Source: Mangrovimonas aestuarii (GTDB lineage Bacteria > Bacteroidota > Bacteroidia > Flavobacteriales > Flavobacteriaceae). From it: a DNA stretch of 64,000 nt. The stretch is from the NCBI RefSeq assembly GCF_028767185.1, contig NZ_JARACK010000007.1, positions 1 to 64,000 on the forward strand, given 5' to 3'. The notes under the pieces were generated by a model. The model ran no database searches and was not told the origin of the DNA. It saw nothing but the letters and a program-made list of their open reading frames with translations. The position numbers and the translations under genes are program-made. Shown here piece by piece: positions 1 through 64,000 of the stretch; positions within the stretch are counted from its first letter, which is position 1; every line of letters begins with the position of its first letter.

Positions 1-1367
1 ATCTTTAGTGTTGATGTTGAAGGGCAGACCATACTCAGCGACTTCGACATAGCGGCAACCTTCGGGCACCGTATAGCCGGACTGGTTCAATACAACGCCA
101 CTGTAAGCGACGGTATACTGGACATTGCCTTCACAAGTAATGTAGAGAACCCATTGATCAACGCCATTGAAATAATGACGAACCAATCGACAAATTCTTC
201 TGAAACACTAGCCGTTACCCCCGATCCTCTTGACTTTGGCTTGGTTTCTACCAATAGCCCTGCCACAACGAGTTTGATAACCCTCAGCAACGAGGGAGCA
301 CCAACGGATCCCCCTATCACCATAAACGATATCACCTTCTCTGGCAATGACCCTTCATTTTTCTCGCATTCCGCAGTTTTACCGATTATCGTTAACCCTG
401 GGGAATCTGTAGAAATGCCTATAAACTTTACACCTACAAGTGATGTAGGACCTAAATCTGCTGACCTGACCGTGGTACATTCTGGAATCAACTCCCCATC
501 CCCCATCCAGGTCTCCGCTGAAATATATGAAGAAGGGATATTATCCGTGTCCCCCGACCCTCTTGACTTTGGCTTTGTTTCCAACAACAGCCCGACCATT
601 ACTAATTTTGTAAACCTTAGTAACGAGGGAGTATCTTCAGACCCTCCCATTACCATAAATGCCATTTCCTTCTCCGGCAATGATCCTTCATTTTTCTCAC
701 ATTCTGCAGTTTTACCGATTATCATTAACCCTGGAGAATCCATAGAAATCCCAATTAACTTTATACCTACCAGCGATATAGGACCTAAATCTGCTGACCT
801 GACCGTGGCACACTCTGGAGCCAATTCTCCAACCTCCATTCAGGTCTCTGGGGAAATAACAAGCCTTATAAATCCTATCATCAGGATTAATGCCGGTGGA
901 CCTGAAGTGACAGCTACGGACGGTGGTCCAAACTGGGAGGGCAACACCGCCTCTGGAGCAGTTTCCGGTACTGACTACAGTGTCACTTCGGGGGGCTCCT
1001 TTACCATTAACGGAACAGATTTGGTCTATGCCGAACGCGACCCTTCAATCCCGGACTATATTGACGAAACGACATATACCACAGTAATGAACTCGGAAAG
1101 AAGTGTCGGGATATCCTCACCGCCAATGGTTTTCTCCATTCCAATACCCAATGGTGACTATCTGGTAAACCTCTACTTCAACAACCTTTACCATGGTACT
1201 TCGGAACCTGGACAGCGCATCTTCAGTGTTGATGTTGAAGGGCAGACCATACTCAGCGACTTCGACATAGCGGCAACCTTCGGGCACCGTATAGCCGGAC
1301 TGGTTCAATACAACGCCACTGTAAGCGACGGTATACTGGACATTGCCTTCACAAGTAATGTAGAGAA
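1..1367 (+). repeat. Near-perfect direct repeat inside the first giant gene (1-149 and 1219-1367)
   Basis: Bases 1-149 and 1219-1367 match with a single difference (t at 6, c at 1224), giving 143 identical bases from 7 to 149. Both encode the C-terminal part of a malectin-like domain. Identity at synonymous positions points to recent duplication or gene conversion rather than protein-level selection. The repeat may extend further left, outside the window. Confidence 0.95.
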
Positions 1368-4239
1368 TCCTATGATCAATGCTATTGAAATATTGACGAG
1401 TCAATCAACACCTATCAATGTTGACCCGATAGCTGACCAAACAAATTGTATCGGAGGAGTGGCTGATTTTACTGTTAGCGCAACTGGCGGTAATTCTGGT
1501 GAATTGTTTTCATATATGATTAGTGGACAGCCTGATGGAATAAACATAGAACCGAATAATGGTTTAATTTACGGTATTATTTCAGAAAATGCATCAACTG
1601 GAGGCATTAACAATGACGGTATCCATCTTGTGGAGGTCACTGTATCAAAACCGAGTAGTACTCCACAAACAGTTCAATTCAATTGGACCGTTCAAGAAGA
1701 TAACGAAGCACCTACAATAACAGAATGTGCTACAGATATAACTCAAGAGACCGATACTGGTTTGTGTACTGCATTAATCTCCATTACTCCACCAATAGCA
1801 ACAGATAATTGTAGTACGACATTAACATATTCAGGAACAAGATCAGACGCCTTACTATTAACAGATCCTTTCAGTGTAGGAGTCACAACAATCACTTGGA
1901 TTGTTACAGATGGAGCTGAAAACTCATCTAATCCATGTATACAGACCATATTTGTGACTGGTGGTAGCGAAACTTTCCAAATTATATGTCCAGAAATCAT
2001 CAACCAAACTTCAGATACTGGTACTTGTGAAGCTTCTGTAATCATAACTGAACCAGCTTCTTCTGGAGGATGTGGCTTCTCATACACTTTTGAGGGAATT
2101 CGCTCTGATGGAATGGAACTAACTGATCCATATCCTATAGGGTCAACGACCATTTCATGGACTGCTTTTGACGAAAGTAATAATCCCATAGACAGCTGTG
2201 AACAAACTATAGATGTTACCGATGAAGAAAACCCTGTGATTATATGTCCAGCAGACATTAACCAACCTGCAGAACAAGGACTATGTGAAGCTACTATTAC
2301 GATAGTTGAACCAACAGCTAACGACAACTGTAGTACATCATTTATTTATGAAGGCATCCGATCTGATGGTTTATTGTTAACAGCACCATACTCTGTAGGT
2401 ACAACAACAATTTCGTGGACCGCCACAGACGAAGCTAATAACATATCTGAACCTTGTGTACAAACCATAACTGTTAGTGATAGTGACATCCCTGTGATTA
2501 GCTGTCCTTCAGATATAAATCAAACAACAGACCCAGGTCTTTGTGAAGCTACTATTTCCATAGTAGAACCAACCGCTACCGATGGTTGTAGCAATATCTT
2601 CACATTTGAAGGGGTACGATCTGATGGACTACTGCTAACCGATCCTTTTCCTCTTGGGGAAACAACGATTTCATGGACAGCTAATGATGAAGCCGAGAAC
2701 ACTTCTAATCCTTGCTTACAAACCGTTACGGTAACTGGTGGTGATGGTGACGCCATGATTAGCTGTCCTATTGACATTAACGAATCAGCGAATATTGGAC
2801 TCTGCGAAGTCAATATCACCATTACACCCCCTACCGTTAATGGTGGCTGTAGTAACACTTATACTTTTGAGAGTTTACGTTCCGATGGATTGGAACTAAC
2901 CTCGCCTTTCCCAATTGGCGATACGACCATTTCATGGACAGCTTTAGATGAAAGCAATAATCCAATAGATTCATGTGAACAGACAGTAACAGTTACAGAC
3001 GGTGAAATTCCTGTGATTAGCTGCCCTGCTGACATTAATCAACCTGCAACTTCTGGACTTTGTCAAGCTACTATTTCCATAGTAGAACCAACCGCCAATG
3101 ACAATTGCAGCACGCTATTTTCAATTGTAGGTACACGATCTGATGGCTTGTTAATTACAGCTCCTTTCCCTGTAGGAGTGACAACAATTTCATGGACAGC
3201 CACAGACGAGGCTGAAAACACATCTGAGCCATGTATTCAAACTATTACAGTGACTGATGGCAGCAACCCTGTGATTAGCTGCCCTTCAAACATTAATCAA
3301 TCTACAGACCCTGGACTTTGTGAGGCTACCATTACAATTGATAATCCTACGGCTTCCGATGACTGCAGTAATACCTTCTCTTTTGATGGTACCCGCTCTG
3401 ATGGGCTACTGCTTACAGATCCATTCCCTATTGGAGAGACAACCATTTCGTGGACCGCTAACGATGAAGCCGGTAATACCTCAGATGCTTGCCTACAGAC
3501 CATTACGGTAATTGATAACGAAGTACCTGAAATCAACTGTCCCGATGACATAGTTGAATTTGTTGATCCTGGAATAACCGAAATTGCTATTAGCATAATT
3601 AACCCAACAGGATCTGACAATTGCTCTCAAAATCTAATTTTTTCTCCAAGCAGATCAGATAATCAAGCCATTACTTCACCTTTTCCATTAGGAAATACAA
3701 TTATTACATGGGTCGCGATCGATGAAGCAGGTAATTCGTCATCAACCTGTACTCAAACTATTACTGTTACTCAATTATCGGCCTATAATATAACTCTAAA
3801 TGTATCCCTGCAGGGTCGTAGTGATTATAGTGGCAACTATTTTATTTCAATTTATTCAACGGATAACTTAACAACACCGGCTTATACTTTTGAAGAAACC
3901 GCCAATTCTTCAGGACTAATAGCATTAAGTTCTTTAATAAGCCAAGGTGACTACGTCATCCTAGTTAAACATCCGCTGTATTTGCAACGAGCAGTCGATG
4001 CTAGTATTTTGTCAAATTCCAATATTATAATCCCAATATTATTAGCTGGTGATGCCGATGACAATAACACCGTAAGCGGGTACGATAAACACCTTCTAAG
4101 AAAAGCTATGAATACATCGCCTGGTGACAATAGTTACAACCCAAACACTGATTTTAACGGCGACGAATATATAGATATGGCCGATTTTAGTTTGCTATCT
4201 GGCAACTTTGGACTATCCGGTGAAACACAATACGATTAA
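1..4239 (+). CDS. Giant secreted malectin/HYR-repeat protein with C-terminal dockerin (5' end outside window)
   Basis: The frame is open from base 1, so the start lies upstream. Domains in order: end of a malectin-like domain (1-180), two choice-of-anchor D repeats (about 214-540 and 544-870), a full malectin-like domain (about 867-1410), an Ig/cadherin-like domain (1415-1700), eight HYR repeats (about 1711-3774), a carboxypeptidase-regulatory-like beta domain (3780-4040) and a dockerin with two EF-hand-like calcium loops (D-x-D-x-N...D near 4050-4085; D-x-N-x-D...D near 4150-4185). Malectin and HYR modules are known carbohydrate-binding or adhesive folds. No T9SS tail is present: the protein stops right after the dockerin. 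A cohesin-like gene follows 12 bp later, so I infer a dockerin-cohesin pair on the cell surface. Bases before about 1400 are visibly richer in GC than those after it. By analogy with the 5151 gene the missing N-terminus may hold a beta-propeller. Confidence 0.85.
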   Translation: MFSVDVEGQTILSDFDIAATFGHRIAGLVQYNATVSDGILDIAFTSNVENPLINAIEIMTNQSTNSSETLAVTPDPLDFGLVSTNSPATTSLITLSNEGAPTDPPITINDITFSGNDPSFFSHSAVLPIIVNPGESVEMPINFTPTSDVGPKSADLTVVHSGINSPSPIQVSAEIYEEGILSVSPDPLDFGFVSNNSPTITNFVNLSNEGVSSDPPITINAISFSGNDPSFFSHSAVLPIIINPGESIEIPINFIPTSDIGPKSADLTVAHSGANSPTSIQVSGEITSLINPIIRINAGGPEVTATDGGPNWEGNTASGAVSGTDYSVTSGGSFTINGTDLVYAERDPSIPDYIDETTYTTVMNSERSVGISSPPMVFSIPIPNGDYLVNLYFNNLYHGTSEPGQRIFSVDVEGQTILSDFDIAATFGHRIAGLVQYNATVSDGILDIAFTSNVENPMINAIEILTSQSTPINVDPIADQTNCIGGVADFTVSATGGNSGELFSYMISGQPDGINIEPNNGLIYGIISENASTGGINNDGIHLVEVTVSKPSSTPQTVQFNWTVQEDNEAPTITECATDITQETDTGLCTALISITPPIATDNCSTTLTYSGTRSDALLLTDPFSVGVTTITWIVTDGAENSSNPCIQTIFVTGGSETFQIICPEIINQTSDTGTCEASVIITEPASSGGCGFSYTFEGIRSDGMELTDPYPIGSTTISWTAFDESNNPIDSCEQTIDVTDEENPVIICPADINQPAEQGLCEATITIVEPTANDNCSTSFIYEGIRSDGLLLTAPYSVGTTTISWTATDEANNISEPCVQTITVSDSDIPVISCPSDINQTTDPGLCEATISIVEPTATDGCSNIFTFEGVRSDGLLLTDPFPLGETTISWTANDEAENTSNPCLQTVTVTGGDGDAMISCPIDINESANIGLCEVNITITPPTVNGGCSNTYTFESLRSDGLELTSPFPIGDTTISWTALDESNNPIDSCEQTVTVTDGEIPVISCPADINQPATSGLCQATISIVEPTANDNCSTLFSIVGTRSDGLLITAPFPVGVTTISWTATDEAENTSEPCIQTITVTDGSNPVISCPSNINQSTDPGLCEATITIDNPTASDDCSNTFSFDGTRSDGLLLTDPFPIGETTISWTANDEAGNTSDACLQTITVIDNEVPEINCPDDIVEFVDPGITEIAISIINPTGSDNCSQNLIFSPSRSDNQAITSPFPLGNTIITWVAIDEAGNSSSTCTQTITVTQLSAYNITLNVSLQGRSDYSGNYFISIYSTDNLTTPAYTFEETANSSGLIALSSLISQGDYVILVKHPLYLQRAVDASILSNSNIIIPILLAGDADDNNTVSGYDKHLLRKAMNTSPGDNSYNPNTDFNGDEYIDMADFSLLSGNFGLSGETQYD
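214..873 (+). repeat. Tandem pair of choice-of-anchor D repeats, period 330 bp
   Basis: Two successive about 110-residue units start with the same PDPLDFG signature and share long stretches such as FFSHSAVLPII and KSADLTV. The period measured between the signatures is about 330 bp. A single copy of the same unit occurs in each of the other two giant proteins (near 7868-8190 and 14530-14835). Confidence 0.85.
1711..3774 (+). repeat. Array of eight HYR repeats, about 84-86 codons each
   Basis: Eight units share the pattern I-x-C-P...GLCEA...P-T-A-x-D-N-C-S...RSDG...DPFPxGxTTISWTAxDEAxN...C-x-Q-T-I-T-V. The cysteines are regularly spaced (about three per unit), suggesting disulfide or compact beta-sandwich units. 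HYR (hyalin repeat) is a known Ig-like adhesion module. The last unit lacks one of the cysteines (GITE instead of GLCE). Copy number differs from the five in the sister gene at 5151, so the array is probably plastic. Confidence 0.9.
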
Positions 4240-4251
4240 AACAATAATGTT

Positions 4252-5010
4252 ATGAAAGCCTTTAAATATTTCACACTAAGCATTTTTACCCTCTTTTTTA
4301 TTAATACTAATAGAGCTCAATCTGTGGACTTAGTATCTTACATTAATGAGTCAGCCCCCTTTATTAAAGGAGAGTATATTAATTATACTATTGAGGCTGT
4401 TGCTAATGATACTCTATACAACAGTTTACAAATCAAACTCCATTACAATCCTAACGCTCTAGAATTAGTAGAATTAAATACTGAATATAATTTTGATGCA
4501 ATAATTATTAACGACACTTCTACATCAGGAGAAGTAAAATTTGCTGCTGGGGATTTAGGCTCAGAAATTTATGGAAGAAATCGTGTCTTCACCATTACAT
4601 TCAGAATCATTAATCCTTATGAGCCTATTTTAATAAAACATGATTTAATCAATCAAGATAGATCAATTGTTTGCAATAAAAACGGAAAATACATCTTAGG
4701 GAAAACCAACGATATTATAATAGAGCGTTCTGCAGAGGGTAACGACAGTTCCTTTTTAAGTCAGCTTCAACTTTATCCCAATCCTGCATCTAAGAAATTT
4801 TTTATAAAGAGTAATCATTTTATTGAATCTATTAATACAATTGAACTTTTTGACCTTAACGGAAAGTTCATTAAAACCCTAAACAACTTTGAGTCAAACG
4901 ACAACACTATTATTATAAATACTGAAACCCTAGATGATGCTTTATATTTTTTAACCGTAAACACATATTACGGAACAAAAAGAACTTTTAGGGTGATTGT
5001 TAAAAATTAA
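4252..5010 (+). CDS. Small secreted cohesin-like protein with T9SS type A sorting tail
   Basis: 252 residues: signal peptide (1-23, ending RAQ), a cohesin-like beta-sandwich (about 24-160, with the phrase GEVKFAAGDLG typical of cohesin folds and a start SVDLVSYINE), then a T9SS type A tail from about 172 (LYPNPASKKFFI ... ALYFLTVNT ... FRVIVKN). T9SS tails direct export across the outer membrane and are usually cleaved when the cargo is fixed to the surface. The gene begins 12 bp after a dockerin-ended giant protein and is surely cotranscribed. A close paralogue (10798-11553) has the same position behind a second dockerin protein. I infer it captures the dockerin and gives the complex its T9SS address. 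The cohesin assignment rests on motif reading and context, not on a search. Confidence 0.8.
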   Translation: MKAFKYFTLSIFTLFFINTNRAQSVDLVSYINESAPFIKGEYINYTIEAVANDTLYNSLQIKLHYNPNALELVELNTEYNFDAIIINDTSTSGEVKFAAGDLGSEIYGRNRVFTITFRIINPYEPILIKHDLINQDRSIVCNKNGKYILGKTNDIIIERSAEGNDSSFLSQLQLYPNPASKKFFIKSNHFIESINTIELFDLNGKFIKTLNNFESNDNTIIINTETLDDALYFLTVNTYYGTKRTFRVIVKN

Positions 5011-5150
5011 GCTTATCAACAAAAAAACATGTGCTTATGCATATAAAACTAAAAATGGTGCTTATGCCCTCTTTTTCAGGTTCTATTAAGTTCTCCAATC
5101 ATGTTGTTTTTGTTGACAGCCAACACCAATAACCTAAAAACATTATTGTT

Positions 5151-8100
5151 ATGTCGATTAATTTCCCGCAAAAAGTAGTCTTAGCATTATCCTCACTTGT
5201 GCTAATCTATTTATCTCCATGTTGCAAAATTTATGGACAATCCATAAGCTTTGGGTCGTCCGGTTTGGTTGGGGAATCTGTATTGTACCCCACCTCATTG
5301 GACTTTGGTCCCGACGACAGACTCTATGTATCCCAACAGAATGGAATGATATGGGCTTTTACCATAGAACGTGATGGGGCACCAATGGGCGACGGCACCT
5401 ATACCGTAAACACAACCTCCAATCCTCCTGAGGAAATAACAGTTATACAAACCGATGTTCCCAACCACAATGACCAAGGGATTCTAAACCCCGCACAACA
5501 GCGTCTGATCACAGGAATCATGACAGCCGGAACGGCTGAAAACCCCATAATTTATGTCACATCGTCCGATTACCTTTTTGGCGGTGGCGGTGCCGGTGAC
5601 GACACCAATCTGGACACCAACTCGGGCGTGCTGTCGAAGCTCGAGTGGAACGGAGCTTCTTGGAACAAAGTGGACCTGATAAGGGGATTGCCTCGCTGTG
5701 AGGAACAGCATGCCACCAATGGTATGGACATATTTGTAAGCCCCAACGATGGCAACACTTACCTTCTGATATCCCAGGGAGGGAACAGCAACAAGGGAGC
5801 TCCAAGCAATAATTTTGCTGGAACACCAGAGTATTTCTTATCGGGGGCCATTCTCATCGTAAACCTCACTCAACTTGAGGGCATGACCGTTTATACGGAC
5901 CCCAGAACCAATACAGACTATGTGTACGACCTTCCTACATTGAACGATCCCACCCGTGCCGATATTGCTTTTGGGGACCCCGACTTCCCATACCCTGCCG
6001 GCCACCCCTATGCCAACAACACCATAGACGTTGGCGATCCCTTTGGGGGAAACAACAGCCTAAACCAGGCCTTTCCAGAAGCAGGAGGGCCCATACAGAT
6101 ATTCTCATCAGGCTACAGAAACCCCTACGACGTGGTCATCACTCAAAACGGAAGGATCTATACCTCCGATAATGGTCCCAACAGCGGCTGGGGCGGTCTA
6201 CCGAAGATTTACAGCAAAGCCGACGACACCTTTCTGGGGGACGAGAGCACGATAGCCTATGATCCTATCAACCATTACATCACCAACGAGCTCAATGAAA
6301 ATGGAAGCTACATTATTGGTGATCCCCTGCACTTTGTGGGAACTATTTCCGATGCCAATTTCTCATATTACGGGGGCCATCCCAATCCCATATTGGCATT
6401 TCCCGACCGGGCCATGGTAATTAGCTATGAGCACGACGAAGTAACAGACGATTGGGTCGCTACCAACACCCATGACCTACAGGATTTATTGCCCGGAACC
6501 TCGGGATACTTCAACGATTCCTTTACTATAGGAGATTTCCCCGAAAGGTCTGACTTAGGGGAGTACCTTCTGGATGAGCCCGTTGGCAGTACACAGGTTA
6601 ACATCCTTGACGTGATCAACTTTTCAACCAACGGTATCGCCGAATATACGGCCTCTAATTTTGGGGGCGCCATGCAGGGCGATATCCTGACCGCCTCCTT
6701 TAACGGCGATATAAACCGCTACAAGCTCAATGCGGCTGGAAATGTGGTAGAAGAGTACGAGGCCATCTTCAGTGGCTTTGGGAACATCCCCCTTGACGTT
6801 ATCGCCATGGGCGATGACCATGTTTTCCCCGGGACCGTTTGGGCCGCCACCTATGGCTCCAATAGCATAACCATTTTCGAGCCCACAGCAGTGGACTGCA
6901 GCCAGCCGGGGGACCTCGATTACGTTTCAACGGAGGACAATGATGGGGACGGCTATTCCAACCAGGACGAAATAGACAATGGTACAAACCACTGCTCGCA
7001 GGGCAGTAAGCCCAGGGACAATGACGGGGACTTTATTTCCGACCTCAACGACAACGACGACGACAACGACGGTATAGACGACATCAATGATGCCTTTGCA
7101 CTGGACCCTGACAACGGGCTCACCAACAGCCTGCCCATAGTATACCCCTTTTGGAACAACGATCCCGGCACCGGGTTTTACGGTCTGGGGTTCACCGGGC
7201 TCATGATCAACAATGCAACCGACTACCTCGACCAGTTCAACGAAGAGGACCTCTCCTTTGGCGGGGCAGCGGGAAAGGCCACTGTGGACCTTGTATCGGG
7301 GGGTGATGCCCATTTGGCAAACAACAATCAGGAAAACGCCTTCCAGTTTGGCATCAATGTCGACACTAGTTCCAACCCCTTTACCATTCACAGCCAGATT
7401 GAGTCGCCCTATTTCAGCATCAACGGCTCACAGACCGACCCTATTGACTTTCAGTCCTACGGTATTTTTATCGGGACCGGGGACCAGGACAACTATCTCA
7501 AGTTCGTCCTGACCAACGGCACCCTGAACAGTGACAATGTCAACGGCCTTCAGGTAGCCCTGGAAGACCAAGGGGGACTGACCACCAATAATTACGACGT
7601 CCCGAATATCCTCAGCTCCAGTGCCGTGGATTTTTACCTGAGCGTAGACCCTGCGGCCAATACGGTACAGCCCTACTATTCCCTGGACGGAGGACAGACA
7701 CTAAACGTGCTTGGCTCTCCCATTGGACTGCCATCCAGCTTTTTGGACCCTTCGGACAGCAAGGGGCTTGCCGTTGGGATTATATCCACTTCAAGGGGAA
7801 ATTCAGGTCCAACACCATTTACCGCAACCTGGGACCTGATAGAGGTTTACGAAAACCAAAATGGAGTACTATCCATTGCTCCTGACCCGCTAGAGTTTGG
7901 CCTGACCCCTACCAGCAACTCCCTTAGAACAAAATATATCGACCTAAACAATGAGGGAGGTCCTACGGACTCCCCCATTACAGTTACCGAAATCGCCTTC
8001 TCAGGGGGTGACGCTTCCTATTTCTCTCATTCGGCCGAGCTGCCGATAGTGGTCAACCCCGGGACATCGGTCAAGGTGCCCATCAACTTTATCTCCACAG

Positions 8101-10787
8101 AGGATATCGGACTTAAATCAGCATCTCTAAGCGTCACCCACAACGGAAGCAACTCCCCAAATTTGATTACGGTTGCGGGAGAATTGACCAGTCTTTTCAG
8201 TCCAATTGTGCGGATCAATGCCGGAGGGCCGGAAGTCATTGCCTCCGATGGCGGCCCTATCTGGGAAGACAATGCCGCTTTGGGAGGGACAGTGGGGCCT
8301 AGCTACAACGTAAGCTCGGGAGGTTCCTATAGTGTCAATGCCTCGGATATGGTCTTCGCCAACCGTGATGCCTCGATTCCTGACTATATAGATGAGACCA
8401 CCTATACCTCTGTGATGAACTACGATCGCGGGGTAGACATTACCTCTATACCTATGATATTTTCAATAATGCTTCCCAATGGAGAATATATCGTCAACAT
8501 GTATTTTGCCAATCTCTACCATGGCACACAGGATCCCGGACAGCGCATCTTCAGTGTCAACATAGAAAATGAGTTAGCCGTGGACCATTTGGATCCCTCT
8601 GCCATCTATGGTCATAGGATTGCTGGAATGGTACAGCACAACGCAACTGTGACCGACGGCGTACTCGAAATTCAGTTTATAAGTCATATAGATGAGCCTT
8701 TAATCAATGCCATAGAAATTATGGCTGTACAGTCCATACCAATAGATGTTGACCCTATTTCAGATCAAATCAATTGCGTAGGTACCCAAGCCGATTTCAC
8801 TGTAACTGCTTTTGGCGGAGACCCTGAAGAACCTTTTTCATTTAGCATTAACGGACAACCAGGAGGTATTGACATTGAACCCAATAACGGTTTAATTTAT
8901 GGTACTGTAGCAGTGGATGCTGCATCTGGAGGGCCAAATGGTGATGGATTTTACAATGTGGAGGTCACAGTCTCTAAATCTGGTAGCTCACCAGTAATTA
9001 CTATTTTTAACTGGACAGTAAATGAAGATACAGAAGCTCCAATCATTACAAACTGCCCAACAGATTTAATATTTTCCTCAGGAGGAAATCTGTGCAACGC
9101 TGTGGCCCCTATTGTCCCCCCTTCGGCAACAGACAATTGCAGTACTAACTTGAATATTCTTGGCATACGATCCGATACTTTACCTTTAACAGACCCCTTC
9201 CCTCTAGGTGTAACGATAATTACTTGGACAGCTACAGATGATTCCGGAAATACTTCTTTAGAGTGTGTTCAAAACATTGAAGTTATTGATAACGAGTCAC
9301 CTGAAATAAATTGTCCTCCTGAAATTATCCAATCCTCAGATATCGGTCTATGCGAGGCTAATTTGACCATTATCAACCCAACAGCTTTAGACAACTGCAG
9401 CACAGTCTTTACCTTTGAAGGCAGCCGATCTGATGAACTGAACCTTAATGATCCCTATCCTGTGGGAACGACTACAATAACTTGGACTGTAATGGACGAA
9501 GCCGGAAACATTTCTGATGCATGCGTGCAAACAGTGACTATAACTGATGGAAATGCCCCCATTATTAGCTGTTCGGGTGATATTAACCAAGCTGCCGATT
9601 TGGGACTTTGTGAAGCTAGCGTAACAATTGACGATCCTACAGCAACGGATGACTGCAGCACAGCCTTTACATTTGAAGCTACCCGATCTGATGGATTGGA
9701 CCTGAGCGCCCCTTACCCAGTGGGGACGACAACAATTAATTGGACTTCAATTGATGAAGCCGGTAATACCTCAGATACTTGCGAACAAACAGTAACCATA
9801 ACTGATGGAGATGCCCCCATTATTAGCTGTTCAGGTGATATCAACCAAGCTGCCGATTTTGGTCTTTGCGAAGCTAGCATAACAATTGACGATCCTACAG
9901 CAATCGATGATTGTAGTTCTACTTTTATATTTGAAGCTACTCGATCTGATGGACTAGACTTAAACGCCCCTTACCCCGAAGGGACGACAACGATCAGTTG
10001 GATTGCTATTGACGAAACTGGAAACACCTCTGATCCCTGCATTCAAACGATAACAATATTTGATGACGAATCTCCTGAAATAGTTTGCTCAACAGATATA
10101 ACCGTAACAGTAGATTTAGGAGAAGTAGAGGCTTCTGTAATTATTTCAGACCCTATAGGCACTGACAATTGCTCTGAAGAACTTATATTTACTCCTGTTC
10201 GATCTGACGCATTATCACTTAATGATCCTTACCCTTTGGGGGATACCACTATTTCATGGACTGCTATGGATCAATCTGGACAAACGTCATTATCGTGTGA
10301 TCAAATAGTTAGCGTTGTTGAAACTGCCGAATTTAATATCACTTTGAATGTTTCGCTTCAGGGTCGGTTAGACTATAGTGGGCCCTACGAAATAACCTTC
10401 TACTCTACCAATGACCTAATTACGCCTGCCTATGTATTTAATGAGGTTGCAGATTCTGCAGGCAACTTATCTTTAAGTTCCGCAATTAGCTTGGATAATT
10501 ACATCATTGTATTAAAATATTTTTTGTATTTACAAAGAGCTGAAAGTATATCTATTTCTTCTAATGGAACATTTAATATAGAAATGCTTTTAGCAGGAGA
10601 TGCAAATAATAATAACACAATAAATATTTCAGACTATGGAATCTTAGAAGGTTCTTTTGGTCTTAGTGAAGGAAATACAGGCTACAGCCCTAATGCTGAC
10701 TTTAATGGAGACCAAACTGTAAACATTATTGACTTTAGCTTACTCTCAGGGAACTATGGAGGGATAGGGGAAACTCAAAACGATTAA
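5151..10787 (+). CDS. Giant secreted propeller/malectin/HYR protein with C-terminal dockerin
   Basis: 1878 residues. Order: signal peptide (1-30, ending YGQ); a glucose/sorbosone dehydrogenase-like beta-propeller (about 31-580, with DFGPDDRLYVSQQNG and GFRNxYDV-type phrases); thrombospondin-3-like acidic calcium repeats (about 590-645, DNDGDGYSN, DNDGDFISDLND); a concanavalin-like domain (about 655-900); one choice-of-anchor D; malectin-like (about 1015-1190); Ig/cadherin-like; five HYR repeats; a carboxypeptidase-regulatory-like domain; and a dockerin with two D-x-N-x-N/D...D loops at the end. No T9SS tail. The first 1190 or so residues are closely similar to the 11827 product, but the DNA is far more GC-rich (67% by hand count in 5581-5640 against 40% in the homologous 12241-12300). 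After about 8750 composition returns to AT-rich. Probable role: calcium-dependent glycan binding at the surface; whether the propeller is enzymatic cannot be told. Confidence 0.88.
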   Translation: MSINFPQKVVLALSSLVLIYLSPCCKIYGQSISFGSSGLVGESVLYPTSLDFGPDDRLYVSQQNGMIWAFTIERDGAPMGDGTYTVNTTSNPPEEITVIQTDVPNHNDQGILNPAQQRLITGIMTAGTAENPIIYVTSSDYLFGGGGAGDDTNLDTNSGVLSKLEWNGASWNKVDLIRGLPRCEEQHATNGMDIFVSPNDGNTYLLISQGGNSNKGAPSNNFAGTPEYFLSGAILIVNLTQLEGMTVYTDPRTNTDYVYDLPTLNDPTRADIAFGDPDFPYPAGHPYANNTIDVGDPFGGNNSLNQAFPEAGGPIQIFSSGYRNPYDVVITQNGRIYTSDNGPNSGWGGLPKIYSKADDTFLGDESTIAYDPINHYITNELNENGSYIIGDPLHFVGTISDANFSYYGGHPNPILAFPDRAMVISYEHDEVTDDWVATNTHDLQDLLPGTSGYFNDSFTIGDFPERSDLGEYLLDEPVGSTQVNILDVINFSTNGIAEYTASNFGGAMQGDILTASFNGDINRYKLNAAGNVVEEYEAIFSGFGNIPLDVIAMGDDHVFPGTVWAATYGSNSITIFEPTAVDCSQPGDLDYVSTEDNDGDGYSNQDEIDNGTNHCSQGSKPRDNDGDFISDLNDNDDDNDGIDDINDAFALDPDNGLTNSLPIVYPFWNNDPGTGFYGLGFTGLMINNATDYLDQFNEEDLSFGGAAGKATVDLVSGGDAHLANNNQENAFQFGINVDTSSNPFTIHSQIESPYFSINGSQTDPIDFQSYGIFIGTGDQDNYLKFVLTNGTLNSDNVNGLQVALEDQGGLTTNNYDVPNILSSSAVDFYLSVDPAANTVQPYYSLDGGQTLNVLGSPIGLPSSFLDPSDSKGLAVGIISTSRGNSGPTPFTATWDLIEVYENQNGVLSIAPDPLEFGLTPTSNSLRTKYIDLNNEGGPTDSPITVTEIAFSGGDASYFSHSAELPIVVNPGTSVKVPINFISTEDIGLKSASLSVTHNGSNSPNLITVAGELTSLFSPIVRINAGGPEVIASDGGPIWEDNAALGGTVGPSYNVSSGGSYSVNASDMVFANRDASIPDYIDETTYTSVMNYDRGVDITSIPMIFSIMLPNGEYIVNMYFANLYHGTQDPGQRIFSVNIENELAVDHLDPSAIYGHRIAGMVQHNATVTDGVLEIQFISHIDEPLINAIEIMAVQSIPIDVDPISDQINCVGTQADFTVTAFGGDPEEPFSFSINGQPGGIDIEPNNGLIYGTVAVDAASGGPNGDGFYNVEVTVSKSGSSPVITIFNWTVNEDTEAPIITNCPTDLIFSSGGNLCNAVAPIVPPSATDNCSTNLNILGIRSDTLPLTDPFPLGVTIITWTATDDSGNTSLECVQNIEVIDNESPEINCPPEIIQSSDIGLCEANLTIINPTALDNCSTVFTFEGSRSDELNLNDPYPVGTTTITWTVMDEAGNISDACVQTVTITDGNAPIISCSGDINQAADLGLCEASVTIDDPTATDDCSTAFTFEATRSDGLDLSAPYPVGTTTINWTSIDEAGNTSDTCEQTVTITDGDAPIISCSGDINQAADFGLCEASITIDDPTAIDDCSSTFIFEATRSDGLDLNAPYPEGTTTISWIAIDETGNTSDPCIQTITIFDDESPEIVCSTDITVTVDLGEVEASVIISDPIGTDNCSEELIFTPVRSDALSLNDPYPLGDTTISWTAMDQSGQTSLSCDQIVSVVETAEFNITLNVSLQGRLDYSGPYEITFYSTNDLITPAYVFNEVADSAGNLSLSSAISLDNYIIVLKYFLYLQRAESISISSNGTFNIEMLLAGDANNNNTINISDYGILEGSFGLSEGNTGYSPNADFNGDQTVNIIDFSLLSGNYGGIGETQND
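9034..10325 (+). repeat. Array of five HYR repeats
   Basis: Five units of about 86 codons with the same consensus as the array at 1711-3774. Units three and four (starting near 9546 and 9804, offset 258 bp) are very similar at DNA level over more than 100 bases, including the shared run of gatcctacagcaa, so this pair arose by a recent tandem duplication. Confidence 0.9.
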
Positions 10788-10797
10788 ACTTAGCATC

Positions 10798-11553
10798 ATG
10801 AAAGCATTTACTATTTTAAAAATATCATTATTAACACTATTCTACGGTAGCATTTCAGCCCAATCTGTTGATTTAGTAGCTAATTTAGACGCGGAACCAC
10901 CATTCGTAAACGATCAGTACATAACCTATACCTTAGAGGCAATAGCTGGAACCACAGAATATAATGGTATACAGGTAAAATTGAATTACAACTCAGCAGC
11001 GCTTCAGTTAGAAGGACTATCAAACGAATTCGATTTTGATGTAATAATTTTAAACGATACTGCAATTCCTGGATTGGTAAGATTTGCCGCAGGCAATCTA
11101 GGCACATCGATTACTGGAACAAACACTGTAATTAACATAACTTTCAAGGTAATAAACAGTAACAATCCCATTTCTATAAGCCATGACCTAACATATCCAA
11201 ATGGGAGTATTATTTCCAATGAGGACGGAATTAATGTTCTTAACTCTTCTAATGATATTTTATTTGAGCCCTTAAACAGTAACTCGGATGATTTATCACT
11301 AGGGGAATTAATTCTGTTCCCTATTCCCGCATCCAAAGAATTATATCTACAAGGCAGCAGTTCTATTAATTTTATTAACCAAATAAAAATTCATGATATA
11401 AATGGGAAATTGATAAATGCTATATACAACCCAGAAATTATTGAAAACAAAATAATAGTAGATATATCAATGCTACAGGAATCACTTTATTTCCTCACAG
11501 CAACTACAAAATTTGGCACAAAAAAAACCTTCAGAATAGTTGTTAATCATTAA
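10798..11553 (+). CDS. Small secreted cohesin-like protein with T9SS type A sorting tail (second copy)
   Basis: 251 residues, organised exactly like the 4252 product: signal peptide (1-22, ending SAQ), cohesin-like domain (about 23-157; QSVDLV start and LVRFAAGNLG core match the first copy), and a T9SS type A tail from about 170 (LILFPIPASKELYL ... LYFLTATTKFGTKKTFRIVV). It starts 10 bp after the dockerin-ended gene at 5151. In the tail the usual YPNP is changed to FPIP. The pairing of dockerin gene and cohesin gene is therefore repeated, which supports a specific protein pair rather than chance neighbourhood. Divergence between the two cohesins suggests separate partner specificities, but this is inference. 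Confidence 0.8.
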   Translation: MKAFTILKISLLTLFYGSISAQSVDLVANLDAEPPFVNDQYITYTLEAIAGTTEYNGIQVKLNYNSAALQLEGLSNEFDFDVIILNDTAIPGLVRFAAGNLGTSITGTNTVINITFKVINSNNPISISHDLTYPNGSIISNEDGINVLNSSNDILFEPLNSNSDDLSLGELILFPIPASKELYLQGSSSINFINQIKIHDINGKLINAIYNPEIIENKIIVDISMLQESLYFLTATTKFGTKKTFRIVVNH

Positions 11554-11826
11554 AGACCCCGGAATTTTTTTTGCACTTTCAGAAATAAACTTTTACCCGA
11601 AATACCTAATTCAAAATTCAGTTATCGCCTAAAAGTTCAAATCATACATCTAATATTTAGAAGTATTTTCAACATTGAAACACTAAGGAGCTAATATTTA
11701 ACCATTTTAACGAAAATTAAAACCAAGGGAAATCTTTTTCAATAATATTTATTAAATTGAAATGCTACAAAAGGTATTTTTTCGATTAATAGCAGCCTTT
11801 TTAACTGTCGGAAAAATATTTTGTAA
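11554..11826 (+). other. Intergenic region before the third giant gene
   Basis: AT-rich spacer of 273 bp. I see no hairpin terminator. A weak promoter-like pair, TTG at 11757-11759 and TATTTTTT at 11775-11782, has a spacer of only 15 bp and no final G, so it is not a confident promoter. The gap does separate the 11827 gene from the dockerin-cohesin pair, so independent transcription is likely. Confidence 0.4.
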
Positions 11827-14800
11827 ATGATTTCAATATCCCTAGAAAGAATAACCTTAGGTTTAGGCATTTGTATTCTTGCCACTTTTTCACTTAGCGC
11901 ACAAACTGTGAGCTTTGGCTCTTCTGGCTTGGTTGGAGAAACTGTTTTAAATCCTACTTCTTTAGATTTTGGCCCTGATGACCGATTATACGTATCGCAA
12001 CAAAATGGTAAAATCCTTGCCTATACAATAACCCGTGATGAAGCACCTGCTGGTAGCGGAACTTACACTGTAAACAGTATTGAAGAAATAACAATCGTTC
12101 AAGAGGAATGCGTTAACCATAACGACCAAGGTGTTGCAACCCTTAACCAACAGCGATTGGTTACCGGTTTACTTACTACTGGTACTGCTCAAAATCCCAT
12201 AGTTTATGTAACCTCCTCTGATTTTACTTCTGGAGCTGGTGGTCTAGACTCTAATCTAGACACAAATTCTGGAGTACTTTCAAAGCTTGAATGGAACGGA
12301 ACTACATGGATTAAAATAGATTTAGTTCGTGGATTACCTCACAGTGAAGAAGTACACGCCACTAATGGTATGGACATATTTGAAAACAATGGTAACACCT
12401 ACCTTCTTATAGCCCAAGGAGGCAATACTAATAAGGGAGCTCCAAGCAATAATTTTGCGGGGCTTACAGAGTACTATTTGTCAGGTTCTATCTTAATTGT
12501 CAATTTAACTCAATTAGATGGTATGACTATTTATACCGATGCGAAAAACGGCTATGATTTTATATATGACCTACCTACTTTAAACGATCCAACACGAGCA
12601 GATATTGATAATTCACATCCTGATTTCCCTTACCCTTCCGGTCATCCACTATACAACACAACAATTGATTGGGGAGACCCCTTTGGTGGCAACAATGCAT
12701 TAAACCAAGCTTTTCCCGAGAATGGAGGACCTGTTCAAATATTAGCCCCTGGCTTCAGAAACATCTATGATGTTCTCGTTACCGAAAGCGGAAGAATTTA
12801 CACCTCTGATAATGGGCCTAACGCTTTATGGGGAGGATTTCCTAAAATTTACGACAATGATAGTGAAGCATATTTAGGTGATGAAAGCAGTATAATTTAC
12901 GATACAGACAACAATTATATTACCAATGAAATGAATGAAAATGGGAGTTCTTCGCATGGCGATCCCCTTCATTTTGTTGGAAACATTAGTGATAGTAATG
13001 GCACTTATTATGGGGGCCACCCTATTCCCATACAAGCATTCCCTAGCAAATCCAGGGTTATAGACTATCAAAAAAACACCACTAATGGCATATGGGAAAT
13101 TGCTAATGATTATTCCTTTTCAGAATTACTGTTGGGTACTTCAGGCTATTTTAATACTAGCTTTAATATAGGAGATTTTTCTGAACAACCACAATTAGGT
13201 GAATATCTAGCCGATGAACCTGTTGGAAATAGTATGGTAAATATTCTAGATATCGTTGAGGCCTCAACTAATGGTATAACCGAGTATACTGCCAGCACAT
13301 TTAATGGTGCCATGCAAGGAAATCTACTAACTGCTTCCTATAACGGTCAAATAAACCGCTATATACTCAATTCCTCAGGTAATGAAGTAATACAGCACGA
13401 AGCTATTTTCAATGGATTTGGAAACATTCCATTAGATGTCATAGCTCAAGGCGATAATGACATCTTTCCAGGTACTGTATGGGCTACCACTTATGGATCT
13501 AATGGTATTACAATTTTTGAACCTTCAGATATTAATTGTTTGCAACCTGGTGATTCAGATTATAACCCCCTTGCCGACTATGATAATGATGGCTATTCAA
13601 ATGGAGATGAAATAGACAACCAGACCAATATCTGCTCTCAAGGTAGTAAGCCAAATGATTTTGATGGTGATTTTATTTCCGATTTAAATGATACCGACGA
13701 TGATAATGATGGGGTTTTAGACAGTTTAGATGTTTTCCCTATTGACCCCAATAATGGCCTAAGCACAAATTTACCTGTAAACTATCCGTTTTGGAACAAC
13801 GATCCAAATACAGGGTTGTTTGGTCTGGGCTTCACGGGTTTGATGCTGGACACCTCCGGAAATTCTGATTATCTGAATTTATTCAATGCTGCTAATTTAT
13901 CATTTGGAGGAGCTGCCGGAAAAGCTACAATAGACTCTGTACCTGAAGGAGATTCATTTCAAGCAAACAACAATCAGGAAAATGGATTTCAATTTGGTGT
14001 TAACGTTGACACCAATTCAGCTCCTTTTACTGTACATTCTCGACTTAACTCCCCTTTTTTTGGAATTAATGGAAATCAAACCGAGCCAGTTAACTTTCAG
14101 TCATATGGAATTAGCATTGGTACGGGAGACCAACAAAACTACCTTAAATTCGTACTGATGACTGGTACTCAAGATGGTGATAATAGTCATGGTCTACAGG
14201 TATACATGGAAAGTAATGATGCAACGGTAATTAACAATGTATATGACATTCCTAATATTTTGAACAGTAATTCTATCGATCTATACTTTTCGATTGACCC
14301 ATCACAAAATACTGCTCAGCCCTATTATTCTCTAGACGAAGGGCAGACCTTAATTTTACTGGGTTCGTCTATTATTTTACCTAACAGTTATTTAAGCACT
14401 ACAGATTCCAAAGGACTTGCTATTGGCTTAATTTCTACTTCTCGAGGCAGTTCTGCGCCACCTTTTACGGCCACTTGGGACTTTATTGAGGTATACGAAA
14501 ACCAAAATGGCGTCCTATCTAGTATCCCAAGTCCTTTGGATTTTGGCTTAACCCCTGTAAACAACAGCCAACGATTTAAACATTTAACTTTAAAAAACTT
14601 GGGGGGACCTACAGACGACCCAATAACAATTAACTCTATAAGTTTTTCCGGGGTTAACTCTAGTTTATTTTATAGCACTGCTAATTTCCCAATTATTTTA
14701 CAGCCCAGTACTAGTGTGAAGATTCCAATCTATTTTGTATCAAATAATTCAATAGGAACAAAACAGGCCACAATTTCCATTTTCAATGATGGTAGTAACT

Positions 14801-15660
14801 CACCAATCAACTTTAACATAACAGGAACATTAACAAACACTTATACACCTTTATTGAGAATAAATGCTGGCGGGCCAACTATCATTACTTCAGATGATAT
14901 TCCAGACTGGGAAAGTAACGACGAGGCAGGAATAGATATAGGTGATTCTTACACTGTATCTTCAGGTGGTCCTTATGCCATTGATAGTTCTAATCTAAAT
15001 TTTGAAGATCGTGACGTAACCATACCGAACAGTATGGATGCAACAACCTATACATCGCTTCTTAGTTCTGAAAGAAGTGTTGGTATCACCTCTCCTCCTA
15101 TGGTATATAGCATAAACCTTCCAAATGACGACTATATTGTAAACCTATTTTTCGCCAACATATATGACGGTACATCACAAGCTGGACAACGTATCTATAG
15201 TATTAACATTGAAGGCTCTCCTGCAATTGAGGATTTTGACCCTTCAGGTCTTTTTGGCCATAGAATTGGTGGAATGATACAACACAATGTATCTGTAAAT
15301 GATGGGATGCTTGAAATCGAATTTATTAGAAACATTGAAAACCCTTTAATAAATGCAATAGAAATTCTAGCAAACCAGAATTCACTAAGTGATTCATTCA
15401 ATGAGTTTGCAGATAATATCATTATGTTTCCAAATCCAGTAAGCAACCAACTATTTATAAATGCAAAAAACCCCAAACAAATTGAATCGATGCGTGTAAC
15501 AAGTATTGAAGGAAAATCTGTAATGAATATAGCAGATATTGAATCATCAAACGGGATGATTACAATTGATACATCCCAACTAAGTGAAGCTTTGTATTTT
15601 TTAACACTACAATCAGTTGATGGTAGTAAAGCCCAATTTAAGTTTATTGTAAAAAGGTAG
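11827..15660 (+). CDS. Secreted propeller/malectin protein with its own T9SS type A tail
   Basis: 1277 residues. Signal peptide (1-25, ending LSAQ), beta-propeller of the glucose/sorbosone dehydrogenase type (about 27-575), thrombospondin-3-like calcium repeats (DYDNDGYSN, DFDGDFISDLND), concanavalin-like domain, one choice-of-anchor D, malectin-like domain, and a T9SS type A tail from about 1195 (IIMFPNPVSNQLFI ... ALYFLTLQ ... FKFIVKR). It is a close paralogue of residues 1-1190 of the 5151 product but has no Ig, HYR or dockerin part; the T9SS tail takes their place. Codon use is AT-rich like the chromosome, unlike the GC-rich sister. Its 3' end overlaps the convergent M23 peptidase gene by 17 bp. 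Probable surface glycan-binding protein; enzyme activity unproven. Confidence 0.9.
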   Translation: MISISLERITLGLGICILATFSLSAQTVSFGSSGLVGETVLNPTSLDFGPDDRLYVSQQNGKILAYTITRDEAPAGSGTYTVNSIEEITIVQEECVNHNDQGVATLNQQRLVTGLLTTGTAQNPIVYVTSSDFTSGAGGLDSNLDTNSGVLSKLEWNGTTWIKIDLVRGLPHSEEVHATNGMDIFENNGNTYLLIAQGGNTNKGAPSNNFAGLTEYYLSGSILIVNLTQLDGMTIYTDAKNGYDFIYDLPTLNDPTRADIDNSHPDFPYPSGHPLYNTTIDWGDPFGGNNALNQAFPENGGPVQILAPGFRNIYDVLVTESGRIYTSDNGPNALWGGFPKIYDNDSEAYLGDESSIIYDTDNNYITNEMNENGSSSHGDPLHFVGNISDSNGTYYGGHPIPIQAFPSKSRVIDYQKNTTNGIWEIANDYSFSELLLGTSGYFNTSFNIGDFSEQPQLGEYLADEPVGNSMVNILDIVEASTNGITEYTASTFNGAMQGNLLTASYNGQINRYILNSSGNEVIQHEAIFNGFGNIPLDVIAQGDNDIFPGTVWATTYGSNGITIFEPSDINCLQPGDSDYNPLADYDNDGYSNGDEIDNQTNICSQGSKPNDFDGDFISDLNDTDDDNDGVLDSLDVFPIDPNNGLSTNLPVNYPFWNNDPNTGLFGLGFTGLMLDTSGNSDYLNLFNAANLSFGGAAGKATIDSVPEGDSFQANNNQENGFQFGVNVDTNSAPFTVHSRLNSPFFGINGNQTEPVNFQSYGISIGTGDQQNYLKFVLMTGTQDGDNSHGLQVYMESNDATVINNVYDIPNILNSNSIDLYFSIDPSQNTAQPYYSLDEGQTLILLGSSIILPNSYLSTTDSKGLAIGLISTSRGSSAPPFTATWDFIEVYENQNGVLSSIPSPLDFGLTPVNNSQRFKHLTLKNLGGPTDDPITINSISFSGVNSSLFYSTANFPIILQPSTSVKIPIYFVSNNSIGTKQATISIFNDGSNSPINFNITGTLTNTYTPLLRINAGGPTIITSDDIPDWESNDEAGIDIGDSYTVSSGGPYAIDSSNLNFEDRDVTIPNSMDATTYTSLLSSERSVGITSPPMVYSINLPNDDYIVNLFFANIYDGTSQAGQRIYSINIEGSPAIEDFDPSGLFGHRIGGMIQHNVSVNDGMLEIEFIRNIENPLINAIEILANQNSLSDSFNEFADNIIMFPNPVSNQLFINAKNPKQIESMRVTSIEGKSVMNIADIESSNGMITIDTSQLSEALYFLTLQSVDGSKAQFKFIVKR

Positions 15661-16348
15661 TTGGCATTTTAAGTAAAAGGTCTGGGTTTGGACAGTTTTC
15701 TCTATAAAAGTCAATATTGGTTAAACTTGAAACACCAGGATAATCCCCCTTATTACCTTGTAAGTCATTAATAATCTGAAAATGTAAATGTGGAGGATAT
15801 TCACCATTAATATTAGGCTTGCCCAATTCTGCTATTTTATCACCCACATCATATTTTTTCCCCACCGCAACCTTTTCAAGTGACTCTAAGCTTAAATGTC
15901 CATAAAGTGTATAAAAGGGAATATTTCCTAAGGTATGTTTTAAGATAATTGTAGGACCATAATCACCAAAATTATTGTTGTTTTTAAAACTATGCACTAC
16001 ACTATTCAATGGAGCCAACACGGCAGTTCCTTCTGCAGCCCAAAAATCAACCCCTAAATGAATGTTCCTTTGTTCCGTTTTATTTTGCCCAAAATATGAA
16101 CTTCTTTCATAAATCCTTCGCTCTTCCATATAACCACCATAAGCCACCTTTGCATTTCGGTCACTCAAATAGCCTTCTATATAATCAGAAAATAGCTCAA
16201 CTGATTCAAAGTGGGATTTTGTAAGCGTTATATTGTCCTTTGACAAGTTAATTGGGGCATATAAATTAAAGGGAATAGAGGAATCTAAAATATGTATAGG
16301 GGATTTGCTATGATTTACTAAAAGTGAAGACAAGGCATATTTTTCCAT
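15644..16348 (-). CDS. M23 family metallopeptidase
   Basis: 234 residues. The LytM/M23 zinc site is complete: H97-x3-D101 (HLGVD), H151 (LYGHL) and the H187-x-H189 pair (PHLHF). M23 enzymes cut peptide cross-links of peptidoglycan. No signal peptide or membrane segment is visible at the N-terminus, unusual for a wall hydrolase, so export may need another route or the substrate may be cytosolic. The start is the ATG at 16348; a TAGTTTTG promoter-like box sits 12 bp upstream. The 3' end overlaps the convergent giant gene by 17 bp. Confidence 0.85.
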   Translation of the reverse strand: MEKYALSSLLVNHSKSPIHILDSSIPFNLYAPINLSKDNITLTKSHFESVELFSDYIEGYLSDRNAKVAYGGYMEERRIYERSSYFGQNKTEQRNIHLGVDFWAAEGTAVLAPLNSVVHSFKNNNNFGDYGPTIILKHTLGNIPFYTLYGHLSLESLEKVAVGKKYDVGDKIAELGKPNINGEYPPHLHFQIINDLQGNKGDYPGVSSLTNIDFYRENCPNPDLLLKMPTTFLQ

Positions 16349-16360
16349 GCTCTAAAAATA

Positions 16361-16368
16361 CAAAACTA
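16361..16368 (-). promoter_or_regulatory. Candidate -7 box for the M23 gene
   Basis: TAGTTTTG on the minus strand matches TAnnTTTG exactly and lies 12 bp before the ATG. Its TAG is also the stop codon of the upstream gene. No TTG at the right distance was found, so support is partial. Confidence 0.35.
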
Positions 16369-17862
16369 TTGCATTTCAATATCGCTAAACTTAGCATTAA
16401 CTACAATAACTTGATTACTGCTTAAATCGCCATTACTGTATGAAGACACCATAGATTTAGCTTTGTTTTTTGGGTGTTTTAATAAGGTTTTGCTGCCTTT
16501 AAATTGAAGATTATAAGTTGTTTTGGGCAACATAATAATGGCTTCACTGTTTTCTAGAACTACATTGATATTAGAAAATCCTTTATTGATTTCCTTTATT
16601 TCCAAAACGTCAAAACTACCGTCAATCAAAGCCTGGTTGACTAGCTCCCCTATTTGGATGTTTGATGAGTTGGAATTGAGTAAAATTCGGTTTACCTGAT
16701 TCAGTCGGGCATCTTTAACATAATTTAGTCGCAATTCTCCCAATCCCCAATTTTCTACTATTACGGGGGAATAGGAAGCATTAATGGACGTGTTTTGTCC
16801 ATTAATGCTATTAGCAACCAATTTTGCATAATTAAGATTAGCGTTTAGATTGTTTATTACAGAAGCCAATTTTAATTCACCATGTCTTACATTTAGTTTC
16901 ACCTTGGCATTCTTGGGTATTTTAATTTTAATGGTCTTTTTCACTTTTGAGTCAGACCTTTGATGCATTAATTTTTCAATTTTAACCCGACGTTCGTCCG
17001 CCAATTTGGCTCGCTCTCTTTCTCGTTCTTCTCGTTCCTTCTCATGCATCTCTCTTCGTGCTTCCATTTGAGCCTGACGTCCCTCTAACCGTTTTGCATG
17101 ATCTTCCATTTGTCTTTCATAGCGTTGCTCAATGATTTCCATACGCTTCTCATATTCCTTACCATATTTCTCTTCGAACTTTTTGCTCCATTCTTCCATC
17201 TGCTTGCCATACTTTTCATCCCACTCTTTACCAAATTTTTCACCCCAAGCCTCCATTTCCTTTTGGTACTCCTCACCAAATTGATCTTCAAAAGCTTTAC
17301 TCCATTCCTTTAAATAAACCTCGCCATCTCTTTTATAAGCCTCATAATCAAATTGAATTCGATTAATTCCTTCTGGCAAAGGTGGTAGTGGTGGCATTTC
17401 GGGTAATATAGGCATCGCTGGCAACTCTGGAAGTTCAGGCACTTCTACTTGAATTTCTGGAATTTCGGAGAGTTCAAACTTAAGCTCCTGTATTGCGGCA
17501 ATAACAGCTTCTTGATCATCACCAGCTATACGATACGCCCATGCATTTTTACCTGAACCCATAGTATTTATGGTCACTAAAGTTTGGGAAGCATCAATAT
17601 CCAAATTCCAGTCCTTAGCGACTTTATTTAGTTCTTCCTGACTCAATGTCTCACTTTCAACAAAGGCTTCAATTTCAACAATATCTTTATTCCAGGTATC
17701 AAACTCAATATTACAATAATTAGTATTCAAATCAATAGTAACTTCATCTTCAACATGTATGGACTGTGATACTTTGGTTGCCTTGGTCTGCGCCAAAATA
17801 GGCATAGTTAAAAAGCAGGCCAAAAGACACAATACATTGGGTATTTTTATAATTGTTTTCAT
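16366..17862 (-). CDS. Secreted/periplasmic coiled-coil protein with adhesin-like C-terminus, in ECF sigma operon
   Basis: 498 residues. Signal peptide 1-24 (ending ILAQ), an N-terminal domain (25-150) that begins like DUF4097-type proteins, a proline-rich stretch of alternating PEMP/PELP units (about 140-165), a very charged helical segment (about 180-305, with repeats of FGEEYQKEME / YGKEYEKRME type followed by R/E-rich sequence), and a C-terminal part (about 310-498) rich in short beta strands and Asn, as in DUF4097 beta-helices. It follows the anti-sigma gene by 25 bp and ends the operon, so it is probably under the same ECF sigma control. Function is not known; I would expect an envelope-associated role. 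Confidence 0.7.
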   Translation of the reverse strand: MKTIIKIPNVLCLLACFLTMPILAQTKATKVSQSIHVEDEVTIDLNTNYCNIEFDTWNKDIVEIEAFVESETLSQEELNKVAKDWNLDIDASQTLVTINTMGSGKNAWAYRIAGDDQEAVIAAIQELKFELSEIPEIQVEVPELPELPAMPILPEMPPLPPLPEGINRIQFDYEAYKRDGEVYLKEWSKAFEDQFGEEYQKEMEAWGEKFGKEWDEKYGKQMEEWSKKFEEKYGKEYEKRMEIIEQRYERQMEDHAKRLEGRQAQMEARREMHEKEREERERERAKLADERRVKIEKLMHQRSDSKVKKTIKIKIPKNAKVKLNVRHGELKLASVINNLNANLNYAKLVANSINGQNTSINASYSPVIVENWGLGELRLNYVKDARLNQVNRILLNSNSSNIQIGELVNQALIDGSFDVLEIKEINKGFSNINVVLENSEAIIMLPKTTYNLQFKGSKTLLKHPKNKAKSMVSSYSNGDLSSNQVIVVNAKFSDIEMQ

Positions 17863-17887
17863 GTTTAAACTTTTTAAAATTCGGTGA

Positions 17888-18460
17888 TTAAGTGATGTTT
17901 TTTGTTTCCTCTTGTTGTGATGAATCTTTTAAGTTCTGTAATTGATCACGTAAACGATAGAGCAAATTCAAACGAAACTTTAAATTATCAATCAGAGCGT
18001 TTACCGTTAGCTCATTAGGACCATTTTTGGTAAGCTCTTCCGAGAGTTTTTTATACTCATTGTTAAGCTCTTCCAAGCGTTCCAAATAACCATCAAGAAG
18101 TTCTTTGTTCTCAGGAGAAAACTTAACCTTGGACAATTCAAGATTTATACTTGCCAAATAATAATCTTCAACCATTTTAAGCTCTGGAGAAACATCACCC
18201 AAAGTTTTAGTTTGTGTTGCAATAGTTCCATTGGTTGATTCTACAACGTTACTACTTGATTGATAACGGAAAACCCAAGCTCCCAAACCAATAAAAATTA
18301 CTATGGTCGCAGCAATGGCCCACCATGAATTTCTACGTTTACTCTCTAGTGGCAATGAAGCTTCCAGTTTATTTAAAAATCGTTCCTCATGACCTTGAGG
18401 CATTCCTCCTTTTTGGAGTTTTGCGTCTTCCTTTAGCATTTGTCTAAGATCTCGTGCCAT
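17888..18460 (-). CDS. Anti-sigma factor-like single-pass membrane protein
   Basis: 190 residues with a cytoplasmic N-terminus (1-44), one membrane segment (46-64, WWAIAATIVIFIGLGAWVF) and an outside helical domain with coiled-coil character (about 90-180). It overlaps the ECF sigma gene by 17 bp, which suggests translational coupling. That arrangement, together with the topology, fits an anti-sigma factor holding the sigma factor at the inner membrane. The zinc-binding HxxxCxxC motif of ZAS-type anti-sigma factors is absent, so the assignment is by context. It could also be a simple membrane protein of the regulon. Confidence 0.65.
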   Translation of the reverse strand: MARDLRQMLKEDAKLQKGGMPQGHEERFLNKLEASLPLESKRRNSWWAIAATIVIFIGLGAWVFRYQSSSNVVESTNGTIATQTKTLGDVSPELKMVEDYYLASINLELSKVKFSPENKELLDGYLERLEELNNEYKKLSEELTKNGPNELTVNALIDNLKFRLNLLYRLRDQLQNLKDSSQQEETKNIT

Positions 18461-18998
18461 GTTTTTTCTGTATTAAAAGTTCCTTTAATTTTCGTCTTCC
18501 TCGAGAAAGCTGTGTTCGTGATGCTACTTGAGAAATGTTCAGGATTTCCGAAATTTCTTCATGATCGTACCCTTCTACCAAGTAAAGCATTACCACAAAC
18601 CTGTACTTATCAGGGAGACGCTCTATAGCTGCCTTAACTTCGTCCAAGTTAATAGCATCGTCTACCAACCAATCGTCATCTCTATCTTCAACTACCTTTA
18701 GGTGCACCTCATCCAAAGACAATAAATATTGCTTTTTGGACTTTAAAAGATCGATGCTTTTATTGACCACGATTCGTTTTAACCAAGCACCAAAAGTGAC
18801 TTCTGCTTTATATTGATGCAGTTTTGTGAACGCTTTGATAAATGCTTCCTGAACAACGTCCTCGGCTTCCGCCGAATCCTTAACAAATCGTTGGGCGACA
18901 ATGTACATGCCATCACAATACTGATTATACAGTTTTAATTGTGCCTTCCGATCGTTTTGTTTACACTGTTCTATAATGTCAATAGCAAGTGAATTCAC
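18444..18998 (-). CDS. ECF-type RNA polymerase sigma factor
   Basis: 184 residues. Sigma region 2 lies at about 22-90 (DAEDVVQEAF-like core: AEAEDVVQEAFIKAF; WLKRIVVNKSID) and region 4 at about 124-175 (LPDKYRFVVMLYLVEGYDHEEIS and a helix-turn-helix ending SRGRRKLKELL). There is no region 1 or 3, as expected of the ECF group. It heads an operon with a putative anti-sigma and a secreted coiled-coil protein and is divergent from the DUF2911 gene. ECF sigma factors usually answer envelope signals and often drive their own operon. Confidence 0.92.
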   Translation of the reverse strand: MNSLAIDIIEQCKQNDRKAQLKLYNQYCDGMYIVAQRFVKDSAEAEDVVQEAFIKAFTKLHQYKAEVTFGAWLKRIVVNKSIDLLKSKKQYLLSLDEVHLKVVEDRDDDWLVDDAINLDEVKAAIERLPDKYRFVVMLYLVEGYDHEEISEILNISQVASRTQLSRGRRKLKELLIQKKHGTRS

Positions 18999-19113
18999 TT
19001 ATGGTTTTGGTTGTGTTTTACTTAAAGACGACGCAAAATTGTTGGTGTTGCAAAAAGTTAGTTAAAATTTTCCTGCTTGCCTTTACTTCTAAAAAATAAT
19101 TGTAGGTTAGTGC

Positions 19114-19145
19114 TTGAGTACTACCTACTTTTTGAAGTATCTTTA
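19114..19145 (+). promoter_or_regulatory. Candidate promoter of DUF2911-meaB
   Basis: TTG at 19114-19116 and TATCTTTA at 19138-19145 are 21 bp apart. The downstream box has one mismatch to TAnnTTTG. It would start transcription about 18-20 bp before the ATG at 19170. Confidence 0.45.
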
Positions 19146-19169
19146 CACACTGAAAACCGCTGAAGGATT

Positions 19170-19724
19170 ATGAACAGATTTTTAAAATGGACCATGGCCA
19201 TCTTGTTCTTGGTCGCTATGGGTGTTTTTTCTTATTCTTATTTTGAGGACCATTTAGTTGCACCTAGGCTGAGTCCGAAAGACACCGTAAAATTTGAATT
19301 TAACGATTTGGAAATTGAAGTGTTTTACAACAGGCCATCTAAGCGTGATCGTGACATTTTTGGAGCTTTGGTTCCTTATGGCGACGTATGGCGTACAGGT
19401 GCTAATGAAGCGACTACTTTTGAAACCAACCAAGGCTTAAAAATTGGACAGGATTCCCTTTCTGCTGGAAAATATACTTTATGGTCTATTCCTAATGAGG
19501 AATCATGGAAAGTAATCTTCAACTCAAAAATGTACCCTTGGGGGGTTGATGAGACCATGCAACCAATGCGTGACCCACAATTTGATGTAATCAATATTGA
19601 TATTCCTGTTGAACATCTAAACAATCCCGTAGAGCAATTCACTATTGGTTTTGATAATTCTACAAGCTTGATACATTTAACGATGGCTTGGGATAAGACA
19701 AAGATAGCTGTACCTCTTGAATAG
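19170..19724 (+). CDS. DUF2911 family protein
   Basis: 184 residues with an N-terminal membrane anchor or uncleaved signal (7-24) and the DUF2911 fold after it. Family hallmarks visible are VFYNRPSKRDRDIFG, PYGDVWRTGANEAT and a later LSAGKYTLWSIP. DUF2911 proteins are common in Bacteroidota and have no known function; the domain is a small beta-rich module outside the cytoplasm. It is followed directly (2 bp) by meaB, so the two are likely cotranscribed although no functional link is known. Confidence 0.85.
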   Translation: MNRFLKWTMAILFLVAMGVFSYSYFEDHLVAPRLSPKDTVKFEFNDLEIEVFYNRPSKRDRDIFGALVPYGDVWRTGANEATTFETNQGLKIGQDSLSAGKYTLWSIPNEESWKVIFNSKMYPWGVDETMQPMRDPQFDVINIDIPVEHLNNPVEQFTIGFDNSTSLIHLTMAWDKTKIAVPLE

Positions 19725-19726
19725 TT

Positions 19727-20815
19727 GTGGACGATAAAAAAAGGAAACATAGTGCCCTATCGGAACATGAAGGGATTTCACCACCTGAAATCACTAGCAA
19801 TGTTTCTATTTCTAACCTGAAAAAGAAACGTCGCCGACAACCAACTACTGAAGATTTAGTAGATGGAATTTTAAGGGGTGATATCACATCTTTAAGTCGT
19901 GCCATCACTCTTATTGAAAGTACAAGTGCTAAGCATTTAGAGAAAGCCAATGCTATTATAAAATCCTGTCTGGATCATCCCCATAAATCAGTTAGAATAG
20001 GAATTACAGGCGTTCCCGGGGTTGGTAAAAGTACCTTTATTGAAGCTTTTGGGAAGCACCTAACCTCACTTGGAAAGAAAGTTGCTGTACTAGCCGTTGA
20101 CCCTAGTAGCTCTTTAACTAAGGGCAGCATTTTAGGTGACAAAACCAGGATGGAAGATTTGGTAAAAGATCCTAATGCTTTTATCCGTCCTTCTCCTTCA
20201 GGTGACTCTTTAGGGGGAGTAGCTAGAAAAACACGTGAAACGATTATTCTCTGCGAAGCTGCTGGCTACGATACAATCATAATTGAAACTGTTGGTGTAG
20301 GCCAAAGTGAAACAGCTGTTCACAGTATGGTTGATTTTTTCCTTTTACTGAAATTGGCTGGTGCAGGTGACGAACTTCAGGGAATAAAGCGAGGCATTAT
20401 TGAAATGGCTGATGCTATTGCCATTAACAAAGCTGATGGTGATAATATTAAAAGAGCTAAACTTGCAAAAGTGGAATTTAATAGAGCGTTACACCTTTAT
20501 CCCGAAAAACCATCAGAATGGCATCCTAAGGTAATGCTTTGTAGCGGCTTACAAAATGAAGGGATTAAAGACCTGTGGCAAATTGTCTTGGATTATGTAG
20601 ACCATACTTCAAAAAACGGATACTTTACACATAACCGTAAGTCCCAAAACAAATTTTGGTTAACACAGACTATAGAAGATCACCTAAAACATGATTTCTT
20701 CAATCATCCTAAAATTAGAATAGAATTGGAAAAGCAACTGCAGTTATTGGACGCGAATAAAACATCTCCTTTTGCAGCTGCCGATTATCTTCTTAGCTTA
20801 AAAAAGGATTTATAA
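19727..20815 (+). CDS. meaB: Methylmalonyl-CoA mutase-associated GTPase MeaB (ArgK family)
   Basis: 362 residues. G3E-type P-loop GTPase: Walker A G94-x4-GKS (TGVPGVGKST), the family signature VDPSS near 123, the GDSLGGVARKT region, ETVGVGQSE switch and NKAD base recognition near 233. MeaB loads and protects adenosylcobalamin in methylmalonyl-CoA mutase. The best start is GTG at 19727, two bases after the DUF2911 stop; no in-frame ATG gives the full domain. The mutase subunits themselves are not in this window. The 3' end overlaps the convergent epimerase by 6 bp. Confidence 0.93.
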   Translation: MDDKKRKHSALSEHEGISPPEITSNVSISNLKKKRRRQPTTEDLVDGILRGDITSLSRAITLIESTSAKHLEKANAIIKSCLDHPHKSVRIGITGVPGVGKSTFIEAFGKHLTSLGKKVAVLAVDPSSSLTKGSILGDKTRMEDLVKDPNAFIRPSPSGDSLGGVARKTRETIILCEAAGYDTIIIETVGVGQSETAVHSMVDFFLLLKLAGAGDELQGIKRGIIEMADAIAINKADGDNIKRAKLAKVEFNRALHLYPEKPSEWHPKVMLCSGLQNEGIKDLWQIVLDYVDHTSKNGYFTHNRKSQNKFWLTQTIEDHLKHDFFNHPKIRIELEKQLQLLDANKTSPFAAADYLLSLKKDL

Positions 20816-21751
20816 AAAGCTCTTTTTGTACCACTCCACCTGCTTTTCAACACCTTCAAAAAGCGTTGTCTGCGGATTGTAGTCAAGCAACTTTTTGGCT
20901 TTATCAATATTGGCTTTTGTTCTAAACTGATCCCCAGGGCGTTTTGGTACTACATTTATTTTTATCTGTTGCCCCATAACCTTTGCAACAGCATCTATAC
21001 CTTCTTGAGTGGTATGCTCCTCTTCTGTACCTAGATTTATTACTTCTCCGTTAACTGCATTTTCTTTACCAATAACACTTACAACACCATCAACAATATC
21101 GCCTACATAAGTAAAACTTCTCCAGTGCTTATCGCTACCATCAAATAATGGAAAAGCTTCATCGTTAAAACCACAAGCTATAAGTTTAGTGTACATTTTT
21201 TCAGGTCTTTCCCTTGGGCCGAACACCGAATACAAACGAAGAGAGCAAGCCTTAAGCTGCTTTTCCCTGCTTTTTTGAAGCACAAGCTGTTCAGCTGCTA
21301 ATTTGGTCACTCCGTAATGTGATGCTGGTTGAGGCGCCACAGATTCTGGCCAAGTAGCTTCAAGCCCATAAATTGAAGATGTTCCGATATTTACAAACAA
21401 CTTTAGATTTTTCAGCTTAAGAGCATAGTCTAACAATAACTTTGTAGCTATAATGTTGTTGCTAAAATAATCTTCAAAAGAGCATGTGGCAGAAATACCA
21501 GGTTGAGCCGCAAAATGGAAAATATAGTCAAAATCAGTTGGCAGGCTCTCATAAGTTTTAAGCTCTCTTAAATCGGCTTTAATCACAGGAATTCCTTTGC
21601 TCTCCAAAGCTGAAGCATTGAGATTCTTTAACTCCTGATTATAGTAGGGAGAGAAATTATCAATTCCTATCACGTCATAACCTATTTCCTTAAGACGCTC
21701 TGCAGTATGTGACCCTATAAAACCAGCAGCTCCGGTGACTAATATTTTCAT
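20810..21751 (-). CDS. NAD-dependent sugar epimerase/dehydratase
   Basis: 313 residues, extended short-chain dehydrogenase fold. The NAD site GxxGxxG is at 7-13 (GAAGFIG), with D31 of IDNFSPYY suited to NAD. The catalytic set is S125/S126, Y146 and K150 (YGVTK). The N-terminal phrase DNFSPYYNQELK resembles UDP-glucuronate 4-epimerases and related enzymes, so a nucleotide-sugar substrate is likely; the exact sugar cannot be assigned. It lies next to, but divergent from, the GT2-LAB_N-ArnT operon and may supply its sugar donor. Confidence 0.85.
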   Translation of the reverse strand: MKILVTGAAGFIGSHTAERLKEIGYDVIGIDNFSPYYNQELKNLNASALESKGIPVIKADLRELKTYESLPTDFDYIFHFAAQPGISATCSFEDYFSNNIIATKLLLDYALKLKNLKLFVNIGTSSIYGLEATWPESVAPQPASHYGVTKLAAEQLVLQKSREKQLKACSLRLYSVFGPRERPEKMYTKLIACGFNDEAFPLFDGSDKHWRSFTYVGDIVDGVVSVIGKENAVNGEVINLGTEEEHTTQEGIDAVAKVMGQQIKINVVPKRPGDQFRTKANIDKAKKLLDYNPQTTLFEGVEKQVEWYKKSFL

Positions 21752-21814
21752 GTTAAAAATGTTTAATACAAAGAAACATTATTTTAATAAACTATTCAAT
21801 TCTATAAAAAAGAA

Positions 21815-21822
21815 TACTTTTG
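21815..21822 (+). promoter_or_regulatory. Candidate -7 box of the GT2-LAB_N-ArnT operon
   Basis: TACTTTTG matches TAnnTTTG exactly, 19 bp before the ATG at 21842. No clear TTG was found at the expected upstream spacing. Confidence 0.45.
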
Positions 21823-21841
21823 TATCGCCAATTTTTTACTT

Positions 21842-22558
21842 ATGAATTACAACTTCACCATTATAGTTCCTGTTTATAATGAAGAAGATAATCTTTTGAG
21901 GGTAGAACAAGAATTATTGCACTACACGACAATTGCAAAAAGAAACACTAAGATTCTATTTGTCAATGACGGATCGAAAGACAATAGTCAACAAATTATC
22001 GAAGATATCTGCAATCGTCATCCACAATTCACTTTTATCAGTTTCAAGGAAAACAGAGGGTTGAGCGCTGCCATAAAAGCAGGTTTTGATTATGCAGATA
22101 CAGAACTTGTAGGTTACATTGACTCCGACCTTCAAACAGCTCCAGAAGATTTCAATATTCTGTTGGATCATATCGGAGAATTTGATTTAGTTACAGGTGT
22201 TAGAGCAGATAGAAAGGATTCGTTTGTAAAAAACATGTCTTCTAAAATAGCTAATGGTATTCGACGTAGTTTTACCCATGATGGCATGGACGATACTGGC
22301 TGTCCTTTAAAGATTATAAAAGCAGACTATGCTAAACGTATTCCAATGTTTAAGGGTTTGCACCGATTCCTACCTGCTATGATTTTACTACAGGAAGGAA
22401 AAATTAAACAAGTTCCCGTACGGCACTTTCCTAGAATGGCAGGCGAAGCCAAATTTGGACTGTGGAATCGCTTACTTGGTCCTTTAATGGATTGTTTTGC
22501 TTACCTATGGATGAAGAAAAAATACATTAACTATTCCGTTGCAAAACAAAGTGAATGA
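21842..22558 (+). CDS. Family 2 glycosyltransferase, polyprenyl-phosphate sugar synthase type
   Basis: 238 residues. GT-A fold of the DPM1/ArnC kind: N-terminal IIVPVYNEEDNL, the FVNDGSKDNS segment, and the metal-binding D-x-D at about 94-96 (IDSDLQTAPED). These enzymes put a sugar from a nucleotide donor on undecaprenyl phosphate at the cytoplasmic face. There are no C-terminal membrane helices, unlike ArnC, so it is a short DPM1-like form. It overlaps the next gene by 4 bp (ATGA), and the neighbours (LAB_N, ArnT-like) suggest that its lipid-linked sugar is flipped and then transferred outside. Confidence 0.9.
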   Translation: MNYNFTIIVPVYNEEDNLLRVEQELLHYTTIAKRNTKILFVNDGSKDNSQQIIEDICNRHPQFTFISFKENRGLSAAIKAGFDYADTELVGYIDSDLQTAPEDFNILLDHIGEFDLVTGVRADRKDSFVKNMSSKIANGIRRSFTHDGMDDTGCPLKIIKADYAKRIPMFKGLHRFLPAMILLQEGKIKQVPVRHFPRMAGEAKFGLWNRLLGPLMDCFAYLWMKKKYINYSVAKQSE

Positions 22559-23178
22559 GTAGTTGGGTGATTTACAGCATAGGCTTTATTGCCCAAATTT
22601 TATTCTCTTCGCGCTTAATTGTGCAATGGATTACCAGTGAAAAACAAAAAAAGGTTGTTACACCTACCCTATTTTGGTCTTTGAGTCTTTTTGCCTCATT
22701 TCTTTTGTTTTTTTACGGTTATTTGAGAGACGATTTTGCTATTATGTTGGGACAATCGTTGACTTATTTTATCTACATCAGGAATTTACAACTTCAAAAT
22801 CAATGGCATAGATTCCCTAAAGCTGTACGTTGGGGGCTTTTAGTTTTCCCTATCATCCTTGTGATTTATTATTACAATAATAATAGGATAGATATGGAAG
22901 CCTTGTTAAAAAATGACGCAATCCCATTTTGGTTATTGGCTTTAGGAATCGTTTCCCAAATTATTTTCACATTGAGGTTTATTTATCAATGGGTTTACTC
23001 CGAAAGAAAAAAGGACTCTTCATTACCATTCGGATTTTGGCTTTTAAGTCTAATAGGGTCTGTATTGATTTTGACCTATGCAATATTCAGAAAAGACCCC
23101 GTATTATTTGCCGGCCATATTTTAGGCTCAATAGTTTACATAAGAAACTTAATACTTCTAAGAAAACAGCATGCTTAA
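22555..23178 (+). CDS. LAB_N (lipid-A-disaccharide synthase N-terminal domain) membrane protein
   Basis: 207 residues, nearly all membrane helices. Two repeats are visible: residues 1-75 and about 120-200 each carry a [IL]GxxxQxxFxxRxxxQWxxSE motif (IAQILFSSRLIVQWITSE and VSQIIFTLRFIYQWVYSE) followed by a second helix and a short YxRNL motif (IYIRNLQL, VYIRNLIL). That is the LAB_N domain, named from its fusion to LpxB in some bacteria but not itself a glycosyltransferase. It is translationally coupled to the GT2 gene and overlaps the ArnT-like gene by 8 bp. I infer a role in handling the lipid-linked sugar, possibly as flippase. Confidence 0.85.
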   Translation: MSSWVIYSIGFIAQILFSSRLIVQWITSEKQKKVVTPTLFWSLSLFASFLLFFYGYLRDDFAIMLGQSLTYFIYIRNLQLQNQWHRFPKAVRWGLLVFPIILVIYYYNNNRIDMEALLKNDAIPFWLLALGIVSQIIFTLRFIYQWVYSERKKDSSLPFGFWLLSLIGSVLILTYAIFRKDPVLFAGHILGSIVYIRNLILLRKQHA

Positions 23179-24796
23179 ACGTCTTGAATCATATCCAATT
23201 TTAACTATTTGTATTGTTACAGCTCTGATGATGCTTCCTGGATTAAATTCTATCCCGGTGAGTATTATGGAAGCCCGAAACTTTGTAACGGCCAGAGAAA
23301 TGATTAACGATGGGCATTGGATTTTGACAACCATGAACGGTCTTGCGCGTTATGAAAAACCACCATTACCTACATGGCTAACGGCTTTTTCTTCCATGAT
23401 TTTTGGAGTAAAAAGTGTTTTTGCCATGCGTTTACCCACTGTGCTTTTTATGATGATAACAGGGGTTTTCATTTTCAAAATCTCTGACTTACTAACTGAA
23501 AATCGTTTGCAAAGCCTATTAAACGGGTTTGTTGCCATTACTTCTTTTTATGTTCTGGGAATTACAGTAGAAGCTCCTTGGGATATTTTCACCCATGGTT
23601 TTATGTTAGTAGCCATTTATTATACTTTCAATTGGTTACAGACGCATAATAACAACTTAAAAAATGTTTTACTGGCAATTCTGTTTATAGGGTTCTCTTT
23701 TTTAAGCAAAGGTCCCGTTTCTCTTTTTGCTTTACTTCTCCCATTTATATTATCGTATGGCATTGTTTATAAATACACTAAACGTTCAATACTTTCCGTA
23801 ATCGGGATACTTTTATTAGGGATTGCCCTTGGCGCTAGTTGGTTTATTTATGTTAGACTTAAAGACCCTGCTACTTTTACAGCCATAGCACAAAAGGAAA
23901 CAGGTAACTGGTCAAGCTACAATGTAAGGCCGTTTTATTACTATTGGAGTTTCTTTACCCAAAGCGGCATTTGGACCATTCCGGCTTTTATGAGTTTACT
24001 TTACCCCTACTTAAAAAATAGGGTTACCAATAAAAAAGGGTATTTGTTTTCATTTTTATGGACCATCATAGCCGTGATTCTTCTATCCCTTATTCCGGAA
24101 AAAAAGTCAAGATATTTAATGCCTGTTTTGTTGCCACTGTCAATCAACATTGGGTTCTATTTAAATTATTTGATTCGTGAATTTAAAGCGTTAAAGGATA
24201 AAAGGGAAACTTTGCCTGTATACTTTAATTTTGGCTTAATTGGTACAATAGCTATCGTCGCTCCTTTTCTTATTTATTTTATGCTTAGTGACAAATTGAG
24301 TAACCATTGGTTACAATTTGCTTTACTTACAATTGTGAGTTTAATTTGTGGAGTACTATTTTTTTTAAAACTAAAAAAAAAGGAGCTTCTACATGTAATA
24401 GTTTTGACCGTTTCTTTTTTTGTTGGATTGGTAGCTACAGGACTACCTCTAGCTGGAATTTTTAAAACGGAAAATTACCGCAGTTTTGATGAAATAAAAA
24501 CAGATTACAAAAGTCTTGAAATATATGGTTTAGAAGAACCTTCTCCTGAAATCATTTGGTCTTTTGGCGAAAAAATTCAGGCTATCAAAAATGAGGATTC
24601 AACAATTAGTCACCCTCATCTTGAAACATTCGGATTACTTAGCTCTGAATACGATTTAAAGAAAAATATAGATTTACTTCAATCAAAGTATCAAATAAAA
24701 GAAGTAGGCAGTTTTGATCTTAACACAGCTGCAAGTAACAGCAGAAGCTATAAAACCAGGTTACATAAAAATCTCTATATCTTGACTAGGCGCTAG
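23171..24796 (+). CDS. ArnT-like (GT39/PMT fold) integral membrane glycosyltransferase
   Basis: 541 residues with about 12 membrane helices and a C-terminal soluble tail. The first outside loop holds the acidic and basic residues of the family: MEARNFVTAREM (E35 region), GHWILTTMNG and YEKPPLPTWL, matching the ArnT signature of YExPPLxxW. ArnT moves a sugar from undecaprenyl phosphate to lipid A in the periplasm. Here it closes a GT2-LAB_N-ArnT operon, so it probably decorates lipid A or another envelope lipid; the sugar is unknown. The end overlaps the convergent PAP2 gene by 11 bp. Confidence 0.88.
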   Translation: MLKRLESYPILTICIVTALMMLPGLNSIPVSIMEARNFVTAREMINDGHWILTTMNGLARYEKPPLPTWLTAFSSMIFGVKSVFAMRLPTVLFMMITGVFIFKISDLLTENRLQSLLNGFVAITSFYVLGITVEAPWDIFTHGFMLVAIYYTFNWLQTHNNNLKNVLLAILFIGFSFLSKGPVSLFALLLPFILSYGIVYKYTKRSILSVIGILLLGIALGASWFIYVRLKDPATFTAIAQKETGNWSSYNVRPFYYYWSFFTQSGIWTIPAFMSLLYPYLKNRVTNKKGYLFSFLWTIIAVILLSLIPEKKSRYLMPVLLPLSINIGFYLNYLIREFKALKDKRETLPVYFNFGLIGTIAIVAPFLIYFMLSDKLSNHWLQFALLTIVSLICGVLFFLKLKKKELLHVIVLTVSFFVGLVATGLPLAGIFKTENYRSFDEIKTDYKSLEIYGLEEPSPEIIWSFGEKIQAIKNEDSTISHPHLETFGLLSSEYDLKKNIDLLQSKYQIKEVGSFDLNTAASNSRSYKTRLHKNLYILTRR

Positions 24797-25358
24797 TAAA
24801 TTTCACAAAAAGGTATTGAGATAATTTATAAAACATAAGTCCTGATAAACCTCCAAAAATCATCCCACAAAAGATGTCCAATGGGTAATGAACTCCAATA
24901 TACACCCTGCTGTAAGCCATTAATCCAGCCCAGAACAACATAATAAAAATAAGATAACGGTATTTATCCTGAAGCATTAGCCCTGTGAACACAGCAACTG
25001 CCATGGAATTGGATGCATGCCCTGAAAAGAAACCATATCGCCCACCACAGCGAGATTTTACCAAACGCATAATACCGTCGAACTCCTGATTATGGCAAGG
25101 ACGAAAACGTTTAATTCCGTACTTGAAAGCATTAGTTATTTGATCTGTAAACAAAATCATTAAAGCGACTAAAGCCACAGTTATGAGAAAAGATTTTCTA
25201 TCCAGCTTTTTATACATCAATAACAACAGAAAAGCGTAAAAAGGAATCCAATTAAACTTTGTTGTATAAAACATCCAAAACCCATCCCAAGTCTCTGTTC
25301 CTAGGCCGTTTAAAAATAAAAATAATTCCTTATCGTATTCTACAAAGGTTTCGAGCAT
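24786..25358 (-). CDS. PAP2 family membrane phosphatase
   Basis: 190 residues with about five membrane helices. The three PAP2 motifs are complete: K-x6-RP (KYGIKRFRP), SGH (FFSGHASNS) and SR-x5-H-x3-D (SRVYIGVHYPLD). Substrates of the family are lipid phosphates such as undecaprenyl pyrophosphate, phosphatidyl lipids or lipid A phosphates. Its convergent position against an ArnT-like operon makes an envelope role (undecaprenyl recycling or lipid A dephosphorylation) plausible. It sits in a minus-strand run with a 75-residue protein and a MATE transporter. Confidence 0.9.
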   Translation of the reverse strand: MLETFVEYDKELFLFLNGLGTETWDGFWMFYTTKFNWIPFYAFLLLLMYKKLDRKSFLITVALVALMILFTDQITNAFKYGIKRFRPCHNQEFDGIMRLVKSRCGGRYGFFSGHASNSMAVAVFTGLMLQDKYRYLIFIMLFWAGLMAYSRVYIGVHYPLDIFCGMIFGGLSGLMFYKLSQYLFVKFTSA

Positions 25359-25370
25359 TCCTATAATTTA

Positions 25371-25598
25371 TTATTCTTCGTATCGTTCTACCTCCCTATC
25401 GTAAAAATCGGTAGCTTGCTGAATTAAATTACCAACTTCAAACTCCAGCTCTTTTTCATCCTGTGCGTCAAAATCTTCAAACCATTCAATCTCATCATCT
25501 TCTAGATTGATAATAAACCTTGGGAATTCTGTATGAATAACAAAAATGGCGTTGGGGTGATCTGTATTATCACCTAATATAAATTTAGGTAGCTCCAT
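25371..25598 (-). CDS. Short acidic conserved-type protein of unknown function
   Basis: 75 residues, strongly acidic: about a third of residues are D or E, concentrated at 33-52 (EDDEIEWFEDFDAQ). No membrane segment and no known motif. It starts 2 bp after the MATE stop codon and ends 12 bp before the PAP2 gene, so it is translated as part of the operon. I do not recognise a family beyond a likely flavobacterial small protein. Confidence 0.65.
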   Translation of the reverse strand: MELPKFILGDNTDHPNAIFVIHTEFPRFIINLEDDEIEWFEDFDAQDEKELEFEVGNLIQQATDFYDREVERYEE

Positions 25599-25600
25599 GC

Positions 25601-26980
25601 TTATTCTGATTTTTGTAAAATTAATCGTTTTGTTAAATAATTAAACCTGATGAAGAGTAAAATTGCGGCAAAAGTCAATCCTGCCAATAACCCTAACCAA
25701 ATACCAAAGCTTTTCAACATCTTTTCTTTCCCAAGGAAAAAACTAATTGGAAATCCTACAATCCAATAAGAAATAAAGGTAATGACCGTTGGCATTTTAA
25801 CATCTTGGAGGCCTCGTAACGCTCCCAATGCGATTACCTGTAAACTATCGCTTATCTGGAAAATTGCAGCTGCAAATAATAAGACTGCAGCGGTTTTTAC
25901 CACTTCTAAATTATCTGATAGGTTGGCTTTATCACTTAAGTCTACATACAGTTTAGGCAATTGATCGTTTAACAACAAAAACATCAATGCAAATCCTACA
26001 GCCAAAATGATTCCTAGTAGGAAAATAGAAACTGCTATTCGCCTCAACTCAGTGTAATTTTGCAGTCCTTTTTGATTCCCTACTCTAATCATGGCTGCTA
26101 CGCTCAATCCTGTTGCAACCATAAATGTCATGGACGATAGATTCAAGGCTATCTGATTAGCTGCCTGTGGATTTTTCCCTAGTAAACCACTTAACCATAC
26201 TGCTGCAGTAAAAATACCAACCTCAAAGAACATTTGCATGGCACTGGGTGTACCTAAATTGACCATTTTTCTCAGCATTAGTTTATCAAGCACAAATAAC
26301 TTAATAGCCATTACATACTTTTTAGTTTTATGGTGACGTTTTAGCAAATACCATAAAAAGATTACCATAACAATTCTGGAAGCCAATGTTCCATAGGCTG
26401 CACCAACTATACCTAACTTTGGGAATCCGAGTTTCCCGAAAATAAGTATATAGTTTAAGCCAACATTTATAATATTTCCTAACAATGTAGCATACATAGG
26501 ATATTTTGTAATGGACATACCATCGCTAAACTGCTTAAATGCCTGGAAAATCACTAAAGGAATAAGTGAAAATGCCACTAAATCCAAATATGGAATTGCC
26601 AATTCTACAACCTCCCCAGGCTGCTTCATTAAATACATTAAAGGTTTGGCAAAATAAACAACTAAAAATAGAGCAGCACCTAACACGGTACACAAGAAAA
26701 GTCCGTGCTTAAATGCCGACTTACCAGCAATAAAATCTTCTGCAGAATCAGCTTCGGCAACTATTGGAGTAATCGCTGTAGAAAACCCTATCCCTAAAGA
26801 CATAGCTATAAACATAAAACTATTCCCCAAGGAAACTGCAGCAAGCTCGGCAGTCCCCAATTGTCCTACCATGATATTATCTACAAAGCTAACAAAGGTA
26901 TGCCCCAACATCCCCAACATAACTGGTGCTGCCAATTGCCAATTGTATTTAAACTCCTTAGTATAGTCTCGAACTTTCAT
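25601..26980 (-). CDS. MATE family efflux transporter (NorM type)
   Basis: 459 residues, twelve predicted membrane helices in two related halves. NorM-like signatures include APVMLGMLGHTFVSFVDNIMVGQLG at the first helices (given here as N-terminal 15-40), the GxxTAITPIVAEA region and a matching second-half IALNLSSMTFMVATGLSVAA. MATE pumps export cationic drugs and metabolites using a proton or sodium gradient. A TATTTTTG box ends 4 bp before the ATG, suggesting a very short or absent leader. Confidence 0.92.
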   Translation of the reverse strand: MKVRDYTKEFKYNWQLAAPVMLGMLGHTFVSFVDNIMVGQLGTAELAAVSLGNSFMFIAMSLGIGFSTAITPIVAEADSAEDFIAGKSAFKHGLFLCTVLGAALFLVVYFAKPLMYLMKQPGEVVELAIPYLDLVAFSLIPLVIFQAFKQFSDGMSITKYPMYATLLGNIINVGLNYILIFGKLGFPKLGIVGAAYGTLASRIVMVIFLWYLLKRHHKTKKYVMAIKLFVLDKLMLRKMVNLGTPSAMQMFFEVGIFTAAVWLSGLLGKNPQAANQIALNLSSMTFMVATGLSVAAMIRVGNQKGLQNYTELRRIAVSIFLLGIILAVGFALMFLLLNDQLPKLYVDLSDKANLSDNLEVVKTAAVLLFAAAIFQISDSLQVIALGALRGLQDVKMPTVITFISYWIVGFPISFFLGKEKMLKSFGIWLGLLAGLTFAAILLFIRFNYLTKRLILQKSE

Positions 26981-26984
26981 GCAG

Positions 26985-26992
26985 CAAAAATA
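26985..26992 (-). promoter_or_regulatory. -7 box immediately before the MATE start codon
   Basis: TATTTTTG fits TAnnTTTG exactly and is only 4 nt from the ATG at 26980. With the usual spacing, transcription would begin at or within a base or two of the start codon. No TTG is seen at -33. Confidence 0.45.
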
Positions 26993-27071
26993 CTTCTTTG
27001 TTTTTGGATTCAGCTTACATAAAAGATACTTTTCCCCCCTTATTAACTATTGCTTTTTCTAAGAAATTACC

Positions 27072-28016
27072 CTAGAGGGAAGTCACTGTTTCTTTAGCTT
27101 CGTTGAATTCTATTATTAAATCCTCAACGATTTGGGCTACAGGTTTTATATCGTGAATAAGTCCGGCTATCTGACCAATTTCTAGCTCACCTTCTTCCAT
27201 ATCACCTTCAAACATACCTCGCTTGGCGCGAGCACGACCTAAAAGCTCTTTCAGTTCATCGACCGTTGGTCCTTTTTTATACAGCTCCTGCACTTCTTGG
27301 AAAAACTTGTTTTTCATCATTCGTACAGGCGCTAACTCTTTTAAGGTTAGCTGTGTATCGCCTTCCTTGGCATCGACCACCGCCTTTTTAAACATTTGAT
27401 GAGCTGAAGACTCCTCACTGGCCACAAAACGACTACCTACCTGAACACCATCTGCTCCCAAAATCATTGCCGCTAACATAGCTTTTCCTGTCGCTATACC
27501 TCCTGCAGCAATTAACGGAATCTGTAATTGCTCTCTAACCATTGGAATAAGAGTAAGCGTGGTAGTTTCCTCTCTTCCATTATGCCCGCCTGCTTCAAAC
27601 CCTTCGGCAACTACTGCATCTACTCCTGCTTCTTGGGCTTTTAATGCAAACTTCACACTACTAACAACATGCACCACGGTAATTCCTTTTTCCTTTAACC
27701 ACGCTGTCCAAGTTTTAGGATTACCGGCAGATGTAAACACGATCTTTACCTCCTCCTCAACAATAATATCCATGATTTTCTCAATATCGGGATACAACAT
27801 TGGTACATTCACACCAAATGGTTTATCTGTTGCCTTTTTGCATTTTTGGATATGTTCACGCAACACTTCTGGATACATCGAGCCAGCTCCAATAAGCCCC
27901 AATACACCTGAGTTGCTGGCTGCAGATGCCAAACGCCACCCACTATTCCAGATCATTCCGGCTTGAACTATTGGGTATTTTATATTGAAAAGTTGGGTAA
28001 TTCTATTATTTGTCAT
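27072..28016 (-). CDS. Nitronate monooxygenase (2-nitropropane dioxygenase family)
   Basis: 314 residues, FMN-binding TIM barrel. Visible family features are the N-terminal PIVQAGM, GLIGAGS, GVDAVVAEGFEAGGHNG (flavin and active-site His region near 145), LIAAGGIATG and GADGVQVGSRF. These enzymes oxidise nitronates to carbonyl compounds and nitrite, detoxifying propionate-3-nitronate; some relatives are enoyl-ACP reductases FabK, which this length and the GGHNG motif also allow. It starts 1 bp before the S8 protease stop, so both are in one transcript. Confidence 0.85.
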   Translation of the reverse strand: MTNNRITQLFNIKYPIVQAGMIWNSGWRLASAASNSGVLGLIGAGSMYPEVLREHIQKCKKATDKPFGVNVPMLYPDIEKIMDIIVEEEVKIVFTSAGNPKTWTAWLKEKGITVVHVVSSVKFALKAQEAGVDAVVAEGFEAGGHNGREETTTLTLIPMVREQLQIPLIAAGGIATGKAMLAAMILGADGVQVGSRFVASEESSAHQMFKKAVVDAKEGDTQLTLKELAPVRMMKNKFFQEVQELYKKGPTVDELKELLGRARAKRGMFEGDMEEGELEIGQIAGLIHDIKPVAQIVEDLIIEFNEAKETVTSL

Positions 28017-28017
28017 T

Positions 28018-29631
28018 TTACTCTTTTATGAGTTTAAAGGTTTGTGATTGATTAGCTGTTTTAATTTTCGCCAAATATAACCCTTTGGTAAGAAACGACA
28101 CATCCACTTGCGAATATTGACCGTTCTGAATTGTTTTGTGGACACGCTTTCCCATTACATCAAAAACTTCCAACGAGTATTCCTCCTCACTTTTTGGAAA
28201 CTGTATATGCACGATATTTTTTAAAGGATTAGGATATAATTTAATATTTCCTTGTTGATTAAAATTGTCTACACCCAATGCAGAATTGAGAGCTATTTGC
28301 AAATTTGGAATTCCATAACCCAACATATTATCAGGCATACTATACTGTGTTGCCGATTCCCTAACCAATTGCATAATTTCAACATTATCGAGGTTTGGCA
28401 ACGCCTGCCACAAACAAACCACTCCCCCCGCTAAAATTGGAGAACTGAAAGAGGTTCCGTTTAAGGTCGTAATATTATCATCGGGACCTATTACATAACT
28501 TGATTGTCCTTGAGCAACTACATCTGGTTTTTGGGTTGGCTGATCACTACTTCCCAAAGAACTGAACGATGCGTAATTACCACTGGCATCTACAGCACCA
28601 ACTGACAATACTCCTTCAGCATCAGCTGGAGCTCCCACTATACTCCAAGTGTTATTCCCTGAATTACCTGCAGAATTAACCAATAACATGCCCTTTTCAA
28701 ATGCAATGTTTGCGCCTTTGGTTATAAAGGCTGTATTGCCATTCATATCAGCAGGGGTGTAACTGTAATCAGAATTATCATAAACAGTATAACCCAAAGA
28801 CGTATTAATTACATCCACACCTAAACTATCGGCACGTTCGGCTGCTTCTACCCAATAACTTTCCTCAACAGGATTTTCGGAAGTAGCATCTTCAGTTCTA
28901 AATAAGTAATAGGTTGCATCTGGCGCAGTGCCAACATATTGATTCTCCACATAACCAGACATCGTACTTAATACCCAAGTGCCGTGATTACTTGTGGTGT
29001 TGGCATAAATATTAGAAGTAGCATCAACAAAATCATAACCTCCCATTAGATTCCCATCATTTCTTAGCCGCTCAAAACCATCCATAGTGTCTACATTAGG
29101 GAAACCTGCATCCATTACAGCAACAATCATACCTGAGCCTGTATAGTCTAAAAGATGTAATTGATCTCCGTTGAACATTTGAATTTGATTAAGGGCATTC
29201 CCATAATTGAAATCGGTTAAGGTGTTTTCTAAATCCCATTTATTCTGAATCTGCTCAGTCCGTGAAGTTGTATTCAAACTGTGATTGGCATAAACTATGC
29301 TGTCTACAAAAACTAGAGATTCCAAAGCTAAAATATCAGCCTGATTTCCCCTAACGTGAACAGCATTAAACCACTTGGATTTAGCCATTACTAAAATTCC
29401 CGTTTGGGCTTTTAATTGGGAAATATAGGATTCGTTAACCGGAACATCGCGAACATCGATAAGTACCCCATGAGCATTTTTTCTATCGATTGCCTGTTGG
29501 GTCAATATGATTATCGGATTTGCTAATGCCTGAGATACATTTTCTTTATCCGTTAAATATACCCAAGCATCTTCCTGTGAGAATCCAGCACTGGAAGACA
29601 TTAAAATAAAAAGTAAAAACAGTTTTTTCAT
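28018..29631 (-). CDS. S8 (subtilisin-like) serine protease with T9SS type A tail
   Basis: 537 residues: signal peptide 1-18 (ending GFSQ), a propeptide-like region (about 20-125), the S8 catalytic domain (about 150-455) and a T9SS type A tail from about 462 (IKLYPNPLKNIVHI ... LTKGLYLAKIKT). The catalytic triad is complete: D174 (VMDAGF), H216 (NHGTW) and S394 (NGTSFSSP); the oxyanion Asn is in NSAGNSG near 323. It is expected to be secreted by T9SS and to digest extracellular protein. Flanking genes (nitronate monooxygenase, mnmA) are unrelated in function. Confidence 0.93.
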   Translation of the reverse strand: MKKLFLLFILMSSSAGFSQEDAWVYLTDKENVSQALANPIIILTQQAIDRKNAHGVLIDVRDVPVNESYISQLKAQTGILVMAKSKWFNAVHVRGNQADILALESLVFVDSIVYANHSLNTTSRTEQIQNKWDLENTLTDFNYGNALNQIQMFNGDQLHLLDYTGSGMIVAVMDAGFPNVDTMDGFERLRNDGNLMGGYDFVDATSNIYANTTSNHGTWVLSTMSGYVENQYVGTAPDATYYLFRTEDATSENPVEESYWVEAAERADSLGVDVINTSLGYTVYDNSDYSYTPADMNGNTAFITKGANIAFEKGMLLVNSAGNSGNNTWSIVGAPADAEGVLSVGAVDASGNYASFSSLGSSDQPTQKPDVVAQGQSSYVIGPDDNITTLNGTSFSSPILAGGVVCLWQALPNLDNVEIMQLVRESATQYSMPDNMLGYGIPNLQIALNSALGVDNFNQQGNIKLYPNPLKNIVHIQFPKSEEEYSLEVFDVMGKRVHKTIQNGQYSQVDVSFLTKGLYLAKIKTANQSQTFKLIKE

Positions 29632-29656
29632 AGCCTTGGTATAATTCCGTGAAAAG

Positions 29657-30844
29657 TTACGAAATTACACCTGAACCTACTAATTCATCATTAAGGTACC
29701 AAGCTACAAACTGCCCTTCTGTAATTGCCGATTGAGGATTATCAAATTCAACAAAAAGTCCATTCTCCACTTTATGAAGCATTGCACTTTCTAGAGTTTG
29801 TCTATAGCGAATTCGCGCTTTTACAGGCATCGACTCTCCTTCGTTAAGCGCCAAGTCTTCACGAACCCAATGTAATTCATCATTTGTTACAAATAGTGCT
29901 CGTCTTAACAATCCTGGATGGGTTTTACCTTGGCCCGTATAAATTACATTCTCCTGAACATCTGTATCAATTACAAATAATGGTTCTGGAGTCCCTCCTA
30001 CAGCTAGTCCTTTACGCTGACCTTTAGTAAAATAATGAGCTCCTTGATGTTTCCCTACTATTTTTCCTTGCTCTTTTTGGTAAGAATATTTTTTGGCAAG
30101 ATAATTAAGTTCGTCTACTTTATTTTCGAATTGCGGTACCTCTCCATTGTATACAGAATCGGTCTGGTCTATTTCTACGATTACACCTTCCTTTGGTTTT
30201 AATTGCTGTTGAAGAAACTCTGGTAATCTCACCTTTCCAATGAAACACAAGCCTTGGGAATCTTTTTTATCAGCAGTAACCAAATCAAGTTTCGATGCAA
30301 TTTCACGTACTTCTGGTTTTGTCAACTCCCCTATTGGAAACAACGCTTTAGATAATTGATCCTGCGACAACTGACAAAGAAAATACGATTGATCTTTATT
30401 ATTATCCACTCCAGCCAAAAGCTGATGGATTTCTTTACCATCTTTTTCGATGGTTGCTTTACGACAATAGTGACCCGTAGCAACGAAATCCGCACCAAGC
30501 CCCATTGCTATTTTCATAAACACGTCGAACTTAATCTCACGATTACAAAGCACATCTGGGTTTGGTGTTCTTCCTTTCTCATATTCATTGAACATATAAT
30601 CTACAATACGTTCTTTGTACTGCTCGCTCAAATCCACGGTTTGAAATGGAATACCCAACTTTTCAGCTACCAGCATCGCATCGTTACTATCGTCCAACCA
30701 AGGGCATTCGTTGGAAATGGTTACAGAGTCATCGTGCCAGTTCTTCATAAACAGACCAATGACCTCGTATCCTTGCTCTTTAAGCAAATAAGCTGCTACA
30801 CTGGAGTCTACACCTCCAGAAAGTCCTACTATTACGCGTTTCAT
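29657..30844 (-). CDS. mnmA: tRNA-specific 2-thiouridylase MnmA
   Basis: 395 residues. PP-loop S9-S15 (SGGVDSS) activates U34 with ATP; the two catalytic cysteines are C100 ([11 protein letters not shown]) and C200 (QGLCFIG). The TGHYCR motif and C-terminal beta-barrel (ending near [12 protein letters not shown]) complete the family fold. It makes 2-thiouridine at the wobble position of Glu, Gln and Lys tRNAs. A TAATTTTG box lies 4 nt before the ATG with a TTG 22 nt further up, so its mRNA may be nearly leaderless. Confidence 0.96.
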
Positions 30845-30848
30845 GCTG

Positions 30849-30881
30849 CAAAATTAAAAAATAAAAAGGCAACTCTTTCAA
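30849..30881 (-). promoter_or_regulatory. Promoter of mnmA abutting the start codon
   Basis: TAATTTTG (30849-30856) and TTG (30879-30881) on the minus strand, spacer 22. The -7 box is separated from ATG by CAGC only, so transcription should begin at or close to the start codon. The TTG lies inside the terminator hairpin of the upstream gene. Confidence 0.55.
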
Positions 30882-30887
30882 GTTGCC
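30862..30887 (-). terminator. Intrinsic terminator after the YwqK/MORN gene
   Basis: Seven-base stem GGCAACT/AGTTGCC (30868-30874 with 30881-30887), loop of six, followed on the minus strand by TTTTTATTTTTT. It lies about 30 bp after the stop at 30917. Confidence 0.7.
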
Positions 30888-30916
30888 ATAGTAAATCCTT
30901 ATATATCAATAAGCTG

Positions 30917-31618
30917 TTATTTCTTTTTCTTAGATGACTTTGGCTTGTATGAAAAATCTTTTTCCTCCTTCAGTTTTCCGTCTTCGTAATACTTCCAGAT
31001 GCCGTGCTTCTTATTGTTCTTGTACTGCCCTTCTATCATTAGCTTTCCTGCTTTGTCATAATATTTTGCAGATCCATGCAATCCTCCATCAACATAATTG
31101 TACTCTTTAAAAAGAGTTCCATCTTCAGCATGCCAAGTACATATACCGTTTAGGACACCTTCTTTGTAATGTTCAACTTGAGCCAATTGTCCGTTTTCAT
31201 AAAAAACTTCTCTTTTACCCTCCAATTGTCCCGCATAGTTATAGTGTTCCTTTATCATTAATACATCTGAATTTTTATGGAAAAACACCCATTCACCGAT
31301 ATATGCCTTACCGCTCATTTCCCCTTTACTGATAACCTTTCCATTAGAAGCTAAAAAGGTCACCTTTGATGTATTATTTTTATCATTGAACACTTTAGTG
31401 GCCGTTAAAACAGCCTTGCCATCTATGTTCTTATAAAATTTAAATGTTCCCACTTCCTTACCGTGGACAAACTGACCTTCATAACGTAGAACCTTAGTTT
31501 TATCGAAATTTTTACGCCAAACCCCGTGACGATTACCATTAGAATCAAATTGATTAATGTCTTGCCCAATGGCAAAAATTGAATAGAAAGAAAGAAAAAA
31601 AGCTACTAAATATTTCAT
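30917..31618 (-). CDS. MORN-repeat protein of the YwqK type
   Basis: 233 residues with a signal peptide (1-18, ending AIGQ) and repeated beta-hairpin units of the form YxxGxLxGxxxxYxxxGxLxxxxxYxxG (for example YNYAGQLEGKREVFYENGQLAQ, stated at about 122-143), as in MORN-variant/YwqK proteins. A lysine-rich tail (KPKSSKKKK) ends it. Public annotation often names such proteins YwqK-family antitoxins, but no toxin gene is nearby and the protein is exported here, so I treat it as a structural repeat protein. Function unknown. Confidence 0.8.
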   Translation of the reverse strand: MKYLVAFFLSFYSIFAIGQDINQFDSNGNRHGVWRKNFDKTKVLRYEGQFVHGKEVGTFKFYKNIDGKAVLTATKVFNDKNNTSKVTFLASNGKVISKGEMSGKAYIGEWVFFHKNSDVLMIKEHYNYAGQLEGKREVFYENGQLAQVEHYKEGVLNGICTWHAEDGTLFKEYNYVDGGLHGSAKYYDKAGKLMIEGQYKNNKKHGIWKYYEDGKLKEEKDFSYKPKSSKKKK

Positions 31619-31677
31619 AAATAATTTTTTAAAACCTCTTCTTAATAACGTAAAAGGCTATGGGCAATTGTTCTAAC

Positions 31678-31704
31678 AAAAAAGCCGCCTTTTCAGGCAG
31701 CTTT
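31678..31704 (-). terminator. Intrinsic terminator after yidC
   Basis: Stem AAAGC-x-GCCT with AGGC-x-GCTTT (one C/A mismatch), tetraloop TTTC-like, followed on the minus strand by a run of six T. It begins 4 bp after the yidC stop codon. Confidence 0.7.
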
Positions 31705-31707
31705 AGT

Positions 31708-33612
31708 TTATTGTTTTTTACGTTGTTGTGCTTTTTGCTGAGCCTCTGCCTGCTCCATCATCTCCTGCATTTTCTTCTGGAAACGACTTTGCTTTTTAGG
31801 CTGGGCTTTTTTCACTTGAATTTGAGCGTGAATCTTATCTTCATCAAGAATATAATTCTTGATTACCAACATAATACCAATACTAATCAAGTTAGAAATG
31901 AAGTAATACAAACTCAAACCAGAAGCATAGTTGTTAAAGAAGAACAACATCATTAATGGTGAGAAATAGATCATATACTTCATCATCTTGGTCATATCAG
32001 GCACCCCTTCCTGAGTAGGTTGTGTTGCCATTTGCTGTCCTGTTGTCATTCTCATATAAAAGAAAATTGCAATAGAAGCTAATATTGGGAACAAGCTAAC
32101 GTGGTCACCATAAAATGGGATATGGAATGGAAGTTTTGCTACAATATCATAGGACGATAAATCATCTGCCCAAAGGAAACTTTTTTGTCTTAAGTCAAAA
32201 GCAGATGGAAAGAACTGGAAAAGTGCATAAAACACAGGCAATTGAATCAAAGCCGGCAAACAACCACTCAATGGGCTAGCGCCTGCTCTAGATTGCAAGG
32301 CCATTGTTTCCTGTTGAGCCTTCATTTTGTTGTCCTTATACTTCTCTCTAATTTCATCAAGCTCAGGCTTTAAAACCTTAAGTTTTGCCTGCGACAAGAA
32401 TTGCTTGTACTGTACGAACGACAATAATAATTTGATTAAAACCGTCATCACAATAATGGCAAAACCATAAGGCAACATAGAGCTTAAGAAAGCAAATAAA
32501 GGCACGAAAACATAACGGTTAATCCAACCGAAAATACCCCAACCAAATGGAATACTGTCCTCAAGACCAATATCATATTTTTTAAGTACAGTGTGATCTG
32601 TTGGCCCAAAATAAAGACCTAAATCCTGGTTAAGCTCTCCTCCACTAGTTTGCAATGCAAATTTTGTATTGTATTGTTTTGTGAAGACAGTATCTACTTC
32701 TTCGTTTTCAACTAGATTTTTAGATGTAAAATCTACTGATTTAATAGGATTTTTTGATGTAAGGATACTGCTAAAGAAGTGCTGTCTGTAAGAAATCCAA
32801 TTTACATCTTCCTCTAACTCATCATCATCACCTGTAGGGCTCAATTTATCAATCTTATCACCTTCATGTTGATAAGTTAATCGTGTGTAACGGTTTTCGT
32901 AGGTTACACTCTTGTCATAACTATACGTTTTCTTGTTCCAATCTAAGTTTATCGCTTGAGAACTATTAATCACATTGGCCAAACCTTGCGATTTAATAGT
33001 AAAGTCTATCATATAATCATTAGACTTGAACTCATAACGATACTCCAAGAACTTGTTTTCAGACACTTTAAGTTTCATGGAAACCACAGTATTCTCACCA
33101 TTTTTGGTTACTGTTGGCTCGAAGAATAAATCTTGAGTGTTTAAAACACGATTATCTGAAGTTGAGAAGTTGATGTTAAAACTAGTATTACCATCTTTAA
33201 CCAAATAAATGGAATTATCTCTAAAATCCGTAAACTCCTTAAGTTTAACTTCAGAAAGATACCCTCCCTTATTACTAAACTTTAAGATGAACTTTTCAGT
33301 CTCTATTTCTGTTTCATTATTTGTCGCAGAAGGTAGTGTTGAAGCATAAGCAAAAGCTCCTAGTTTGTTCTGTAATTCAACAAGTTTTAGTGAATCTGTT
33401 CCTGAAGCATTTGAAAAGTCCTTAGCAGAAGTTGTGATTGTCTGTTCCTGGGCTTTAGCTTTAGCTTTTTCTTGCTCAATCTGTTCTTGCTTTGCTTTTT
33501 CAGCTTCCAACTCTTCTGGAGTAGGCTGTTGTTGCCAAAGCATAAACAATAGAATTCCAAAAATAAGGACAAACCCTATTATTGATCTTAAATCTAATTT
33601 TTTTTCTTCCAT
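31708..33612 (-). CDS. yidC: Membrane protein insertase YidC
   Basis: 634 residues, the long Gram-negative form. One N-terminal membrane segment (about 8-26), a coiled-coil linker rich in Q/E/A/K (30-60), a large periplasmic beta-sandwich (about 80-350), then the five-helix insertase core (about 365-590; GCLPALIQLPVFYALFQF is split across TM3 and YASGLSLYYFISNL marks TM5), and a basic Q/K-rich tail that may touch the ribosome. It inserts inner-membrane proteins with or without SecYEG. It follows pyrG with about 95 bp between and may share its transcript. Confidence 0.97.
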   Translation of the reverse strand: MEEKKLDLRSIIGFVLIFGILLFMLWQQQPTPEELEAEKAKQEQIEQEKAKAKAQEQTITTSAKDFSNASGTDSLKLVELQNKLGAFAYASTLPSATNNETEIETEKFILKFSNKGGYLSEVKLKEFTDFRDNSIYLVKDGNTSFNINFSTSDNRVLNTQDLFFEPTVTKNGENTVVSMKLKVSENKFLEYRYEFKSNDYMIDFTIKSQGLANVINSSQAINLDWNKKTYSYDKSVTYENRYTRLTYQHEGDKIDKLSPTGDDDELEEDVNWISYRQHFFSSILTSKNPIKSVDFTSKNLVENEEVDTVFTKQYNTKFALQTSGGELNQDLGLYFGPTDHTVLKKYDIGLEDSIPFGWGIFGWINRYVFVPLFAFLSSMLPYGFAIIVMTVLIKLLLSFVQYKQFLSQAKLKVLKPELDEIREKYKDNKMKAQQETMALQSRAGASPLSGCLPALIQLPVFYALFQFFPSAFDLRQKSFLWADDLSSYDIVAKLPFHIPFYGDHVSLFPILASIAIFFYMRMTTGQQMATQPTQEGVPDMTKMMKYMIYFSPLMMLFFFNNYASGLSLYYFISNLISIGIMLVIKNYILDEDKIHAQIQVKKAQPKKQSRFQKKMQEMMEQAEAQQKAQQRKKQ

Positions 33613-33707
33613 TTAAAAATGTGTCCGTTACAATCTACACTAAAACCAAACAACAAAAGCCGTTTGGTTATTAAGTGCTATTTTTTATTTCAAAAAGGTG
33701 TCCAATC

Positions 33708-35354
<1,647 letters not shown>

Positions 35355-35365
35355 TTAAACGCAGG

Positions 35366-35373
35366 CAAATTTA
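35366..35373 (-). promoter_or_regulatory. Candidate -7 box of pyrG
   Basis: TAAATTTG on the minus strand matches TAnnTTTG exactly, 20 nt before the ATG. The -33 TTG is not clear. Confidence 0.4.
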
Positions 35374-35484
35374 CAAAGAACTATTAATATATATTGAAAG
35401 AATGGCTGTTAATTTTCCCCTAATCTAAACCATAATAAACGGCTTACACATAGCAAAGAAAACCTTCACAAATTGGTATAAAAA

Positions 35485-35518
35485 CAAAAAAGACCCTAAT
35501 AATATTAGGGTCTTTTTT
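35485..35518 (-). terminator. Intrinsic terminator after the PNGase-like gene
   Basis: Near-perfect stem AGACCCTAAT/ATTAGGGTCT with a three-base loop, flanked on both sides by A/T runs, so it can work in either direction. It lies about 20 bp beyond the stop at 35539. Confidence 0.85.
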
Positions 35519-35538
35519 ATGTATTTGTTAAATAAGTA

Positions 35539-37149
35539 CTATTGGATATCTCCTTGAATATAGACAGAAACAGGAATATGCCCTTCTCCTCCTACAAACT
35601 CAGCATCTGGCACTTCAATTTTAAAGTTATGGGTTCCAGCCGTCATAGTTCCTAGGTTATACACACGAATAGGGATTTTATCTCCAGGACACCAGTTATT
35701 CCAAGCAGCCCACCAAGAGGCTGATTTAGGACTACTTCCATATATTCCATTACCTTGTGTATTGTATTGTCTGTAAGGTTCGCAAGACTCACCTCCTGGC
35801 ATATACATATCAACCTGTGTTCCATCCATATAGACATAGTGCTCTCTTCTTACATATTCTTCACCTCCAGAATTTGCACCGTGATTGGATGTAATTAAAT
35901 AGATTTTAGCATTATCTATAGTTTCGTCCAATGTAAACTGGAAAGTCTTCACAGTTTCCCCCAATACATCAGTATTATTGGAATTATAGTTTTTTAATTG
36001 GAAGAAAAAGGATATCGGTTCAATATATTGTGGTACATGTGTATAAGTTTCAACAGTAGAAATGAACCTTAAAGAACCTTTAAAAGTTTCAAGACTACCT
36101 GCACAACCTGCTACTTGTTGTTGACCTGCACCTGTAGTGCCAAAAACGTTAAATTCAATCCAAAAATCGTAAGCCGCTCTAATACTGGTATCGTTAAAAA
36201 GTACGGCTAAATTATCTACATTAAAGATGTACGGTACTTCATCTGGCGAATAGTTCTTATTCATAAATGGTGTAATAAAACGCCCTATTTCCATTTTCTT
36301 AACAACACTAGATGAATTGTAAGCAACATCCTTAGGCATAAAATGTAGATTTACTTTTCCAATTCTATCGTAGTTATCGCAAGCCGCTTTAATAACTACT
36401 TCCATATCCATATGGTTACTGAAGTTATCAATTTGACTATCTGTTAACTTAGCTACATAAGATGTATTTGATAACCTAATAACTCCATCAGGAACGGGAT
36501 CTGAAACAGTAGCCGAATACCCTCCAAAGAAAGTAATCTCATCGTAAACAGTAGCAACTGTTGATTGAGGTAAAACTTCTACTTGAACCTCATTACTTTG
36601 CAAATCTGTTCCCTCGTAATTGTAAACTGCTTTTACGATATATGTACCTAGTTGGTCTGTTGTAAATACATTACCGGTAATAGTCTCGTCGTTTACGTAA
36701 TAAGTAGCTTCTGATGTAACATCAGAACCATTGTCTCCCATAACATTAAATGTAAAAGTACCCTCAACCTCAGCACTCATAATATCTGATGTAAGAGTAA
36801 TAGCTGTTACAGGAATTTCACTTACTGTTAAACTTAATTCGTTACTTTCAACCTCTTTCCCATTAACCTGAAGCTTGGCATAGACATTTAACATACCTGG
36901 TTGTTCTGGGGTATAAACATTTCCTTGAATGGCGTTTCCATCGATGTAAAAAACAGAGTTGTCAGTTACATTTTCTTCTGTATCGGCCATAACGGTAAAT
37001 GTAAAGCTTCCACCTACTTGAATAATTTCCGCATCAGATGAGATAGTAATTGCCTGAATACCCTTTTGAGCGTCATCATCACTACAACCAGTATACAACA
37101 ATGTTGAGCATACCGCAAATAGTGTTAATAGAAAAAATTTCTTAATCAT
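35539..37149 (-). CDS. PNGase F-like peptide-N-glycosidase, surface lipoprotein
   Basis: 536 residues. Lipoprotein signal ends at C22 (LYTGC) and is followed by SDDD, like the acidic export signals that place Bacteroidota lipoproteins on the cell surface. Two Ig-like domains follow (about 32-110 and 114-193). Residues 200-536 match the two-part PNGase F fold: EIGRFITPF at 287-295 and NNWCPGD at 484-490 are near copies of phrases in the Elizabethkingia enzyme. From memory of that enzyme (Asp60, Glu118, Glu206), the likely catalytic equivalents are D261 (NYDR), E332 (WIEF) and E430/E431 (SGGEEYVRR). It should cut N-glycans from asparagine of glycoproteins. Single gene with its own terminator and an 18-A tract upstream. 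Confidence 0.85.
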   Translation of the reverse strand: MIKKFFLLTLFAVCSTLLYTGCSDDDAQKGIQAITISSDAEIIQVGGSFTFTVMADTEENVTDNSVFYIDGNAIQGNVYTPEQPGMLNVYAKLQVNGKEVESNELSLTVSEIPVTAITLTSDIMSAEVEGTFTFNVMGDNGSDVTSEATYYVNDETITGNVFTTDQLGTYIVKAVYNYEGTDLQSNEVQVEVLPQSTVATVYDEITFFGGYSATVSDPVPDGVIRLSNTSYVAKLTDSQIDNFSNHMDMEVVIKAACDNYDRIGKVNLHFMPKDVAYNSSSVVKKMEIGRFITPFMNKNYSPDEVPYIFNVDNLAVLFNDTSIRAAYDFWIEFNVFGTTGAGQQQVAGCAGSLETFKGSLRFISTVETYTHVPQYIEPISFFFQLKNYNSNNTDVLGETVKTFQFTLDETIDNAKIYLITSNHGANSGGEEYVRREHYVYMDGTQVDMYMPGGESCEPYRQYNTQGNGIYGSSPKSASWWAAWNNWCPGDKIPIRVYNLGTMTAGTHNFKIEVPDAEFVGGEGHIPVSVYIQGDIQ

Positions 37150-37208
37150 GTTGATTTTTATGTTAGTTTACGTTATTGGCCGCCTAAAGTATAAAAACAA
37201 CATTGATT

Positions 37209-37226
37209 AAAAAAAAAAAAAAAAAA
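37209..37226 (-). repeat. 18-base A homopolymer (T on gene strand) upstream of the PNGase-like gene
   Basis: An uninterrupted run of 18 A, 60-77 bp before the ATG at 37149. Tracts of this length slip readily in replication. It lies in the promoter region of a surface lipoprotein and 25 bp beyond the stop side of the DUF3820 gene. Confidence 0.95.
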
Positions 37227-37250
37227 CTTAACAGTTCTTAACCTCAGTCT

Positions 37251-37490
37251 TTACCGATTATTTATTGGTTTTTTTTGTCGAAGTGAACGTAATAGAGACT
37301 CTAGCCCATTGGTTTTCACTTCGTAAACAATTGCCATTTGCTCACCTAACTTACCTTTAGGAAAGCCTTTTTGTTTATACCAAACCAAATAATATTCTGG
37401 AATATCAACTAAATAATAACCCTTATACTTACCAAAAGGCATCTTGGCATTAGCCAATTCTATTAATTGATTTTGATTTGAGGATAACAA
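37251..37490 (-). CDS. DUF3820 family protein
   Basis: 79 residues. The family core is plain: MPFGKYKGYYLVDIPEYYL (18-36 region), WYKQKGFPKGKLG and a C-terminal basic helix. DUF3820 is a small cytoplasmic fold, sometimes fused to exonucleases, with no established function; the family label about quorum-sensing-regulated virulence is not evidence of such a role here. It is 25 bp from the LysM gene and probably cotranscribed with guaA and that gene. Confidence 0.85.
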   Translation of the reverse strand: MLSSNQNQLIELANAKMPFGKYKGYYLVDIPEYYLVWYKQKGFPKGKLGEQMAIVYEVKTNGLESLLRSLRQKKPINNR

Positions 37491-37514
37491 TGAAAATTGA
37501 TTATGGTTATGAAA

Positions 37515-39416
37515 CTATTTTACTTCAACTATGTTCAAGTTATCATATTTCACCAAATAAACGGCTTCGTTAAAGTACCCTCCAAAGAATTTCTTTTTGA
37601 ATGCAAACTTATTCTCAACGTATTCTGTCATTGGGGCATCTTTGACGGATTGGTATAGGTTATCTGAGGAGACCAATCTAAGGACTACATCCATTGTAAC
37701 ATCAAAACCACGCACGGCCTTTTTATTTGGGGTAACCCCATATTTATCCAAATACTGCTTCACGAAAACATTATCATCTAAATAGGCTTTAGATATGGTA
37801 GCAAAATGAAATTGTAATTTTGATAAATGGTAATTTGAAATTTCATCACCCTCAAATGCGTCATTCATGTTTGTAGTTACAAGAATTATTTCTGTTTCTT
37901 TATTTATCAAAGAGTTCAATATACTGGTCACATTTGAAGCAAATCCTTGATTTTCGGTTTCTAAGAACACAATATTTCTTCCTGGCGTCAATACCTTTGC
38001 TATATCTTCTACCAAGATATAGTTGGCTTCTCTACCTTCCTTATCCTTTCTTGATTTCACAGTAGTAGCCGCAGGGAAAATTTGCTTGAGGTTATTGCTA
38101 GAATCAGTATGATTTGAGTCAGAAATTACAACTATATGTTTGTTCAAAGTATCAGATTTAACAAAGTTTATCACTTTGTTACGCATTAACTCACTATCAG
38201 GGATGGTTTGGAACACATTATTTCCTAATTCCACATTTTTGGACAGCGGTGACACGACTGGCACATTAAACGATTGCAACTCAGTCGAAATTTTATCTAC
38301 ATTCTTCGACATTAAAGGCCCCACAACAGCATCAACATTCTCAAAGTCAATAGTCGAAAGTATTCTATTTAGGTGGCTCATTTGGTTATTAGTATCAACC
38401 ACATCAACCTTTAATGAAACGCCTAGCTTTTGTAAAGAATCCAAAGCAATATCTACACCTGAATAAAAGTCTAGTGAAGTACTTAAGTATGGGTCTTTCT
38501 TTATGTGGATTTTGGTATCTGCAATAGAATCGAACGGTACTTTATCTAGCTTAAAGGGTAACATGACCACTATGTGCTTAGTATCAAAATCCTTTATGCT
38601 TTTAGTAAGATCTACAACTTGGAAACCATTTTCGTCTTGACTTCCTTGAATTGTATTTGGAACTTTAAGAATCATTCCTTGCTTTAAACCTGATTCTTTT
38701 AGCTGAGGGTTTAATGCTTCTAATTGTTCTTGATCGAGACCTAATTTTACTTTTAATCGGTAATAACCTTCTTTAGGTAAAACCTCGTAATAGCCATAGC
38801 GTTCATCTATCTCTTTAGGCTTTCTATCACTTCCGTTGGGCACTTGAACAACTTGTCCCTCTTGAAGAACCTCTCCCATACCAGGGTTAAGCGCCTCTAG
38901 TTCCGGTATAGTTATTCCAAACTTATAGGCTACACGCCACTTCCCTTCCTTTGGTTGGACGGTATATGGTTGGGTAGCACTTAAAGATTCCACTACTTCG
39001 GTAGTTTCGTATAATGGAATCTTTATTTTTTGTCCTTTTTTAAGATTTTCAGAATATAAAAACGGATTGTGCTTTTTTAAATCTTCTTGATCAACATTGT
39101 ATTCTTTAGACAAGCTGTATAATGTCTCCTTACGCTTAACCTTATGCTCTTTAAACCCTTTAAGTTCTTTTACAACCTTTGTCTGTTGCTTACTTGCAAT
39201 TTTTGACTTAGGTATTATAAGTACCATATTGGCTGAAAGCCCTTTTTTGGCATCTGGGTTTAAGGCATAGATTTCGTAAGGGGTAACCAAATACTTCTTG
39301 GCTATCCCTTCTATAGTTTCTCCCTGTCTCACTTTATGCGTACTGTAATTCTGCGCATGAAGTTGAGATGATAACATGACAAAAACTATAGAAAGGATAA
39401 ATACAAGTTGTTTCAT
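37515..39416 (-). CDS. LysM-repeat protein with periplasmic-binding (type 1) domain
   Basis: 633 residues. Signal peptide 1-21 (ending LHAQ). LysM repeats at about 24-70 (HKVRQGETIEGIAKKY) and 91-135 (HKVKRKETLYSLSKEY), then two weaker ones (about 145-195 and 205-255), followed by a Leu/Ile/Val-binding-protein-like domain (about 275-633, starting IVVMLPFKLDKVP, with DAVVGPLMSKNVD and PVVSPLSK). LysM binds peptidoglycan glycan chains; the C-terminal fold usually senses small molecules, here likely as part of a wall-attached sensor or lipoprotein-assembly factor (compare LpoA). It starts 13 bp after guaA and shares its transcript. Confidence 0.85.
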   Translation of the reverse strand: MKQLVFILSIVFVMLSSQLHAQNYSTHKVRQGETIEGIAKKYLVTPYEIYALNPDAKKGLSANMVLIIPKSKIASKQQTKVVKELKGFKEHKVKRKETLYSLSKEYNVDQEDLKKHNPFLYSENLKKGQKIKIPLYETTEVVESLSATQPYTVQPKEGKWRVAYKFGITIPELEALNPGMGEVLQEGQVVQVPNGSDRKPKEIDERYGYYEVLPKEGYYRLKVKLGLDQEQLEALNPQLKESGLKQGMILKVPNTIQGSQDENGFQVVDLTKSIKDFDTKHIVVMLPFKLDKVPFDSIADTKIHIKKDPYLSTSLDFYSGVDIALDSLQKLGVSLKVDVVDTNNQMSHLNRILSTIDFENVDAVVGPLMSKNVDKISTELQSFNVPVVSPLSKNVELGNNVFQTIPDSELMRNKVINFVKSDTLNKHIVVISDSNHTDSSNNLKQIFPAATTVKSRKDKEGREANYILVEDIAKVLTPGRNIVFLETENQGFASNVTSILNSLINKETEIILVTTNMNDAFEGDEISNYHLSKLQFHFATISKAYLDDNVFVKQYLDKYGVTPNKKAVRGFDVTMDVVLRLVSSDNLYQSVKDAPMTEYVENKFAFKKKFFGGYFNEAVYLVKYDNLNIVEVK

Positions 39417-39429
39417 AGTAGATTTTTAA

Positions 39430-40965
39430 TTATTCCCACTCAATAGTGGCTGGTGGCTTGGAGCTAATATCGTATACTACTCTATTAACGCCTTTTACTT
39501 TATTTATTATCTCGTTAGAGGTTTTTTGTAAAAATTCATAAGGTAAATTCACCCAATCTGCCGTCATACCATCAGTACTTTCTACGGCTCTTAAAGCAAC
39601 ACATTGCTCGTAAGTTCTTTCATCTCCCATTACGCCTACGCTATTTACAGGTAGTAAAATAGCACCTGCTTGCCAAACATCGTCATAAAGTCCCCAGGAT
39701 TTTAAACCATTAATAAAAACTGCATCAACTTCTTGTAAAATACGAACTTTTTCAGCAGTGATATCACCTAAAATTCTAATTCCTAATCCTGGTCCAGGGA
39801 AAGGATGGCGTCCCAATAAGGCTTTTTCCATTCCCATAGAAGCACCTACGCGTCGTACTTCATCTTTAAACAAAGCTTTCAATGGCTCTACTACTTTCAA
39901 CTTCATGAAATCTGGCAAACCTCCAACGTTATGGTGACTTTTAATTGTTGCACTAGGTCCTCCAGTTGCCGATACGCTCTCAATAACATCTGGATAAATG
40001 GTTCCTTGAGCCAACCACTTCACATCTTGAAGCTGATGCGCTTCATCATCAAATACTTCTATAAACACACGACCAATGGTCTTACGTTTTTCTTCTGGAT
40101 CGCTCTTCCCTGCCAATGCTTCCAAAAAGCGTGCCGAGGCATCTACTCCTTTTACGTTAAGCCCCATATGCTTGTATTGGTCTAGTACATCCTCAAACTC
40201 GTTCTTGCGAAGTAAGCCATTATTTACGAATATACAATATAAATTGTCTCCAATTGCTTTGTTCAACAACATCGCAGCCACCGAAGAATCTACCCCTCCA
40301 GACAGTCCAAGAACAACTTTATCGTTACCTAACTGCTCTTTAAGTGCATCAACTGTTTCTTCTACAAACGATTGCGGTGTCCAATCCTGGTTTACTCCAG
40401 CTATATCTACTAAAAAGTTCTCCAACAATTTTTTTCCATCTGTAGAGTGGTATACCTCTGGGTGGAATTGAATAGCGAAAGTGGTTTCACCTTCAATTTT
40501 ATAAGCTGCATTTTCTACATCATGAGTACTAGCCAATAGCACTCCATTTGTTGGTAAGTGTTTTATGGTGTCACTGTGGCTCATCCAAACTTGGCTACCA
40601 GTAGAAATTCCTTTAAAGAAAGCTTCTCCATCCTTTACAAACGATAAGTTGGCACGACCATACTCACGAGTATTTGATGGTGCAACCTCTCCTCCTGAGA
40701 AATGAGCCAAATACTGCGCACCGTAGCAAACTGCCAATAATGGTTTTTTACCACGAATTTCAGAAAGGTCTGGATGCGGTGCATCTTCTGCACGAACAGA
40801 GTAAGGACTTCCCGAAAGAATTACGGCCTGAAAGCGCTCTAAATCGTATGGTAATTTGTTAAATGGATGAATCTCGCAGTAAATATTGAGTTCTCTTACT
40901 CTACGCGCAATAAGTTGCGTGTACTGCGAACCGAAGTCTAAAATGAGTACGTTATTATGTTGCAT
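39430..40965 (-). CDS. guaA: GMP synthase (glutamine-hydrolysing)
   Basis: 511 residues from the ATG at 40965. An upstream in-frame TTG at 40971 would add two residues but lies inside the promoter box, so I reject it. N-terminal amidotransferase with C80 (AVCYGAQ) and HPEVYHS; ATP-pyrophosphatase domain with SGGVDSS near 223; C-terminal dimer domain ending PPATIEWE. It converts XMP to GMP. The -7 box TACTTTTG ends 3 nt before the ATG, so the message is predicted to be leaderless or nearly so. The LysM-domain gene follows 13 bp downstream. Confidence 0.97.
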
Positions 40966-40968
40966 GTG

Positions 40969-40976
40969 CAAAAGTA
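40969..40976 (-). promoter_or_regulatory. -7 box abutting the guaA start codon
   Basis: TACTTTTG is an exact TAnnTTTG match, followed by CAC and the ATG at 40965. No TTG is evident at -33. The position implies a start of transcription at the start codon. Confidence 0.5.
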
Positions 40977-41013
40977 ATATTTATAAAAAAAATACCGCCC
41001 TTTTCTTGAAAAA

Positions 41014-42387
41014 TTAGGCCATGGTATCTAAAATCATCTGAATGTCTTTTTCTGTTGTATCTGGATTAATAAAGCAAAATCGTGAAACGGTCTCGAATGT
41101 ATCTCCATTTTTCCATTTGGTAGGCGTTACTAAAGCAAAACCTTTTTCATGATTATCGTACGTCCAATTGGTATAATCTTCAGGCTTCCACCCCTTACGT
41201 CTAAACAACACACACGATAAACTAGGGTCCCTAACCAACTCTACATTTTGATTTTCTTCAATTAACCTTCCTGCAATCTGAGCCAATTCAATACCTCGTT
41301 CTACAGCTTCTTTATATTTATCTGTTCCGTGCATTGCTAACGAGAACCAAAGCGGTAATCCCCTAACACGACGTGTTAACTGAATTTGATATTCAGCCGG
41401 ATTAAATCCGTGGGCACCTTCATCCTTGAAAATGTCCAAATATGACCCCTGTTGTGAGTGTGCTTCTTTAGCCAATTCAGGATTTTTGTAGATTACTGCC
41501 CCACAATCGTAAGGAGAGAACATCCACTTATGGGGATCGATGGTTATACTATCTGCTTTTTCAATACCAACAAACTGATCTCGAACAGAATCCGCTATAA
41601 GAGCACCTCCTCCATAAGCAGCATCTACATGGAACCACAAGTTTTCTTCCATACATACATTAGCTACTCCTGCTAAGTCGTCAATAATACCAGCATTGGT
41701 AGTACCTCCCGTTGCTACAATTGCAAATAACCTGTTGCGCTCCTGCTCTGAAAGTTCTGCTATGGCTTCCTTTAAATCTTCTCCAGTTAAACGCTCTTCT
41801 GAGTCTACCAAATGAATATCTACATCTGCAACTTTAGCCATAGCCTTAATAGATGAGTGGGCACCAATAGAAGTAAGAATTAATCCTCTTTGTCCCTTGT
41901 GCGATTCATCTTTTTTACGCCAATTTTCACGAGCTGTGACAATGGCCGAAAGGTTAGCAGCTGTTCCTCCACTAGTGAATACTCCAAAGGCTCCTTCTGG
42001 TAATCCTGTTAGAGAAACAATCCAGCGCATAGCTTCATTTTCGCAGTAAATCCCTCCTGCACCTTCCATCCAATAAGCGCCGTGAATACTTGATGCTGAA
42101 GTTACTAAATCGAACATAACAGCTGCCCGTGTAGGTGAAGCTGGTACAAATGCCAAGTTACGTGGATGGTCTACTGGTACGTTGGCGTGCATTAAGTGCT
42201 GTTTCCACAAGTTGAATGCATATTCCCCTCCAACGCCTTTAGGGGTAATAGTTTCACCTATCAATGCTTTTAAATCTTCTTCCTTCCTAGGCTTACCAAT
42301 CTTACGCTCCACCGCTGAAATTCTATCAATGGCGTATTTCATGACATCCAATGTCATCTCAATCAGGTCTATATCAATCTTGTGCAT
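41014..42387 (-). CDS. PLP-dependent group II decarboxylase
   Basis: 457 residues. The PLP lysine motif is DPHKWMF (near 285), with FTSGGTAANLSA (about 138-149) and HVDAAYGGGAL (about 252-262) for cofactor binding. Group II decarboxylases include glutamate, aspartate, diaminobutyrate and aromatic amino acid enzymes; the motifs do not fix the substrate. Start at the ATG of MHKIDIDLIEM. It follows bshC by 11 bp, so the two are cotranscribed. An aspartate or cysteine-related role near bacillithiol synthesis is possible but speculative. Confidence 0.85.
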   Translation of the reverse strand: MHKIDIDLIEMTLDVMKYAIDRISAVERKIGKPRKEEDLKALIGETITPKGVGGEYAFNLWKQHLMHANVPVDHPRNLAFVPASPTRAAVMFDLVTSASSIHGAYWMEGAGGIYCENEAMRWIVSLTGLPEGAFGVFTSGGTAANLSAIVTARENWRKKDESHKGQRGLILTSIGAHSSIKAMAKVADVDIHLVDSEERLTGEDLKEAIAELSEQERNRLFAIVATGGTTNAGIIDDLAGVANVCMEENLWFHVDAAYGGGALIADSVRDQFVGIEKADSITIDPHKWMFSPYDCGAVIYKNPELAKEAHSQQGSYLDIFKDEGAHGFNPAEYQIQLTRRVRGLPLWFSLAMHGTDKYKEAVERGIELAQIAGRLIEENQNVELVRDPSLSCVLFRRKGWKPEDYTNWTYDNHEKGFALVTPTKWKNGDTFETVSRFCFINPDTTEKDIQMILDTMA

Positions 42388-42398
42388 GTTTTAACTAA

Positions 42399-44003
42399 TT
42401 ACAGTTTCAGTATAATAAACTCCCCTTTTAATGGTTGCAAATTTAACATTAACTGTTGAATTAATCGATCTCCATATTCAATATAAAGTTCCGAAAAATT
42501 AAGTTTACGCTCTTGAAGTGTCTGTCCCGGGAACAGCTCTTCTTGAAGATCTGTCATTCGCGTTATCTCGTCTTTTAAAACACGCTTTTGAGCCTTTAGT
42601 AAGCGCTTTTCCAAATGTTCCAAACCTTTGATTTGTTTTTGCTCTTGAGCTTTTACCGCTCCGAGAAAAGATTTGTCTGTTTGTTCTGCAAGTTCATAAA
42701 GTCCTTCAAACTGCTGTTTTAGATGTTCTTTTTGTGGACTGAAATCAATATCGATATTGGAAATCTCCCTTACTTTTTTATTGATAAGCTCGTTTCTCTT
42801 GAGGAAAATATCTTTATTTGAAACTCCTAAATTTTGAAGCTTTTCGGCCTGCTTCTCACTTTCAACCAACACAGAATTTCTTAACAATAGCATAGGAAAT
42901 GGCACTGATACTTGTTTAAAATACGCTTTTAACTGTAACCAATAGGCTAATTCACCTCCCCCACCGATGTAACAAAGATTAGGAAGTATAACCTCTTGAT
43001 ACAAAGGACGCATGATTACATTTGGGGAAAATCTCTCAGGATGATTTTTCAGTTCATCTTCAAGCTCATTCTCTGAAAAGGAAATCTCTGTTTCCAAAAC
43101 TTTGAATTGTTCACCTTCCTGAACAATTCGTTCACGCAACCCATTCTTTAAATAAAAAAGATTAATTTCTCTGGGGTTAACCTGAATATTATAGTTACTA
43201 TCAGGAATTGCATTTAAACGATTATTAGTTTCACTAACCGCCTTATAAGACGTTTGATCACCAAATTCCATTTCCTTATATGGAACAAACAGACGTTTCA
43301 AATCTGTATTGTTTGCATCGATTATTACCAATCCGTATTCTCCAAACAATTCATTAGCAAGAAAACGAGTGGCGTTAGCTAGATTATTATGTTTTAAATA
43401 TGCTTTTTTAAACAGGTTTCTAATCTCATCTGCATTTTTTCCTACTCCAAGTTCTCCTGAAAACCTTTCGAATACCGTTTCTAAACTTGCAGTAGGCAAT
43501 TCTCCAACAGCTCCAGTGGCATCTCTATTCCATAGAATTTTCTTCCCTTTAAAATTGAAGAAATTTATTTCATCAAAATCATGATCTTCAGTAGCCATCC
43601 AGTATACTGGAACAAAATTATATTTTGGATACTCTTTTTTTAGTTCTTTGGTGAGATTTATTGTTGAAACTATCTTATAAAGAAAGTACAACGGCCCTGT
43701 AAATAAGTTTAACTGATGACCAGTTGTAATAGTAAAACTATTATCATTCGCTAAGGCCTCTATATTTTGAAAGGTTAACTGAGACGCAGTGACACCTAAA
43801 TACTGTTCCTTTAAAACCTTCACTAAAACCTCACGATTCTTCTTAGGGAACCATGTTTTTTTCTCCTCAATTTGGGCTTGAAAGTTTTCATGTTTAGGAA
43901 ACCTATTATAGAATGGTTTTAAGGTTTCCTTTTCATCGAGGTAATCGCAAATAAGTTCAGAAAAATAGTTAGTTTCTCTAAAGGGGATACAGTCTGTTGG
44001 CAT
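42399..44003 (-). CDS. bshC: Bacillithiol biosynthesis cysteine-adding enzyme BshC
   Basis: 534 residues, the usual length. Family marks: TTGHQLNLFTGPLYFLYK (94-111), WMATEDHDFDEIN, GGGGELAYWLQLK and a long C-terminal coiled coil (about 440-500). BshC adds cysteine to glucosaminyl-malate, the last step of bacillithiol formation. Bacillithiol is known in part of the Bacteroidota. bshA and bshB are not in the window. A weak TATCTTTA box lies about 24 nt before the ATG. Confidence 0.95.
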   Translation of the reverse strand: MPTDCIPFRETNYFSELICDYLDEKETLKPFYNRFPKHENFQAQIEEKKTWFPKKNREVLVKVLKEQYLGVTASQLTFQNIEALANDNSFTITTGHQLNLFTGPLYFLYKIVSTINLTKELKKEYPKYNFVPVYWMATEDHDFDEINFFNFKGKKILWNRDATGAVGELPTASLETVFERFSGELGVGKNADEIRNLFKKAYLKHNNLANATRFLANELFGEYGLVIIDANNTDLKRLFVPYKEMEFGDQTSYKAVSETNNRLNAIPDSNYNIQVNPREINLFYLKNGLRERIVQEGEQFKVLETEISFSENELEDELKNHPERFSPNVIMRPLYQEVILPNLCYIGGGGELAYWLQLKAYFKQVSVPFPMLLLRNSVLVESEKQAEKLQNLGVSNKDIFLKRNELINKKVREISNIDIDFSPQKEHLKQQFEGLYELAEQTDKSFLGAVKAQEQKQIKGLEHLEKRLLKAQKRVLKDEITRMTDLQEELFPGQTLQERKLNFSELYIEYGDRLIQQLMLNLQPLKGEFIILKL

Positions 44004-44053
44004 AGTTTACCTTTACAATTTGAGTTGTAAAGATACAATATACAGTCTTAAAA

Positions 44054-45361
44054 TTAACTTAAAACCACTTCAGCATAAAGGTCGAAGTCTGCAGCATCTG
44101 TAATTTTAACGGTTGCATATTCTCCCGTTTTCAGATATGTTGTAGATGCATCAATAAGCACTTCATTATCCACATCTGGAGAATCAAATTCTGTACGACC
44201 AATAAAATAGTTTCCTTCTTTTCTATCGATAACAACTTTAAACTCTTGTCCTATCTTTTCTTGGTTCAGTTCCCAAGAGATTTGAGACTGGATTTCCATA
44301 ATCTCATTGGCACGTTCCTGTTTAACTTCTTCTAGAACATCATCCTCAAGATTATAAGCATGTGTATTTTCTTCGTGAGAATAGGTAAAACATCCTAAAC
44401 GTTCAAAACGCATATCTTTCACCCATTGCTTAAGGGTTTGGAAATCTTCTTCTGTCTCACCAGGATAACCAACAATCAAAGTTGTTCTAATGGTCATTCC
44501 TGGAACAGCTTCTCTAAATTCCTTCAAGAGTTTAGTAGTTTTCTCTTGGGTTGTTCCCCTACGCATACTCTTAAGAATACGGTCGGAAATATGCTGTAAC
44601 GGAATATCGATATAGTTACAAATCTTAGGCTCGTTTTTCATCACCTCCAAAACATCCATTGGAAATCCTGTTGGGAAGGCATAATGCAAACGAATCCACT
44701 CTATCCCATCTACTTTTACCAAAGCTTGTAACAGTTCGGCAAGATTTCGTTTTTTATAAAGATCAAGACCGTAGTAAGTAAGGTCTTGTGCAATTAAGAT
44801 TAGCTCCTTAACACCATTAGCAGCAAGCTTTTCAGCTTCAATCACCAAATCTTCTATTGGAGTAGAACGATGCTTACCACGCATTAACGGGATAGCACAG
44901 AAACTACAAGGACGATCACATCCTTCAGCAATTTTTAAATAAGCGTAATTTTTAGGTGTAGTCGTTAAACGCTCTCCTATTAATTCATGCTTATAGTCGG
45001 CACCTAATGCCTTAAGAAGATGTGGCAGTTCAGTTGTTCCAAAATATTGGTCAACGTTAGGTATTTCAGCTTCAAGATCTGGCTTATAGCGCTCACTCAA
45101 ACAACCTGTAACAAACACCTTATCTACAACGCCCTCTTCCTTCTTCTGAACATACTCAAGGATAGTATTTACACTTTCCTCCTTAGCATTATTGATAAAA
45201 CCACAAGTGTTTATCACAACAACATTTCCTTCTTCCTCATAGGCTACTTCCTTACCATTGGCTTTAAGTTGCCCCATCAAGACTTCGCTATCGTAAACGT
45301 TTTTACTACAGCCTAGTGTTACTACATTTATCTTGTTCTTTTTAAGTGATTTTGTGCGCAT
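44054..45361 (-). CDS. rimO: Ribosomal protein S12 methylthiotransferase RimO
   Basis: 435 residues. N-terminal UPF0004 domain with cluster cysteines C18, C53 and C87; radical SAM C148-x3-C152-x2-C155 (CDRPCSFC); C-terminal TRAM domain from about 370. RimO adds a methylthio group to an aspartate of ribosomal protein uS12. The order ftsY-rimO on the same strand with 46 bp between is standard in flavobacteria. Confidence 0.96.
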   Translation of the reverse strand: MRTKSLKKNKINVVTLGCSKNVYDSEVLMGQLKANGKEVAYEEEGNVVVINTCGFINNAKEESVNTILEYVQKKEEGVVDKVFVTGCLSERYKPDLEAEIPNVDQYFGTTELPHLLKALGADYKHELIGERLTTTPKNYAYLKIAEGCDRPCSFCAIPLMRGKHRSTPIEDLVIEAEKLAANGVKELILIAQDLTYYGLDLYKKRNLAELLQALVKVDGIEWIRLHYAFPTGFPMDVLEVMKNEPKICNYIDIPLQHISDRILKSMRRGTTQEKTTKLLKEFREAVPGMTIRTTLIVGYPGETEEDFQTLKQWVKDMRFERLGCFTYSHEENTHAYNLEDDVLEEVKQERANEIMEIQSQISWELNQEKIGQEFKVVIDRKEGNYFIGRTEFDSPDVDNEVLIDASTTYLKTGEYATVKITDAADFDLYAEVVLS

Positions 45362-45407
45362 ATCGTTTTCTTTCTATCCAAAATGGCGATTAAGCCTCTC
45401 CTAAATC

Positions 45408-46361
45408 TTATTTAAAAAATGAATCAACAAACTCAAACTTGTTGAATACCTGAAGGTCTTCTATTCCTTCACCTACTCCAATATACTTAACGGGAATTTT
45501 AAATTGGTCACTAATACCTATAACTACACCTCCTTTGGCAGTACCATCAAGCTTTGTAACAGCCAGCGAAGTTACTTCGGTTGCAGCTGTAAACTGTTTC
45601 GCCTGCTCAAAGGCGTTTTGACCTGTAGATCCATCAAGAACCAACAAAACGTCATGAGGTGCATCACCAATTACTTTCTGCATAACACGCTTAACTTTGG
45701 TCAGCTCGTTCATTAAGTTAACCTTATTATGTAAACGCCCAGCAGTATCTATAATTACAACATCCGCATTTTGTGAGACAGCACTCTGAAGGGTATCGTA
45801 TGCTACAGAAGCGGGATCGCTTCCCATTGCTTGCTTAACGATTGGCACGTCAACTCTATCGGCCCATACCTGTAGTTGGTCTATGGCTGCTGCTCTAAAC
45901 GTATCGGCTGCACCTAAAACTACATTTAGGCCTTTCTTTTTAAACTGATAAGCTAACTTACCAATTGTAGTGGTTTTTCCAACACCATTAACACCAACAA
46001 CCATCAATACATAAGGTTTTTTATCCTTAGGAATGGAAAAGTCGGTTGCCTCTCCAACATTAGTTTCGGACAAAAGGCTGGCAATTTCTTCACGAAGAAT
46101 GTCATTAAGCTCTGAGGTACCTAAATACTTATCCTTGGCTACGCGCTCTTCAATGCGCTCAATAACTTTAAGCGTTGTATTTACACCTACGTCACTGCTT
46201 ACAAGTACCTCCTCTAAATTATCTAGAACATCATCATCTACCTTACTTTTTCCAGCAACTGCCTTACTTAACTTATTAAAAAAGCTTGTTTTGGTTTTCT
46301 CCAGTCCTTTATCTAAGGTTTCCTTTTTTTCTGAAGAAAATATTTTCTTAAAAAAACTCAT
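45408..46361 (-). CDS. ftsY: Signal recognition particle receptor FtsY
   Basis: 317 residues. Short form without the long acidic A domain of Escherichia coli. N-domain four-helix bundle (about 20-100) then the SRP GTPase G domain with P-loop G123-T130 (GVNGVGKT), DTFRAAA, DTAGR and TKLDG. It docks the ribosome-SRP complex at the membrane. It follows the ribosomal protein genes, separated by a terminator at 46457-46493. Confidence 0.97.
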   Translation of the reverse strand: MSFFKKIFSSEKKETLDKGLEKTKTSFFNKLSKAVAGKSKVDDDVLDNLEEVLVSSDVGVNTTLKVIERIEERVAKDKYLGTSELNDILREEIASLLSETNVGEATDFSIPKDKKPYVLMVVGVNGVGKTTTIGKLAYQFKKKGLNVVLGAADTFRAAAIDQLQVWADRVDVPIVKQAMGSDPASVAYDTLQSAVSQNADVVIIDTAGRLHNKVNLMNELTKVKRVMQKVIGDAPHDVLLVLDGSTGQNAFEQAKQFTAATEVTSLAVTKLDGTAKGGVVIGISDQFKIPVKYIGVGEGIEDLQVFNKFEFVDSFFK

Positions 46362-46456
46362 GAGTTAGAATAATTAGATGAATTGAGGTTAACAAAATTC
46401 CTGCCTAAAACCGATGCATGAAAAAATGTCACTAAACCGTTTTTAAAATATAAAAT

Positions 46457-46493
46457 AAAAAGCAGCTCTCACGAAAATGAAAGCTGCTTTTTT
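46457..46493 (-). terminator. Intrinsic terminator between DUF4295 gene and ftsY
   Basis: Stem AAAAGCAGCT/AGCTGCTTTT with a 14-base loop, followed by T-rich sequence on either strand. It closes the rpmB-rpmG-DUF4295 transcript about 20 bp after its stop. Confidence 0.75.
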
Positions 46494-46511
46494 ATATCTG
46501 TACGAGTTTGA

Positions 46512-46664
46512 TTATTGCTTATTTAACCAATCGTTAACTTCTTCTGGTGACATAATTGACTCAACGAACATGTAAGCTCCAGATTTTGGAGACTTTACCA
46601 TCTTTATAGCTTTTGTCAATCTTTTAGATCCTGTCTGTAATGTTGCTACTGATTTCTTTGCCAT
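46512..46664 (-). CDS. DUF4295 protein (Bacteroidota ribosomal protein, likely bL38)
   Basis: Fifty codons read by hand: ATG at 46664, TAA at 46512-46514. The product starts MAKKSVATLQTGSKRLTK and ends EEVNDWLNKQ; it is basic at the N-terminus. It lies 7 bp after rpmG in the position always occupied by DUF4295 in this phylum. I recall the family being found as an extra large-subunit protein (bL38) in the Flavobacterium johnsoniae ribosome structure, which fits the operon, but this recollection was not checked. Confidence 0.88.
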   Translation of the reverse strand: MAKKSVATLQTGSKRLTKAIKMVKSPKSGAYMFVESIMSPEEVNDWLNKQ

Positions 46665-46671
46665 GACTCAA

Positions 46672-46854
46672 TTATTTAATTTCTTTATGAATAGTCATTC
46701 TCTTCAAGATTGGATTAAATTTCTTTATTTCCATTCTATCAGGAGTATTCTTTTTGTTTTTGGTTGTAATGTATCTCGAAGTTCCTGGCATACCAGACTC
46801 TTTGTGCTCAGTACACTCTAAGATTACCTGTACTCTGTTACCTTTTTTTGCCAT
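46672..46854 (-). CDS. rpmG: 50S ribosomal protein L33
   Basis: 60 residues, basic, starting [17 protein letters not shown] and carrying the family phrases [13 protein letters not shown] and [15 protein letters not shown]. The paired-cysteine zinc motifs of the C+ form are missing (single C14), so it is the zinc-free type. It lies between rpmB (25 bp) and the DUF4295 gene (7 bp) and is cotranscribed with both. Confidence 0.97.
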
Positions 46855-46879
46855 TGTCCTTAATTTTTAAATGTGGCTA

Positions 46880-47116
46880 TTATTTTAAAAACCCTTTAGC
46901 TTTAGCTTCTTTAATAGCTGCAGAGATCCCTATTTTGTTGATGGTTTTCAAAGCAGATGTAGAAACTTTTAAGGTTATCCATTTATCTTCTTCAGGAATA
47001 TAGAAACGTTTCTTCACTAAATTAGCGTTGAATTTACGTTTAGTTTTATTCATAGCGTGAGACACGTTGTTTCCAACCATTGCCTTCTTCCCAGTAAGTT
47101 CACAAACTCTTGACAT
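46880..47116 (-). CDS. rpmB: 50S ribosomal protein L28
   Basis: 78 residues, starting MSRVCELTGKKAMVGNNVSHA, the standard L28 N-terminus, and ending with a basic KEAKAKGFLK helix. A single C5 and no CxxC pairs: zinc-free form. It is the first gene of the rpmB-rpmG-DUF4295 operon and has a full consensus promoter at 47157-47186. Confidence 0.98.
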   Translation of the reverse strand: MSRVCELTGKKAMVGNNVSHAMNKTKRKFNANLVKKRFYIPEEDKWITLKVSTSALKTINKIGISAAIKEAKAKGFLK

Positions 47117-47156
47117 TGTTTCTAAGCTTTAAATGATGTTATTTCAAAACGAGGTG

Positions 47157-47186
47157 CAAATATACAAATTCTTTATTTCCTAACAA
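47157..47186 (-). promoter_or_regulatory. Consensus Bacteroidota promoter of the rpmB operon
   Basis: TATATTTG (47157-47164) with TTG (47184-47186) on the minus strand, spacer 19, the cleanest promoter in the window. The leader to the rpmB ATG is about 35 nt. Confidence 0.8.
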
Positions 47187-47197
47187 CTTAAACCTTA

Positions 47198-48448
47198 TCA
47201 TTTTTTTAAAATTTCCACTTTAAGTAATTCAAAAGCTTTGTTAACCGATTTATTAATCACTTTTGTACGGTGATTTCCAAAATGAAACTCTTTAGCAAAC
47301 ACTCCATTTTTACTGGCCAAAGCGATGAAAACCGTTCCTACATCAGCATCGGATTCTCCTTTTTCGGGGCCAGCATTTCCTGTTGTAGCTAAGGCATAAT
47401 CAACATTATATAAATTCAAAACACCTTGAGCCATTGCTCTTGCCACTTCGGAACTCACAACGGTATGTTTTTTTATCAATTCCGGTGGCACTCCCAATAC
47501 CTTTGTTTTTATGTCAGTTGCATAACTCACAACACTCCCTTTAAAGTACTCTGATGCACCAGGATGAGAAGTAATCTTTTGGGCTATTGTACCTCCAGTA
47601 CAACTTTCGGCAGTAGCCAAAGTTTTACCAGAACTAACCAGTAACCGACCTATCAATTCTTCGATACTTTCAACGTCATCCTCAAAGCCTATAAAAATAT
47701 CTTCGATTAGAGACATGACTCGTTCTATTTGAGCATCAACATCTTTTTTAAGACCTTCTGCATATTGCCCTTTAGCTGTTAATCGTAATCTCACTTTCCC
47801 TAAATTAGGCAAGTAAGCTAACTTTATATGGTTTGGCAAACTATCTTCCCATTGCTCCAATCGTTCAGCCAAGGCACTTTCTCCCAAACCATAAGTTATA
47901 AGTGTTTTGTGAAGTATGCTCGGAAAGTTATAGGTAGCCTTCAACCTTGGCATCACCTCCTTTTTCATTAAAGCTTTCATCTCATACGGTACTCCTGGTA
48001 GCGAGACAAATACCTTTTCACCTTTATTAAACCACATGCCAGGAGCTGTCCCATGGTCATTTGGTAAAACAGTAGCTTTTGAAGGCACCAAAGCCTGATC
48101 ACGATTCAAGTTAGAAATTGGAGTAGACAGGTATTTTGCAAATAACTCCTCCACATGTTTCAACACACTTTCGTCAAGCACCAAGTTGTCCTCAAAATAT
48201 TCAGCAAAAGTATGTTTAGTGATATCGTCTTTGGTAGGCCCCAAACCTCCTGTAACAACAACAATATCAGCATTATCTTCTGCTTCTTTTAGAGCCTTTA
48301 AGATATGCTCTCTATCGTCTTGAACTGAAGTGATTTGGTACACAGACACTCCAATTTTATTAAGCTCCTTGGAGATATAGGCTGAATTGGTATCAACAAT
48401 TTGACCGATGAGAATTTCATCGCCAATTGTAATGATTTCGGCTTGCAT
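47198..48448 (-). CDS. cinA: CinA family protein (competence/damage-inducible, NMN deamidase domain)
   Basis: 416 residues, two-domain form. N-terminal MoCF-like domain with [12 protein letters not shown] (5-16) and [12 protein letters not shown] (64-75); C-terminal CinA domain (about 255-416) with TAESCTGG and ATTGNAGP motifs. The C-terminal domain of this family deamidates nicotinamide mononucleotide for NAD recycling; the N-terminal domain hydrolyses ADP-ribose in some members. It is in an operon with the Hpt protein (3 bp away) and FAH-family hydrolase. Confidence 0.93.
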
Positions 48449-48451
48449 TAT

Positions 48452-48793
48452 TTATAAATTAAAATCAGATCTGATTTCATTTGAAGCATTTTCTATTGCG
48501 GTGAGCACAACATCTAGCTGTTCAGATACATCTTCACCGGTCTTTTCGAACTTTCCCCAATCTTGAACTATAATAAGCTCGTCCATGACACCAAGCTCGA
48601 ACATATCGATAGTTGGCTTCATTTTATGGGCCGTTTTATAGGAGGTATTATAATCCTTTTTAGCAACAGCCTCCTTTAAAATTTGAGCATCTTCGGGTAT
48701 TTCCTCCAAAAAGGTTTGAGCCAAGGCCATGATAAAATCCTCATCGCCATCTGCCAAATCACGTACCCTATATAGCTTATAATGTTCTTCCAT
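48452..48793 (-). CDS. Histidine phosphotransfer (Hpt) domain protein
   Basis: 113 residues, a stand-alone Hpt four-helix bundle. The phosphorylated histidine is H56 in TAHKMKPTIDMFEL, the canonical AHxLKxx-type motif. It carries phosphate between a hybrid histidine kinase and a response regulator, neither of which is in the window, so it works in a multi-component relay with unlinked partners. It is packed between the FAH-family gene (2 bp) and cinA (3 bp). Confidence 0.85.
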   Translation of the reverse strand: MEEHYKLYRVRDLADGDEDFIMALAQTFLEEIPEDAQILKEAVAKKDYNTSYKTAHKMKPTIDMFELGVMDELIIVQDWGKFEKTGEDVSEQLDVVLTAIENASNEIRSDFNL

Positions 48794-48795
48794 GG

Positions 48796-49407
48796 TTATT
48801 TCACATTTATTGAAAAGATCTGAGTATTATTAATATAACCCATTAGGCGATCATTGGCTGAAACCTTGCCCACTCCTGCCGGGGTTCCCGTAAAGATAAT
48901 ATCTCCAATCTTTAAAGTGAAATATTTTGAAACATATTCTATAATTTCATCAATTTTCCAGAGCATATGGGAAGTGTTTCCTTGCTGTACAATTTCCTCA
49001 TTTTTTTTGAGGGAAAACGATAAGTCATTAAGATCTCCTAACTCTTCCTTAGGCAGCCATTTACCCACAACTGCAGCACCATCAAACGATTTGGCGCGTT
49101 CCCAAGGCAATCCTTTAGACTTTAGTTCCTGCTGCAAATCCCTAGCGGTAAAGTCTATTCCTAATCCTATTTCACTATAGTATTTATGAGCAAATTTTCT
49201 ATCAATATACTTACCTACGCGATTGATTTTAACCAAAACCTCAACTTCATGATGAACATCATCTGAAAAATCGGGAATAAAAAACGGTTGTTTTTTAAGC
49301 AAAATGGCTGTGTCCGGTTTTATAAAAATTACAGGCTCAGTTGGCTTTTCATTTCCCAACTCATCAATATGCTCTGTGTAATTTCTTCCTATACAGATTA
49401 GTTTCAT
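48796..49407 (-). CDS. Fumarylacetoacetate hydrolase family protein
   Basis: 203 residues. FAH-fold marks: ICIGRNYTEHIDELGNE (start), HHEVEVLVKI with metal-binding glutamates, GIDFTARDLQ and IIFTGTPAGVGKV. The small one-domain form occurs in acylpyruvases and oxaloacetate decarboxylases, which are the best guesses for activity. It is 18 bp downstream of the exonuclease gene and 2 bp upstream of the Hpt gene. Confidence 0.9.
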   Translation of the reverse strand: MKLICIGRNYTEHIDELGNEKPTEPVIFIKPDTAILLKKQPFFIPDFSDDVHHEVEVLVKINRVGKYIDRKFAHKYYSEIGLGIDFTARDLQQELKSKGLPWERAKSFDGAAVVGKWLPKEELGDLNDLSFSLKKNEEIVQQGNTSHMLWKIDEIIEYVSKYFTLKIGDIIFTGTPAGVGKVSANDRLMGYINNTQIFSINVK

Positions 49408-49425
49408 TATTGTATAATATTAGAA

Positions 49426-50202
49426 CTATCCCAACTTATTATTAAAATCCCTTAGCTTAATGGCAGTGAGCACCTTTTTTGTATACAACGGAAAATCGGC
49501 ATTAAGCAACCACCCGAAATAACCTGGTTCACTTTCCAAAACATCAACTACTCGTTTGTTTTTATGCTTTCCAAAAGAAAAACACTCTTCTCCCTTTTTA
49601 TTGAATATGATGAAGCCAGCAAAATCGGCAAACTTTTTATGGGCACTGAATTCAGCCAAAAACTTGGCATCGTTTTCAAGTTCATCGTATTTTTCAACCT
49701 GAGCTTTAAGAACCTCATAAGTAGCATCTGTATCTGCTCCGGCACTATGGGCATTATCCAAATTCTTATCACAGTAAAACTTATAAGCCGCGCTTAAAGT
49801 TCGTTGTTCCATTTTATGAAAAATAGTCTGCACATCTATAGCTAACCTGTTTTTCATATCGAAATCAACCTCAGCACGGAGCATTTCTTCAGCCAAAAGA
49901 GGGATATCGAACCGGTTTGAGTTAAACCCAGCTAAGTCTGAATCCTTTATTAAATTTTGAACTTCCTTAGCCAACTCTGAAAATGTTGGAGCATTCGCTA
50001 CCTTTTCATCTGTAATCCCATGAATATCCGATGACTCTTTAGGTATTGGCATTTCTGGGTTTACTAACCATGTATGGCGCTCTTCCTTTCCGTTTGGGTG
50101 TACTTTTAACACAGCGATTTCAACAATACGGTCTTTGGTAATGTTTACTCCGGTGGTTTCTAGATCAAAAAAACAGATTGGTTTGCTAAGATTCAGTGTC
50201 AT
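49426..50202 (-). CDS. DnaQ-like 3'-5' exonuclease (DEDDh family)
   Basis: 258 residues. Exo I is FFDLETTGVN (12-21), Exo II lies in GFNSNRFDIPLL (about 93-104) and Exo III His-Asp in HSAGADTDATYE (about 152-163), giving the complete DEDDh set. The C-terminal 60 residues (FGKHKNKRVVDVL...) look like the small DUF3820-type domain often found in such nucleases. Possible proofreading or repair nuclease; not fused to a polymerase. Confidence 0.92.
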   Translation of the reverse strand: MTLNLSKPICFFDLETTGVNITKDRIVEIAVLKVHPNGKEERHTWLVNPEMPIPKESSDIHGITDEKVANAPTFSELAKEVQNLIKDSDLAGFNSNRFDIPLLAEEMLRAEVDFDMKNRLAIDVQTIFHKMEQRTLSAAYKFYCDKNLDNAHSAGADTDATYEVLKAQVEKYDELENDAKFLAEFSAHKKFADFAGFIIFNKKGEECFSFGKHKNKRVVDVLESEPGYFGWLLNADFPLYTKKVLTAIKLRDFNNKLG

Positions 50203-50257
50203 TTTTATTTTTTTAATGAATGCGTAAAGGTAATAATTATGTTATGGCAGGAAAATA

Positions 50258-50286
50258 AAAAAACCCAACCGAAAGGCTGGGTTTTC
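50258..50286 (-). terminator. Intrinsic terminator after the E2 gene
   Basis: Stem AAAACCCA-CC/GG-TGGGTTTT around a GAAA tetraloop with one A/C mismatch, followed by T runs on the minus strand. It lies about 18 bp past the stop at 50304. Confidence 0.8.
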
Positions 50287-50303
50287 TTAATTTATATAGG
50301 GTA

Positions 50304-51620
50304 TTAAATTTCTCTATTCATATCCCAAGCTTCTAAGTAATCTTTTACAGCTTTCACAAACTGACCTCCCAAAGCACCATTTACAACACGGTGATCGTAA
50401 GAGTGCGACAAGAACATTTTGTAACGAATACCAATAAAATCTCCCTCTGGTGTTTCCACGACAGCAGGTGTTTTACGGATAGCTCCTAAAGCCAAGATTC
50501 CTACTTGAGGCTGATTGATAATAGGTGTACCCATAATACTTCCAAACGTCCCTACGTTTGTCACTGTATATGTTCCGCCTTGAATATCGTCCGGTTTTAA
50601 CTGGTTAGCTCTAGCACGACCAGCCAAATCGTTCACCTGCTTTGTCATACCAACCAAGTTCAATTGGTCTGCATTCTTAATTACAGGAACTATTAGGTTA
50701 CCATCTGGTAAGGCAGCCGCCATTCCTAAGTTGATATTTTTCTTTTTGATGATTTTATCACCTTGAACTGAAATGTTCATCATTGGGAAATCACGAAGCG
50801 CTTTAGCAATAGCTTCCATAAAAATTGGAGTAAAGGTCAAGTTCTCGCCTTCACGCTTGAAGAAAGCATCTTTTACTTTCTTTCTCCAGTTCCAAATATT
50901 GGTTACATCGGCTTCAATGAAGCTTTGTACGTGAGCAGAAGTCTGTACCGACTCTACCATATGATGAGCTATTAGCTTGCCCATTCTTGTCATCTCGATG
51001 ATTTCGTCTTCCCCACTAGCAACAACAGGAGCTGTTTGAGTGGCTTTAGGAGCTGGTGCTGCAGCTGGCTTTGGCTGTGCTGGAGCAGCGGCTGGTTTTG
51101 CGCCACGGTTTTCAAGATAACCCAAAATATCGTTTTTGGTAACACGTCCATCTTTACCTGTACCAGCAATAGCATCAAGTTCTCCTTGAGTTATCCCTTC
51201 TTCCTTAGCGATACTCTTTACCAACGGAGAGTAAAAACGATCATCGGTAGAAGTCACTGTAGCCGTAGTTGCCTGCGCTGTTTCTACAGTTTTAGACACC
51301 TCTGCTACTGCTTCAGCAGGAGCTTCTTCTTTAGCTTGAGGAGCAGCTGATACTCCACTATCTGTTGATGCTACATCGGAATCGGTTTCTATAATTGCAA
51401 TGGTTTGCCCTACTTGAACTACATCGTCTTCACCAAACAGTTTTTCTACCAGTACACCATCAACTTCACTAGGAACCTCGCTATCTACTTTATCTGTAGC
51501 GATTTCCAAAACTGCTTCATCTGATTCTATAGTATCTCCAACTTCTTTTAACCAAGAGGTAATTGTTGCCTCAGCAACACTCTCTCCCATTTTCGGTAAT
51601 TTAAGTTCAAATCTTGCCAT
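50304..51620 (-). CDS. 2-oxo acid dehydrogenase E2 (dihydrolipoyl acyltransferase)
   Basis: 438 residues. Lipoyl domain 1-77 with lipoyl lysine K44 (ATDKVDSE); flexible A/P/E-rich linker; peripheral-subunit-binding domain at about 128-172; a second A/P linker; catalytic domain 210-438 with H410 in SYDHRVVNGALGG. The position four residues after the histidine is N414, where most E2 enzymes have aspartate (DHRxxDG). The branched-chain or 2-oxoglutarate complexes are both possible; E1 and E3 are not in the window. Monocistronic, between a terminator and the TAATTTTG box at 51658. Confidence 0.92.
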   Translation of the reverse strand: MARFELKLPKMGESVAEATITSWLKEVGDTIESDEAVLEIATDKVDSEVPSEVDGVLVEKLFGEDDVVQVGQTIAIIETDSDVASTDSGVSAAPQAKEEAPAEAVAEVSKTVETAQATTATVTSTDDRFYSPLVKSIAKEEGITQGELDAIAGTGKDGRVTKNDILGYLENRGAKPAAAPAQPKPAAAPAPKATQTAPVVASGEDEIIEMTRMGKLIAHHMVESVQTSAHVQSFIEADVTNIWNWRKKVKDAFFKREGENLTFTPIFMEAIAKALRDFPMMNISVQGDKIIKKKNINLGMAAALPDGNLIVPVIKNADQLNLVGMTKQVNDLAGRARANQLKPDDIQGGTYTVTNVGTFGSIMGTPIINQPQVGILALGAIRKTPAVVETPEGDFIGIRYKMFLSHSYDHRVVNGALGGQFVKAVKDYLEAWDMNREI

Positions 51621-51657
51621 ATTTATAACGTAAGGTCTATTTTTCTTTTAATGCTTG

Positions 51658-51665
51658 CAAAATTA
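51658..51665 (-). promoter_or_regulatory. Candidate -7 box of the E2 gene
   Basis: TAATTTTG on the minus strand fits TAnnTTTG exactly, 37 nt before the ATG. The -33 TTG is not seen at normal spacing. Confidence 0.4.
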
Positions 51666-51736
51666 ACTAAAAAAGCCATAATCGACTTAACATTCTGCAA
51701 CAAATTAATATTACTAAATTATTTCTCTTTCAGATT

Positions 51737-52834
51737 TTACTTCCCCAAATGTACAATTTCACCCCGACCAACAGAACTATTACTGCCAATAATAAATTGT
51801 GAATTTTTGGGATGGATTTTAAATGTAATATCCCTTTTCACCAAATCTTCAATAATTTGAATAATTTTAGAAAAGGACATTTTTTCACTATCAAAAATAA
51901 GCTGTTCGCCATCCTCAATATCATCAACACTTGATACTACTCTAATTGGAGACAATACCTTTTTTAAGCTTTCGATGTTCGCGTCCGAAAACAATACATA
52001 TCCATTCACATTAATTGTTGAACGCTTTGGCTTGGGATTAATCAATGTAATTGTTTTCACACCTAGAGTTATACACCAATCAAACAACTGATGCTTTTTA
52101 AAGTGTTTTTTAAAAAACGTATGCATGGAGCCATTAAAGCGCTTGGCATAAGTTCTATCCTTTAACGTGCTTTCCCCTTTGTAGTGAATTACCGTAGTAC
52201 CCCCAAAATAATAGTTATTGTAACCGGCCTTAATCACCTTATAGGAGAGATCGATATCTTCCCCATACATAAAATAATCTTCGTCGAAGCCTTTAACCTG
52301 ATTGTACACTTCACGTTTTATCATCATAAAAGCCCCCACAAGAATATCTACTTTGCCTGTTTCATTAGGCTGAAGTCTATTAACATAATACGGCTCTGTA
52401 TTGCCCATTATTTTCTGGAGGGCTACTTTGGGAGTAGGAACATTGCGCTTGCTCTCAGGTAAAAATTTTCCAGTTCCATCAATAAGTTTACAACCTACAA
52501 TCCCAATATTTTCTATAGAATTAATAAACTGAAAAAGTTTTTCGAAAGTATCTTCAGCCAATACCGTATCTGGATTTAAAATGCAAACATACTTTCCCTT
52601 GGCTTGTGCCACACCTATATTATTTCCTTTTGAAAACCCTTCGTTGTTGTCGTTTTCAATCAATTTCACTTTAGGAAACAAATCTTTCACCATTTGACAA
52701 CTATCATCACTAGACTGATTATCTACTACAATAATCTCGGCATCAATGTTAGCTATAGCTGTTTCAACACTTTTTATGCACAACTCAAGAAAGTAGCGCA
52801 CATTATAATTAAGTATTACAACGGATAGCTTCAA
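51737..52834 (-). CDS. Family 2 glycosyltransferase (rhamnosyltransferase-like)
   Basis: 365 residues, GT-A fold: LSVVILNYNVRYF (3-15), VDNQSSDDS, ILNPDTVLAED (metal-binding region) and FDEDYFMYGEDIDLSYK. The MYGEDxDLSYR segment is typical of WbbL-like rhamnosyltransferases. The start is a TTG at 52834 directly before KLSVVILNYN, and it lies 7 bp beyond the recR stop. Likely acts on a polysaccharide or lipid-linked oligosaccharide at the cytoplasmic face. Confidence 0.88.
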   Translation of the reverse strand: MKLSVVILNYNVRYFLELCIKSVETAIANIDAEIIVVDNQSSDDSCQMVKDLFPKVKLIENDNNEGFSKGNNIGVAQAKGKYVCILNPDTVLAEDTFEKLFQFINSIENIGIVGCKLIDGTGKFLPESKRNVPTPKVALQKIMGNTEPYYVNRLQPNETGKVDILVGAFMMIKREVYNQVKGFDEDYFMYGEDIDLSYKVIKAGYNNYYFGGTTVIHYKGESTLKDRTYAKRFNGSMHTFFKKHFKKHQLFDWCITLGVKTITLINPKPKRSTINVNGYVLFSDANIESLKKVLSPIRVVSSVDDIEDGEQLIFDSEKMSFSKIIQIIEDLVKRDITFKIHPKNSQFIIGSNSSVGRGEIVHLGK

Positions 52835-52841
52835 ATTGCAA

Positions 52842-53459
52842 TTATGACTTTAAAGAAGATTCAAAAGGGATACGGTTTACAATGCTACGCCCCAAGGTTA
52901 CCTCATCGGCATACTCCAGTTCATCTCCAACGGAGATACCTCTGGCAATAGTGGTCATTGTAACATCGCAACCTTGAATTTGTTTGTAGATGTAGAAATT
53001 GGTTGTATCCCCTTCCATGGTAGAACTCAAGGCAAATATTAACTCTTTTACGCCTCCGGATTTAACTTTATCAACAAGCGGGTCTATTGTAAGATCCTGA
53101 GGGCCAACACCATCCATAGGTGATATCTTACCACCCAACACATGGTAAAGTCCTTTAAACGAACTAGTATTTTCAATTGCCATAACATCGCGAACATCCT
53201 CCACCACACAAATTACCTCAGCATTACGGTTTGGATTGGAACATATTTCACACAACGCCACATCGCTAATGTTATGACAGGACTTGCAAAACTTTATTTC
53301 ATTGCGCATATTCGAGAGCGCCAACGACAGTTTAGAAGTCTGTTCTTCAGGCTGCTTTAACAAATGCAATACCAAACGCAATGCCGTACGCTTACCAATT
53401 CCAGGTAGCTGCGACATTTCGTTTACTGCGTTTTCAAGTAATTTAGAGGAGAATTCCAT
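52842..53459 (-). CDS. recR: Recombination mediator protein RecR
   Basis: 205 residues from the ATG at 53459. A longer frame to 53477 adds MSNFAA but would include the promoter-like box at 53465-53472, and other RecR proteins start at [12 protein letters not shown]. Features: helix-hairpin-helix (about 10-35), zinc finger C-x2-C...C-x2-C (CKSCH...CEIC, about 53-68), Toprim with E and D of CVVEDVRD (about 80-87) and the C-terminal Walker-B-like part. RecR with RecO loads RecA at gaps. Confidence 0.96.
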
Positions 53460-53464
53460 AGCTG

Positions 53465-53472
53465 CGAAATTA
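53465..53472 (-). promoter_or_regulatory. Possible -7 box close to the recR start
   Basis: TAATTTCG, one mismatch from TAnnTTTG, 5 nt before the ATG at 53459. It repeats the layout of the mnmA start (box then CAGC). Confidence 0.3.
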
Positions 53473-53541
53473 CTCATTTTCGGTCAAAGAATAATTCCCG
53501 AAACCATTGTAATTTGTATTTTGGCTTCAGAAATACACTTT

Positions 53542-54984
53542 ATGAACGCTACTCAAATTCTACTATTAATCGCTTCCTACTTTGGAGTTCTTATATTAAT
53601 CTCATATTTCACTGGAAAAAAAGCCGACAACGACGCCTTTTTTAAAGCTAACAAACAATCTCCTTGGTATGTTGTAGCCTTCGGTATGATAGGTGCTTCA
53701 TTATCTGGGGTTACGTTTATATCTGTACCCGGGTGGATTGAAGCATCTCAATTTGGATATATGCAAGTTGTTTTGGGTTATATCATCGGCTATTTAGTTA
53801 TAGGCACTGTGTTATTACCCTTATACTATAAACTCAACTTAACTTCAATCTATACTTATCTTGAAAGCCGTTTTGGCAATTACGCCTATAAAACAGGCGC
53901 ATCATTCTTTTTATTGTCGCGTGTTGTAGGTGCCAGTTTTAGACTGTATTTAGTAGCCAATGTACTTCAAATTATCATGTTTGATGAGCTAGGTATTGAG
54001 TTTTGGCAAACTGTTACCATAACCGTCCTACTTATTTGGCTATACACTTTTAAGTCTGGAATAAAAACCATTGTTTGGACCGATACTTTACAAACCTTGT
54101 TTATGCTAATAGCTGTTGGGGTTGCCGTTTATTATGTAAGCGATGATCTTGGTATTAACGGCAATAACTTACTTGGCTATATTTTGGACAACAACCTGTC
54201 TAAAACCTTCTTTTTCGACGATTTTAAATCGGCTAATTACTTTTGGAAACAATTTATATCAGGTGCGTTCATTGCTATAGTTATGACGGGGCTAGACCAG
54301 GATATGATGCAAAAGAATTTAACCTGTAAGACTCTAAGGGATGCTCAAAAAAACATGTTTTGGTTTACCATTGTATTGACCATAGTTAACTTCTTCTTTT
54401 TGTGTTTAGGATTACTATTAACGGTTTACGCCCGGCAAAATGGCATTGACGCCCATAAAGACGACCTTTTCCCTATTCTTGCAAAAGACCACCTCAACAT
54501 TACCGTTTTTGTGTTTTTCACCTTAGGACTGATTGCAGCAGCATACAGTAGTGCCGACAGTGCCTTAACATCGTTAACAACGTCTTTTAGTATTGATATA
54601 CTTGACATTGAAAAGAAATACAATAAAAAACAACAGGTTAGCATTAGAAAGCGAATTCATGTACTTATCTCCCTTCTTCTCATTCTTGTAATTATTGCCT
54701 TTAAATACATTATTAAAGATGAAAGTGTCATTGCAAAACTGTTTGTTTTTGCAGGATATACCTACGGGCCTTTGCTAGGATTGTACAGTTTTGGGCTCTT
54801 CACAAAATGGAACGTAAAAGACAAGCTTATTCCTATTGTTGCGATTGCTTCTCCAATACTGTCTTACATCATCAGTAAAAACAGCTTGGATTGGTTTGGG
54901 TTTGAGTTTGGATTTTTCATCTTGATTTTAAACGGACTTCTTACTTTCCTCGGCTTAATACTGATTCGTAGAAAGCAGCACTAG
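53542..54984 (+). CDS. Sodium:solute symporter (SSS family)
   Basis: 480 residues from the ATG at 53542; the frame runs further up to 53284 but that part overlaps recR and reads as unlike sequence, so it is not used. Thirteen helices are suggested. Family marks: GMIGASLSGVTFISVPGWIE (about 44-63), GYLVIGTVLLPLYYKL, the sodium-site motif AAYSSADSALTSL (about 334-346) and LGLYSFGLFTKW. The substrate may be a sugar, amino acid or sialic acid type. It overlaps the convergent CoA-binding gene by 30 bp. Confidence 0.9.
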   Translation: MNATQILLLIASYFGVLILISYFTGKKADNDAFFKANKQSPWYVVAFGMIGASLSGVTFISVPGWIEASQFGYMQVVLGYIIGYLVIGTVLLPLYYKLNLTSIYTYLESRFGNYAYKTGASFFLLSRVVGASFRLYLVANVLQIIMFDELGIEFWQTVTITVLLIWLYTFKSGIKTIVWTDTLQTLFMLIAVGVAVYYVSDDLGINGNNLLGYILDNNLSKTFFFDDFKSANYFWKQFISGAFIAIVMTGLDQDMMQKNLTCKTLRDAQKNMFWFTIVLTIVNFFFLCLGLLLTVYARQNGIDAHKDDLFPILAKDHLNITVFVFFTLGLIAAAYSSADSALTSLTTSFSIDILDIEKKYNKKQQVSIRKRIHVLISLLLILVIIAFKYIIKDESVIAKLFVFAGYTYGPLLGLYSFGLFTKWNVKDKLIPIVAIASPILSYIISKNSLDWFGFEFGFFILILNGLLTFLGLILIRRKQH

Positions 54985-55317
54985 GGTACATGCTTGTTGG
55001 ACCTGAATTCCGTTATCTTTAAGTAACAAATAAAACTCTGGATTCTCTGTCCCAGGGTTAAAAATGACGCGTCTTGGTTTCAATCCAATGATATAACCAT
55101 AAAACTGTTTTTGATTGCTAGAGTTTAAATAAAGAGTAACAGTATCTACCCCTTTGTATGGAACTAGTTTCTCATCAATAGAAATACCCGCCACAACCCC
55201 CTTCTTTTTACCGATTGCTACAACATCAATATTCGACCTTACCAGCTGATGAATTGCCATGTGTGAATATCTTCCGGAATTCAATGATGCTCCAAGCACT
55301 AAAGTTTTTTCTGCCAT
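54955..55317 (-). CDS. CoA-binding domain protein
   Basis: 120 residues, one Rossmann-like CoA-binding domain: TLVLGASLNSGRYSHMA at 5-21 and PRRVIFNPGTENPEF at about 81-95. In larger enzymes this domain binds CoA or acyl-CoA; stand-alone forms have no assigned reaction. The 3' end overlaps the convergent symporter gene by 30 bp. Transcribed alone, with the TonB-family gene divergent. Confidence 0.85.
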   Translation of the reverse strand: MAEKTLVLGASLNSGRYSHMAIHQLVRSNIDVVAIGKKKGVVAGISIDEKLVPYKGVDTVTLYLNSSNQKQFYGYIIGLKPRRVIFNPGTENPEFYLLLKDNGIQVQQACTLVLLSTNQY

Positions 55318-55422
55318 CTGTTAAAGTGCTGTTAAGTTATGTTAAACCCAGTAACTATACTGTAAAAGTAACGTCTTTGAATATAACAACAATACATCAT
55401 CATTCAAAATAACCAGCCAAAA

Positions 55423-57921
55423 ATGAAACACATTTTAACCGTCAGTATCTTTTTAATCTCATTGGTTTTGCAAGCCCAAACTTCTGTCGTCGATGACAAT
55501 CTTAGAACAGGCTCTGTAAAAGGAAGAGTTATTGACGCTTCCCTAAATGCTCCATTACCCTATGTAACTGTTGTAGTTAAGAACATGCAGGGAAAAACTC
55601 TAACTGGAGGCATAACCGATGACAGTGGAAAATTTAAAATTATTGGCATTCCAATTGGAAAGGCCATGGTTTCCATACAATACGTTGGTTTTAAAACCGA
55701 ATCTAGAGAAATAAATATCACTTCATCAAACAACAACATAGATCTTGGCGACATTAAACTGGTAGAAGACTTAGCAGAACTCAATGAAGTAACAATTGTT
55801 GCCGAAGTATCCACCATTGAACAGAAAGTAGACCGAAAGGTTGTTAACGTTGGAAAAGACCTAACAACATCTGGAGCTACAGCCACAGATATCATGAACA
55901 ACATTCCTTCTGTAAGTGTAGACCAACAAACTGGAAACATTAGCCTTCGAGGGAACGAAAACGTAAGGGTTATGGTTGATGGCAAACTCTCAAATATCCC
56001 AGTAGCACAGCTGTTACGACAAATCCCTTCAACCTCAATCAAGCAAATTGAATTGATTACCAATCCTTCAGCAAAATATAATCCTGAAGGGATGAGTGGA
56101 ATCATTAATATCATTCTTTATAAAAACACAAATATCGGTTTTAACGGTAATGTTAATATTGGACTAACTAAGGAGATTGAAGCTAAATTCAATAGTTCAG
56201 TTGATATGAACTACCGACATGGAAAATTTAATGTCTATGGTAACTACGGTGCCAATACTGGAAAATATGTAAATTCTGGTTACGTAACCAGGTTCACTAA
56301 TGGCTCCCAGCAATTTTTCAACTTCGACAACAATAACAAATCTCACCTTTTTAAGGTGGGGCTGGACTTTTATCTAAACGACAACAACACGCTTTCGGTA
56401 TTTACAAATCAAAACCTATTTAATGGTAAAGGCTCTGGAGTAACGGATATCAATTACATTAATCAACCACTCCAAAGCCAGATTTTCTACAACACTACTG
56501 ATAATGTATCCTCGGAATACAACTTTGTGTTCAACCATAAATTTGCCAAAGAAGGTGAAAAACTTGAACTGGAAGTAGATTACAATGACTTTGATCAGGA
56601 TGAAAATGCAGACTTCGATTTTATAAATATTGTATTTCCACCAAATTACGAAGATGCCGTTGACACAAAGCGTGAGCTAACAACAGTTAATTTAGATTAC
56701 ACGAATCCTATAAACGACAAAACCAAGCTTGAAGTTGGATTGCAGGCGCGTTTGTTCGACTCGAAAATAGGCTATTTAACAAACAGGATGAACCCTAATC
56801 TCGAGGAAGATGGCGTACCTAATAACGGAGATGAATTAGTTCCGGCCCCCGATACCGATTTTGATTATAGCCGTGATATATATTCAGCCTATGCCACATT
56901 TGGACAAACGTTTGAAAAATGGAGCTATCAAGCAGGATTAAGGGCAGAACAGGTAGATGTTAACGCTCCTTTTACCACCATCCAAAAAGATGGATTAACC
57001 GAATTAACGCCCTTTGAAAATAATTATTTTCAATTATACCCTTCTGCTTTTTTAACCTACACCCCTAACGATAAAAACTCTTATCAATTAAGTTATAGCC
57101 GCCGTGTTGATCGTCCCGGAATTGAACAAATTAACCCAATTCGTCAATGGAGCACACCTTTGGTATCTTCATTTGGAAACCCTGAATTATTGCCACAATT
57201 TACCAATTCAGTTGAAACTAATTTCACGAGAAAAGTAAAGAACGGATCGATTACAGCTGGTGTTTTTTACAGAATTATTGAAGACCAAATTAGTAGAGTA
57301 ATCTATGTAGACCGTACAGACGAGACTCTACAACGATCTATATTAACCTTTGACAATTTCGATAATACCTCTGCCTATGGTATTGAATTGTCCAGCAACT
57401 ACAAGCCTACCAAATGGTGGAGTTTCAACGCTAGTTTCGACCTTTACTCTCAAGTTCAAAAAGGAATCACCGAATTTGTACCCAACACTGGAGATGAACA
57501 ACCATTACCAGAAGATATAGAAACTGAAGTAGTAGAAGTTACGAATGCCATTTGGAATTTTAGAATGAACAACAACTTCAAAGCCACCAAGCAACTTACC
57601 TTTTCTTTGTTTGCCATGTATCGCGGTGAACAAGAAGGTGTACAGTTTACCAGAAAGCCCATGTATTTTGTAAACACAGGTCTACGCTACAGTTGTCTTG
57701 AAGATCGTGCTACCATAAGCTTTAACTATAATGACATTTTCAACACCATGAAGTTCCAATTTGAAAGCAAAACACCATTCCCTTCAGAAGGGGAATTTAA
57801 TTGGGAGAGTAATACATGGTACATCGGACTGTCTTACCGATTTGGAGGCAATAAATATCGAGCCCTTCAACGTAAGCGTCGAGATAGCGATGTACAATCG
57901 GGAAGTGGAGGCTTTATGTAA
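55423..57921 (+). CDS. TonB-dependent receptor-like outer-membrane beta-barrel protein
   Basis: 832 residues. Signal peptide 1-19 (ending LQAQ), a carboxypeptidase-regulatory-like domain (about 30-110; KGRVIDASLNAPLPYVTVVVKNMQGK starts it, cited by position), a plug (about 115-225, DIMNNIPSVSVD, NPEGMSGIIN) and a beta-barrel (about 230-810). No TonB box is visible at the N-terminus. The last strand is followed by a basic, Ser/Gly-rich tail (about 805-832). It probably imports or binds a nutrient at the outer membrane; the substrate is unknown, and no SusD gene is next to it. Terminator at 57989. Confidence 0.88.
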   Translation: MKHILTVSIFLISLVLQAQTSVVDDNLRTGSVKGRVIDASLNAPLPYVTVVVKNMQGKTLTGGITDDSGKFKIIGIPIGKAMVSIQYVGFKTESREINITSSNNNIDLGDIKLVEDLAELNEVTIVAEVSTIEQKVDRKVVNVGKDLTTSGATATDIMNNIPSVSVDQQTGNISLRGNENVRVMVDGKLSNIPVAQLLRQIPSTSIKQIELITNPSAKYNPEGMSGIINIILYKNTNIGFNGNVNIGLTKEIEAKFNSSVDMNYRHGKFNVYGNYGANTGKYVNSGYVTRFTNGSQQFFNFDNNNKSHLFKVGLDFYLNDNNTLSVFTNQNLFNGKGSGVTDINYINQPLQSQIFYNTTDNVSSEYNFVFNHKFAKEGEKLELEVDYNDFDQDENADFDFINIVFPPNYEDAVDTKRELTTVNLDYTNPINDKTKLEVGLQARLFDSKIGYLTNRMNPNLEEDGVPNNGDELVPAPDTDFDYSRDIYSAYATFGQTFEKWSYQAGLRAEQVDVNAPFTTIQKDGLTELTPFENNYFQLYPSAFLTYTPNDKNSYQLSYSRRVDRPGIEQINPIRQWSTPLVSSFGNPELLPQFTNSVETNFTRKVKNGSITAGVFYRIIEDQISRVIYVDRTDETLQRSILTFDNFDNTSAYGIELSSNYKPTKWWSFNASFDLYSQVQKGITEFVPNTGDEQPLPEDIETEVVEVTNAIWNFRMNNNFKATKQLTFSLFAMYRGEQEGVQFTRKPMYFVNTGLRYSCLEDRATISFNYNDIFNTMKFQFESKTPFPSEGEFNWESNTWYIGLSYRFGGNKYRALQRKRRDSDVQSGSGGFM

Positions 57922-57988
57922 AAGCGTTTTAATAATATCTGCAAAATATATTGATGGTTAGTGTTAATGCAGTATTATTAAAACAAGA

Positions 57989-58019
57989 AAACCCAATGCT
58001 TTCCTGCATTGGGTTTTTG
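57989..58019 (+). terminator. Intrinsic terminator after the outer-membrane barrel gene
   Basis: Perfect stem CCCAATGC/GCATTGGG (57992-57999 with 58006-58013) extended by AA/TT, loop of six, followed by TTTTT. Confidence 0.85.
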
Positions 58020-58159
58020 ACTTTTCTTACTACAGTGTTAAAGTTCGTTAAATACTGGTTATCAACACAATAAAACCACCATTTTTGCGTCATAATAGTA
58101 CACAACTATTTCGCGAACTATTTTAGTTTGAATTAGTCTTCATATAAAATATTCGTATT

Positions 58160-58237
58160 CAAAAGTGTTAGTGCTCCCTGAGGAGCAAACGGTTAGTGGT
58201 TAAGGACCCGGAACTTTATGTTTCGGGTTCTTTTTTT
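58160..58237 (+). ncRNA. Candidate small structured RNA with intrinsic terminator
   Basis: Two hairpins 27 bp apart: GCTCC-CTGA-GGAGC (58173-58186) and an 11-bp stem 58204-58214/58220-58230 with two G-U pairs and loop TTTAT, followed by seven T (58231-58237). The region between contains GGTTAGTGGTTAAGG. It has no coding gene before it on the same strand past the 57989 terminator, so the second hairpin needs its own transcript. It resembles, from memory only, the Flavo-1 RNA motif of Bacteroidota. No matching promoter was found upstream. Confidence 0.45.
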
Positions 58238-58270
58238 GGTTGGTATTTTCTTTTGAATTAAGAACATTTC

Positions 58271-58300
58271 ACAAAAAATAAGAACACTAAGGTTCTTATT
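58271..58300 (-). terminator. Intrinsic terminator after the fabH-like gene
   Basis: Perfect nine-base stem AATAAGAAC/GTTCTTATT (58277-58285 with 58292-58300), loop of six, followed on the minus strand by TTTTTTG. It lies about 100 bp beyond the stop at 58403, leaving an unusual 3' leader-like tail. Confidence 0.7.
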
Positions 58301-58402
58301 CTGTTTGGAAGATAAAAAACTTTTTTTAATAATTTACTTGTTTTAGCACACTTATGGTTGTAACACACTATTTATTAGCTGTAACAATGCATTTTTTAAC
58401 AA

Positions 58403-59413
58403 TTACCACTTTATAACGGCACTTCCCCAAGTAAATCCGCTGCCAAAAGCAGCCAATACCACAACATCTCCTTTTTTCACCTTACCTTGTTCCCAGGCCT
58501 CTGTTAATGCAATTGGAATTGAAGCGGCAGTTGTATTCCCATAACTCATAATATTATTGAACACCTGATCGTCTCTTAATTTAAACTTATTTTGAATAAA
58601 TTGTGAAATTCTCAAATTAGCCTGATGTGGCACCAATAGATTAATGTCTTGAGGTGTAAGATTGTTTGTATTTAAGCCTTCCATGATAACTTCACTAAAT
58701 CGTACCACTGCATTTTTAAACACATATTGCCCGTTCATATATGGCAAATAGCTTTCATCATCTGGGTTATTCTCTTCAATAATATCTGTCACCCAGCGTT
58801 TCCCCATTCCTGGCGCAATAAGTGCCAATTCTTCGGCATGCTCACCTTCTGAATGTAAATGGGTCGACAAAATACCTTTTGTATTATCTTCCTCTCGAGC
58901 CACCACAGCGGCTCCTGCACCATCACCAAAAATAACAGATACACCCCTTCCCCTTGTGGTTTTATCTAATCCATGCGAATGTACTTCGGAACCAATTACC
59001 AAAACATTCTTGTACATTCCTGTTTTTATAAACTGATCGGCTACAGATAATCCATAAACAAAACCGGAACACTGATTTCTCACATCGAGTGCTCCAACTG
59101 TTTTAATACCTAGGTCTCGTTGTACCTGAACCCCTGGGCCAGGAAAATAATAATCGGGACTTAATGTGGCAAAAATGATAAAGTCAATATCATCTTTATC
59201 TATCCCGGCTCGTTCTATTGCTATTTTGGCAGCTTTCACTCCCATTGTAGAAGTAGTATCTTGTCCTCCTGGTTTCACCCAGCGACGTTCCTTAATTCCT
59301 GTTCGTTCCTGGATCCATTCGTCACTGGTATCCATTAGTTTAGTTAAATCTTCATTTGTTACCACGTTGTCCGGCACATATGCGCCTAGACCAATTATTC
59401 TTGAATTATACAT
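58403..59413 (-). CDS. fabH: 3-oxoacyl-ACP synthase III (KAS III, FabH type)
   Basis: 336 residues, thiolase fold. The catalytic triad is C115 (RNQCSGF), H263 (VPHQANLRI) and N293 (YGNTTAAS), as in FabH, which condenses acyl-CoA with malonyl-ACP to start fatty acid synthesis. The gene is alone, away from the acpP-fabF or plsX-rpmF neighbours typical of the housekeeping copy, so it could be a second KAS III for branched or secondary lipids. Start ATG at 59413. Confidence 0.92.
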   Translation of the reverse strand: MYNSRIIGLGAYVPDNVVTNEDLTKLMDTSDEWIQERTGIKERRWVKPGGQDTTSTMGVKAAKIAIERAGIDKDDIDFIIFATLSPDYYFPGPGVQVQRDLGIKTVGALDVRNQCSGFVYGLSVADQFIKTGMYKNVLVIGSEVHSHGLDKTTRGRGVSVIFGDGAGAAVVAREEDNTKGILSTHLHSEGEHAEELALIAPGMGKRWVTDIIEENNPDDESYLPYMNGQYVFKNAVVRFSEVIMEGLNTNNLTPQDINLLVPHQANLRISQFIQNKFKLRDDQVFNNIMSYGNTTAASIPIALTEAWEQGKVKKGDVVVLAAFGSGFTWGSAVIKW

Positions 59414-59579
59414 AGTACTCTAAATTCTGGGTTTCTATATTAAATGTAGTAATATTCTAATAAAGGTAATGCAATATACATACAATTAACAATTCTTCTT
59501 CTTGCCTTATTCTTTTCCTAAAAAATATCGCCACTTAAAGACTTTAATGAGGTTTCAAACGACATACACTTATGTCATC

Positions 59580-59608
59580 TTGTCACAATTTATTCCTTGG
59601 TATTTTTT
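59580..59608 (+). promoter_or_regulatory. Candidate promoter of htpG
   Basis: TTG (59580-59582) and TATTTTTT (59601-59608), spacer 18, about 54 nt before the ATG. The last base of the box is T, not G, so the match is partial. No CIRCE-like inverted repeat is visible. Confidence 0.3.
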
Positions 59609-59662
59609 TTGCCTTTAGGCTGATGAATTTTTGTTAAACATCAAAACCTAAAACGATATATC

Positions 59663-61549
59663 ATGACAAAAGGAAGTATTAATGTTTCGGTTGAAAATAT
59701 CTTTCCATTAATTAAAAAATTCCTGTATAGCGACCACGAAATATTTTTACGTGAGTTGATCAGTAACGCTACAGATGCCACTTTAAAACTAAAACACCTA
59801 ACTAGTATTGGTGAAGCAAAAGTGGAATATGGAAATCCTCAGATTGAAATTAAAATAGACAAAGACAACAATACACTTCATATTATAGACCAAGGTATTG
59901 GTATGACTGCCGAAGAGGTTCAAAAATATATTAATGAAGTGGCTTTTTCTGGTGCTGAAGAGTTCTTGGATAAATACAAGGATTCTGCTAAAGATTCTGG
60001 AATTATTGGTCATTTTGGCCTTGGTTTCTACTCTGCCTTTATGGTAGCAAATAAAGTAGAGATTATCACCAAATCTTATAAAGATGAACCTGCTGCTCGC
60101 TGGACTTGTGATGGCTCTCCTGAGTTTACATTAGAACCACATGACAAAACTGAAAGAGGAACTGAAATCATCTTACACATTACTGAAGACGACAAGCAGT
60201 TCTTGGAAGATTCTCGCATTAGTGAACTTTTGGTGAAGTACAACAAGTTTATGCCAATCCCTATCAAATTTGGAACACGCGAAGAAACGCTACCATTACC
60301 AGAAGATGCTGATAAGGACGCTAAACCAGAAACTAAAACTGTAGATAACATCATTAACAACCCTAATCCTGCTTGGACCAAACAGCCAACGGATTTAGAG
60401 GATGAAGATTATAAAAATTTCTACCGCGAATTGTACCCAATGCAGTTTGAGGAGCCATTATTCCACATTCACTTGAATGTAGACTATCCGTTCAACTTAA
60501 CGGGAATTCTTTACTTCCCTAAAATGTCGAACGACCTTAACATGCAAAAGGACAGAATTCAACTCTACCAAAACCAGGTATTCGTAACCGACAATGTTGA
60601 AGGTATTGTTCCTGAATTCTTAACTATGCTTCGCGGAGTTATCGATTCTCCAGACATTCCATTGAACGTTTCCCGTTCTTACCTTCAGGCTGATGGTGCT
60701 GTAAAAAAGATTTCGTCTTACATAACCCGTAAAGTAGCCGATAAGTTGAAGTCATTATTCAACGATAACCGTGAGGATTTCGAGCAAAAATGGGACGACA
60801 TTAAAATCGTTATCGAATACGGTATGTTGAGCGAAGAAAAGTTCTTTGAAAAAGCAGATAAGTTTGCCCTTTACCCTACGGTAGATGGTAAATACTTCAC
60901 TTACGAAGAGCTTTACAACAAAATTAAAGCTAACCAAACTGATAAGGATGACAAACTGGTAATTCTTTACGCTTCGGACAAAGACTCTCAGCACAGCTAT
61001 ATAGAAGCTGCTAAAGCAAAAGGATATGAAGTATTGTTATTAGATTCTCCAATTGTAAGTCACTTAATTCAGAAATTGGAAACTACTAAGGAAAATATTT
61101 CGTTTGCCCGTGTTGATGCCGACCATGTTGATAACCTTATCAAAAAGGACGACAACAAAATCTCTAAATTAACAGAAGACCAAAAGAAAGAATTGGACGA
61201 ATTGCTTAAAGAAGTTATCCCTGCTGAGAAGTTCACCGTTCAATTGGAGACTATGGACAGTGATGCTACTCCGTTTATGATTACCCAACCAGAGTTCATG
61301 CGTCGTATGAAGGAGATGCAACAAACTGGCGGTGGCGGAATGTTCGGATTTGGCAATATGCCAGAGATGTACAACCTGGTTGTAAACACCAATTCTAATT
61401 TGGTTGGAGACATCTTAAGTGCCGATGGCAAAGACACTCAAGAGCGCTTAATCAATCAAAGTTTAGACCTTGCCAGACTTTCACAAGGCCTACTAAAGGG
61501 TGAAGAATTAACAAACTTCATCAAGCGTAGTTACGAGATGATTAAATAA
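59663..61549 (+). CDS. htpG: Chaperone HtpG (Hsp90)
   Basis: 628 residues, full bacterial Hsp90. N-terminal ATP domain (1-230) with ELISNATDA (ATP/Mg Asn/Asp region near 33-41), DQGIGMT and GHFGLGFYSAFMV lid; middle domain (about 240-490) with the catalytic-loop arginine in LNVSRSYLQ; C-terminal dimer domain (about 500-628). Ends without a MEEVD motif, as usual for bacteria. Single gene with its own terminator at 61572. The acidic GDADKDAKPETK linker around 215-226 is somewhat longer than in E. coli HtpG. Confidence 0.97.
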   Translation: MTKGSINVSVENIFPLIKKFLYSDHEIFLRELISNATDATLKLKHLTSIGEAKVEYGNPQIEIKIDKDNNTLHIIDQGIGMTAEEVQKYINEVAFSGAEEFLDKYKDSAKDSGIIGHFGLGFYSAFMVANKVEIITKSYKDEPAARWTCDGSPEFTLEPHDKTERGTEIILHITEDDKQFLEDSRISELLVKYNKFMPIPIKFGTREETLPLPEDADKDAKPETKTVDNIINNPNPAWTKQPTDLEDEDYKNFYRELYPMQFEEPLFHIHLNVDYPFNLTGILYFPKMSNDLNMQKDRIQLYQNQVFVTDNVEGIVPEFLTMLRGVIDSPDIPLNVSRSYLQADGAVKKISSYITRKVADKLKSLFNDNREDFEQKWDDIKIVIEYGMLSEEKFFEKADKFALYPTVDGKYFTYEELYNKIKANQTDKDDKLVILYASDKDSQHSYIEAAKAKGYEVLLLDSPIVSHLIQKLETTKENISFARVDADHVDNLIKKDDNKISKLTEDQKKELDELLKEVIPAEKFTVQLETMDSDATPFMITQPEFMRRMKEMQQTGGGGMFGFGNMPEMYNLVVNTNSNLVGDILSADGKDTQERLINQSLDLARLSQGLLKGEELTNFIKRSYEMIK

Positions 61550-61571
61550 GCTTTTAGTTTACGTAAATAAA

Positions 61572-61599
61572 AAAACCACCTTGTTAAAGGTGGTTTTTT
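61572..61599 (+). terminator. Intrinsic terminator after htpG
   Basis: Stem AAAACCACCTT/AAGGTGGTTTT, tetraloop GTTA, followed by more T. Begins about 23 bp after the htpG stop; the flanking A run means it may also serve the minus-strand gene. Confidence 0.85.
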
Positions 61600-61627
61600 G
61601 TTTTTACTGACTCGTACTCTAAAATAA

Positions 61628-62218
61628 TCATTTTTCAATTCTACCATCAAAACTGGCCTTACGCCAATTAAACAATAAATTCCGTTTTCTGTTTTCTATG
61701 TCATTAATGCGAAGTGCGGTAATATCTTCCAACAAATACACCACTTGCCCCTCATCTTCGCCCATTTTACCAACACTATGAATTAACACATCAACTTCCG
61801 ACACCCGTTTAACAAACCCACAGCTGTACTCCTTTTCGTTTATTTCCAATCTTACAATATGGTTACTCAAACCCTCCAACTGTTTTAACACCTCAACTTG
61901 CCAATCTTCCTCAAGTGTAAGTTCAATATCAACATTATCTTCCTTATCCAGCTCAGCACCATAATCTATAAGGCACTGCATGGCCTCGGCATAATCAACA
62001 TCAAAAGAAACGCGCATAATATTTTCTGTCCGCTCTATAACAACTCCATCGGGCTTACCGTATTCTGTAAAGTGCTTTATGGTCACCAATTCATCATTAT
62101 AATCCTTTACATAACCCGACCAAAACTCGTTGTCTTCATCCTTATACAACCACAGGCAAATAATCTCTTTATTTTTCTTTGATCGTTCTAGTATCTCAAA
62201 AATAAGTCCTTCACTCAT
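61628..62218 (-). CDS. Cytoplasmic protein of unknown function with internal duplication
   Basis: 196 residues, acidic, no signal or membrane segment. I recognise no family. Two halves look alike: about 17-72 (EIICLWLYKDEDNEFW SGYVKDYNDE-type strands ending ENIMRV) and about 118-178 (HIVRLEINEKEYSCGFVKRVSEVDVLIH... ending DITALRI). Each has a strand-turn-strand pattern with xGxVKxxxxxxVxI, as in small SH3/Sm-like barrels. It ends near the htpG terminator, and could share it. Confidence 0.7.
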   Translation of the reverse strand: MSEGLIFEILERSKKNKEIICLWLYKDEDNEFWSGYVKDYNDELVTIKHFTEYGKPDGVVIERTENIMRVSFDVDYAEAMQCLIDYGAELDKEDNVDIELTLEEDWQVEVLKQLEGLSNHIVRLEINEKEYSCGFVKRVSEVDVLIHSVGKMGEDEGQVVYLLEDITALRINDIENRKRNLLFNWRKASFDGRIEK

Positions 62219-62404
62219 ATAGCTTCAAATTGTGGGCTTTGAATCTCAAGTTAGAATTTTTCCGTTAAAGTAGCAACATCTAATATACTTATGGCTGTAT
62301 TTAAATTTAAAAATAACGAACGTAAAGAGTAAATTCATTTTATATTCTGCAATATTTTCTTCTAAAAGTGAGTATATTTCTACTTATAAATCAGCGTTTA
62401 ACAA

Positions 62405-63742
62405 ATGAGCGAACACTACAACAGCCCTTCATTTAAATCTTGGCTAGACCGTTTGCAACAGGAAAGTTGGCAATTGGAATTGATAATTTCTGGGTTCGCT
62501 ATTTATGGATTGGCTGTTGCTTACCCTTCTATGGAGGCTGCTGTTCAATCGGCTGGTAATGCACAGCATCTCTACAATTACTTTCTGTCGTTTATTGCAT
62601 TGCTTGCCTGCTCCATATTATTGTTCAACTTAATTTTGCATGTTATTCTCCGTGGTATATGGATTGGAGCATTGGGATTGCGCTATGTATTTGGCGACAT
62701 CAAGTTTGAAAAACTAAATTACAGTGAACAATTCACAAGTTTCCTAAAAAAAAGAATCGTATCCTTTGATCGATATATTGCTAAACTTGAAGACTATTGC
62801 AGTATTCTTTTTGCCATTTCCTTTTTGCTTATTTTTTATGTCCTGTCGTGTATGCTCCTGGCGGCAGTACTTATTTTTATTTTAACCGAGCTCATAAAAA
62901 ATGAACGTATTCCAGAATGGATAAGCAACTATATTGGCACCCCTCTTTTCTTGCTTATACTTATTGGAAGCCTTTTAACTTTTATAGACTTTATCACCTT
63001 AGGACTTTTAAAAAAGAATAAGTATACCTCTAAAATATACTTTCCTATTTATAGAGTTTTAGGCTTGTTTACCCTGTCATTTCTCTATCGCCCTTTAGTC
63101 TACAACCTTCAGGACAATCCCTTCGGAAAGCGTATTAGCTTTTTACTGATGCCGGTATATGGTATTATTCTTTTCGTGACTTCGGTTGAATACCAAGACT
63201 CCAATTATTTGCTTACAAGCAAAAACCAACCTTCAACAACCACTTATGCCAACAGCCGAAATTACGATGATCTGCTTCACGAAAATGACGAATTTGTTCG
63301 TGTTGCATCCATTCCATCAAAAGTCATTAGAACGCCCTATTTAAAATTGTTTATAATTCACACAGAAACTATAGAAAATCAAATTTTCGATTTCAATAAA
63401 ACATTAAAACCTAAAAAAGATCTACGCGGACTAAAGAGCTCATTTATTATTGACACTAACAACAACAACCCCAAACTGTACGACATTAGAGATAGCCTGG
63501 CCACAAAATATCTTAGGACATTTAATAAAATGCGACAGGTGTATATCGATTCTGTGTCGTATTCAAGTGATTTTATTATTTCAGCAAACGCTAAATCTCA
63601 AATTGGATTTGAATCCTATATAAAATTAAATGGCTTAAAAGAAGGCAAACATACTATAACGGTTAAAAGAAACGTCATAAAAAACAAAGATACCATCACC
63701 AAAACCGATGTGATGATCCCTTTTTGGTATTTTAGAGAATAA
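62405..63742 (+). CDS. Multi-pass membrane protein of unknown function
   Basis: 445 residues. Five or six membrane segments in the first 270 residues (about 23-45, 58-90, 135-165, 180-205, 235-262), then a soluble C-terminal domain (about 280-445) rich in beta strands, ending with KEGKHTITVKRNVI and an aromatic stretch MIPFWYFRE. The start is the ATG at 62405. No known family was recognised. The C-terminal domain would lie in the periplasm if the first segment starts inside. It faces a convergent membrane protein gene 15 bp away. Confidence 0.75.
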   Translation: MSEHYNSPSFKSWLDRLQQESWQLELIISGFAIYGLAVAYPSMEAAVQSAGNAQHLYNYFLSFIALLACSILLFNLILHVILRGIWIGALGLRYVFGDIKFEKLNYSEQFTSFLKKRIVSFDRYIAKLEDYCSILFAISFLLIFYVLSCMLLAAVLIFILTELIKNERIPEWISNYIGTPLFLLILIGSLLTFIDFITLGLLKKNKYTSKIYFPIYRVLGLFTLSFLYRPLVYNLQDNPFGKRISFLLMPVYGIILFVTSVEYQDSNYLLTSKNQPSTTTYANSRNYDDLLHENDEFVRVASIPSKVIRTPYLKLFIIHTETIENQIFDFNKTLKPKKDLRGLKSSFIIDTNNNNPKLYDIRDSLATKYLRTFNKMRQVYIDSVSYSSDFIISANAKSQIGFESYIKLNGLKEGKHTITVKRNVIKNKDTITKTDVMIPFWYFRE

Positions 63743-63757
63743 TTGCCTTTTAAAATG

Positions 63758-64000
63758 CTATTGTTCCAATTGCTTATTGTAATGTTCTTTAATAAAATAC
63801 AACTGTACCAACAACAATATTGATGCTAAGCCAACAGCATAAACTGTAGTTTTGGAAAAAGACACATTACTGAACAACCAACTAAAATCTGGTAAACTAA
63901 AATTCAATTCATCAAATATTCCCGTTTCGGGTTCTGCAAAAAAGCCCAAGTAAACAAACACCGAAAAACATGCTACAAGAATAACACCCCAAATTTTTCT
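63758..64000 (-). CDS. Membrane protein of unknown function, 5' part outside the window
   Basis: The frame is open to base 64000, so the start is to the right. The visible 80 residues have a helix (RKIWGVILVACFSVFVYLGFF, first 21 given as 64000-63939) then a hydrophilic stretch rich in F, D and L, a second helix (TTVYAVGLASILLLVQLYF) and a short charged end HYNKQLEQ. A GTG in frame at 63961 is not the real start because the first helix continues upstream of it. No family can be assigned from this fragment. Confidence 0.6.
   Translation of the reverse strand, partial: RKIWGVILVACFSVFVYLGFFAEPETGIFDELNFSLPDFSWLFSNVSFSKTTVYAVGLASILLLVQLYFIKEHYNKQLEQ

Follow-up and report, generated by a model that had tools for sequence, protein, structure and literature searches.

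The locus and its genes

The window analysed here, a stretch of 64,000 nucleotides of Mangrovimonas aestuarii, starts at the first position of contig C13 (the genome is 2.95 Mb, in 15 contigs) and opens with four open reading frames on the forward strand that form two pairs (Table 1). In each pair a very large protein (the giant) is followed by a small one (the partner); the gaps are 12 bp in pair 1 and 10 bp in pair 2, and both genes of pair 1 lie in the same reading frame across the gap. Giant 1 is truncated at its 5′ end by the contig start. Its probable N-terminal part is a 1471-residue frame that reaches the end of contig C12; an identical stretch of exactly 127 bp closes C12 and opens C13, within a malectin repeat. 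The upstream flank, carried by C12, is secA (the SecA Pfam check covered C12 only). In the N-terminal cargo region of giant 2 a weak GSDH match, below the cut-off, is followed by malectin, and a comparison of this region with PDB sequences gave no match at E ≤ 0.1. Both partners have hydrophobic N-termini, as judged by eye. The gene that follows pair 2, gene 3, encodes a paralogue of giant 2, with identical residues in 764 of 1252 aligned columns (61%); in this paralogue an own T9SS tail replaces the HYR stretches and the X-dockerin.

Table 1. Genes and modules at the start of the window, with their positions.
Feature	Position	Strand	Content
Giant 1, C-terminal 1412 aa	1..4239	+	HYDIN-type Ig, 2 malectin, 8 HYR stretches, X-dockerin
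X-dockerin of giant 1	3787..4236	+	X module and two calcium-type loops; Pfam dockerin 4045-4200
Partner 1, 252 aa	4252..5010	+	cohesin 4315-4740; T9SS type A tail about 4771-5004
Giant 2, 1878 aa, complete	5151..10787	+	N-terminal cargo region 5241-8700, 5 HYR stretches, X-dockerin
X-dockerin of giant 2	10335..10784	+	Pfam dockerin 10593-10748
Partner 2, 251 aa	10798..11553	+	cohesin 10858-11280; T9SS type A tail about 11314-11547
Gene 3, giant 2 paralogue with own T9SS tail	11827..15660	+	tail about 15424-15654
M23 peptidase gene	15644..16348	-	downstream flank, common to most relatives
Genes for 498 aa, 190 aa and ECF-type sigma factor	16366-18998		downstream flank, common to most relatives

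T9SS substrates are recognised through a C-terminal domain. The first-pass annotation had read the giants as proteins that end in dockerins and lack such a tail, and the genes that follow them as encoding a cohesin-like domain plus a T9SS type A tail, and the domain models agree with this reading. Dockerin_1 (PF00404) was above the Pfam cut-off in both giants (26.0 and 24.0 versus 22.9 bits), and no T9SS tail model, from Pfam or NCBIfam, matched either giant at E ≤ 1. Cohesin (PF00963) was above its cut-off of 24.1 bits in partner 2 (25.8 bits); in partner 1 it was just below with hmmscan (22.9 bits) and just above in the genome search, which included neighbours in frame (24.3 bits). The tail model TIGR04183 (cut-off 23 bits) was exceeded in both partners, at 40.2 bits and, narrowly, at 23.8 bits, and at the C-terminus of gene 3 (32.8 bits). 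Hence, when a C-terminal TIGR04183 or PF18962 domain is taken to define a T9SS type A protein, the partners and gene 3 belong to the class and the giants do not. The genome also encodes SprA (TIGR04189, 2718.7 bits). In the whole genome, 2 cohesins and 2 dockerins were found above the cut-offs, and all four are in these two pairs; two weak dockerin-like matches elsewhere (E 0.15 and 0.70) were below it. No catalytic carbohydrate-enzyme family of Pfam or NCBIfam was above its cut-off in the giants. One NCBIfam enzyme model matched the malectin part of the giants only, far below its cut-off.

Predicted folds of the docking module and its partner

Since pair 1 is in frame across a gap of 12 bp, the read-through could be folded as a single chain. 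The stretch 3787-4740 was submitted to AlphaFold with the stop codon TAA read as G and with relatives as the alignment. The domains of this fusion were well predicted (mean pLDDT 82.8). Residues 1-147 matched the type II X-dockerin 4wi0_B (Z 15.3, 138 residues aligned, rmsd 2.1) and the Clostridium thermocellum X-dockerin 3kcp_A (Z 15.2), and residues 178-318 matched the cohesin 6kgc_A (Z 15.2, 133 aligned, rmsd 2.8). The same folds were obtained with the corresponding fusion from Formosa maritima (4wi0_B, Z 15.8; 6kgf_C, Z 15.8). With Z values of about 15 in two genera, structure comparison of the models supports both folds, namely a cohesin fold for the middle domain of the partner, as the first-pass annotation had proposed, and an X-dockerin at the end of the giants. 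The models fixed the relative position of the two domains poorly (pTM 0.54 for window pair 1 and 0.69 for Formosa), values too low for the read-through to serve as proof of an interface, and this use of the models was dropped. By sequence model, PF00963 matched 13 rows at E ≤ 0.01 among 25 rows, 14 of which hold cohesin.

Each of the 14 X-dockerins compared has two calcium-type loops, as judged by eye. Their two recognition helices are near copies of one another (on average 9.5 of 15 positions are identical, against a mean of 1.7 and a maximum of 2.9 in 2000 shuffles), which we take to be what is expected of a dual-mode dockerin. This symmetry is lowest in giant 1, in which the first recognition helix has diverged and is degenerate (3/15), and next lowest in giant 2 (6/15).

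The gene pair recurs in related genomes

With the Pfam cohesin model as the sole probe, only 4 of 149 genomes were matched at E ≤ 0.01, the window's own included; this probe was too insensitive, and profiles were therefore built from the two window copies. The X-dockerin profile matched 10 of the 397 genomes of the family. Seven of these 10 also had a strong match to the cohesin profile (E below 1e-20), and every time the cohesin was in the next gene downstream, together with a T9SS tail. One genome (G313) carries, elsewhere, an additional double-cohesin protein with a T9SS tail. Weak cohesin-profile matches (E about 6e-4) were seen in G193, G317 and G327, two of them with internal stops.

A pattern-based scan of a collection of 84,980 species gave 48 loci, 12 of them of this pair kind. 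They come from Xanthomarina, Formosa, Hanstruepera (4), Mangrovimonas, Lacinutrix (2), Oceanihabitans and 2 MAGs, 10 of the 12 records in this set being strains; the named genera are for the most part marine aerobes. All 12 loci have a cohesin and a T9SS tail directly downstream. Four of the 12 had also been found in the family search, so that the combined set is 15 genomes with 16 pairs. The first-pass annotation had suggested looking in other flavobacterial genomes for adjacent dockerin and cohesin-T9SS genes, and they are there: in 16/16 pairs a cohesin-T9SS gene lies directly downstream of the X-dockerin giant, and its product has one cohesin and a T9SS tail (the tail by an in-house model). 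The giants of 5 of the 12 relatives were scanned with NCBIfam, and no T9SS tail model matched them at E ≤ 1.

The surroundings of the pair, analysed by BLAST, are also conserved. secA is upstream of the locus in all 15 genomes, and the three downstream genes through the sigma factor are present in 14 of the 15 (L093 is the exception); the M23 peptidase is absent at L084, L085, L087 and L093. Each half also occurs alone: L042 has an X-dockerin without an adjoining cohesin or T9SS-tailed gene, and L038 a double cohesin without an adjoining dockerin.

Tail and docking module replace each other in one cargo family

The N-terminal 1153 aa of giant 2 were used as the query for the cargo family, and the region was matched in 42 of the 397 family genomes. 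The frames examined came from 35 of these genomes (G017, G178, G231, G315, G363, G365 and G446 were left out), and 40 complete frames were counted, leaving aside the window genes and frames that run off contig or stretch ends. Twenty-five frames end in an own tail (23 by the in-house model, plus L195 and L199 by TIGR04183), 9 in an X-dockerin and 2 in a second dockerin-like module, and 4 were ambiguous or unreadable. L191 was below threshold (19.5 versus 23 bits) and L189 matched no tail model, both being also without a docking module; in L190 the frame is broken and the tail lies in the following one, and L197 is masked. L199 has only the malectin part in common with the family. When the 27 C-termini that comprise the 25 tailed frames plus L189 and L191 were searched at E ≤ 0.001, TIGR04183 matched 24 and PF18962 matched 23. 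A tail and an X-dockerin in the same frame were found in 0 of the 40 complete frames. An own tail and a docking module are thus natural alternatives within one cargo family.

The exchange can be followed on a quick IQ-TREE phylogeny of 62 rows (SH-aLRT support only, midpoint root, 14 unlabelled rows left uncounted). The tailed gene 3 nests in the X-dockerin clade (support 97 and 98, SH-aLRT only), and so do L166 and L167, which carry the second module (91, 89 and 99, likewise SH-aLRT only). At least 5 changes of the C-terminal label are required on this tree, and the starred branches alone force 3 changes (tail) and 4 (X-dockerin). The tree could also be read differently, with gene 3 having kept an old tail and the X-dockerin having been gained several times.

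A second adaptor pair at the secA locus

In one genus (L166 and L167) the same secA locus carries giants that end in a different two-loop module, with 'GDINxNxxxRYxGPxND' loops at the C-terminus; in L166, which was scanned, this C-terminal region matched neither a T9SS tail nor the Pfam dockerin. At 16 bp downstream lies a gene for a 259 aa protein with a T9SS tail (45.3 and 44.6 bits), the N-terminal domain of which had no Pfam hit. By hhalign no relation of this domain to the cohesins was detected (1.05% probability), nor any of the new dockerin-like region to the X-dockerin (0.5% probability), with profiles of only two closely related rows each, which may miss a distant kinship. At this locus, plug and socket have therefore both been exchanged, and the tail has been kept on the small partner. 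As both halves are swapped while the tail stays where it was, this is the strongest argument that giant and partner act jointly and that the giant borrows the tail.

The profile of the second C-terminal region gave matches, often partial, in 34 of 305 Bacteroidia genomes. Of 30 such loci fetched, a frame was found in 28, and no frame had a tail of its own by the in-house model. In 8 of the 30, a raw count with a flank of only about 1.4 kb, a 341-420 aa protein directly follows on the same strand with a tail that passes PF18962. As for the second-type partner, the idea that it is a widespread cohesin found no support; its profile matched 0 of the 305 genomes, a count that by itself says nothing, as the set has no genome known to match.

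A second clade with the T9SS-tailed gene upstream

A second clade of X-dockerins, found in 3 genomes of the family and at 2 Robiginitalea loci, ends giants of 2873-3194 aa. In 5/5 of these loci a gene with a T9SS tail (in-house model) lies directly upstream, on the same strand and at 19-31 bp, and in the three upstream genes with a readable start (G347, G249 and G289) the N-terminal part is cohesin-like. The cohesin of G347 is over the Pfam cut-off and that of G249 is a weak match; the G289 gene matched no cohesin model, and its N-terminal part is 42% identical to the G347 counterpart. A profile of these three rows aligned to the first-clade cohesins with 96% probability (E 2e-9). Here the T9SS-tailed protein is 2700-3100 aa long and has cohesin and tail at opposite ends, a layout that fits assembly at the surface at least as well as escort. 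In addition, G289 encodes two X-dockerin proteins, one of them with GSDH and cytochrome domains.

How the giant may reach the surface

Because the giants lack a tail model and most of their cargo kin have a tail of their own, the partner very probably supplies both tail and anchor to the giant. The evidence supports a T9SS tail supplied in trans, and surface anchoring of the giant by the partner is likely. On this view the giants would be T9SS cargo, and a separate protein would have taken over their C-terminal signal domain. Giant and partner would each cross the inner membrane by Sec, and the C-terminal X-dockerin of the giant would bind the partner's cohesin, probably while both are still in the periplasm. 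Docking would place the type A tail of the partner at the position of the tail that the giant lacks, and the complex would leave through the SprA translocon. After processing as a type A substrate, the partner would become attached to the cell surface and there hold the giant on display by non-covalent contacts. Co-export and display, taken as a whole, is favoured by the position of the dockerin at the extreme C-terminus, which puts the signal of the partner where a covalent tail would be, and we consider this explanation fairly probable. Its parts differ in strength: X-dockerin-cohesin binding is very probable, display at the surface through the partner is probable, and export as a preassembled complex is slightly more likely than not. 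Points that count against the explanation are the loosely placed domains of the fusion models, the degenerate first helix of giant 1, the unpaired halves at L042 and L038, the far-end cohesin of the second clade, and the two cargo frames (L189 and L191) that have neither a docking module nor a tail above cut-off.

The main rival, which we hold to be rather unlikely, keeps the anchor and dispenses with the escort. The giant would be exported by a route of its own that has escaped recognition, possibly with a T9SS signal outside the known models, and the partner, exported by the T9SS, would capture it at the surface as in cellulosomes. There is precedent for such capture in A. cellulolyticus, in which ScaA is kept at the surface by type II cohesins of scaffoldins that are anchored through SLH domains, according to the accessible part of that account (PMC4217186). 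The second clade, with its cohesin in the far N-terminal part of a giant, and the X-dockerin protein of L042, which has no neighbouring cohesin, would also suit it. However, neither the window giants nor those of the 5 scanned relatives (of 12) match a tail model, the cargo kin are mostly self-tailed, and tail and docking module do not occur together in any of the 40 frames, a pattern that anchoring alone would not require.

Two further readings would place the pair elsewhere or give it another task. The giant might stay in the periplasm, with the partner binding it there for some other purpose, and it would fit that the giant showed no recognised signal for export across the outer membrane; this reading is very improbable in view of the malectin and HYR repeat architecture of the giants, the T9SS-tailed paralogue in the same cluster (gene 3) and the T9SS tail (in-house model) on the partner in 16/16 pairs. 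Alternatively, the cohesin-T9SS proteins might be small scaffolds for several polymer-degrading dockerin proteins, in the manner of a cellulosome, as the double-cohesin T9SS protein of G313, the two X-dockerin proteins of G289 and the precedent of Ca. Stygibacter, in the available text on it (PMC8542988), would suggest. A cellulosome has a multi-cohesin scaffoldin and catalytic dockerin enzymes, whereas each window partner has one cohesin, cohesins and dockerins are equal in number in the genome, the giants show no catalytic carbohydrate-enzyme family above cut-off and the genes are consistently paired, so we judge a scaffold improbable as well.

We return to co-export and display. On this explanation the T9SS would accept hitchhikers, with interchangeable plug-and-socket adaptors that deliver the signal domain in trans, a generalisation that we offer tentatively. 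We suggest with similar reserve that a single cargo family has come upon three mutually replacing solutions: an own tail, an X-dockerin with a cohesin-tail partner, and a second module with another tailed partner.

Relation to known systems

The two folds are those of cellulosome anchoring (A. cellulolyticus ScaA with ScaB or ScaD; C. thermocellum CipA), and in the type II system of cellulosomes the X-dockerin is likewise C-terminal on the large protein. The distribution is the same in A. cellulolyticus, with the docking module on the large protein and the cohesins on the surface-anchored one, as far as the accessible text goes (PMC4217186). Unlike in cellulosomes, the anchor here is a T9SS type A tail instead of SLH domains, each partner has one cohesin (16/16) and the genes are paired, the window has no scaffoldin and no catalytic dockerin enzyme, and there is an outer membrane to cross.

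A near relative among described systems is that of Ca. Stygibacter (Cloacimonadota), for which a T9SS-tailed multi-cohesin scaffoldin that holds dockerin enzymes was inferred in 2021 from metagenome assemblies; the scaffoldin has 3755 aa and CBMs, and there are several dockerin enzymes (PMC8542988, available text). There, as here, the cohesin-bearing protein has a T9SS-type C-terminal domain and the dockerins are on the putative binders, whereas the window and its relatives have one-to-one operon pairs, and one and the same cargo in a tailed and a docking version. The first-pass annotation knew of no described case of a dockerin-bearing cargo that uses the T9SS tail of a partner. This has to be qualified by the inferred tailed scaffoldin; the available text of that account concerns attachment and not export in trans (PMC8542988). 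In the literature on cohesin-dockerin with T9SS that was within scope, which leaves most subscription papers outside and includes some sources in part, no T9SS export in trans by cohesin-dockerin was found. Both folds, the logic of anchoring and, as an inferred case, the T9SS-tailed scaffoldin of Ca. Stygibacter are therefore known; as far as the searches reach, the one-to-one gene pairs in Flavobacteriaceae are new, and so is the exchange of own tail, X-dockerin/cohesin-tail and second adaptor pair in one cargo family.

Among T9SS substrates, the partners and gene 3 resemble ordinary type A cargo (TIGR04183 / PF18962), in a genome that has SprA, and the giants differ from it in having no tail. 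With type B cargo and PorP/SprF the pairs have in common a clustered gene for a proposed surface holder; in the accessible part of that account the C-terminal signal stays on the type B cargo itself, and the partner is PorP/SprF, not a tailed adaptor (PMC10202324). The logic proposed here is that of Tat hitchhiker co-export, in which the signal of one subunit carries along, in a folded complex, a partner that has none (Rodrigue et al. 1999, as cited in the available text of PMC9251779); the membrane and the machine differ, so that the likeness is one of proposed logic. At the present locus, too, a translocon signal is seen on one subunit only, as the tail models fall on the partner. As to size, the SprA translocon is reported to let through folded and very large proteins; the T9SS moves folded proteins, SprB having 6497 aa (PMC9251779, available text). 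In engineered cohesin-dockerin display the anchor bears the cohesin and the displayed protein the dockerin, as here; that system is man-made and on spores in the portion accessible (PMC13033320), whereas this is a natural pair with a T9SS tail.

If the tail can sit on a docking partner, one class of large surface proteins escapes prediction of the Bacteroidota secretome, and if the T9SS accepts hitchhikers, split cargo may be general and tail-based prediction may be missing many surface proteins without a tail. The translocon would have to pass preassembled complexes, and its ability to handle folded cargo would thereby be tested directly in function; the pair would also be the natural equivalent, in a Gram-negative cell, of engineered cohesin-dockerin display, with the cargo unfused to the signal domain. 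The anchoring lock of the cellulosome is present outside cellulosomes, in Flavobacteriaceae. Furthermore, relatives of the X-dockerin adjoin weak cohesin matches, with no T9SS tail match, on mostly Chloroflexota-type contigs, which indicates that docking itself is not tied to the T9SS.

Giant 1 and the contig break

The first 127 bp of the window (1-127) overlap with the end of C12, another contig of the same genome, and the break between C12 and the contig of the window (C13) falls within a malectin repeat. When the C12 frame (locus L052), probably the start of giant 1, was compared with the N-terminal region of giant 2 (window 5151-8700), 97% identity was observed over ~1150 N-terminal residues, whereas the C13 part of giant 1 was 54% identical to giant 2, a difference which suggests that the N-terminal part has recently been duplicated or undergone gene conversion. 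In the giant 1 dockerin (window 4045-4200) the first recognition helix no longer shows the symmetry that most relatives keep, so that specificity may differ between the two pairs of the window.

Dockerins and cohesins in other genomes

The second dockerin-like region was found at loci L202-L231, notably in genus g279, and its loops read RYxGPxND in L166 and L167, where a giant carries this module. Genomes of genus g279 gave 7 or 8 reported matches each. No T9SS tail match was obtained in the proteins with this region at L202-L231; a T9SS-tailed gene lay behind it in 8 of the 30 loci.

Single proteins of two genomes
Protein	Locus and positions	Genome
T9SS-tailed double-cohesin protein	L038:9109-10290	G313
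X-dockerin-ended protein, 928 aa, glucose/sorbosone dehydrogenase and cytochrome c domains	L042:9040-11823	G289

No dockerin gene adjoins the double-cohesin gene of G313, a genome with one dockerin match at E<=0.1. No cohesin adjoins the G289 gene, so the cohesin encoded at the other locus may serve its product as well.

Weak cohesin matches were also seen in proteins adjoining X-dockerin-like proteins at six MAG loci (L097, L099, L118, L123, L129 and L130), with no T9SS tail match at any of them. These contigs are mostly labeled Anaerolineae/Chloroflexi; L099 is labeled Pleurocapsa and may be mis-binned.
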